From contig JAFVTV010000032.1 in assembly GCA_017502975.1 (NCBI GenBank), forward strand, positions 1 to 32,214: a DNA stretch of 32,214 nt. Direction: 5' to 3'. Position 1 is the first letter of the stretch, and every line of letters starts with the position of its first letter. The stretch comes from Clostridia bacterium (GTDB lineage: Bacteria; Bacillota; Clostridia; Oscillospirales; CAG-272). The position numbers and the translations under genes were made by a program. The notes under the pieces are model-generated. The model made no database searches, was not told where the DNA came from, and saw nothing but the letters and a program-made list of their open reading frames with translations. This document shows, in pieces, positions 1 to 32,214 of this stretch.

Positions 1-519
1 AGCCTCGGGGAGAACCACGAGTAGCTTATCTTCTTCCAAAAATACCGTTTCAAAGCCATCGACAGTGGGCAGACGGAGAAAGCCGAGATCAACGCGCCCC
101 GTTTTGATCCATTCCTCTATTTCGGTGTAATCACCGAGTAACAGCTCATAGTCGATATTGGGATAGTCCTTTTGGAATTCCTTGATGATGTTCGGCAGCC
201 AATGCGTTGCCACGCTGGAAAACGTACCGATGCGGATCAGCCCCGATTGAAGTCCGTTTATTTCGTCGATCTGCTCCTGCAAACGCTCAAACTCTCGGCA
301 TACGCTTTGCGCGATGGGCAATATCTTCATTCCGTCAGAGGTCAGCTTCACGCCTGTGCGGTTGCGCTCCAAGAGCGTCACCTTCCATTCCCTTTCCAAA
401 TCGTTTATCATACGGCTCACAGCCGATTGTGAATAGTTGAGTATCTCCGCCGCCTTCGTAAAGCTGCCATACTCCACGGTCTTGATAAACGCCATATATT
501 TTTGCACGTTTGTGTCCAT
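1..519 (-). CDS. LysR family transcriptional regulator (3' end beyond window)
   Basis: The leftward frame is open to the window edge, giving the first 173 residues of a protein usually about 290-300 residues long. Residues 1-60 form the LysR winged helix-turn-helix, with the typical FTKAAEILNYSQSAVSRMI stretch at about 16-34. The start of the substrate-binding domain follows, including IRIGTFSSVATHWLP. I chose the ATG at 519 because an AAAGGG Shine-Dalgarno sits six bases upstream; the in-frame ATG at 525 is too close to it. The gene is divergent from the exporter at 631, the usual arrangement for a LysR protein controlling its neighbour. The effector is unknown. Confidence 0.92.
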   Translation of the reverse strand, partial: MDTNVQKYMAFIKTVEYGSFTKAAEILNYSQSAVSRMINDLEREWKVTLLERNRTGVKLTSDGMKILPIAQSVCREFERLQEQIDEINGLQSGLIRIGTFSSVATHWLPNIIKEFQKDYPNIDYELLLGDYTEIEEWIKTGRVDLGFLRLPTVDGFETVFLEEDKLLVVLPEA

Positions 520-572
520 TTCCATCCCTTTATCTATGCGTTTTTGTAATGATGAATGTGAGATATATTCGC

Positions 573-609
573 TTGTGTAATTTGTGATAATATGATACAC
601 TATTATCAC
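573..609 (+). promoter_or_regulatory. Promoter/operator between lysR-type gene and exporter
   Basis: A perfect inverted repeat, GTGATAATA (584-592) and TATTATCAC (601-609), is separated by eight bases. It overlaps a plausible promoter for the exporter: -35 TTGTGT at 573-578, 17 bases, then -10 TACACT at 596-601. A dyad of this size between a LysR gene and its divergent neighbour is a likely regulator-binding site. That assignment is inference. Confidence 0.55.
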
Positions 610-630
610 GAAAACGTCAAGGGGTAAGAA

Positions 631-1488
631 ATGAAAACACCGTATTTCAAATACATCTTTGCACTTTTGCTGTTTGGCTCAAACGGCATTGTTGCGAGTT
701 TAATAAATCTGAGCAGTTATGAGATCGTGCTTTTACGCACGTTGATCGGAAGTCTATTATTAATCGCTATCTTTTTTATCGCAAGGGAGAAGCTGACATT
801 TTACAAGTACAAAACGCAAAGCATCTTCCTTGCTGTGTCGGGAATTGCAATGGGAACGAGTTGGATATTCTTGTATGAGGCATACGACGAGATCGGTGTC
901 AGCTTGGCGTCTCTCGCTTATTACTGCGGTCCTGTCATTGTAATGATGATGTCGCCGCTTCTGTTTGAGGAAAAGCTCACAAAGATCAAGGTGTGTAGCT
1001 TTATCACAGTTCTTGTCGGTATCTTTCTCGTCAACGGAACGGCATTTGAAAACGGCGTGAGCATATGGGGACTTGCCTGCGGTCTGCTCTCGGCGGTATG
1101 CTATTCCCTGATGGTCATGTTTAACAAGAAGGCAAAGGACATCACGGGGCTTGAAAACGCGATGCTTCAGCTCTTTGTTGCGTTCTTGACGGTTGCGATC
1201 TTCGTTGGCATCAAGCAAGGCTACCGTATGCAGATCGACACACAGAGTATTATCCCTATTCTTGTATTGGGACTTCTGAACACGGGCATCGGTTGTTATT
1301 TTTATTTCTCGTCCATCGGGAAGCTGCCTGTGCAGACGGTTGCGATATGCGGATATCTCGAGCCGCTGTCTGCGGTATTGTTCTCGGTGATCTTCTTGAA
1401 AGAAACAATGCTACCCCTACAGATCGTAGGTGCAGTGCTGATCATCGGCGGCGCGATGCTCGGTGAATACAGAAAAAGGCAACCATAA
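631..1488 (+). CDS. EamA/DMT superfamily transporter
   Basis: This 285-residue protein has about ten hydrophobic segments arranged as two repeats, as in the drug/metabolite transporter (EamA, RhaT-like) family. The ends of the repeats show the family pattern: a tyrosine/proline-rich segment near residues 90-105 (SLAYYCGPVIVMMMSPLLFEEK in part) and the matching second-half segment GYLEPLSAVLFSVIFLKE. AAGGGG lies six bases before the ATG. It probably exports a small metabolite across the inner membrane, but the substrate cannot be read from sequence. The divergent LysR gene is the likely regulator. It is followed by a hairpin at 1494-1517. Confidence 0.9.
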   Translation: MKTPYFKYIFALLLFGSNGIVASLINLSSYEIVLLRTLIGSLLLIAIFFIAREKLTFYKYKTQSIFLAVSGIAMGTSWIFLYEAYDEIGVSLASLAYYCGPVIVMMMSPLLFEEKLTKIKVCSFITVLVGIFLVNGTAFENGVSIWGLACGLLSAVCYSLMVMFNKKAKDITGLENAMLQLFVAFLTVAIFVGIKQGYRMQIDTQSIIPILVLGLLNTGIGCYFYFSSIGKLPVQTVAICGYLEPLSAVLFSVIFLKETMLPLQIVGAVLIIGGAMLGEYRKRQP

Positions 1489-1493
1489 GTTGG

Positions 1494-1522
1494 GGGCTGA
1501 CGGGTGACCGTCAGCCCTCTTG
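1494..1522 (+). terminator. Hairpin after the exporter gene
   Basis: GGGCTGACGG (1494-1503) pairs perfectly with CCGTCAGCCC (1508-1517) around a GTGA loop, six bases after the exporter stop. The following tract TCTTGCTC is a poor U-run, so termination may be weak or factor-dependent. Confidence 0.5.
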
Positions 1523-1649
1523 CTCGGTGCCTGTTTTGGCGCAAAGTTTTCGTCCCTGTTCTATCAGTTTGCTATCATTTTTCTGACATTTTTCCAAATA
1601 AAAGGGACGAAACGGGGTGATTTTTTCCCGTTTCCCACGTAAACTGTGA

Positions 1650-1855
1650 CGAGGAGGGACGAGGAGGGATATACGGGCGATGGCTCGAAATCTCGTAGGC
1701 CGTTAACGCGGCGCACAGTGGGTTGAAGAGCCGCAAAGCGGCTTCTTCGGCGCAAGTTGATAGACTGCGCAACAAATAGCATTACCGCACAGCGGAAATG
1801 CGTCCACCTCCTCCGCCAAAGCATAGGGGCACCCAATTGGGTGCCTTTTTTGCTT
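1650..1855 (+). ncRNA. Candidate structured RNA or tRNA-like remnant with intrinsic terminator
   Basis: No credible protein is encoded here. The stretch contains a tandem GACGAGGAGG repeat (about 1650-1669), a strong hairpin at about 1726-1750 (GAAGAGCCGC/GCGGCTTCTTC), and a second hairpin at 1779-1801 (GCATT-CCGC/GCGG-AATGC). Next come CTCCTCCGCCA (ending about 1818), which looks like a tRNA-Ser acceptor end with CCA, and a perfect terminator GGCACCC-AATT-GGGTGCC followed by TTTTTT (1828-1851). The terminator core is nearly the same as the one after tRNA-Ser at 23111-23128. It could be a small RNA, a decayed tRNA locus or a genome-specific repeat. I do not recognise a named RNA family. Confidence 0.35.
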
Positions 1856-2177
1856 TTTTGTTTTCACAAAAATCACCTTTATTCGATAAGATCTTGCGAT
1901 ATGCTATGACACATCTTTGAACGCCTCCAATTACTTAAAGAAAGATAAAAATTACTATGCTATTCTAGCTGATAATTGGAGTGCGATTTCTTCCAAAATA
2001 CGGGATATTTTGACGCATTGAGATAATTCTTAACGCCGCATACCCTTTCGGGCGTGCAGCGTTTGTTTATTTCCCTTCCCCCAGCGCTTCGTCGGTGGGA
2101 CTGCGCATTGGAAGGTACTGGCGGCAGTGCGTCACAAAAGATCAAATGGCTTCACAAGCTTACTTTATAATATGACC
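1856..2177. other. Gene-free stretch with inverted repeats
   Basis: I see no supported gene. CTCCAATTA (1925-1933) and TAATTGGAG (1973-1981) are perfect inverted arms 39 bases apart. A bulged hairpin spans 2032-2063 (AACGC..GCA..CCC/GGG..TGC..GCGTT). CCTTCC (about 2074-2079) and GGAAGG (about 2110-2115) may enclose a further fold. These could be part of a small RNA or a decayed repeat; the function is unknown. Confidence 0.3.
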
Positions 2178-2206
2178 TTTACAAAACATGACCAAAATGC
2201 TATAAT
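2178..2206 (+). promoter_or_regulatory. SigA-type promoter of the YwaF-like gene
   Basis: -35 TTTACA at 2178-2183, a 17-base spacer and a perfect -10 TATAAT at 2201-2206, with the gene starting 42 bases further on. Confidence 0.8.
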
Positions 2207-2248
2207 AATGGTATATGATCTCACCGTAGCACAGCGAAGGAGAAGGAC

Positions 2249-3037
2249 ATGGGAATATTGATTGCTTTTAATCTCTTTTTAATATTGATCGTCACGGGCT
2301 TCCTTGTTGCCGTCAAGAAATGGGTGCAAACGCCTCGCGCGCAGTATGCCGTGCTTTTAATCGCCGGAGTGGTAACGGTGCTTGTTCATTACAGCTCGTT
2401 TTTCTACTACTTGGCTATGGGAACGGCACTCGAATATGTGCGCGAAAATCTGTGCCTCATTTTACCTCTTTACCCCTGCAATATCCTGATGTGGTGCGCG
2501 CTGATGTACGGCTTTATCGGCAACAAAAACAGCAAGTTCGCGCTGTTTTTATCCGACTTTTTATTCTGGTTTGGCATATTTGCTACGATGGCCGGTATGT
2601 TTGCCAACTTTGACTTCCTTGCCAACCCCACACTGACCGATTATGAGGTTGTGAAGAGCATTCTTTCGCACGCCACACTTTTATTCAATATACTGCTGAT
2701 CCCGGTGCTTGGATACCTGCGTCCGCGATTTTGGCGGAACGTGCTCAACATTGCAACCGCCATCGTTTTCATGTGCCTGATCGGCCTATACTGCAACCTC
2801 ACGCTTGAGGTGCTGGTGTCCTATGAAATGGCGCTTGATATGAACTCGATGTTTTTACTGCAATCTCCGTTTGCGCCCATGCCCTTCCTGCGTGGGCAGA
2901 TCATTGCGCCTGTTGCCTTTGTGCTCTACTTTATCCTGTTCACGGTGATCGATATCATCCGCATGCCACGCGGCGCGCGTTGGTTTGATAAGGTTTTGAA
3001 TGCACTTCGCAACAAAAAAAGCAGCGCTCGATTATAA
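2249..3037 (+). CDS. Multi-pass membrane protein, YwaF/TMEM164-like
   Basis: This 262-residue protein has about seven hydrophobic segments. The pattern LPLYPCNILMW (about residues 69-79), a middle segment with an acidic and histidine-containing loop (SHATLLFN, about 143-150) and the overall length resemble the YwaF family of integral membrane proteins (TIGR02206-like). GAAGGAGAAGG lies just upstream of the ATG, and a consensus promoter precedes it. It stands alone between a gene-poor region and a convergent operon, so context gives no function. Family assignment rests on recalled pattern and is moderate. Confidence 0.6.
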   Translation: MGILIAFNLFLILIVTGFLVAVKKWVQTPRAQYAVLLIAGVVTVLVHYSSFFYYLAMGTALEYVRENLCLILPLYPCNILMWCALMYGFIGNKNSKFALFLSDFLFWFGIFATMAGMFANFDFLANPTLTDYEVVKSILSHATLLFNILLIPVLGYLRPRFWRNVLNIATAIVFMCLIGLYCNLTLEVLVSYEMALDMNSMFLLQSPFAPMPFLRGQIIAPVAFVLYFILFTVIDIIRMPRGARWFDKVLNALRNKKSSARL

Positions 3038-3070
3038 AAATATCCGCCCCCCTCGGGGCGGATATTTTTT
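3036..3070. terminator. Bidirectional terminator between convergent genes
   Basis: AAATATCCGCCCC (3038-3050), loop CCTC, and GGGGCGGATATTT (3055-3067), with A-rich and T-rich flanks. It can end both the rightward gene at 2249 and the leftward operon ending at 3088. Confidence 0.9.
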
Positions 3071-3087
3071 GCAACCGCAAATTGCTT

Positions 3088-4188
3088 TTATTGCTTATAA
3101 TATGCGATAGCAAGATCAACTACAAGGCCATAGGAAGCCGAGCCCGCGGCATTGCCGTGCACCTTCAGATAGGTATCGTTGACCGCATCGGAAATATCCG
3201 CCGCTACAGAATCTTTAAACTGCTCGAAAAATTTGGCGTAAGCGCGCAGTTCGCCAATTACCTCAGGCGAGAGTGTTTCCAGCACCTCAGTGTACGCATC
3301 CCTGTCAGCGCTCCAAAGTGCATTTGCAACATACTCATACAGATTGAGATAGCCGGTATAGCGTATATACGGATCGTTGGATGCGGTAGTGGCGAGAAAC
3401 GCCACAAAATTTGCCTCGTTTTCGCGCGCAATTCCCCTCTGGTGCGCCATCTCATGCGCGGCGGTAAAGGGTACGGTATAATCGGGAAAATAGGTGTTGA
3501 CATTCGCCTCGCCCGTAAAATAGGTATACACACCCGTGATATGCGTATAGGACATAGCCTTGCTTGCCAGCACAGGCTTAACCCCCACGGAAAGCGAGGA
3601 AATAAATTCGTACTGCGCACAAACACTATCATATGCGGCAATCAAATGCCTATTTAGCGTATCAAGGTCATAGGGCATTTCGGAAAATCCGTCTTCACCA
3701 AACGTAACCTCTGTCGCGGCTGCATTGACCTTAGCAGCAAGCAGAAGCGCAGTCGCCCTCAGCTCCTCTACACTTACCTCTTCAGCATGAAGCCCCAGGC
3801 GCTGATCGAGCGGATCGGTATGATGCCCTGTGCCAAACGAAAAAACAAACAGCGAAAACAAGAGGCTTACCACCGAGATGACCGACAAGAGATACCGAAG
3901 CATATCCCCCCAGCTTTCACAATGCCTGTGCCAAGCATACACAGCAACACAAATAATCATGAGGGGCGAAGCAAGCACAAGCAGCTCCGCGAGAGATATG
4001 GGAAGCCATGCTGTAAGATGCGCACTCAAAAACCGCACGGCACCGCCAATATAGTATTGAAACCAATTCGCAAACGCGGGGCTGATGACCGCAACAAGGT
4101 AAACAACAAGTGCAAGTGCTGCAATGGCATACAGCACGATAGCATAGTGGGGCAAAAAGCGCCGCTTTTCAATTTTCGTGTTTTGCAA
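3088..4188 (-). CDS. DUF3810 family membrane metalloprotein
   Basis: This 366-residue protein has three N-terminal membrane segments (about 14-40, 64-85 and 98-120) followed by a soluble domain outside the membrane. The domain has a zinc-protease signature HEMAH (245-249) and a downstream RENEANF where Glu258 can be the third ligand; this is the hallmark of DUF3810. The start is TTG at 4188, supported by GGGAGGTG about nine bases upstream. It overlaps the end of the pseudouridine synthase gene by 20 bases, so translation is probably coupled. Peptidase activity is likely from the motif, but the substrate is unknown. It is the last gene of a three-gene operon. Confidence 0.85.
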   Translation of the reverse strand: MQNTKIEKRRFLPHYAIVLYAIAALALVVYLVAVISPAFANWFQYYIGGAVRFLSAHLTAWLPISLAELLVLASPLMIICVAVYAWHRHCESWGDMLRYLLSVISVVSLLFSLFVFSFGTGHHTDPLDQRLGLHAEEVSVEELRATALLLAAKVNAAATEVTFGEDGFSEMPYDLDTLNRHLIAAYDSVCAQYEFISSLSVGVKPVLASKAMSYTHITGVYTYFTGEANVNTYFPDYTVPFTAAHEMAHQRGIARENEANFVAFLATTASNDPYIRYTGYLNLYEYVANALWSADRDAYTEVLETLSPEVIGELRAYAKFFEQFKDSVAADISDAVNDTYLKVHGNAAGSASYGLVVDLAIAYYKQ

Positions 4189-5089
4189 GGCGTTCTGCCA
4201 CCTCCCTGCCGAATATACTTATGATCAACGCCACCATATCGGGGGCAATGGGGGCGCAAGTCAGCACCGCTTTATCACCGCCTAGCGACGGAAAGCTCAG
4301 CTCTGCGGCATGCAATGCGTGGCGAGCGATCAGCGGCGAGGCTGCTCCGTAAAGGTCATCTCCCACAATGGGTGCGCCAAGGTGCGCCAAATGCACACGC
4401 AGCTGATGTGTGCGTCCTGTTTTAGGAGTTAGCCGCACCAAGGTATAGCCGTTTTTCGTGCAAAGGGGCATGATGTGCGTAATCGCAAGATCTCCCTCTG
4501 CCTCCTCGCACACCTCCCGAAAGATAATGCTCTCGGTTTGGCGGCGGATCCCTGTTTTCAACACCGTTTCCCCTTGTATTGTGCCGCAAACCACGGCATA
4601 ATATGTTTTTCCAATTTCACCGCGCGCCATGGCGCCCGAAAGCCTTGCGGCTGAGAGCGCGTGCCTTGCCACCAAAACCGCACCCGATGTGTTTCGATCG
4701 AGCCGATTGACAAAGCGCGGGCGAAAATGAGGCATATCACGGTAATACCACACAAGCGCATTTGCCAGCGTATCGCAAAAATGACCGTGTGAAGGGTGCG
4801 TAGGCATAAACGGGGGCTTATTTACCACCAAAAAATCAGCGGTTTCAAGCACGATTTCCACCGCCGTCTCAAAGGGCAAGAGCTTTTCGTTTTTTTCGTC
4901 ATCCTCAATAGCGAGTACAAGCTTATCACCCGTTTTAAGTACCGCACGCACCGTCACACGCGTGCCGTTTAGTACAATGCCCTGCGGCAAGCGCTTTAGC
5001 CTTGCCCCAAGCGCGGCTGACACCCCTCGCATTTTCAGAAAATCACGCACCGTTTTGCCGTTTTCCTGTTCTGTTATAACAAATTGCAT
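4169..5089 (-). CDS. RluA family pseudouridine synthase
   Basis: This enzyme isomerises uridine to pseudouridine in structured RNA, most likely rRNA. The 306-residue protein has an N-terminal S4-like RNA-binding region (about 10-62) and the RluA catalytic core with RLDRNTSG; Asp131 is the expected catalytic residue. The later motif TGRTHQLRVHLAHLG with a GDDLYG turn is also typical. The gene begins nine bases after the prolyl-tRNA editing gene and overlaps DUF3810. Which RluA/C/D-type target it modifies cannot be told from sequence. Confidence 0.93.
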   Translation of the reverse strand: MQFVITEQENGKTVRDFLKMRGVSAALGARLKRLPQGIVLNGTRVTVRAVLKTGDKLVLAIEDDEKNEKLLPFETAVEIVLETADFLVVNKPPFMPTHPSHGHFCDTLANALVWYYRDMPHFRPRFVNRLDRNTSGAVLVARHALSAARLSGAMARGEIGKTYYAVVCGTIQGETVLKTGIRRQTESIIFREVCEEAEGDLAITHIMPLCTKNGYTLVRLTPKTGRTHQLRVHLAHLGAPIVGDDLYGAASPLIARHALHAAELSFPSLGGDKAVLTCAPIAPDMVALIISIFGREVAERLAKHEN

Positions 5090-5097
5090 TGCCGCCG

Positions 5098-5655
5098 TCA
5101 GCCTTCTTGCGCTTCATAGCGCGCGAGCTCCACAACGATAGGCGTGTGCCCGACAGCCGGCAGGATCACATCCTTAAGATCGCTTGTGCGAAGGCGCAGG
5201 CTTGCGGTATTTACAAGCGGATGGCAACCCACAAATTCCCCCTCAAGCACCTCGCGATCGATCACAAGCTGTACGCGGTTCTCCTTGTCGTGCATGAGGC
5301 CCAGTACACTGGCAGACCCGGGTGCGGTATGCAGCAGCTCCTCCATTTTTTCGGGCGCGCCAAAGGAGAGCCTTGCCGTGCCAAGCTGTGCTGAGAGATC
5401 CTTGGTTTTAAAGGGCTTGTCACCCGGCATCATCAACAAATAAAAATCCGTACCCTGACGGTTTGACAAAAACAGATTTTTACAAATGGTGGCTTCAAGC
5501 GCACGGTCTATCTCCTCACACACCGCCATAGTCATGGCGGGGTCGTGGTCAACGCGCCTGTAGGAAAGCCCCAACGCATCCAAAAAATCATATGCGCCGA
5601 TCTCCTTTGGGGAGCGCCCCTCGGTGCTCACGGGTCTGCCTTGATATAATTCCAT
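5098..5655 (-). CDS. Prolyl-tRNA editing/YbaK-type deacylase (ProX/PrdX-like)
   Basis: The 185-residue protein matches the YbaK/aminoacyl-tRNA deacylase fold in its free-standing ProX/PrdX form, which hydrolyses mischarged alanyl- or related prolyl-tRNA in the cytoplasm. Recognisable stretches are the N-terminal YRRVDHDPAMTMAVCEEID, ICKNLFLSNRQGTDFYLLMMPGDK and the C-terminal VQLVIDREVLEGEFVGCHPLVNT (quoted in part). GGAGAAAC precedes the ATG. It is the first gene of the leftward operon and has its own promoter at 5693-5721. Confidence 0.88.
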   Translation of the reverse strand: MELYQGRPVSTEGRSPKEIGAYDFLDALGLSYRRVDHDPAMTMAVCEEIDRALEATICKNLFLSNRQGTDFYLLMMPGDKPFKTKDLSAQLGTARLSFGAPEKMEELLHTAPGSASVLGLMHDKENRVQLVIDREVLEGEFVGCHPLVNTASLRLRTSDLKDVILPAVGHTPIVVELARYEAQEG

Positions 5656-5692
5656 ATGTTTCTCCTATTATAATGGTAACGTTATCCCTTTC

Positions 5693-5721
5693 ATGGTACT
5701 TGAAAACGCACTCGTTGTCAA
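5693..5721 (-). promoter_or_regulatory. Promoter of the ProX-RluA-DUF3810 operon
   Basis: Read on the minus strand: -35 TTGACA (5716-5721), a 17-base spacer and -10 TACCAT (5693-5698), about 38 bases before the ATG at 5655. Confidence 0.75.
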
Positions 5722-5770
5722 TGTTTTTTATGTGAACTTTGCAAAAAGAACCGTGTTTCCTATCTTCGAA

Positions 5771-5807
5771 CGTAAAAAAGCTCCGCCATTGGCGGAGCTT
5801 TTTTACG
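5771..5807 (-). terminator. Terminator of the rplU-prp-rpmA operon
   Basis: A long symmetrical hairpin, AAAAAAGCTCCGCCA paired with TGGCGGAGCTTTTTT, lies four bases beyond the rpmA stop. Flanking A and T runs make it usable from both sides. Confidence 0.92.
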
Positions 5808-5811
5808 TCGC

Positions 5812-6090
5812 TTAGTCAGCGTATACGCTAACCTGCTTCTTATCTTTGGTTTTTTGCTCGAACTTAACCTTGCCCTCAACAAGAGCGAAGAGGGTGTGGT
5901 CCTTGCCCAATCCCACGTTGTTGCCGGGGAGAATGGCGGTGCCTCTCTGTCGAACAATGATGCTGCCTGCCGTAACGGTTTGACCGTCGGCAGCCTTCAC
6001 ACCAAGACGCTTGGACTCACTGTCGCGGCCGTTCTTGGTCGAGCCTACGCCCTTTTTGTGAGCGAAGAACTGCAAACTAATTCTCAACAT
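5812..6090 (-). CDS. rpmA: 50S ribosomal protein L27 (extended N terminus)
   Basis: The 92-residue protein is L27, which reaches the peptidyl-transferase centre with its N-terminal tail. It begins MLRISLQFF followed by [15 protein letters not shown], the Firmicutes form in which the nine leading residues must be removed by the Prp protease to expose the mature AHKKG terminus. The gene ends a three-gene operon with L21 and Prp and is followed by a strong terminator. Confidence 0.98.
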
Positions 6091-6140
6091 TGTGGTGTAT
6101 CCTCCTTAAAAATTTGTTGTTCCCTGAGGAACGCACGGAT

Positions 6141-6521
6141 TTATACGTAATCCCGATCTTCAACCTTGATGTTGAAGCCGCCGTCACCCGTAAACTCGTA
6201 CATATCGTCGTGCAAAAGCATGTCCTCAAGCATTTTGTAATAAGTGAGAAACAGCCCCGACACAGCAAATCGTACGCGCTCATCTGCCTCAAAGGCAGGC
6301 AGTGCGGAGGGGGAGCGAACGGAAATCACCGCATCTTCATCATGGATATCGTAAACGATCTTACCGTGGTAAATATCCTCTACGGCATCCACAATATACA
6401 TGGTGATGGAGGAAAGCATGGCGCAAAACGGATCGCTACCGTACTCGCCAAAGCCAACGTGGCCCTTCTCCTCAAATCCGTAAAAAATTCCGTCGCTTCT
6501 GAAAAAAGTAATGGTTGTCAT
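6141..6521 (-). CDS. prp: Ribosomal-processing cysteine protease Prp
   Basis: The 126-residue protein has the Prp layout: a short beta strand, then GHVGFGEYGSDPFCAMLSS. His21 and Cys33 are spaced like the catalytic pair of known Prp enzymes. It cleaves the N-terminal extension of L27, here MLRISLQFF, before ribosome assembly. It lies between rplU and rpmA, its usual position in Firmicutes, and starts five bases after the rplU stop. Confidence 0.95.
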   Translation of the reverse strand: MTTITFFRSDGIFYGFEEKGHVGFGEYGSDPFCAMLSSITMYIVDAVEDIYHGKIVYDIHDEDAVISVRSPSALPAFEADERVRFAVSGLFLTYYKMLEDMLLHDDMYEFTGDGGFNIKVEDRDYV

Positions 6522-6526
6522 TTGGA

Positions 6527-6838
6527 TCAGCCCTCAATAGCGGTAATCTGAACCTTGGTGTAGGGTTGACGGTGACCGAGCTTCTTCTTGGAGTCCTTCT
6601 TGGACTTGTACTTGAGAACAACGATCTTCTTACCCTTGCCGTTCTTAAGAACGGTTGCGCTAACCTTTGCACCCTCAACGTTGGGAGTACCAACCTTAAG
6701 TGCGCCGTCGCGGGACAGAGCCTTTACGCAGTCAAATACAACAGTTTCGTTTTCCTCAGCAGCAAGCTTTTCCACAAAAATGGTATCGCCTTCGCTGACC
6801 TTGTACTGCTTTCCGCCGGTTTCGATGATTGCAAACAC
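6527..6838 (-). CDS. rplU: 50S ribosomal protein L21
   Basis: The protein begins [18 protein letters not shown] and carries the L21 C-terminal [17 protein letters not shown] motif. Starting at the GTG at 6838 gives 103 residues, the standard L21 length, with AGAGGTG six bases upstream. A GTG at 6847 would add three residues but overlaps that ribosome-binding site. It is the first gene of the rplU-prp-rpmA operon. Confidence 0.96.
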
Positions 6839-6847
6839 GAAAAGCAC

Positions 6848-6923
6848 CTCTCTTTCTTTTAAGACTCGCTGACGGGGGCGTTGCCATGTGGCAAGCTTTG
6901 GAGCCCTTTACATGCGGCAAATT
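6848..6923 (-). promoter_or_regulatory. rplU 5' untranslated leader (possible L21 leader)
   Basis: About 75 transcribed bases separate the promoter from rplU. They include a short GCCACATGGC-type self-complementary stretch and a GTCTTAAAAGAAAG tail ahead of the ribosome-binding site. Firmicutes rplU operons often carry an autoregulatory L21 leader RNA, and position and length fit. I could not verify the fold. Confidence 0.4.
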
Positions 6924-6953
6924 ATTATATCATGCCAAACAAGTGCTTGTCAA
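6924..6953 (-). promoter_or_regulatory. Promoter of the rplU operon
   Basis: On the minus strand: -35 TTGACA (6948-6953), an 18-base spacer and -10 TATAAT (6924-6929). The -35 overlaps the last codons of the VanZ-like gene. Confidence 0.85.
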
Positions 6954-7420
6954 GAGGTTTTTAAATTTTTTTCTATTCTTTTATTTCTTATATATAATAT
7001 AAGCGAAAACACGGCAAATACAGCTGCCGTTCCGCACACACCACCCGTGCAATCCAGCAAAACATCAAGGATGTGTGGACCGCGCCCCGGCACAAAAATC
7101 TGAATGCACTCATCGATTACAGCAACAGGCACAAACACCAAGGGCGCGAGCAGATGCCAATGCCGGAAGCCATGCGCAAGCAAGCTGCCTGCCGCGAGCA
7201 CACCCAACACAAAGAACTCTAAAAAATGCGCTGTTTTACGTATCATTTTCGAGGTAACGTCAAAATCCACACCTACTCGGTCTAGCACCTCATTGCAAAA
7301 ATCCTGCACTTGACTGCTGGTATTGGAGGAAGTGCTGGCGGGAGCGAGAGAAAACTGCCAGATCACCACGCACCATACGAGCACAAGCACCGTAAGGATG
7401 CATTTTAAGTATTTTTGCAT
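6950..7420 (-). CDS. VanZ-like family membrane protein
   Basis: The 156-residue protein has four to five membrane segments and the VanZ family signatures: KTAHFLEFFVLG near residues 63-74, DECIQIFVPGRGPHILDV near 104-121, and a final GxVCGTAA-type helix. VanZ itself gives low-level teicoplanin resistance, but most VanZ-like proteins are of unknown function, and nothing here suggests a glycopeptide-resistance cluster. It has its own promoter, and its 3' end runs into the rplU promoter. Confidence 0.88.
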   Translation of the reverse strand: MQKYLKCILTVLVLVWCVVIWQFSLAPASTSSNTSSQVQDFCNEVLDRVGVDFDVTSKMIRKTAHFLEFFVLGVLAAGSLLAHGFRHWHLLAPLVFVPVAVIDECIQIFVPGRGPHILDVLLDCTGGVCGTAAVFAVFSLILYIRNKRIEKNLKTS

Positions 7421-7455
7421 GACGTTTCCCTCCTCTTTGCTTTAACGTTACTATC

Positions 7456-7485
7456 ATTGTAGCATAATTCCCTAAAAAAATGCAA
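7456..7485 (-). promoter_or_regulatory. Promoter of the VanZ-like gene
   Basis: Minus strand -35 TTGCAT (7480-7485), 18 bases, -10 TACAAT (7456-7461). A GAGGAGGG ribosome-binding site follows upstream of the ATG at 7420. Confidence 0.7.
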
Positions 7486-7531
7486 GCCTGTGTCTATAAG
7501 AAGTTTTTTGATGCAAATTACCCGAAAGAAC

Positions 7532-7560
7532 TTGCCTTTTTTGAAAAATTGTGCTATACT
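7532..7560 (+). promoter_or_regulatory. Promoter of tRNA-Arg(CCT)
   Basis: -35 TTGCCT (7532-7537), 17 bases, -10 TATACT (7555-7560), 14 bases before the tRNA. Confidence 0.7.
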
Positions 7561-7574
7561 AACTTCTGTTATCC

Positions 7575-7649
7575 GCCTCCATAGTTAAATGGATATAACA
7601 AGCCCCTCCTAAGGGTTAGTTGTGAGTTCGATTCTCGCTGGGGGTGCCA
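7575..7649 (+). tRNA. tRNA-Arg(CCT)
   Basis: The sequence folds as a standard tRNA: acceptor GCCTCCA/TGGGGGT, the D arm region GTTAAATGGATATAAC, anticodon loop CTCCTAA (anticodon CCT), T arm with TTCGATT, discriminator G and encoded CCA. It closely parallels bacterial tRNA-Arg(CCT). Its 3' half from the anticodon loop onward (7606-7649) is repeated at 8339-8382 and 11196-11240, so it is the integration target of mobile elements. No terminator follows it directly; the hairpin expected there is found beyond the last repeat. Confidence 0.93.
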
Positions 7650-8062
7650 CCAAGCGGTCTGCGTTAACTTTTGTAGGCTGCTTTTTTGATAGTTAATTCA
7701 ATTTATGAGCTATCTTGCAACCATCAACAACAAATTGCATACATAAGGGCAATTTGTGCCTTTCATTTCTCCCGCGTTTTCTAAAATTCAACAAGGAGGT
7801 GCCTAAAAACCTTTATTTAGGCTTAAAAAAGTACACGTTCTTTAAAGCAAAGCATTGTTATCCCCATTAAGCGAAAACCAATAGCATGGCGTTCCCGAAA
7901 CGACCACAACGGATTTCAGACATTATAAAAGTTCGCTCATATCATTTTCGCACGTTTATACCAAGGCTCTTATTCTTATTTTTTAGCACCTACCGATAAC
8001 CAAGGTCATCAGAAAATTCAGAAACGAGAATCTATTAATAAACAATAAGGAGATAATAACCA
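7650..8062. other. Left arm of the island, no gene seen
   Basis: No credible gene of any size was found. A GGAGGT-like stretch at about 7795-7800 leads straight into a small hairpin GCCTAAA (7801-7807)/TTTAGGC (7816-7822). Its position next to the tRNA resembles the attachment-proximal arm of an integrated element. Confidence 0.4.
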
Positions 8063-8212
8063 ATGGAAAAGATTTTTTGGGTAAAAGAAGGACAATTAGA
8101 TGAGATCAACGTATACCTCCAAAAAGGAGGCAGAGTAAAAACCATAGTTGCAGTTCCGGATGCAGAAGAAATTTATAAATCAGTAGCTTATATTGTAATA
8201 GAATTTGATTAA
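8063..8212 (+). CDS. Small island protein, 49 residues
   Basis: An ATG at 8063 with GGAG ten bases upstream opens a 49-codon frame ending TAA at 8212. The product starts MEKIFWVKEGQLDEINVYL and ends YKSVAYIVIEFD. It is mostly polar with alternating hydrophobic residues, and no signal peptide or membrane segment. It resembles small orphan proteins with a WVKEG...VNxxL...GxVKxI pattern found in clostridial accessory DNA, but I know no function. The ribosome-binding site and good start support it as a real gene. Confidence 0.55.
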   Translation: MEKIFWVKEGQLDEINVYLQKGGRVKTIVAVPDAEEIYKSVAYIVIEFD

Positions 8213-8297
8213 TCACGCTCACCGCCTTGTACACCCATTGTACACCCGTATATTACAACACATTATAAAAATCACAAATAAATACGAATTTTGCAGG

Positions 8298-8338
8298 AAA
8301 ATCACCCATTCGCAGATAAGCGTGACCACTTCTAAAAA
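8298..8338 (+). repeat. Element-end repeat next to the middle att copy
   Basis: This 41-base block matches 11155-11195 at 35 positions without gaps and directly precedes the tRNA-derived core. It starts AAAATCACCCATTCGCAGAT. Such conserved inner flanks are expected at the end of related integrated elements, where recombinase arm sites lie. A TTGTACACC motif (one or two copies) lies 50-100 bases further in at both ends. Confidence 0.65.
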
Positions 8339-8382
8339 CTCCTAAGAGCTAGTTATGGGTTTAATTCTCGTTGGGGGTGCCA
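8339..8382 (+). repeat. Middle att copy, diverged 3' half of tRNA-Arg
   Basis: CTCCTAAG through TGGGGGTGCCA repeats the tRNA 3' half with several substitutions in the T arm (TTTAATT instead of TTCGATT). It cannot complete a tRNA and is not under selection as one. It marks the junction between the two island segments. Confidence 0.8.
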
Positions 8383-8459
8383 CTCTCTTGAAAGGTAGTC
8401 GAAATGGCTACCTTTTTTCTTTGCCCTGCCGAGATTCCGCTACGGCTACCGCCTTGCGC

Positions 8460-8590
8460 TTTTTCCACCGTGTCATCCTGAGCGTAGTCGAAATCCGAGC
8501 AAAGCGAGGATCGAATGGTACGAAGTGCCATTCGGGATCTCGGTGGAAAAAGTTCGACTCGCTACGCTCGCTCAGAATGACACGGCAGGG
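8460..8590. repeat. Interspersed palindromic repeat (TGTCATCCTGAGCG type)
   Basis: The left arm CCGTGTCATCCTGAGCGTAG and the right arm ending GCTCAGAATGACACGG are inverted copies. Nested inside are CCACCG/CGGTGG and the hairpin CGAATGG (8512-8518)/CCATTCG (8528-8534). The unit resembles the widespread intergenic palindromes with TGTCATCCTGAG ends found in many bacterial groups. It lies between the middle att copy and the nuclease gene and encodes no protein. The rest of 8383-8732 holds no gene that I can support. Confidence 0.7.
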
Positions 8591-8732
8591 GTGGTTTCTC
8601 GCAAGGTGGGTATCCCACTTGGCGAAACGCTCGGAGAGGGGTTAAATTGTCAGAGTGATGGCAATTTGACCGCTCTCCTTATCCTGTTCCCTAAAACGTG
8701 TATTTTCGGGAATCTGTGTCCTATAAAAGCGA

Positions 8733-8761
8733 TTGATTTATTCACAGTTTTATGTTATAAT
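8733..8761 (+). promoter_or_regulatory. Promoter of the zinc-finger nuclease gene
   Basis: -35 TTGATT (8733-8738), 17 bases, -10 TATAAT (8756-8761), followed by GAGGTG ahead of the ATG at 8808. Confidence 0.7.
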
Positions 8762-8807
8762 TTATATAAATTATATAAACGATTTTACGAATTGCCGAGG
8801 TGTGTCT

Positions 8808-10501
8808 ATGGCTGAAAAGAAATATATAATCGACAATCCCGACCTTATGGCAGAATGGGATAGGGAAAAGAATAATGGACTTGGTTTGGAGCCAAAAAAC
8901 TATCATATGGGTTAAATACAAAAGCGTGGTGGATCTGTTCAAAATGTGGCAATCGTTGGCAAGCGAGAATAACTACACGTGCATCACGACATTCAGGGTG
9001 TCCATACTGTGCTCCAAATCAATCCAAGGTATCGGAGCATAATAGTTTATTGGCTTGCTTCCCAGACCTTGCAAGAGAATGGAACTATGATAAAAATGGA
9101 GTATTAACACCCGACAAAATACGCTTTGGTAGCAAGAAAAAAGTTTGGTGGAAATGTGCATTAGGTCACGAGTGGCAAGCGGTAGTAAGTTCTCGCACAA
9201 ATCCTTCAAGTGGTAGAGGTTGTCCAATATGTTATCGAGAATATAAAACATCCTTTCCAGAACAAGCTGTTTTCTATTATGTAAAACACTTTTTTGATGA
9301 TGCTATTAGCGGTTATATTTCTGACGGATTTGAAATTGATATTTTTATTCCGAGTTTGTCTTTTGGTGTTGAGTATGATGGTATGGCATACCATACCGGT
9401 AAGAAAAACGGGGATAAGGAAGAACGCAAAAATACATATTGCAAATCAAAAGGCATTAAACTCGTTAGATTAAAAGAAACAATTGACAATTTGCTTGCAG
9501 ACAGCGATGGTATTATATGGTGTCACTATACACCTAATAATACTTTCTTAAACAGTGCAATCAAGACTTTAATGTCACAATATCTATTAATAGCCAATCC
9601 CGAAGTAGATGTCACAAGGGACTCTATTGCCATTCAAGAGCAATATGTTTGTAGCGTAAAAGAAAAAAGCATCGCAACGCTCCACCCCGACATTGCAAAA
9701 GAGTGGCACCCATCTAAAAATGGCTCATTGAAGCCTGAATTTGTACGAGCAGCATCAAACAAAAAATATTGGTGGCTTTGTCCAAATGGTCACGAATATG
9801 ATATGACCGCGTTAAATCGCCACAACGGATATAAGTGTCCGTATTGTTCTGGGCGGCGCATATTGGCAGGATATAACGATTTGCAAACTCGCTATCCGCA
9901 AATTGCAGAGCAATGGGATTATGAGAAAAACGAGGGAGTAACGCCGCAAGAAGTAACATCAGGCACAACTAGGCGTTTTTGGTGGAGATGCAAAAAGGGG
10001 CATTCTTGGTACACAAGTATTACCGCACGTGTAGAAGGTGGAGGGTGTCCTTATTGCTCTCCGTATCAATCTGCGGTTTGCGAAGACAACTGCCTTGCTT
10101 CAGTAAACCCTGAATTATCTAAACAATGGGATGTTGTCAAGAACGGAAACCTTACCCCCTATGATGTGCGTCCAAATAGTGAACGCAAGGTGTGGTGGCT
10201 TTGCGACAAAGGACATTCGTGGGAAACATCTATTAAAACACGAAACAAAGGTAATAGTTGCCCGTACTGTAGCAATCAGAGAGTTCTTAAAGGATACAAC
10301 GATTTAGCTACAACCGATCCAGACTTGATTATAGATTGGAACTACGAAAAAAATGAGTCTGTACCGCCAGATTCTATTGCACACGGCTCAAACAAAATGG
10401 TTTGGTGGAAGTGCCACGTTTGTGGGTTTGAGTGGCAAACAAGGGTATATGTAAGGTATCAAGGACGTGGAAAATGTCCTACCTGCAAATCAATAAAGTG
10501 A
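8808..10501 (+). CDS. Treble-clef zinc-finger/PD-(D/E)XK nuclease, frameshifted near residue 30
   Basis: Read with one -1 shift between 8894 and 8913, this is a protein of about 564 residues. It has six repeats of the DUF4379 treble-clef type (WxxxKN...P...GS.KK.WW.C..GH.W......R...CPYC): two before and four after a nuclease domain. In corrected numbering the nuclease shows Glu152, Asp178 (EIDIF), Glu189-x-Asp191 (GVEYDG) and Lys208, the pattern of Vsr/DUF559-like PD-(D/E)XK enzymes. The frame closes at TAA 8913-8915, and the rest is open from about 8921 to 10501. A run of six A bases at 8894-8899, read A AAA AAC, is the likeliest site. It may be a lost base, an assembly error or a slippery site. 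Otherwise the gene looks intact. Confidence 0.8.
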
Positions 10502-10509
10502 GGGTTACA

Positions 10510-11034
10510 ATGGATAAAAGCACGGAAAAGGCTCTAAAACTACTACAAAATATTTCTTCGTTTGAGAAGATAAACAAAAAATTGTTATCGTTAAATCAAG
10601 AATATACCCCAAGAAGAGATTGCGATTATTTCGCTATTGAAGATTACTTTCCGTTTGTTTACGAAGAGTGTATTGAATTGCTTGTTGAGTTGGCTGTCTT
10701 TATGCGAAAGAAAAGCGAAAAATTCAAGGAGTATGGAGAATCCATAAATGCCAAAGTTAAATATTCAAATACAAGTAAGTATTTGGACGGGCGGGACATT
10801 ACTTTTGATGCAACGCTGTCAAAAATTATTCATGCAACGGATATATCTTTTGAGTTAAAATCTTTTGACGGAATGATTGGCTATGGATATGCAGTTGATA
10901 GGAACAGTTCCTTTACTGGTTTTGCTCTTATTTGTGGAGAGGAAAAAGACGGAACAAAATATCAAGCCAAAATCGACATTATAAAGTTTTGTGTAAATGT
11001 TTTTATGGTAACTGCACATCGCGATTATATTTGA
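10510..11034 (+). CDS. Island protein of unknown function, partner of the nuclease
   Basis: The 174-residue protein starts at ATG 10510, eight bases after the nuclease stop, with GAGGG upstream, so the two are one operon. It is soluble, with a helical N-terminal half (LLQNISSFEKINKKLLSL; EECIELLVELAVFMRKKSEKF) and a C-terminal half that looks mixed alpha/beta, with ITFDATLSKIIHATDISFEL and GFALICGEE. I recognise no family. A frame that opens at 10432 overlaps the nuclease and is less likely. Base composition is as AT-rich as the nuclease gene, fitting joint transfer. Confidence 0.75.
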   Translation: MDKSTEKALKLLQNISSFEKINKKLLSLNQEYTPRRDCDYFAIEDYFPFVYEECIELLVELAVFMRKKSEKFKEYGESINAKVKYSNTSKYLDGRDITFDATLSKIIHATDISFELKSFDGMIGYGYAVDRNSSFTGFALICGEEKDGTKYQAKIDIIKFCVNVFMVTAHRDYI

Positions 11035-11107
11035 TTGAGTGTCCCCCCCTTGTACACCTGCACATTACCGAGCACCGCAAAAGCCACTAGCAGACACACA
11101 ACCTACC

Positions 11108-11150
11108 AAGCGTAAAATCTGCCTTTTTGGTGGATTTTACGCTTATTTTA
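11108..11150 (+). terminator. Terminator of the island operon
   Basis: AAGCGTAAAATC (11108-11119) and GATTTTACGCTT (11133-11144) are perfect inverted arms around a 13-base loop, followed by ATTTTA. Confidence 0.6.
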
Positions 11151-11154
11151 CAAG

Positions 11155-11195
11155 AAAATCACCTATTCGCAGATAGGCGCGAACACTTATGAAAA
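11155..11195 (+). repeat. Element-end repeat next to the right att copy
   Basis: It matches 8298-8338 at 35 of 41 positions, including AATCACC, ATTCGCAGATA and the AAAA that joins the core. Both element ends therefore came from the same element family. Confidence 0.65.
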
Positions 11196-11240
11196 CTCCT
11201 AAGGGTTAGTTGTGAGTTCGATTCTCGCTGGGGGGTGCCA
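11196..11240 (+). repeat. Right att copy, 3' half of tRNA-Arg
   Basis: The block from CTCCTAAGGGTTAGTTGTGA through the CCA is identical to tRNA-Arg 7606-7649, except for one additional G in the final G run. It is likely the original chromosomal 3' end, displaced when the element inserted. Confidence 0.88.
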
Positions 11241-11279
11241 TATAGAAAAGCCCGCCTTGTGGTGGGCTTTTCTATATGG
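11238..11279 (+). terminator. Displaced native terminator of tRNA-Arg
   Basis: CCATATAGAAAAGCCCGCC and GGTGGGCTTTTCTATATGG form a 19-base-pair stem with one G-T pair and a TTGT loop, starting at the CCA of the right att copy. It sits exactly where a tRNA terminator would be before integration. Confidence 0.85.
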
Positions 11280-11280
11280 C

Positions 11281-11883
11281 GCTCTCAGCGTCAAATCGAA
11301 CAAGGTTGTTTGCGACGTTGCCGCAAACAACCTAACTTCGCAACATTGGCGCGCTGTATTACCCTCTCCCCTTTCACATTTTCTCTCTGGTTGACCGAAA
11401 TAATGACACAAGTCACAATCCCTTTTCGCGGGAAATGCGAAAAGGGATTTTTTATTATATTTTTTGCTTTATGAGAACCTATGCAATTCCCATTTTCTTG
11501 CTTTAATATATTCAATCTTAACAAAAAGGCGAACATTGTAACAATGTAACAGTTATTGTCGAAAAACTTCAAAATTTTCAACAAATAAAATAATTTTACT
11601 AATAAACATTAAGTTTCGACATATTTTCCTATAAAACATCGAAAAGAGATGATAAAATGCAAAAAACATCAGTTTTATTTTCAAAGGAATTTCCTAACTA
11701 GACACCTGCCACAATAATTATTCTGCACTATCAGAACCATATTTCGTGCTACGCTGTAAAATTTTGTTTACAAAGCAAAAATTCTGTCAGGTTCTTTTTT
11801 TGCTATTTTGTTTCTTATTGTGGACATCTCCTGTCCGCTTTAACTTATAAACTGTGTGCCAAAGGGGGTGAATTTGCTTTGGG
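11281..11883. other. Gene-free AT-rich stretch with hairpins
   Basis: No gene is supported. A perfect 11-base-pair hairpin GGTTGTTTGCG (11304-11314)/CGCAAACAACC (11322-11332) lacks a T run. ACATTGT-A-ACAATGT at 11533-11547 is a possible operator. The rest is AT-rich and probably includes the promoter of the HTH gene at 11884. Confidence 0.4.
11417..11456 (+). terminator. Strong intrinsic terminator
   Basis: AATCCCTTTTCGC (11417-11429) and GCGAAAAGGGATT (11437-11449), loop GGGAAAT, then TTTTTATT. No gene precedes it nearby, so it may end a transcript whose gene has been lost. Confidence 0.8.
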
Positions 11884-12237
11884 ATGACCGAACGCCGTGC
11901 GGCGCTACTGAAAACACTGTGCCGTAGACGGCATGAAACCGTATCCAATCTTGCCGTGGAATTCGGCGTCTCGGAGCGAACCATTCGTCGGGATATTGAG
12001 ATCCTTGGCTTGACAGAACCGATCTACACACAGCCAGGCAGATATGGCGGTGGCGTTTATGTTACTGAAAACTACTATATGGATCGCATATATTTAGGGA
12101 AACCGGAAATAGAACTACTTATCAAAATACTGCAAAACACTCAACTAAATCAGCCCTATATTCTAACAAATGAGGATGTCAGCATTATGCAAAAAATTAT
12201 AACCGACTATGCCAAGCCGCCAAAACGCAAAAAATAA
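11884..12237 (+). CDS. DeoR-type HTH protein of mobile-element origin
   Basis: The 117-residue protein starts MTERRAALLKTLCRRRHETV and contains the HTH segment VSNLAVEFGVSERTIRRDIE (about 21-40). The short linker IYTQPGRYGGGVYV and a C-terminal helical tail follow. This arrangement is common for stand-alone HTH proteins carried near recombinases in clostridial elements. AAGGGGGTG lies about 13 bases upstream of the ATG. No ligand-binding (WYL or sugar) domain is present. It lies just beyond the island and next to a decayed RHS gene, suggesting more eroded mobile DNA. It presumably regulates something no longer here. Confidence 0.8.
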   Translation: MTERRAALLKTLCRRRHETVSNLAVEFGVSERTIRRDIEILGLTEPIYTQPGRYGGGVYVTENYYMDRIYLGKPEIELLIKILQNTQLNQPYILTNEDVSIMQKIITDYAKPPKRKK

Positions 12238-12246
12238 AAAGATGCT

Positions 12247-12569
12247 ATGAATATGAGTAAAAACATTTTTTCTGCTTCTTTTCCAAATAGCGATAAGCTG
12301 ATGTCTTATGACGGCAAGACATTTGTTTACGATGATCTCGGTAAGCCGCGCACTTACAAAGACATTAAAGCAATATGAGAGTATGGCAGACAGCTGATGA
12401 GTTTTGACGACAGCACCTCTAGTTAGTAACCTCATTAAACAAAGCAACGGCCTGTAATTTCTGTGCGACCACACGGGTGTATTTGCTGTAAAGCACAATG
12501 GTTCCACCTATTTCTACAGATGGAATGCGCAAAACGACGTGATTGCGTATTCCTGTATTCTCTCGACAT
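12247..12569 (+). pseudogene. RHS/YD-repeat fragment, degenerate
   Basis: From 12247 the frame reads about 43 residues including DKLMSYDGKTFVYDDLGKP, a typical YD/RHS repeat, then a TGA at 12376-12378 where RHS proteins usually have Trp (before EYGRQLMSF). A TAG follows at 12424. In another frame, 12476-12560 reads GVFAVKHNGSTYFYRWNAQN, the RHS core pattern of the type GLKYNGxTYxYRKNAQGD. At least two nonsense codons and one frameshift show decay. RHS proteins are large polymorphic toxins or adhesins; only a short piece of the core remains. Confidence 0.75.
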
Positions 12570-12624
12570 AGCAAAGCCTCCTATGGTAGTTCTTTCCTTC
12601 TACCATAGGAGGCTTTGCTTTTTC
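12570..12624 (+). terminator. Strong terminator after the RHS remnant
   Basis: A perfect 20-base-pair stem AGCAAAGCCTCCTATGGTAG (12570-12589)/CTACCATAGGAGGCTTTGCT (12600-12619) with a ten-base loop is followed by TTTT on the plus strand. It also faces the end of nrdR, but the minus side lacks a U run. Confidence 0.88.
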
Positions 12625-12672
12625 GATGCCTGTTTTTAACAGACTTGTTCAAACGCTACACAAAGATATTTG

Positions 12673-13119
12673 TTATTTTTGCTCCTTAAGCTCGCGCAGC
12701 TCCGCAAGGAAGGTATCAAGATCCTTAAATTCACGATACACCGAGGCAAAGCGCACGTAGGCAACGTCATCGCGCTCCTTGAGCTTGTGCATGATCATTT
12801 CGCCAAGCTGATGCGATGCGATCTCCTGCACCAGAGAATTTTGAAGCTCCGCCTCAATTTCAGCGGCGATCTCCTCGCCCTTTACAGGTCGCTTTTGGCA
12901 AGCCTTCATAATACCGGACAGCATCTTGGAACGGTCAAACAGCTCTTTACTACCATCCTTTTTCACCACCAGGATCTGCATGGACTCAATGACCTCAAAG
13001 GTAGTAAAGCGCTTTTGGCAGGCAAGACATTCACGGCGGCGGCGAATGCTATTCCCCTCCTCAATGGGACGGGAATCGATTACTTTGCTATCTTGGTAAC
13101 CGCAGTTGGGACACTTCAT
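12673..13119 (-). CDS. nrdR: Transcriptional repressor NrdR
   Basis: NrdR represses ribonucleotide reductase genes in response to dATP/ATP. The protein has the N-terminal zinc ribbon MKCPNCG...RRRRECLACQKRFTTFE (four cysteines), followed by the ATP-cone domain. Starting at ATG 13119 gives 148 residues and the family's usual MKCPxCG N terminus; a TTG two codons upstream is in frame but less likely. The only ribosome-binding site, AAAGGTG (13144-13150), is 24 bases from the ATG and is separated from it by a perfect small hairpin. No nrd box or reductase gene is in the window. Confidence 0.95.
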   Translation of the reverse strand: MKCPNCGYQDSKVIDSRPIEEGNSIRRRRECLACQKRFTTFEVIESMQILVVKKDGSKELFDRSKMLSGIMKACQKRPVKGEEIAAEIEAELQNSLVQEIASHQLGEMIMHKLKERDDVAYVRFASVYREFKDLDTFLAELRELKEQK

Positions 13120-13129
13120 TTGCAAATTC

Positions 13130-13150
13130 GCGCGAAAACGCGCACCTTTC
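13130..13150 (-). promoter_or_regulatory. Hairpin between ribosome-binding site and nrdR start
   Basis: On the minus strand AAAGGTG is followed at once by GCGCG-TTTT-CGCGC (13130-13143) and then ten bases to ATG. If the hairpin forms, it brings the ribosome-binding site to near-normal distance from the start. Confidence 0.5.
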
Positions 13151-13168
13151 TACGTGATAATTATATGC

Positions 13169-13197
13169 AGTATATCATAAATTCCAAAATTTGTAAA
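13169..13197 (-). promoter_or_regulatory. Promoter of nrdR
   Basis: Minus strand -35 TTTACA (13192-13197), 17 bases, -10 TATACT (13169-13174). Confidence 0.75.
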
Positions 13198-13246
13198 TAG
13201 AAAACGCGAAAAATCTTGAAAAACCGCCTTATAAACAAGGGATCTT

Positions 13247-15484
13247 TCAGAGCTCTCGCACGAGCGCCTCCATGCACTGCACCGCTTCCTCGGGCGAAAG
13301 GCGATCTGTGGCATACGCACTGCGAAGCAGCGCAGGGGGCAGGAGCGCATCAAATTTATCAAAGACGGGCATTTCAGACGGGAACACAAGCGCCTGTGCC
13401 TGCACGCCCCTTTGCGCGATACCTGCCAGCTGCTTTACAAACCGCCTGCCGTCACCCTCAAGATGGAATTTCAAATAGCAGCAGCCATCATATTCAATGC
13501 CGGAAATGCCAAGCTCGCGTGCATTTGCCGTAAGGATACGGCGCAATGTACGAAAGCCTCGCGTGCCAAGCCACGGAAACAGGCACCACGAGCTGCCGCC
13601 AATATGCAAGAGCGAGCGGTCGCAGATCCCCGTATTGCGCGCAAGATGCCGCGCCACCGCAAGGCGGTGAGCGGCGTTTTCCTTTAGATACGGATATACG
13701 GTATCCTCGCGAAGGACCTCTCTCATACGCTGTAGGATCTTGGTGTGTATCTCACCCATATCCCCGGGCCAGGAAACCTCCATTTTACCCGCAATGGGAT
13801 GCACATAAAGGAGCTTTCGCTGTATATCCAGCTCATCAACCTCCCACACGCGCCCGCCAAGTGCAAAGCGATCGCCAACGGGCGGCGGCGTGGTAATGGT
13901 GCCGATCTCCTCGGCAGTGCCGTTTTCTCCCGTAGCACGCACCGTGAAATCCTCACTGTCCTTAAACACGGCATAAAATTGGAAGCTACGTAGCAGCTTT
14001 TCTCCCGCAAGCCCCACAATAAGCCCCTTTTCTTCAATCAACTCCAAATAATCGCGGTTGACCATATCTACAAGCAGTGTGCGGTAATCCTCCTTTGAAA
14101 CGTGCGCAAAGGGGGGCATTGCCAAGATCTGCTCCGCAAGTCTTTTTGGGGTTTGTTCACCGCTTGCCGCCAATACACTTAAGGTTTGATGGAACAGCAG
14201 GCTCATGGGCATTTTCTTTTCGCGTGGGGGCTCAATAAAGCGCTCCTCAAGATAAAGCTGAATAATGGCAATGGCGCGGAGCAGGCTCCACGGCAAAAGC
14301 TGTGGCAAGGGGGTGTTGGGCAGAGGATCCTCCTCACGAAACACCATCATCATCTCAGGCGGCGCCCCACGCCTGCCCGAGCGCCCCAAGCGCTGCAAAA
14401 AACTGGATACCGATGTCGGCGCTTCGCTTTGCAGCACGCGCTCAAGGCGCCCGATATCAATGCCAAGCTCCATGGTTACCGTTGCACAGGTAACGGCACG
14501 CTCCTCGTCGTTTTTCATTTTCAGCTCGGCATCCTCGCGCAGTGCCGCGGAAAGATTGCCGTGGTGAATGAGGAAAATATCGGGATCGTGACGGCGCGCG
14601 GCGATCTGGCGGAATGTGGCGGTCAGATACTCCGTTTCCTCACGGGAATTGGAAAAGACGAGCGCTTTTTTATCCTTCACACAGTCGTACATGTATTCAT
14701 ATCCAACGTCAATACCGCCGCTTTTCTCACCCGTTGCAGCCCCTTTGTCATCCTCTTGTGCGGCGTTGTCATTGGCAAAGAAAAAATGCTCCAGCCCAAG
14801 CCGCCAACGCAGCCCCGTTGTGGGGACCTCCGGCACGTCACACGGCAGGTCGCTATCCCCTACCAACCACTTGGCGGCTAAGGCAGGGTCGCCAATGGTA
14901 GCAGAAAGCCCCACACGGCGCGGCTGCTTGCCGATCAGCCGTGCGATGCGTGACAGCTGACACTGGATCTGATTGCCGCGGTCACTGCCCGTTAAGGTGT
15001 GCACCTCATCGATCACCACAAAGCGCAGATCCCCAAACAGGCGAGGAATATCGTTGGAACGGTTGATCAGCATGCTTTCAAGCGACTCGGGCGTGATCTG
15101 CAAAATGCCCGCGGGCATATCAAGCAATCTTTTTTTCCTTGATGCCGCAACATCACCGTGCCAATGCGTGACGGGAATACCGCTTTCGAGGAGCAGCTCC
15201 TCCATGCGACCGAATTGGTCGTTGATCAGGCTTTTGAGAGGCGCAATATAAAGCACCCCAATGCTGCTTGACGGGCGCTCGCAAAGCAAGGATAGGATCG
15301 GAAAGAACGCCGCCTCGGTCTTGCCGCTGGCGGTGGTTGAGGTCAGCAAAAGATGGTGGTCGGTTTCAAATATCGTTTGTGCCGCCGCCACCTGCACGTT
15401 ACGCAAGCTCTCCCAGGAATGGGAAAATATATATTCCCGAACAAAGGGCGGAAAGCGCCCGAATATGCGATCTGCTTGTGACAT
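13247..15484 (-). CDS. Lhr/BrxHI-like DEAD/DEAH-box helicase
   Basis: The 745-residue protein is a superfamily 2 helicase acting on DNA or RNA in the cytoplasm. Motifs in order: TTASGKT (about 50-56, motif I), APLKSL (Ia), ITPESL (Ib), DEVH (159-162, motif II), GLSATIGD (III) and QRLGRSGRRG (VI). An Lhr-like C-terminal region of about 350 residues follows. I chose ATG 15484, ten bases after the ATPase stop, because AGAGGTG lies five bases upstream; the frame remains open 63 bases further but without such a site. It is the last gene of a three-gene operon with BrxD-like and TerB_N proteins. The helicase is closest in style to BREX type 2 BrxHI, but a housekeeping Lhr cannot be excluded by sequence alone. 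Confidence 0.9.
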   Translation of the reverse strand: MSQADRIFGRFPPFVREYIFSHSWESLRNVQVAAAQTIFETDHHLLLTSTTASGKTEAAFFPILSLLCERPSSSIGVLYIAPLKSLINDQFGRMEELLLESGIPVTHWHGDVAASRKKRLLDMPAGILQITPESLESMLINRSNDIPRLFGDLRFVVIDEVHTLTGSDRGNQIQCQLSRIARLIGKQPRRVGLSATIGDPALAAKWLVGDSDLPCDVPEVPTTGLRWRLGLEHFFFANDNAAQEDDKGAATGEKSGGIDVGYEYMYDCVKDKKALVFSNSREETEYLTATFRQIAARRHDPDIFLIHHGNLSAALREDAELKMKNDEERAVTCATVTMELGIDIGRLERVLQSEAPTSVSSFLQRLGRSGRRGAPPEMMMVFREEDPLPNTPLPQLLPWSLLRAIAIIQLYLEERFIEPPREKKMPMSLLFHQTLSVLAASGEQTPKRLAEQILAMPPFAHVSKEDYRTLLVDMVNRDYLELIEEKGLIVGLAGEKLLRSFQFYAVFKDSEDFTVRATGENGTAEEIGTITTPPPVGDRFALGGRVWEVDELDIQRKLLYVHPIAGKMEVSWPGDMGEIHTKILQRMREVLREDTVYPYLKENAAHRLAVARHLARNTGICDRSLLHIGGSSWCLFPWLGTRGFRTLRRILTANARELGISGIEYDGCCYLKFHLEGDGRRFVKQLAGIAQRGVQAQALVFPSEMPVFDKFDALLPPALLRSAYATDRLSPEEAVQCMEALVREL

Positions 15485-15494
15485 AGCACACCTC

Positions 15495-16868
15495 TCACAA
15501 AAGAATATCTGTAGGCTCAACAACGGCTCTTTGCGCGGCATTTGCACCGTTTTTCGACTCCGTTAGCACACTTTCCTGCTCGACCTGTGTCACAGCGGGT
15601 CCCGTGACACGCTCTAAGATTGTAGCAAAATCTATCTCGGGATTTTGCATCAGGATATTCAGAACGGTCATATAGTCGCGCAGGATCTCGCGCGGTGTCA
15701 TAAGGCTTTCCGCACCTGCGCGGGAAAGGCACACCTCAAGAAAGCGGATGCGCTCGGCGTCGCTGATTCGCGGCTCCTGCCCGTAGCACTGCGCGTAAAG
15801 CGCCGTAACGCGCACGATAAGCGCATAAAGCTCATCATCCGAAAGTCGGCGCAAGCGAATGACAGGGCCGATGAGATTTCTGAATTCCGCATCAAAAAAG
15901 CGGCTGTCGCAAAGGCGGCTGCGCAGAGCCTCGTAGCTGAAAAGACCGCGACGGGGGTCCTCTAAAAACTGCGGTGTGCCGCCAAGCACAAGCAAAAGCC
16001 CCTCTGCCTTGCCCTGCAGGGCGTCGTTGAACATAGACAGGATCTTTTCATAGTTGTTTTCACGGCTGACGCGATGCACGATCTTATAAAGGTTAACGCA
16101 CTCATCGATAAAGACAACAAAGCCTCGGTAGCCGATCTTTCTTGCCAGCACGGCAAAAAGCTTGATAAAATCATACCAATTTTCATCGTTTACGATCTCG
16201 GACACGTCGATGCCAAGGGCTCTCCTTGCCTCGGTTTTCGAGGAAAATTCACCGCGCAGCCAGCAAAGGCAGGCCGACATTTTATCATCGTCACCTGCAC
16301 AATACGCACGGTAGTATGCTGTGATCACACGCGCAAAATCAAAGCCGCCTACCATAAATTCCACATCACGCAGTGTTTCGGCAATACGCGCTTGCAGGAG
16401 TCTGCCGTCAGCGTCTTCCGTGCCGATTTCTGCTCTGCAAGCCGAGATCCATCTGGCAATGATCTTGGGCAGTGCGCCGCCATCGGGAGAAGCCTTGGAG
16501 GCAAGGTTTTTCATCAGCTCACGGTAGGTGGCAACACCCGTGCCGCCTGTGCCGTAAAGGCGGCGCTCGGGAGAAAGATCGGCATCGGCAGTTATAAAGT
16601 CTCGCTCGATCGCATAGCCGCGCACCAGCTGCATCAAAAAGCTTTTACCGCTGCCGTACCTACCGATGAGAAAGCGCATGGCGGCGCCCCCTTCGCTTAC
16701 GTTTTCAAGATCACCGAGAAAAGCCCCGATCTCATCCCTTCTGCCAATGGCAACATAAGGCGCACCCGTGCGCGGCACAACACCCGCCGCAAGCGAGGCA
16801 AGCAGCGAGGTCAGAATGCGGCGCGGTACGCGCATATCGGCACTTGTATGCTTTGTGTTTTCAATCAT
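15495..16868 (-). CDS. BrxD/DUF2791-like P-loop ATPase
   Basis: The 457-residue protein is an AAA+-like ATPase of the DUF2791 (BrxC/BrxD) group. It starts with a helical segment and has GRRDEIGAFLGDLENVSEGG just before the Walker A motif GRYGSGKS (69-76). A Walker B-type VFIDECVNL follows near residue 255, and a winged-helix-like C terminus includes PREILRDYMTVLNIL. The ATG overlaps the TerB_N stop as ATGA, and the helicase starts ten bases after its stop, so all three are co-translated. BrxD homologues in BREX are thought to load or power a DNA-associated complex; here the BREX methyltransferase and PglZ are absent. The DUF2791 assignment is strong, the role inferred. Confidence 0.9.
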   Translation of the reverse strand: MIENTKHTSADMRVPRRILTSLLASLAAGVVPRTGAPYVAIGRRDEIGAFLGDLENVSEGGAAMRFLIGRYGSGKSFLMQLVRGYAIERDFITADADLSPERRLYGTGGTGVATYRELMKNLASKASPDGGALPKIIARWISACRAEIGTEDADGRLLQARIAETLRDVEFMVGGFDFARVITAYYRAYCAGDDDKMSACLCWLRGEFSSKTEARRALGIDVSEIVNDENWYDFIKLFAVLARKIGYRGFVVFIDECVNLYKIVHRVSRENNYEKILSMFNDALQGKAEGLLLVLGGTPQFLEDPRRGLFSYEALRSRLCDSRFFDAEFRNLIGPVIRLRRLSDDELYALIVRVTALYAQCYGQEPRISDAERIRFLEVCLSRAGAESLMTPREILRDYMTVLNILMQNPEIDFATILERVTGPAVTQVEQESVLTESKNGANAAQRAVVEPTDILL

Positions 16869-18703
16869 GGTAAAATACCTTCTTCCTGTAATAATTCACG
16901 GTAATCCTCAATAATGGCATAATAACCGCCCATATCCTCAAGGATAATATCTCCGATGCTATCCCCCGCTACGGTGTTGATCTTATCGGCAATGGCATCG
17001 GGCATGCTGTTCATTTGCGTAGCAAAGGCACGCTGTGCCAAGGCATCACCACCATCGGCAAGGCGAACAAAGTCTGCCAGCTCACCAAGCATATCGGCAA
17101 GGCTTTTTTGCGCATTTTCCCCTGACGTGGGTGCGACTGTATCGGCGGTAAACGAAGGGGCGGCTTGCGCTTCTCTTACGCACTCCGGCAAGGAAATATC
17201 CTGTAACGGTGCGTGATTTTGCGACAAAGTATCTCTTTTTTCCTCCGCTTCACCACCCTCAAACGCCTCGATCAAGCGCCTTGTAGTCTGCCACGAGGTT
17301 GCCTCGATCGCTGCAGCCCGCTCCACTGACAGCACGCGCTTTGGAAGCTCGTAGCGTTGCTCGTATGCGGGCGGCTTTGCCGCCTCTTTCTTTGACTGCG
17401 ATTTTTTGGGCAGTGCTATGGCAAGAAACCGATCGATACGGGCAGAGAGCTCGCTTGAAACGCGGTAGACCGTAAGACGCGATTTGATCCCAAGCACCGC
17501 GCGAAGGGCATTTTCCGCATATTTGAGCACGTCGGTCACGATATACCGAAGCTCATACGTGTGCGAAAAGGAAACAAAATCCACCTCGATGCGTTTTTTA
17601 TAAGGGTATGCGCAGATCGCCCCCGAAAAGGCATCGCGCGTAACCGTACTGTGCCCGCCCAAAGAGGCGGCACCACCCCCGCGCTGCTCCTCAAGATATG
17701 CCAGCGTTTCCTTAACGGCGCCGCGCATCACAAGATCAAAATGCGGTATGGCGTCGCCGCGGTAAAACTTGCTCTTTTTATAATCGTAATTGCTGCAAAA
17801 ATACAGCACGGCATCAGTCATGGCATCCCCCACCGATGCCGATACATAAAACTCCCTCAAACGGCAACCCGTAAGGAGTTCACCGAGCAGGTCATCGGGT
17901 AGCCTTGGGGGTGGCAGACGGTAGAGCAACGAGTAATCACACAGCCATTCGCGCACGATGGCATCAAGGCGCGGATAACGAGAGCGATAGGAGAGCCATA
18001 AGCGCAGCATGGCTTCCTGCCCCTTTGAGGGCGAGATGGCATCCCCTAAGTTAATGATTTCATACAAATAGAGCAAAAGGTAAGAATAATCCACCGCAAG
18101 CGCCCTGCCCGAGCGAAAGGAGGTGCGCCACCAAAGATACCAATTCAGCTGTGCTCTGTTCAGCTGGGAATACTGCGGCATATAGGAAAAGAACGGCACC
18201 GCCTCGCACTCCCTTCCCTCAAGCGAAAAAAGCCTGCGCGCGTGTCTGCAAAATTCGGCATAATAGCTATACTCGTTTTTATGGGGATAGATCCGTACTC
18301 CGCGCAAAAGCATCCCCTCGGGGGAGTAGCTTGCCTCGGGCTCAGGTCTTTCCTGCTCCTCCTTGGCGTAAGTGGCAGATACATATTGCTTTGGCAGGGG
18401 CACATCCCCCACCATAACGGCATTGGTTGCGCTCATGCGCGTAACGGGCTGCTGCGGCGATGGCTGCGTTTTCGCCGCTTTGGGTGAGGATGCGCTCCGA
18501 TTTTCAGGCACGTCAAGTGCCAAAATTTCAATGTCACGGGGCACAGACGTGTTGCCGCTTACAGGGCGCTCCGACACCGCAATCTCAGCGGGGACAATTT
18601 CTCGGGGAGCGGGTGCTTGATACTGCGTGCGGCGGGGCGGCACCAGCGCTGAAATATCCCAAAAATCAACCGCGTTTTCTCTTTTTTTATCATCGTTTCT
18701 CAC
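16865..18703 (-). CDS. TerB_N/TerB_C domain protein
   Basis: The protein has 612 residues from the GTG at 18703, which follows a strong GGGGGTGAGG ribosome-binding site; the frame is open further upstream but reads through the promoter. After a disordered, proline-rich N terminus of about 115 residues comes the TerB_N domain, with GMLLRGVRIYPHKNEYSYYA and NRAQLNWYLWWRTSFRSGRA. A middle region with a Cys- and Tyr-rich stretch follows, then a low-complexity linker, and a TerB_C-like end (ADKINTVAGDSIGDIILEDM, YYAIIEDYRELL). TerB-type domains are helical modules of tellurite/stress-response systems. Here the protein heads an operon with an ATPase and a helicase, suggesting a scaffold or sensor for a DNA-processing complex. 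Domain calls are from recalled patterns. Confidence 0.85.
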   Translation of the reverse strand: MRNDDKKRENAVDFWDISALVPPRRTQYQAPAPREIVPAEIAVSERPVSGNTSVPRDIEILALDVPENRSASSPKAAKTQPSPQQPVTRMSATNAVMVGDVPLPKQYVSATYAKEEQERPEPEASYSPEGMLLRGVRIYPHKNEYSYYAEFCRHARRLFSLEGRECEAVPFFSYMPQYSQLNRAQLNWYLWWRTSFRSGRALAVDYSYLLLYLYEIINLGDAISPSKGQEAMLRLWLSYRSRYPRLDAIVREWLCDYSLLYRLPPPRLPDDLLGELLTGCRLREFYVSASVGDAMTDAVLYFCSNYDYKKSKFYRGDAIPHFDLVMRGAVKETLAYLEEQRGGGAASLGGHSTVTRDAFSGAICAYPYKKRIEVDFVSFSHTYELRYIVTDVLKYAENALRAVLGIKSRLTVYRVSSELSARIDRFLAIALPKKSQSKKEAAKPPAYEQRYELPKRVLSVERAAAIEATSWQTTRRLIEAFEGGEAEEKRDTLSQNHAPLQDISLPECVREAQAAPSFTADTVAPTSGENAQKSLADMLGELADFVRLADGGDALAQRAFATQMNSMPDAIADKINTVAGDSIGDIILEDMGGYYAIIEDYRELLQEEGILP

Positions 18704-18731
18704 ATCCTCACCCCCTTTTCTGTAATATTTT

Positions 18732-18760
18732 ATTTTATCATGTAAGAGTCCATATGTCAA
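18732..18760 (-). promoter_or_regulatory. Promoter of the TerB_N-ATPase-helicase operon
   Basis: Minus strand -35 TTGACA (18755-18760), 17 bases, -10 TAAAAT (18732-18737). This near-consensus promoter starts transcription after the alternative upstream starts, confirming GTG 18703. Confidence 0.85.
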
Positions 18761-18815
18761 TACTTTACCGATTTTGTGACCGCATTTTTTAAGTTGGCAA
18801 AATTTACATAGGGGC

Positions 18816-18844
18816 TTGCAATTACCGCCAAAATCGGGTATAAT
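18816..18844 (+). promoter_or_regulatory. Promoter of ribF
   Basis: -35 TTGCAA (18816-18821), 17 bases, -10 TATAAT (18839-18844), with GGAGGTGA just before the ATG at 18877. Confidence 0.82.
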
Positions 18845-18876
18845 AGCATCAATTATAAGATCGTGGAGGTGATACG

Positions 18877-19812
18877 ATGCGCGTGATTCAATTAAATTAC
18901 AAGGCGGTACCCCTGTCGCTTGCAAACGGCTGTGGCCTTTGTCTTGGACATTTTGACGGCGTGCACATCGGTCACCGTGCGCTTGTTGACGAATTGAAGC
19001 GACTAAACGCCGCGCGCGAGCAAAAGCTGCCGCTTGGCGTGCTCTGTTTTACCACTCCGCCAACCGCAACCTTAAATAAATCCCCCACGCCGCAGCTCAC
19101 GACCCTTGAGGAGAAGCTGACACTTATGGGAGAGGCGGGGCTTGACTTTGCCGTGCTTTACGACTTCCCTGCGATCAAGGACATGTCCCCCATGCAATTT
19201 ATCGACGATATCCTCATTGGCGAGTGCAATGCAAAAATGCTGGTGTGCGGATTTAACTACTCCTTTGGCGCGCGCGGCGCAGGCACACCTACCGATCTTT
19301 TATCACACTTTGCCAGCAAAAACGGCCGTTCACTTTCCGTAATGCCACCCATCACCGATGGGCCTTATACGGTGAGCTCAAGCTTGATCCGCGCCATGCT
19401 GCAGGGCGGACACCCCGATGATGCCGCGCGCCTGCTCGGCCGTCCCTACTCACTTTCGGGCAAGGTAAAGGACGGACGCAGGCTCGGGCGCACCATGGGG
19501 CTGCCGACCGCAAACCTTACCTTCCCCGCCGAGGGTCTTGTACCAATGCACGGTGTATACGCCGTAACCGTAAAAATAGGCAACCGCACCCATACGGGCA
19601 TTTGTAACATCGGCGTGCGCCCAACGGTAAATAACGGCAAGGACGTAAACTGCGAAACCTTTATTTTTGATTTCAAGGGTGATCTTTACGGCAAGGATCT
19701 TGAGGTGTTCTTTTTGCGCTTCCTGCGAGAGGAACAAAAATTTGAGGATCTTGCCGCGCTGGAAGCGCAAATTCGGTGTGATATCGAACGCGCAAAAAAG
19801 TATTTTGTGTAA
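18877..19812 (+). CDS. ribF: Bifunctional riboflavin kinase/FAD synthetase
   Basis: RibF phosphorylates riboflavin to FMN and adenylates FMN to FAD in the cytoplasm. The 311-residue protein has the N-terminal nucleotidyltransferase with GHFDGVHIGH (24-33) and VSSSLIRAML. The C-terminal kinase domain follows from about residue 187, with GRPYSLSGKV, GLPTANL and ICNIGVRPTV. Both activities should be present. It has its own promoter and terminator and is divergent from the TerB_N operon. The usual truB/rbfA/rpsO neighbours are not here. Confidence 0.96.
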   Translation: MRVIQLNYKAVPLSLANGCGLCLGHFDGVHIGHRALVDELKRLNAAREQKLPLGVLCFTTPPTATLNKSPTPQLTTLEEKLTLMGEAGLDFAVLYDFPAIKDMSPMQFIDDILIGECNAKMLVCGFNYSFGARGAGTPTDLLSHFASKNGRSLSVMPPITDGPYTVSSSLIRAMLQGGHPDDAARLLGRPYSLSGKVKDGRRLGRTMGLPTANLTFPAEGLVPMHGVYAVTVKIGNRTHTGICNIGVRPTVNNGKDVNCETFIFDFKGDLYGKDLEVFFLRFLREEQKFEDLAALEAQIRCDIERAKKYFV

Positions 19813-19835
19813 AAAACACTTTTCAAACAAAAACA

Positions 19836-19867
19836 CGGCAGAGCCAACTTGCTCTGCCGGGTTTTTT
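19836..19867 (+). terminator. Terminator of ribF
   Basis: CGGCAGAGC (19836-19844), loop CAACTT, GCTCTGCCG (19851-19859), then GG and a TTTTTT run. Confidence 0.93.
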
Positions 19868-19964
19868 AAATTTCCAAAATTTATTACATATTTTCCAATT
19901 TTCGACAAATTTATTTTAAATTTTGTGTCGAATATCTTTGTTTTTTCAATTTTTTATGTTTGGA

Positions 19965-20927
19965 CTAGCCAACCGTTATTTCAACATCACCCGTATCCGT
20001 GATAATTTCGCATCTGCCGCCTGCGGAATTTTGAGGAATTCTCACGCTGCCCGTGTTGGTAGTAACAGCAAATACCTTGCCCGAAAGCAGACTTCCCTGC
20101 ACATCGCCTGTTGAGGTTTCTATCACGATCTCAGCGGCATCGCAAGCGTTAAGCAAAACGTCACCCGTGTCCCTTTCAACAAAAAGTCGCTGTGAAACGA
20201 TTACACCCTTGAGGGAAATATCTCCTGTATCTCCACTTGAAGAAAGGCTTTTACAGGAAAATTGATCCAATTCCACATCACCCGTGCTAACATTCATGGA
20301 AGCATCACCCGTGCAAGAGACTCTCTGCACCTCTATCTCGCCTGTAGATGTCGAAAGGTCAAGTGTGGTTGTGGTAACACCCAAAACGCGAATATCACCC
20401 GTGGTGGTTTTTATCTTCAGGCTCGCCGTGGGAGAAGCTTGGCAAGTGACATCTCCCGTGCCGAGGGAAATATCAACGCTTTCAAGCGCGATCCCCTTTG
20501 GAATATCGACGTCGCTCGTATCTGCCTTTACAGTAAGCGAGCCATACGTGCCCTTGGGCAAAAAGACAGTGATTTTCGGTTCAGCCAAATGGATACCGAT
20601 ATGCTCATACCACGCGCGCGTGTCAGACACCTCAATAATAAGTGTGCCGTCCTTTACCGAAACGCTGTGTTTAAGGTTTTCTTGCTCGTAACATTCAATC
20701 TTAGTAATTTCGCCTTCGGTCTGCACAAGCAGGACATCGGCGGTATCCGCTAAAATGGATATATTTTGATAGCTTTCTGTGACCTCATGCGTTGTGACTT
20801 CAAGCTTTACCGTTGAAAATTTCAAAAAATCAAAGTCAGCAGCCACAAGTGCGCCAAAAAAGACTGCACCCCCCAAGAGCACGAGCGCCACGCCAATGGA
20901 TAACCAAAGTATTGTTTTCTTACGCAT
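19965..20927 (-). CDS. DUF4097 beta-strand repeat protein, membrane-anchored
   Basis: The protein has 320 residues from ATG 20927, chosen because GGGAGGG lies eight bases upstream; the GTG at 20933 is too close. One N-terminal membrane segment (LWLSIGVALVLLGGAVFFGA) is followed by a long array of short beta repeats with recurring T-G-D-V and T-G-E-I turns, the DUF4097/adhesin-like beta-helix. It likely sits outside the membrane and has no enzymatic motif. It overlaps the DUF1700 gene by eight bases; PadR-DUF1700-DUF4097 is a recurring Firmicutes trio thought to serve envelope homeostasis. Confidence 0.88.
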   Translation of the reverse strand: MRKKTILWLSIGVALVLLGGAVFFGALVAADFDFLKFSTVKLEVTTHEVTESYQNISILADTADVLLVQTEGEITKIECYEQENLKHSVSVKDGTLIIEVSDTRAWYEHIGIHLAEPKITVFLPKGTYGSLTVKADTSDVDIPKGIALESVDISLGTGDVTCQASPTASLKIKTTTGDIRVLGVTTTTLDLSTSTGEIEVQRVSCTGDASMNVSTGDVELDQFSCKSLSSSGDTGDISLKGVIVSQRLFVERDTGDVLLNACDAAEIVIETSTGDVQGSLLSGKVFAVTTNTGSVRIPQNSAGGRCEIITDTGDVEITVG

Positions 20928-21525
20928 CGTCACGCCCTCCCTTCAAGATTTGGCATTTCACACCAAGGATACACTTTTTTGCAAGTAAAAAAGTCCCCTT
21001 AGTTGCCGCCTTGCTCGCATAAAACATGAAGATCGAAAGCCCCGCGCACACAAGGGCGGCTCCAAGCAACCCCACGCCGGTAATTTTGTTGCCGAAAAGA
21101 AGCAAGCCAACACCCGCCAAAGCCCCACCAACGCCGCTTGCAGCAAGCGCCGCACCCGTTGCCCACAAGGAAATGAGAATCGAAAGAGCGCAGGCAAAAA
21201 TCCCCAGCACCACAGCAAAGCCACCGGCCAAAAGCGAGATCCAAAGCGGCGCACCAAGCACAAAAAGCAGGATCTCCCAACTGCGGAATGCCCTTTTCGG
21301 CTTTATTTTATCCCTGACCAAGGAGCCAAGCGGTATTTGCGACAGGATCTCGCGCACCACATCGTCAAGCGAGCCGACGGCAAGAACCGCCTCCTCTTCA
21401 CTCGCCCCTTCCTCAATGCGGTCATCGATCATCTCACCGTAAAATTCGGCGCGCGCGTCGATCTCGCCCTCGGGCAGACCCGCAAGCCTTGCCCTTAAGC
21501 TTGCAATAAATTCTTGCTTATTCAA
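20920..21525 (-). CDS. DUF1700 (HAAS domain) membrane protein
   Basis: The 201-residue protein starts MNKQEFIASLRARLAGLPEG with an amphipathic helical N-terminal domain (RAEFYGEMIDDRIEEGASEE, VREILSQIPL) typical of DUF1700/HAAS. Several glycine-rich membrane segments follow from about residue 80. The start is a TTG overlapping the PadR stop, preceded by GGGGGATGAGG. It is co-transcribed with padR upstream and the DUF4097 protein downstream. HAAS domains are linked to envelope or signalling functions; the biochemical role is not known. Confidence 0.88.
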   Translation of the reverse strand: MNKQEFIASLRARLAGLPEGEIDARAEFYGEMIDDRIEEGASEEEAVLAVGSLDDVVREILSQIPLGSLVRDKIKPKRAFRSWEILLFVLGAPLWISLLAGGFAVVLGIFACALSILISLWATGAALAASGVGGALAGVGLLLFGNKITGVGLLGAALVCAGLSIFMFYASKAATKGTFLLAKKCILGVKCQILKGGRDDA

Positions 21526-21839
21526 AGCGCCTCATCCCCCTTCGTTACAAATTGATAAATTGACATCACCTCGCGCCACTCGCGCTTAAATTCTAAAATA
21601 CGCGCCGCGCCCGCCTTTGTGATGCGATAATATTTGCGAAGCCTGCCGCCGTGCTCTACCGCCTCCACCGTCAAAAGTCCTGAAAGCTCAAGTCGCTTTA
21701 AGATCGTGTAAAGCGTTGATTCCGACATTTCAATATAGGGCTTCATATCCTTGATGATCTTGTAGCCGTAGGAAGCCTCATTTTTAATAGCTGCCAACAC
21801 GCAAACATCAAGCAGTCCACGCTTCAATTGAATATCCAT
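21522..21839 (-). CDS. PadR family transcriptional regulator
   Basis: The 105-residue protein is a PadR winged-helix repressor: KRGLLDVCVLAAIKNEASYG, STLYTILKRLELSGLLTVE and RKYYRITKAG. It lacks the long C-terminal coiled-coil domain, as in the short PadR-s2 class. It is the first gene of a three-gene operon and overlaps the next gene. It probably represses its own promoter at 21864-21892, where AATAC and GTATT arms flank the -10 region. Confidence 0.95.
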   Translation of the reverse strand: MDIQLKRGLLDVCVLAAIKNEASYGYKIIKDMKPYIEMSESTLYTILKRLELSGLLTVEAVEHGGRLRKYYRITKAGAARILEFKREWREVMSIYQFVTKGDEAL

Positions 21840-21863
21840 ATGATACCTCCCCTCACGTAATAC

Positions 21864-21892
21864 ATCATATCACGAAGTATTGAGATTGTCAA
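21864..21892 (-). promoter_or_regulatory. Promoter of the padR-DUF1700-DUF4097 operon
   Basis: Minus strand -35 TTGACA (21887-21892), 17 bases, -10 TATGAT (21864-21869). AATAC and GTATT inverted arms around the -10 may be the PadR operator. Confidence 0.8.
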
Positions 21893-21928
21893 GCACTTTT
21901 AATAAAATTTTTTATGGAATTTCGAAAC

Positions 21929-21957
21929 TTGACAAAAAAGACGTTTTTTGATATAAC
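21929..21957 (+). promoter_or_regulatory. Promoter of the esterase gene
   Basis: -35 TTGACA (21929-21934), 17 bases, -10 TATAAC (21952-21957), then AAAGGAG before the ATG at 21989. Confidence 0.8.
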
Positions 21958-21988
21958 AAAAATGTAATAAAAAAAGGAGAACTTTTTT

Positions 21989-22939
21989 ATGACGAAACGC
22001 AAAAGAATAACAGTTGCCGCGATTGCCGTTTTTTGTGCCGTGCTCCTTGGAGTCGGCGCATTTTTCGGCATACGTGCATACCAAAACCGCGATTGGCAAT
22101 TTACAGTAGCCGATACCCTGCCCGACGGTGGCGGAAAAAGCGCCACGGTCATTCTGCTTGGCGGTCAATCAAACGCCGCCGGCTGCAGCCGTGACGACTA
22201 CTTAAAAAAGAACGTTTCCGCCGAAAAATACGCAGAGTATGAAGCGGGCTATGATAACGTCTATATCAACTATTATGCCACAGGCACAAATGAATCGCGC
22301 GCATTTGTAAAATGTGCCACAAGACAAGGCGAGGCAGGCGGGCATTTCGGCCCCGAGCTTGGCCTTGCCGAAAAGTTGCATGCCGAGCGCCCCGATGAAA
22401 CCTTTTTTATCATCAAATGCGCGTGGGGCGGAACCAATCTTTTCGAGCAGTGGCTCTCCCCCTCCAGTGACGGCAAAACAGGCGAGCTTTACAAAGCGTT
22501 TGTAAAATACGTCAAGACAAGCATAAAATATCTGAAGTCAAAGAACTACGACGTAAAAATTGAAGCGATGTGCTGGATGCAGGGCGAATCCGACTCCTTT
22601 GCAACCGAGCATGCCACAGGCTATGCCCTGCATCTGACCAATTTTATCGCCGATATCCGCGATGAATTTTCACGCTACGCAGCGGATGGCGGCATTGCAT
22701 TTATTGATGCCGCAATCGCTGATAATCCCGTATATTGGGTCTATTGTGATATGGTAAATGCCTCAAAGCAGCAGGTGGCAGATGCCTCGCCCATGAATGT
22801 CCTCATTGATACCAATGCCGAGGGACTGACCACCAAAAACGAGCCTGAAGAAAACCCAGACCAAGCGCATTACGATGCGTTAAGTGAAATCAAGCTCGGG
22901 CATTTGTTTGGCGCGGAAGTACTTAAGTTTTGTGAGTGA
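21989..22939 (+). CDS. Sialate O-acetylesterase-like (SASA/SGNH) carbohydrate esterase
   Basis: The 316-residue protein has an N-terminal membrane anchor or signal peptide (about 7-30). The SASA esterase domain follows: ILLGGQSNAAG with Ser61 as expected nucleophile, KCAWGGTNLFEQW, and CWMQGESDS. The C-terminal AHYDALSEIKLGHLFG supplies the usual Asp/His region. Such enzymes remove acetyl groups from carbohydrates such as xylan side chains or sialic acids, outside the membrane. It stands alone with its own promoter, so the substrate is unknown. Confidence 0.85.
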   Translation: MTKRKRITVAAIAVFCAVLLGVGAFFGIRAYQNRDWQFTVADTLPDGGGKSATVILLGGQSNAAGCSRDDYLKKNVSAEKYAEYEAGYDNVYINYYATGTNESRAFVKCATRQGEAGGHFGPELGLAEKLHAERPDETFFIIKCAWGGTNLFEQWLSPSSDGKTGELYKAFVKYVKTSIKYLKSKNYDVKIEAMCWMQGESDSFATEHATGYALHLTNFIADIRDEFSRYAADGGIAFIDAAIADNPVYWVYCDMVNASKQQVADASPMNVLIDTNAEGLTTKNEPEENPDQAHYDALSEIKLGHLFGAEVLKFCE

Positions 22940-22952
22940 GGATCAAAACAAG

Positions 22953-23137
22953 AAAAAAGGCACCCGATTGGGGAGCGGAGAGATTCGAACTCTACCGAAA
23001 CGCGTTGCGTTTCGCCTTGAAGATTCACCATACAACTACGGAAAACTACAATTTAGTGTGAATCTTCCACGAGAGTTCTCATTCCCTCGCTCTTTTCGCC
23101 ACGCAAAAAAGGCACCCGATTGGGTGCCTTTTTTGCG
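22953..23137 (-). repeat. Broken tRNA-Ser-like copy and duplicated terminator half
   Basis: A 20-base block AAAAAAGGCACCCGATTGGG occurs at 22953-22972 and again at 23105-23124, where it is part of the tRNA-Ser terminator. Next to the first copy, GGAGAGATTCGAACTCT (22977-22993) repeats the tRNA-Ser T arm (as 23149-23164) with an acceptor end CGCTCC unlike the intact gene. Between them lie a perfect hairpin CGAAACGC-GTT-GCGTTTCG (22996-23014) and inverted arms GAAGATTCAC (23019-23028)/GTGAATCTTC (23058-23067). No 5' tRNA half is present, so this is a remnant of a second tRNA-Ser-like gene or an old recombination scar. Confidence 0.65.
23102..23137 (-). terminator. Terminator of tRNA-Ser(GGA)
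   Basis: CGCAAAAAAGGCACCC and GGGTGCCTTTTTTGCG form a near-perfect stem around GATT, beginning right after the encoded CCA on the minus strand. Confidence 0.9.
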
Positions 23138-23229
23138 TGGCGGAGAGAGAGAGATTCGAACTCTCGGTAGGGTATTAGCCTACACACGATTTCCAGTCGT
23201 GCGCCTTAGACCAACTCAGCCATCTCTCC
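23138..23229 (-). tRNA. tRNA-Ser(GGA)
   Basis: On the minus strand the sequence begins GGAGAGATGGCTGAGTTGG. It has anticodon loop CTGGAAA in a CACGA/TCGTG stem (anticodon GGA), the long variable arm typical of serine tRNA, T arm GAGAG-TTCGAAT-CTCTC, acceptor TCTCTCC, discriminator G and encoded CCA. It is transcribed from a promoter at 23243-23271. Confidence 0.97.
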
Positions 23230-23242
23230 GTGCGACCTATAT

Positions 23243-23271
23243 ATCATACCAAAGAAAAGCGGGATTGTCAA
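23243..23271 (-). promoter_or_regulatory. Promoter of tRNA-Ser(GGA)
   Basis: Minus strand -35 TTGACA (23266-23271), 17 bases, -10 TATGAT (23243-23248), 13 bases before the tRNA. Confidence 0.85.
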
Positions 23272-23335
23272 GAGGTTTTTTAAATTTTTTCGGCGTTTTT
23301 TGCGCAATTTCTTCTTTAATGTGACAAACTATATA

Positions 23336-23364
23336 TTGACATTATATATATTAAATGTTATACT
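23336..23364 (+). promoter_or_regulatory. Promoter of the acyl-CoA synthetase/ior cluster
   Basis: -35 TTGACA (23336-23341), 17 bases, -10 TATACT (23359-23364). Transcription would start near 23371, which excludes the longer open frame from 23300 as the coding start. Confidence 0.85.
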
Positions 23365-23404
23365 AATCTTTGTATTTTTATTGTTGTTTTTGAGGTTTAT
23401 GATT

Positions 23405-25042
23405 ATGATCATTACGGATTTTCTTGAAAGTAATGCGAGGCAATTCCCCGATGACGTGGCGTTGGTTGAGATCAACCCCGCAGAAAAGGAAACCAGACGC
23501 ATGACCTGGCGTGATTACGAGCTGGTTGAACCGACGCTGCGCGCACCCTACTACCGTCGAGAGATCACTTGGCGCGTATTTGATGAAAAGGCAAACCGTT
23601 TTGCCAATGCCCTCTCGGCTCGTGGCATCGGCAAGGGCGACAAGGTTGCCATTTTGCTGATGAACTGCATCGAGTGGTTGCCGATCTATTTCGGAATTCT
23701 TAAAACAGGCGCGCTTGCCGTGCCGCTGAACTTCCGCTATGCTGCAAGCGAAATTACATATTGCCTTGAGCTTGCTGAGGCAGATGCTTTGGTATTTGGC
23801 CCCGAGTTTATCGGGCGCGTGGAGGAGATCGCCGATACGATCAGCCAAAACCGCTTGCTGATCTATGCAGGCGCGGGCTGCCCCTCCTTTGCCGAGGATT
23901 ATGCCGAAATGACCGCTGAGTGCTCGGGCGTTTATCGCACTCCCAAGATCTCTGAGGATGACGACGCCGCTATCTATTTTTCCTCGGGCACAACGGGCTT
24001 CCCCAAGGCGATCCTGCACTCGCATCGCGCTTTGGTGCACGCCTGCCGCACAGAGCAAAGCCATCACAGCCAAACACGTGATGACGTATTTTTATGCATT
24101 CCTCCCCTTTACCACACGGGCGCTAAGATGCACTGGTTCGGCAGCCTTCTTTCCTGCTCAAAGGCAGTGATCTTGAAGGGCACATCCCCCGAAACGATCC
24201 TGCGTGCCGCATCCGAGGAGCATTGCTCTATCGTGTGGCTCTTGGTGCCGTGGGCACAGGATATTCTTGCCGCGCTTGACAGTGGCAAGCTAAAGCTTTC
24301 AGATTACGATCTTAAAAATTGGCGCTTGATGCACATCGGTGCCCAGCCCGTTCCCAAGAGCCTCATTCGCCGCTGGAAGGAATACTTCCCGCATCACGAT
24401 TACGATACCAACTACGGCTTATCCGAGTCGATCGGCCCCGGCGCTGTGCACCTTGGCGTTGAAAACGTACACAAGGTCGGTGCCATCGGCAAAGCGGGCT
24501 TTGGTTGGGAAACCAAAATTACCGATGCCGTGGGGCAAGAGGTTGCACGCGGCGAGGTTGGCGAGCTTTGCCTGCGCGGCCCGGGTGTCATGAAGTGCTA
24601 TTACAACGATGAGGCGGCAACTGCTGCGACACTCCGTGACGGCTGGCTTTGCACGGGCGATATGGCAATGGAGGATGAGGACGGCTTTATCTTCCTTGTT
24701 GACCGCAAGAAAGACGTCATCATCACGGGCGGTGAGAACCTTTACCCCGTACAGATCGAGGACTTCCTTTCGGGCTTTGACAAGATCAAGGACGTTGCCG
24801 TCATCGGCTTGCCCGACGTACGTCTTGGCGAGATCGCGGTTGCCGTGATCGAGCTAAAAGAGGGCGTTAGCTGTACCGAAGAAGAGATTATGGAATTTTG
24901 CCAAAATCTGCCCCGCTACAAGCGCCCCCGCAAGCTGATCTTTGCCAAGGTGCCGCGCAACCCCACCGGCAAGATCGAAAAGCCCAAGCTCCGCCAGATC
25001 TACGGCGGCGAGCGTTTGGTCGCGGCACAAAATAACGGCTAA
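23405..25042 (+). CDS. AMP-binding acyl-CoA synthetase
   Basis: This 545-residue adenylate-forming enzyme activates a carboxylic acid to acyl-AMP and then acyl-CoA. Motifs: YFSSGTTGFPKA (P-loop), YGLSESIGPG (adenine site), DGWLCTGDMAMEDEDGFIFL, DRKKDVIITGGENLYPVQIE (hinge) and NPTGKIEKPKLR with the C-terminal catalytic Lys. I chose ATG 23405 with TGAGG nine bases upstream; ATG 23399 is also possible. It is the first gene of the cluster with iorAB and an arylacetate-CoA ligase. It may run in reverse to conserve ATP from the acyl-CoA made by the oxidoreductase, or activate a related organic acid; the substrate cannot be read. Confidence 0.9.
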   Translation: MIITDFLESNARQFPDDVALVEINPAEKETRRMTWRDYELVEPTLRAPYYRREITWRVFDEKANRFANALSARGIGKGDKVAILLMNCIEWLPIYFGILKTGALAVPLNFRYAASEITYCLELAEADALVFGPEFIGRVEEIADTISQNRLLIYAGAGCPSFAEDYAEMTAECSGVYRTPKISEDDDAAIYFSSGTTGFPKAILHSHRALVHACRTEQSHHSQTRDDVFLCIPPLYHTGAKMHWFGSLLSCSKAVILKGTSPETILRAASEEHCSIVWLLVPWAQDILAALDSGKLKLSDYDLKNWRLMHIGAQPVPKSLIRRWKEYFPHHDYDTNYGLSESIGPGAVHLGVENVHKVGAIGKAGFGWETKITDAVGQEVARGEVGELCLRGPGVMKCYYNDEAATAATLRDGWLCTGDMAMEDEDGFIFLVDRKKDVIITGGENLYPVQIEDFLSGFDKIKDVAVIGLPDVRLGEIAVAVIELKEGVSCTEEEIMEFCQNLPRYKRPRKLIFAKVPRNPTGKIEKPKLRQIYGGERLVAAQNNG

Positions 25043-25072
25043 TTTTATCACGACAAAAAGGAAACTGTATTT

Positions 25073-26815
25073 ATGAAAAAACTAATGATTGGCAACGAGG
25101 CTGTTGCCAGAGGCCTTTACGAGGGCGGCATTGGGCTTGTTTCGAGCTACCCCGGCACTCCCTCTACCGAAATTACTGAGTTTTTGGCTACATATAGCGA
25201 CATTCACAGCGAATGGGCACCCAACGAAAAGGTTGCCGCCGAGGTTGCCTTTGGCGCTTCGCTTGGTGGCATGCGCACCGCATGTGCCATGAAGCACGTT
25301 GGTCTTAACGTTGCGGCTGACCCCCTGTTCACCCTTTCTTACACAGGTGTAACGGGTGGCATGGTCATCTGCGTTGCCGATGACCCCGCCATGCACTCCT
25401 CGCAAAACGAGCAGGATTCGCGCCACTATGCGATTGCCGCAAAGGTGCCGATGCTGGAGCCTGCCGATTCTGCCGAGGCACTTGCCTTCTCCCGTGATGC
25501 CTTTGCACTTTCCGAGCAGTTTGACACCCCTGTACTCCTGCGCATGTGCACACGCGTGGCACACAGCCAGTCAGTCGTTGAGCTTGGCGAGCGCGTGAGC
25601 GTTGAAACCAAGCCCTATGTAAAGAACGGCGCAAAATATATCATGATGCCCGGCAACGCCAAAAAGCGCCATCCCGTTGTAGAGGAGCGCACCAAGGCAC
25701 TTGCCGCTTATGCTGAAAACTGCCCCTACAACCGTGTTGAGATGGGTGGTACCAAGATCGGCATCATCACCTCGGGCACATGCTACCAATACGTGAAAGA
25801 GGTGTTTGGTGACAGCGTATCCGTTCTGAAGATCGGTATGCCCTACCCTCTGCCCGAAAAGCTCTTCCGCGATTTTGCCGCAAAGGTAGAAAAGCTTTAC
25901 GTTATTGAGGAGCTTGACGGCATTATCGAGGCACATTGCCAATCGCTTGGCATTGATGTTGTTGGCAAGGAGCTCTTCTCTCCCATTGGCGAGTACTCGC
26001 AGGGCTCCATTCGCGCGGCTTTCGGACTTGAAGAGCCGAAATCCACCGCCCTTGATGAGGTCCTGCCCATGCGCCCCCCCATGATGTGTGCAGGCTGCCC
26101 CCACCGTGGTATTTACTACACGCTGGCAAAAAACAAGGTAACAGTTATTGGCGACATTGGTTGCTACACGCTTGGCGCGCAGCCGCCCCTTTCTGCCGTT
26201 GACAGCACCCTTTGCATGGGTGCCTCTGTTTCGGGCGTACACGGCTTCAACCTCGCCAGAGGCAAGGATGCCGAGAAAAAGACGGTTGCCGTTATTGGCG
26301 ACTCCACCTTCATGCACTCGGGCATGACGGGCCTTGTCAACATCGCCTACAATTCCTCCAACTCCACTGTTATCATTCTTGATAACTCTATCACAGGCAT
26401 GACGGGTCACCAGCAAAACCCCACAACAGGCTACAACATCAAGGGCGATCCTGCTGCAAAGGTAGATCTTGAAGCACTGTGCCGCGCGTTGGGCATTCAC
26501 CGTGTGCGCGTGGTAGATCCTTACGATCTTGCGGCATGTGATGCGGCAATCAAAGAGGAACTCGCTGCCGAGGAGCCCTCTGTTATCATTTCCCGCCGTC
26601 CCTGCGTGCTCCTGAAATCTGTCAAGACTGCACCCGCGCTTCGTGTAAACGAGGATAAGTGCAAGAAGTGCAAGAGATGCGCAACGCTCGGCTGCCCCGC
26701 AATCAGCATCAAGGGCGGCAAGGCATCCATTGATGCAACGCTCTGCGTTGGCTGTGAGGTTTGCGTTGGACTTTGCAAATTTGACGCCATTGAAAAAGGA
26801 GGTTGCGCAAAATGA
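25073..26815 (+). CDS. iorA: Indolepyruvate ferredoxin oxidoreductase, alpha subunit
   Basis: With IorB it oxidatively decarboxylates aryl pyruvates (from Trp, Tyr, Phe transamination) to aryl-acetyl-CoA, reducing ferredoxin. The 580-residue subunit has the pyrimidine-binding domain first (GNEAVARGLYEGGIGLVSSY, PGTPSTEI). The thiamine diphosphate-binding region follows, with CAGCPHRGIYY, GDIGCYTLG and GDSTFMHSGMTGLVNIAYN. A C-terminal two-cluster ferredoxin domain carries CKKCKRCATLGCP and CVGCEVCVGLCKF. Length fits the family. The stop overlaps iorB as ATGA. Confidence 0.95.
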   Translation: MKKLMIGNEAVARGLYEGGIGLVSSYPGTPSTEITEFLATYSDIHSEWAPNEKVAAEVAFGASLGGMRTACAMKHVGLNVAADPLFTLSYTGVTGGMVICVADDPAMHSSQNEQDSRHYAIAAKVPMLEPADSAEALAFSRDAFALSEQFDTPVLLRMCTRVAHSQSVVELGERVSVETKPYVKNGAKYIMMPGNAKKRHPVVEERTKALAAYAENCPYNRVEMGGTKIGIITSGTCYQYVKEVFGDSVSVLKIGMPYPLPEKLFRDFAAKVEKLYVIEELDGIIEAHCQSLGIDVVGKELFSPIGEYSQGSIRAAFGLEEPKSTALDEVLPMRPPMMCAGCPHRGIYYTLAKNKVTVIGDIGCYTLGAQPPLSAVDSTLCMGASVSGVHGFNLARGKDAEKKTVAVIGDSTFMHSGMTGLVNIAYNSSNSTVIILDNSITGMTGHQQNPTTGYNIKGDPAAKVDLEALCRALGIHRVRVVDPYDLAACDAAIKEELAAEEPSVIISRRPCVLLKSVKTAPALRVNEDKCKKCKRCATLGCPAISIKGGKASIDATLCVGCEVCVGLCKFDAIEKGGCAK

Positions 26816-27384
26816 AGACCACAAACATTATGATCGTTGGCGTGGGCGGACAGGGTAGCCTGCTTGCCTCAAAGCTCCTTGGCTCTCTTTTGCTTGACGA
26901 GGGCTATGACGTAAAGGTTTCCGAGGTGCATGGCATGAGCCAGCGCGGCGGAAGTGTTGTTACATATGTAAAATTTGGTGAAAAGGTATACTCTCCCATC
27001 ATTACCGAGGGCGAAGCGGATTACATCCTCTCCTTCGAGAAGCTTGAGGCGGCACGCTGGGCATCCTGCCTCAAGGACGGTGGCAGAATCATTGTAAACA
27101 CCCAGCAGATCGATCCTATGCCTGTTCTCATTGGCAATGCTGAATATCCCGAAGAAGTGCTTGATGCGCTGACCGCCAAGGGCATTTCGGTGGATGCACT
27201 CGACGCCCTTGCAATCGCAAACGACGCAGGCAGTGCGAAGGCTGTTAATATCGTATTGCTTGCACGCCTTGCAAAGCTCCTTGACATTCCCTTTGACAAG
27301 TGGCTCGCCGCGATTGAAAAGAATGTGAAGCCGCGCTTCGTAGAGCTCAACAAAAATGCATTTTCGATGAGCTATAACAAGTAA
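26812..27384 (+). CDS. iorB: Indolepyruvate ferredoxin oxidoreductase, beta subunit
   Basis: The 190-residue gamma-type subunit starts MKTTNIMIVGVGGQGSLLAS, the GVGGQG nucleotide/CoA-binding pattern of 2-oxoacid oxidoreductases. It continues with SEVHGMSQRGGSV and SFEKLEAARW. ATG 26812 was chosen because AAAGGAGG lies nine bases upstream and the start overlaps the iorA stop; the frame could open at TTG 26803. It forms the complete enzyme with IorA. Confidence 0.95.
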   Translation: MKTTNIMIVGVGGQGSLLASKLLGSLLLDEGYDVKVSEVHGMSQRGGSVVTYVKFGEKVYSPIITEGEADYILSFEKLEAARWASCLKDGGRIIVNTQQIDPMPVLIGNAEYPEEVLDALTAKGISVDALDALAIANDAGSAKAVNIVLLARLAKLLDIPFDKWLAAIEKNVKPRFVELNKNAFSMSYNK

Positions 27385-27412
27385 TCTCCAAGCAACGAAA
27401 GGTTTTTTAGCT

Positions 27413-28723
27413 ATGGAAAAGCGTTATTATCAACCCGAAATTGAAACCATGCCCCACGAGCAGCTTCGTGCGATGCAATCTGGAAAGCTTGTAAAGCAGG
27501 TCAAGCACGTTTGGGAGCATTGCGCCCCCTACCGCAGAAAAATGGAAGAGATGGGTGTCACTCCCGATGACATCAAGGGCATTGAGGATCTTCACAAGCT
27601 CCCCTTTGTCACGAAAAGCGACCTGCGCGACGAGTACCCTTACGGTATGCTTTCCGTCCCCTCCTCGGAGTGCGTACGCATCCACTCGACCTCGGGCACC
27701 ACGGGCAAGCGCGTGATCGCTTATTACACGCAGCATGACGTGGATCTTTGGGAGGACTGCTGTGCGCGCGCGATCGTTGCGGCAGGCGGCACCAAGGAGG
27801 ACGTTGTTCAGGTCGGTTACGGCTATGGCTTATTTACCGGCGGCGCGGGGCTTCATGGCGGCTCTCACAAGGTAGGGTCTTTGACGCTGCCGATGTCGAG
27901 CGGCAACACCGAGCGCCAGATCCAATTTATGATGGATCTAAAATCTACCATTCTTTGCTGCACCCCCTCCTACGCGGCTTACCTTGGTGAGGCGTTGAAG
28001 GAGGCGGGCTACAAGCCCGAGGATAATTCCCTCAAGGCAGGCATTTTCGGTGCCGAGCCCTGGACAGAGGAGATGCGCCGTGATATTGAAGCAAGCCTTG
28101 GCATTAAGGCTTACGATATCTACGGTCTTACCGAAACCTCCGGCCCCGGTGTAGCCTTTGAATGTGAAGCACAAAAGGGCATGCACATCAACGAGGACCA
28201 CTTCCTCGCTGAGATCATTGACCCCGATACGGGCGAAGTTCTGCCCGAGGGCAGCAAGGGCGAGTTGGTATTCACCTCGCTTGACAAGGAAGCGTTTCCT
28301 CTCTTGCGTTACCGCACGCGCGATATCTGTGTGCTTGATCGCACGCCCTGTGCCTGCGGCCGCACGCATGTGCGCATGGCTAAGCCCATGGGCAGAAGCG
28401 ACGATATGATGATCATTCGCGGTGTAAACGTGTTCCCGAGCCAGATCGAAACCGTTCTTTTAAATGAGGGCTATGCCCCCAACTACCAGATCGTGGTGGA
28501 CCGTGCAAAGAACAACGATACACTCGATGTTTACGTAGAGCTCTCCCCCGAGCAGTTTACCGATACCGTGAGTGGCATTACCGCGCGTGAAAAGGCGCTG
28601 GCGGGCGCAATGCGCACCATGCTCGGCATTGGTGCCGTCATCCATTTGGTTGCCCCCAAGACCATTGCACGCAGCGAGGGCAAGGCAGTACGCGTCATTG
28701 ATAAGCGCAAACTGCACGACTAA
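27413..28723 (+). CDS. Phenylacetate-CoA ligase (PaaK-like)
   Basis: This 436-residue member of the PaaK-type adenylate-forming family interconverts aryl acetate, ATP and CoA with aryl-acetyl-CoA. It shows VRIHSTSGTTGKRVIAYYTQ, DIYGLTETSGPG, RYRTRDICVLDRTPCACGRT with its Cys pair, GRSDDMMIIRGVNVFPSQIE, and the C-terminal EGKAVRVIDKRK. Lying directly after iorAB, it probably works in the ATP-forming direction on the oxidoreductase product. It shares no domain order with the first ligase, so the two likely use different acids. Confidence 0.93.
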   Translation: MEKRYYQPEIETMPHEQLRAMQSGKLVKQVKHVWEHCAPYRRKMEEMGVTPDDIKGIEDLHKLPFVTKSDLRDEYPYGMLSVPSSECVRIHSTSGTTGKRVIAYYTQHDVDLWEDCCARAIVAAGGTKEDVVQVGYGYGLFTGGAGLHGGSHKVGSLTLPMSSGNTERQIQFMMDLKSTILCCTPSYAAYLGEALKEAGYKPEDNSLKAGIFGAEPWTEEMRRDIEASLGIKAYDIYGLTETSGPGVAFECEAQKGMHINEDHFLAEIIDPDTGEVLPEGSKGELVFTSLDKEAFPLLRYRTRDICVLDRTPCACGRTHVRMAKPMGRSDDMMIIRGVNVFPSQIETVLLNEGYAPNYQIVVDRAKNNDTLDVYVELSPEQFTDTVSGITAREKALAGAMRTMLGIGAVIHLVAPKTIARSEGKAVRVIDKRKLHD

Positions 28724-28743
28724 TATTGAAGGGAGAAAGCAAT

Positions 28744-29175
28744 ATGGCTATCAAACAACTGACCGTATTTGTAGAAAACCGTCAAGGTGCACTGGTTGAG
28801 ATTACCGATCTCTTTGCCTCCTACAGCGTAGATATGCGCGCACTCTCGATTGCCGACACGCAGGATTTCGGCATTTTGCGCGTGATCGTAAACGACACCG
28901 CCGAGGCACTCCGCATTCTTCACAGCAAGGGCTATCTTGTACAGGCAACCGATGTGATTGCCGTAAAGATCTCCGACACGCCCGGCAAGCTTTCCTCTGC
29001 CCTGCACGCGCTAAACGTTGCAGGCATGAACGTAGAGTATCTCTACGCATTCCTTGCACGCACCCAACGCCACGCTTATGTGGTACTTCGTGTAGCGGAT
29101 AACGCCGCCGCCACAAGCGTGCTTGAGGATGCAGGCTTCCACATGGTTAGCGAGGAAGATATTAAAAAGCTTTAA
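28744..29175 (+). CDS. Tandem ACT domain protein
   Basis: The 143-residue protein contains two ACT domains: residues about 1-68 (IKQLTVFVENRQGALVEITD) and about 69-143 (VIAVKISDTPGKLSSALHAL). ACT domains bind amino acids. Such free-standing tandem ACT proteins commonly end iorAB/paaK clusters, where they may sense aromatic or branched amino acids. ATG 28744 follows AAGGGAG; the frame opens 18 bases earlier without such a site. It is the last gene before a strong terminator. Confidence 0.9.
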   Translation: MAIKQLTVFVENRQGALVEITDLFASYSVDMRALSIADTQDFGILRVIVNDTAEALRILHSKGYLVQATDVIAVKISDTPGKLSSALHALNVAGMNVEYLYAFLARTQRHAYVVLRVADNAAATSVLEDAGFHMVSEEDIKKL

Positions 29176-29213
29176 AAAAATGTGCCGCTTCTTAAGGAAG
29201 CGGCACATTTTTT
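29174..29213. terminator. Bidirectional terminator between ACT gene and trxB
   Basis: TGTGCCGCTTC (29181-29191) and GAAGCGGCACA (29197-29207) with TTAAG between, flanked by A and T runs. It ends the rightward ior cluster and the leftward trx operon. Confidence 0.92.
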
Positions 29214-29218
29214 GTTTG

Positions 29219-30148
29219 TTATTTACATGCTTGTGTTAAATATTCCTCTGCAAAATGCGCGGCAACCGCGCCGTCAGCCGTAGCGGTTACGATCTGCCTT
29301 AATGCCTTCGTGCGCACATCACCAACGGCAAACACACCGGCAAGGCTTGTTCTTGTGGTTTCATCTGCCACCACGTACCCTGCCTCATCAAGCGCGACCT
29401 GCCCTTTCACAAGGTCGGTTGCGGGCGTGCGCCCGATGCTGATAAAGAGTCCGTCGAGTGCAAGCGTTTCACGTGCACCATCTCCAACGCTCTCAATGAC
29501 CGCGCCCGTAAGTTTCCCTTCAGCCAAAAGCTCTACTACCCTACTGTTCCATTTAAATTCAACGTTTTGTGCCTGCATCAGCGGTTCGTGGTAGATTTTT
29601 GTGGCACGAAGTGTATCGCGGCGGTGTATCAGGTACACCTTTTTGCAAATTCTTGAAAGATAGAGTGCATCGGCAGCAGCGGAGTTTCCGCCACCCACCA
29701 CGGCAACCGTTTTTCCGCGGAAAAACATACCGTCACATGCGGCATAGTATCCAACGCCGCGCCCAACAAGCGCTTGCTCATTTTCAACACCGAGGTGACG
29801 GTGCGTGGCACCCGTTGCAAGGATCACGGTTTTGGCATGAATATCGGCTGTATCGGTTTTGATTTGTTTAGGAGATGCCGTGAGATTTAGCGAGAGCACC
29901 TCTGCGTTTAACGTTTCTGCCCCAAAGCGCACGGCACCCTGCTGCATATTAGCACCAAGTGTAAATCCGTCAACCCCTTCGGGAAAGCCGGGATAATTGT
30001 CAATTTGTGCGGTTTCGGTCATCTGTCCACCGGGGGAAAGCTTTTCGATGAGCACGGTATCAAGCCCTGCTCTTGTGGCGTAAAGCGCGGCGGTATAGCC
30101 CGCAGGCCCCCCGCCCACAACAGCAACGTCGTAAATCTTAACTGCCAT
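29219..30148 (-). CDS. trxB: Thioredoxin reductase-like flavoprotein lacking one redox cysteine
   Basis: The 309-residue protein has the TrxB layout: FAD-binding GGGPAGYTAALYATRAG (11-27), ATGATHRHLG, NADPH-binding GGGNSAAADALYLS with HRRDTLRA, and the C-terminal FAD motif GVFAVGDV. In canonical TrxB the redox pair is C-A-x-C-D. Here it reads Y135-A-A-C138-D, with TAT at 29744-29746 where TGT is expected. Without the first cysteine the normal dithiol relay to thioredoxin should fail. Everything else looks intact. It follows trxA by 12 bases with GGAGCG before the ATG, so the operon context still says thioredoxin reductase. Confidence 0.9.
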   Translation of the reverse strand: MAVKIYDVAVVGGGPAGYTAALYATRAGLDTVLIEKLSPGGQMTETAQIDNYPGFPEGVDGFTLGANMQQGAVRFGAETLNAEVLSLNLTASPKQIKTDTADIHAKTVILATGATHRHLGVENEQALVGRGVGYYAACDGMFFRGKTVAVVGGGNSAAADALYLSRICKKVYLIHRRDTLRATKIYHEPLMQAQNVEFKWNSRVVELLAEGKLTGAVIESVGDGARETLALDGLFISIGRTPATDLVKGQVALDEAGYVVADETTRTSLAGVFAVGDVRTKALRQIVTATADGAVAAHFAEEYLTQACK

Positions 30149-30160
30149 ATATCGCTCCGC

Positions 30161-30469
30161 TTATTGCAAAAGGTCAAGCAGGCGCGCCTTGGTCTGTGCA
30201 CCGAGGGTCTGATTGACGACCTCGCCGTTTTTCAGGACAAACAAGGAAGGAATGCTCATCACGCCAAATTTTTCGGCAAGCTCGCCCTCGGCATCTACAT
30301 TCACCTTGCAGATCTTGTATTCGGGGTGCTCTGCGGCGATCTCGTCAAGCACGGGCGCGATCATACGGCACGGACCGCACCAATCCGCGTAAAAATCAAG
30401 CAACACGGGCTTTTCGCTTTTGAGGACTTCATTTTCAAAATTTTCCTTATTGACATAAACAACAGACAT
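30161..30469 (-). CDS. trxA: Thioredoxin
   Basis: The 102-residue thioredoxin has the active site WCGPC (Trp30, Cys31-Cys34), the cis-proline region MSIPSLFVLKNGE, and normal length. Start ATG 30469 follows AAAGGAGATT; the frame could open 36 bases upstream but with no ribosome-binding site. It lies between a ZIP transporter and trxB and probably forms one transcript with trxB. Confidence 0.96.
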   Translation of the reverse strand: MSVVYVNKENFENEVLKSEKPVLLDFYADWCGPCRMIAPVLDEIAAEHPEYKICKVNVDAEGELAEKFGVMSIPSLFVLKNGEVVNQTLGAQTKARLLDLLQ

Positions 30470-30514
30470 ATTCCAATCTCCTTTTTTATTTAGTATTTGT
30501 ATCATTTTATTGAA

Positions 30515-31270
30515 TTAACCAAGCAACACATCCATCGCGAGCATTAGGCAAAAGCCAACAAGCAAGGCAAAGGTTGCGCCCTTTTCGCCGCCGTGTGCAT
30601 GGGTCTCGGGGATCATTTCATCGCTGACCACATAAAGCATCGTGCCGCCCGCAAAGGCAAGCGCAAACGGGAGCACCGCCGTAGCAAGGCTGACGGCAAA
30701 ATACCCGACAAACGTACCGACCACCTCAACCACACCCGTAAGAGAAGCATACAAAAGCGTTTTGCGCGGTGAGATCCCTGCTGCCAGCATCGGGCCGATG
30801 ATGACCATGCCCTCAGGGATATTTTGTAGTGCAATGCCGAGCGCGATCATCAAGGCGTCCCCCGTATTACCCGAGCCAAAGCCAACACCTGCGGCAATCC
30901 CCTCAGGCAGGTTATGAATGGCGATCGCCATGACAAACAAAAACACTTTGTTTAACCGTTCGTTGCCATGATGCGCCTCCTCCGCGCCACCCGCGAGTCT
31001 GTGCAAGTGCGGAACAAGGCGGTCGATGCAGACAAGACAAAGCGCTCCGGCAAAAATACCGCCAATCACGATCAAAAGTCCCAAGCGCCCTGCATAGTCA
31101 AGGGCAGGGAGAATGAGCCCCAGCACTGCCGCCGCCAGCATCACACCTGCCGCAAAGGCAAGCACGATATCGCTGAAGCGGTGCGATATTTTTTTAAAGA
31201 AAAATCCGATCACGGCGCCAAAAACCGTGGCGCCACCGACACCAAGTGCCGTTAAAAGAACAAGTCGCAT
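30515..31270 (-). CDS. ZIP family metal transporter
   Basis: This 251-residue inner-membrane protein has about eight membrane segments and the ZIP signatures HNLPEGIAAGVGFG and QNIPEGMVIIGP in helices 4 and 5, whose His/Glu residues bind metal. A short His-containing loop (EEAHHGNERLN) joins helices 3 and 4. It resembles the GufA/ZupT group, which imports zinc or related divalent ions. It has its own promoter and is the first gene upstream of trxA-trxB. Confidence 0.93.
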   Translation of the reverse strand: MRLVLLTALGVGGATVFGAVIGFFFKKISHRFSDIVLAFAAGVMLAAAVLGLILPALDYAGRLGLLIVIGGIFAGALCLVCIDRLVPHLHRLAGGAEEAHHGNERLNKVFLFVMAIAIHNLPEGIAAGVGFGSGNTGDALMIALGIALQNIPEGMVIIGPMLAAGISPRKTLLYASLTGVVEVVGTFVGYFAVSLATAVLPFALAFAGGTMLYVVSDEMIPETHAHGGEKGATFALLVGFCLMLAMDVLLG

Positions 31271-31299
31271 AACAACCTCCGCTTACTGCTTCTTTATTT

Positions 31300-31328
31300 A
31301 TTTTAGCACAAAAAAATAAAATATGCAA
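31300..31328 (-). promoter_or_regulatory. Promoter of the ZIP transporter (and possibly trxA-trxB)
   Basis: Minus strand -35 TTGCAT (31323-31328), 17 bases, -10 TAAAAT (31300-31305). Confidence 0.7.
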
Positions 31329-31331
31329 GCA

Positions 31332-31360
31332 TTGACAACGACATATCATGATGTTATAAT
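31332..31360 (+). promoter_or_regulatory. Promoter of the SGNH hydrolase gene
   Basis: A consensus promoter: -35 TTGACA (31332-31337), 17 bases, -10 TATAAT (31355-31360). Confidence 0.88.
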
Positions 31361-31399
31361 CATTATCTGAAATCACATGTAGAAACGAAGGCTTAAAAA

Positions 31400-32056
31400 A
31401 TGGATCTGACAAATAAGACAGTTTGCTTTCTTGGTGACAGTATCACTAAGGGGCACAGCGCAAGTGCACCGGAAAAGTGCTACGTTTCCCTGTTTGCGGC
31501 AGCACACCCCGAGGCAACCGTACATAATTTTGGCATCAGCGGCACGTGCATTGCAAAGCACTACTTTCCGAAAAAAGGAATGAATCGCAAAAATTTTATC
31601 ACCCGCTTGGCAGAGATGCCCAAGCACGCTGATCTTGTTTGCGTATTTGGCGGCACCAACGATTTCGGCAGAGGCGATGCGCCGATGGGTAAATTCGGCG
31701 ACACCGAAAACGACACCTTTTACGGTGCGCTTTATGCCCTGTCCCTCGCCCTCATTAACAAGTATCCCACCGCGCGCATCGTGTATTTCACACCCCTGCA
31801 TCGAAACCGCAAGGGTGACAGCAACGTTGCCGTACGTGCTGACGGAGAGTGGACGCTTGAGGATTACGTAGATGCCGTGCGCAAAAACGCCGCATACTTT
31901 GCCTTCCCCGTGCTCGATCTTCACGTAATGTCGGGCTTCCAGCCGCAGGTTCCCATCATTAAGGAGCTCTACACTGCCGACGGGCTGCACCCGAACGATA
32001 GAGGTTATGAAAAGCTGTTCCGCATCGTGAACAAATTTATTGAGAATCTGGAATAA
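31400..32056 (+). CDS. SGNH/GDSL family hydrolase
   Basis: The 218-residue protein carries the SGNH blocks: GDSITKG with Ser14, the Gly of FGISG, FGGTNDFGRG with Asn, and the C-terminal DGLHPNDRGYEKL with the catalytic Asp/His. There is no signal peptide, so it acts in the cytoplasm unless exported otherwise. The family includes esterases, lipases and acetylhydrolases; the substrate is not evident. It is a single gene with its own promoter and terminator. Confidence 0.9.
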   Translation: MDLTNKTVCFLGDSITKGHSASAPEKCYVSLFAAAHPEATVHNFGISGTCIAKHYFPKKGMNRKNFITRLAEMPKHADLVCVFGGTNDFGRGDAPMGKFGDTENDTFYGALYALSLALINKYPTARIVYFTPLHRNRKGDSNVAVRADGEWTLEDYVDAVRKNAAYFAFPVLDLHVMSGFQPQVPIIKELYTADGLHPNDRGYEKLFRIVNKFIENLE

Positions 32057-32089
32057 GCAAAAGGGGCAGCCCGTTGGTGTACCTGCGAT

Positions 32090-32138
32090 AAAGCAGTATT
32101 TTGCAATAAAAAATGCAAAGTACTGCTTTATTTTTATT
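32090..32138 (+). terminator. Terminator after the SGNH hydrolase
   Basis: AAAGCAGTATTTTGC (32090-32104) and GCAAAGTACTGCTTT (32115-32129) pair with one G-T, loop AATAAAAAAT, then ATTTTTATTT. Confidence 0.85.
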
Positions 32139-32182
32139 TGTTAGTACAACTGACAGTTGAAATAAATCCAAATAATTGTATC

Positions 32183-32210
32183 TGGACTTTCAGAAAATTT
32201 ATGCTATAAT
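32183..32210 (+). promoter_or_regulatory. Possible promoter of a gene beyond the window
   Basis: -10 TATAAT at 32205-32210 with a weak -35 TGGACT at 32183-32188, 16 bases apart. The gene it would serve lies outside the window. Confidence 0.45.
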
Positions 32211-32214
32211 ATAA

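Follow-up and report, generated by a model that had tools for sequence, protein, structure and literature searches.

The window, by which we mean the whole stretch of DNA that was analysed, is 32,214 nt from a Clostridia bacterium (CAG-272; GCA_017502975.1, contig JAFVTV010000032.1) and carries a three-gene operon at 13247..18703, as seen in Table 1. The leftward arrangement given in an earlier note on this DNA agrees with the ORF coordinates. SngA starts with GTG at 18703 and overlaps the ATG of SngB (16868) in the sequence ATGA, and ten bases separate the end of SngB from the ATG of SngC (15484). The strong promoter proposed in that note was also found upstream of SngA. Nine promoter-like sites were counted across the operon region, compared to 5.3 expected and, thus, only this best site is persuasive. 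The three genes had dN/dS values of 0.065-0.171 against two congeners, showing purifying selection, and no internal stops; therefore, they are not a chance set of ORFs.

Table 1. Features of the operon and its flanks in the window
Feature	Position	Strand	Evidence and remarks
SngA, TerB_N/TerB_C protein, 612 aa	16865..18703	-	Pfam, PADLOC; N-terminal FWDI motif, variable linker
SngB, BrxC/D-type ATPase, 457 aa	15495..16868	-	Pfam, PADLOC; Walker A GRYGSGKS, Walker B VVFIDEC
SngC, SF2 DExH helicase, 745 aa	13247..15484	-	Pfam DEAD + Helicase_C, PADLOC
Promoter-like site TTGACA-17-TAAAAT upstream of SngA	18732..18760	-	11/12 consensus positions plus TG
nrdR, downstream flank	12673..13122	-	Pfam ATP-cone, Zn_ribbon_NrdR; context, not a system member
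ribF, divergent upstream flank	18877..19812	+	Pfam FAD_syn, Flavokinase; context, not a system member

The PADLOC models for all three proteins identify the triad as a Shango system (SngABC); each of the three proteins and the three-gene operon that Shango calls for were found in the window. SngA matched the PADLOC SngA model at 2.6e-51, and 21/21 SngA sequences of the family also matched this model. By Pfam it contains TerB_N (2.3e-17) and TerB_C (1.9e-5; 25.4 bits, slightly below the 26.3 cut-off), which supports the earlier description of the first gene, and a FW motif lies near the N-terminus in 66/77 SngA matches. SngB matched Pfam BrxC_BrxD (9.8e-149), the former DUF2791 named in the earlier note. 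Its PADLOC SngB score was 9.9e-160 compared to 1.2e-46 with the BrxD model. The Walker A pattern was present in 81/81 and the Walker B pattern in 75/81 family sequences, and the D and E residues of Walker B were invariant in a 21-row alignment. SngC matched Pfam DEAD (3e-27) and Helicase_C (1.5e-14), showed a weak trace of WH_Lhr (0.0088) and scored 4.4e-237 with the PADLOC SngC model compared to 5.7e-123 with the BrxHI model. Helicase motifs I, II and III were found in 77 of 78 sequences, and motif VI in 75. When PDB sequences were searched by profile, SngA and SngB had no match, and SngC matched Lhr-type and Ski2-type helicases. None of the three proteins showed a methyltransferase or nuclease domain.

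Next to a BrxC/D-family ATPase, a Lhr/Ski2-like helicase is also reported for BREX type 2, as BrxD and BrxHI (PMC12839542). The window triad differs in that a TerB protein is the third member and in its much lower scores with the BREX models. As the earlier note had stated, PglX, PglZ and PglW were missing from the 23 window ORFs run against Pfam, and PglZ had no match in the genome, which is 84% complete. BREX type 2 membership was rejected given the lack of a PglZ match in this 84% complete genome and a score of 154 bits for the window SngB with NCBIfam BrxD, well under the cut-off of 350. The same two results make it hardly credible that the pair is what remains of a BREX type 2 system that is partial or has degenerated. 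SngB and SngC do match the BrxD and BrxHI models, but the Shango models outscore these by more than 370 bits for each protein. A housekeeping Lhr-type helicase was rejected as well, since SngC fell far beneath the curated equivalog cut-offs. It scored 176 bits with PRK13767 (cut-off 849) and 113 with PRK09751 (cut-off 1496), which we take to be Lhr-type helicase models, and 208.8 bits with the ligase-associated DEXH helicase model (cut-off 850). The helicases of Hachiman, Druantia and Dpd work with partner proteins that differ from those of Shango. They resemble SngC as SF2 defence helicases, and a published phylogeny places SngC with BrxHI, DruE and DpdJ (PMC12278908).

The earlier note had described a methylation-independent, DNA-acting and probably anti-phage triad akin to BrxD and BrxHI, and this part of its interpretation holds up. 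Its statement that no experimental description exists was wrong because the Shango system of Pseudomonas aeruginosa PA14 is reported to inhibit phages in plaque assays (PMC10250203). Phage inhibition is shown for PA14; for the clade of the window the evidence is genomic. A literature search for TerB together with DUF2791 found nothing. Searches with subscription journals mostly outside their scope gave no paper on Shango as a Clostridia core-genome trait or in Oscillospiraceae and, among the matches listed, none that paired Shango with "vertically inherited".

Mobile Shango, as found in cDHS1 of PA14, on E. coli islands and on plasmids, has the same three protein families as the window. Compact triads were read on two plasmids, one from Paenibacillus and one from Aeromonas; these also have the A-B-C order, and the window SngB is 38-52% identical to plasmid SngB among the matches listed. 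Both types carry TerB_N and TerB_C. A review table lists the TerB core domain PF05099 for Shango (PMC10952713). Pfam did not detect it in 21/21 family SngA or in four further SngA, two of them from plasmid Shango triads; since plasmid triads are also without it by Pfam, this domain does not separate the two types. The window type differs from mobile Shango in being chromosomal, near-core in its family and in a separate SngB clade, and in having SngC or SngA on another contig in some genera.

The distribution of the system was surveyed in an even draw of 196 family genomes from a larger group, 116 of them good. SngB was present in 138/196 genomes (87/116 good ones), SngA in 137 and SngC in 136, and 133 of the 138 SngB-positive genomes had a single match. 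All three genes occurred in 132 of the 141 genomes having any, SngA and SngB together in 136 of the 139 with either, and SngB and SngC in 134 of 140. Exceptions were SngAB without SngC in G058 and SngC without SngAB in G040 and G145. The loci around SngB were inspected in 81 genomes including the window's, 14 of the 80 others being additional genus members. The linkage expected by the earlier note held in most relatives examined but not in one rpoB subclade. In this subclade SngC lay on a separate contig and was retained for 17 of 18 loci, one of the 17 being a partial gene (G120); L088 was not counted among these loci lacking a neighbouring SngC, as its contig stops at that point. SngA was unlinked in three g18 genomes, and no conserved neighbours were found around the unlinked SngC loci. 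On the rpoB tree SngC presence tracked that of SngB, with agreement in a mean of 6.7 out of 7 independent pairs (median p of 0.0156); within the split subclade there were 2 such pairs, too few for a co-loss test. Co-retention despite dispersal offers evidence from nature that the three Sng proteins depend on one another.

Sites adjoining ribF/nrdR or alaS recur across genera, with nrdR at 21/81 and ribF at 20/81 SngB loci, and one congener has an intact site without the operon. Three genus negatives (G002, G005, G012) say little because the ribF match was missing from them as well.

Inheritance was examined by comparison with rpoB and alaS, for which 28 of 30 alaS sequences were used (G022 and G087 were incomplete). 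Mantel r against rpoB was 0.54-0.64 for the Sng genes and 0.36 for alaS; against alaS, the Sng genes gave 0.25-0.48 with 3-5 conflicts. Supported conflicts with rpoB numbered one for SngA, two for SngB and five for SngC, the partial SngC of G120 being omitted from the conflict and divergence comparison. These conflicts and the weaker agreement with alaS suggest that some transfer is likely. Absences were scattered over the rpoB tree, with 8 changes compared to a mean of 8.7 after shuffling (175/500 shuffles as low), while core-type presence alone was clustered (8 changes vs 12.8). A clade with support of 99 united the 36 core-type SngB used out of 78, partly by construction since core and mobile types were pre-sorted by identity.

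Could the family simply hold an ordinary mobile Shango cassette, made common by repeated horizontal gain? Relatives of SngB occur in 691 plasmid records, 542 of them predicted conjugative, and at 39-41% identity on five viral contigs; phage records gave no SngB match. Three SngB of the window's own family (G026, G028, G157) sit in a clade mixing families and, being of the mobile type, were omitted from the core-type tree comparisons with rpoB and alaS. The scattered absences and rpoB conflicts point the same way. Against these stand the single core-type clade, partly constructed as it is, the agreement with rpoB, the sites common to several genera and the unlinked genes, which are unable to move as one cassette. 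We consider repeated gain very unlikely. The system is a near-core, largely vertically inherited and partly dispersed Shango variant with some transfer evident.

It is also rather unlikely, if less so, that the Shango genes of this family have been taken over for maintenance of the host genome (repair, fork restart or chromosome processing) and that their role is no longer chiefly anti-phage. Near-core presence with mostly single SngB matches would fit such a role, as would SngB divergence equal to that of RpoB (a median ratio of 1.0), dN/dS of SngB and SngC similar to ribF, and three genes that stay while gene order decays. Two further window ORFs tested had no PADLOC match. However, 29 of the 116 good genomes are without SngB, and these absences, their scatter and the empty congener site show that the system is dispensable. 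The divergence of SngA, moreover, is 3.7 times that of RpoB (variable linker included), as expected of a defence sensor. Some drift towards genome maintenance is possible.

We think it probable that this is a near-core, mostly vertical Shango system in which SngB loads or activates SngC under the gating of SngA. The most likely sequence of steps, which we infer, is loading of SngC by SngB on foreign DNA with SngA in control. BrxD and BrxHI are described as a possible helicase-loading pair (PMC12839542). SngB, as an ATPase of the BrxD kind (ORC/Cdc6-like AAA+), would assemble and then load or activate SngC where DNA is aberrant, for example on phage or plasmid DNA undergoing replication. The TerB_N/TerB_C partner SngA, which evolves fast, would recruit or gate the SngB-SngC pair, and unwinding by SngC may then block replication or expose the DNA to host nucleases. 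With neither a methyltransferase nor a nuclease domain found in SngABC, the system probably distinguishes self from non-self by the structure of the DNA.

Shango was already known as an anti-phage system; its distribution in this family is unexpected. The usual picture of a defence system is a mobile cassette. In this family a known one looks resident: it is near-core, forms its own clade and is partly dispersed, yet still co-retained. A more speculative thought is that an anti-phage trio has become a core chromosomal function in this gut Clostridia family. The genes would have moved apart as housekeeping genes do, yet be kept and lost together, and the trio may now guard genome integrity against both phage and damaged self DNA. 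The family supplies relatives with linked, split and lost Shango in which the function of the system can be tested.

The three-gene set is the anti-phage system Shango, which consists of a TerB_N/TerB_C protein (SngA), a BrxC/D-type ATPase (SngB) and an SF2 helicase (SngC). The Pfam domains found were TerB_N/TerB_C, BrxC_BrxD and DEAD/Helicase_C, respectively. The top PADLOC models for the three proteins were SngA, SngB and SngC, and the SngB and SngC models outscored those of BrxD and BrxHI by more than 370 bits. The three leftward genes proposed in the earlier note were borne out, and a near-consensus promoter lies upstream of the operon. The note's statement that it knew no experimental description has to be withdrawn, since the operon belongs to a known system, whose name the note missed, with PA14 plaque assays in the available text of PMC10250203.

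Shango genes in the window
Gene	Coordinates	Direction	Feature
SngA	16865-18703	leftward	GTG start
SngB	15495-16868	leftward	ATGA overlap with SngA
SngC	13247-15484	leftward	ten-base gap after SngB

According to that text, the PA14 TerB/ATPase/helicase operon reduced plaques modestly (10-100-fold) with many but not all tested phages and protected strongly in liquid culture. Evidence from E. coli is cited there as well, which is that of Millman et al. 2022 according to the part of PMC10952713 consulted. There, Shango is listed under TerB PF05099. By Pfam, PF05099 was absent from 21/21 SngA of the window's family, which carried TerB_N (21/21) and TerB_C (20/21). Two plasmid SngA likewise showed TerB_N/TerB_C and no PF05099.

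SngB was found in 17 of 21 genomes of the window's genus. Three of the four negatives also had no ribF match and, thus, the locus is probably missing from their assemblies. In genome G017, nrdR and ribF stand back to back, ~200 bp apart, and the operon is absent. Across the family, SngB occurred in 138/196 genomes (87/116 good ones, 55/71 genera), with one match only in 133 of the 138. SngC occurred in 136/196 (88/116 good ones, 54/71 genera; E up to 1e-30) and SngA in 137/196 (87/116 good ones, 56/71 genera; E up to 1e-8). All three genes were present in 132 genomes, any in 141 and none in 55; these counts include genomes with cassette-like, mobile-type Shango (e.g. G026, G028, G095, G157). 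The PADLOC SngB model matched 69/295 genomes across the order, 14/25 within the family and 55/270 outside, two of these 55 weakly. The best 80 named loci among 587 confirmed ones were from MAGs, many from herbivore guts, labelled Clostridia, Oscillospiraceae, Ruminococcus, Clostridiales, Eubacteriales, Bacillota or uncultured bacterium; excerpts of PMC13356809 count Shango among the systems of rumen genomes. Mobile Shango is common elsewhere: it was found in 691 plasmid records, most of them from Klebsiella (449) or Salmonella (144), and E. coli genomic islands carry it (PMC11096173, in part). Five viral contigs (L359-L363) encode SngB relatives with 39-41% identity.

We tentatively read Shango in this family as mostly vertically inherited, with repeated loss and some transfer, given that the trees are single-gene ones from fragmented genomes. 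In 42 genomes, Mantel r between rpoB and SngA/SngB/SngC was 0.68/0.57/0.59 (p 0.0002 each), and 10/13/13 of 39 splits were common to the trees, versus 0.2-0.3 by chance. Supported conflicts with rpoB numbered 1, 2 and 5, respectively. In 28 genomes, the yardstick gene alaS agreed less with rpoB (r 0.36, 3/25 splits, 8 conflicts) than the Sng genes did (r 0.54-0.64, 5-6 splits, 1-3 conflicts); Sng genes and alaS reached only r 0.25-0.48. Absences were unclustered on the rpoB tree (8 changes versus a shuffled mean of 8.7). On an earlier rpoB tree, clustering was seen for near-core, core-type presence (8 changes versus 12.8 shuffled) and for splitting of the locus (4 versus 13.1). The 36 core-type rows used in the SngB tree form one clade (99), with three other families (f6, f16, f17) nearest, and adding the three mobile-type members of the window's family to it was rejected (p-AU 4e-35). 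Among the 81 loci read around SngB, ribF was nearby in 20 and nrdR in 21, and these loci span nine genera. In six loci, each from a different genus, SngAB is immediately followed by an alaS-like gene; alaS positions confirmed five of these.

The operon is partly dispersed. SngC did not follow SngB in 18/81 loci despite at least 3 kb of sequence there; it was on another contig in 17 of these genomes (partial in G120) and was not found in the remaining one, G058. Judged by contig number, SngB and SngC were on different contigs in 53/130 genomes, an upper bound because contigs break, and they were so in 10 of 12 f6 and f16 genomes (same contig in 2), where contig breaks may contribute. No conserved neighbourhood was common to the unlinked SngC loci. 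In the genus g18, SngA was the displaced gene in G037, G142 and G099 and was not found in G184. On a 57-genome rpoB tree, all 15 genomes without adjacent SngC (14 split plus G058) fell within one fully supported 27-genome clade, in which six genomes have none of the three genes and G040 retains SngC alone, as does G145 of the same genus. On this tree SngC accompanied SngB in 6.7/7 independent pairs on average (median p 0.0156); the split subclade holds 2 such pairs, too few for a test.

Individual arrangements varied. SngC is split into two ORFs ~2.5 kb after SngB in G100 (L108, 3533-9539), and >3 kb separates the two genes in G142 (L094, 3427-10680). SngA lies on the opposite strand ~2.8 kb from SngB in G072 (L133), and upstream of SngB beyond another gene in G107 (L149). 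G071 (C112, C240, C374) seemingly has core-type SngAB and SngC plus two more divergent SngC (49%, 46%), accompanied on C374 by an SngB piece (40%).

In the window, nrdR flanks the operon downstream and a divergent ribF upstream (Pfam). Pfam matched 19 of the 20 other ORFs tested, these two included, and no defence family was recognised among the matches. A low-GC stretch (0.38-0.43) at 8000-12500, adjoining nrdR, is possibly an insert. Within it, ORF 9050-10501 encodes a treble-clef repeat protein with DUF4379 in five stretches, and ORF 10432-11034 has no Pfam match; PADLOC, run on only these two other ORFs, gave zero matches. At 23300-28723, a ferredoxin-oxidoreductase-like pair (25073-26815, 26803-27384) lies between two AMP-binding-enzyme genes. 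The SngC-nrdR gap, only ~0.1 kb long in the window, reaches 7 kb (in L083) among genus loci L077, L078 and L082-L087; it has varied ORFs inside and may be an insertion hotspot.

The Walker A pattern was present in 81/81 SngB and the strict Walker B pattern in 75/81, and helicase motifs were present in 75-77 of 78 SngC. From these kept motifs, we argue for an active SngB-SngC pair. In the parts of PMC12839542 consulted, BrxD and BrxHI form a linked dyad and BrxD possibly loads the helicase; neither TerB nor Shango is mentioned in its text. By analogy, SngB would load SngC on DNA. SngC groups with BrxHI, DruE and DpdJ, and this SF2 clade may be specific to defence (PMC12278908, in part). Relative to rpoB, SngB diverges 1.0, SngC 1.3 and SngA, including its variable linker, 3.7 times as fast. 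Between congeners, dN/dS was 0.065-0.171 for Sng genes and 0.074-0.099 for ribF. An N-terminal FW motif was present in 66/77 SngA hits and absent from three mobile-type rows. Since this motif sits on the variable linker and SngA changes fastest, SngA may be a sensor or adaptor.

No description of a resident, partly dispersed, family-wide state of Shango was found in the literature searched. The resident Shango of this family is a clean test bed. It may represent innate immunity that is stable, or else a shift towards genome maintenance; the former is favoured, as a quarter of the good genomes lack the system.
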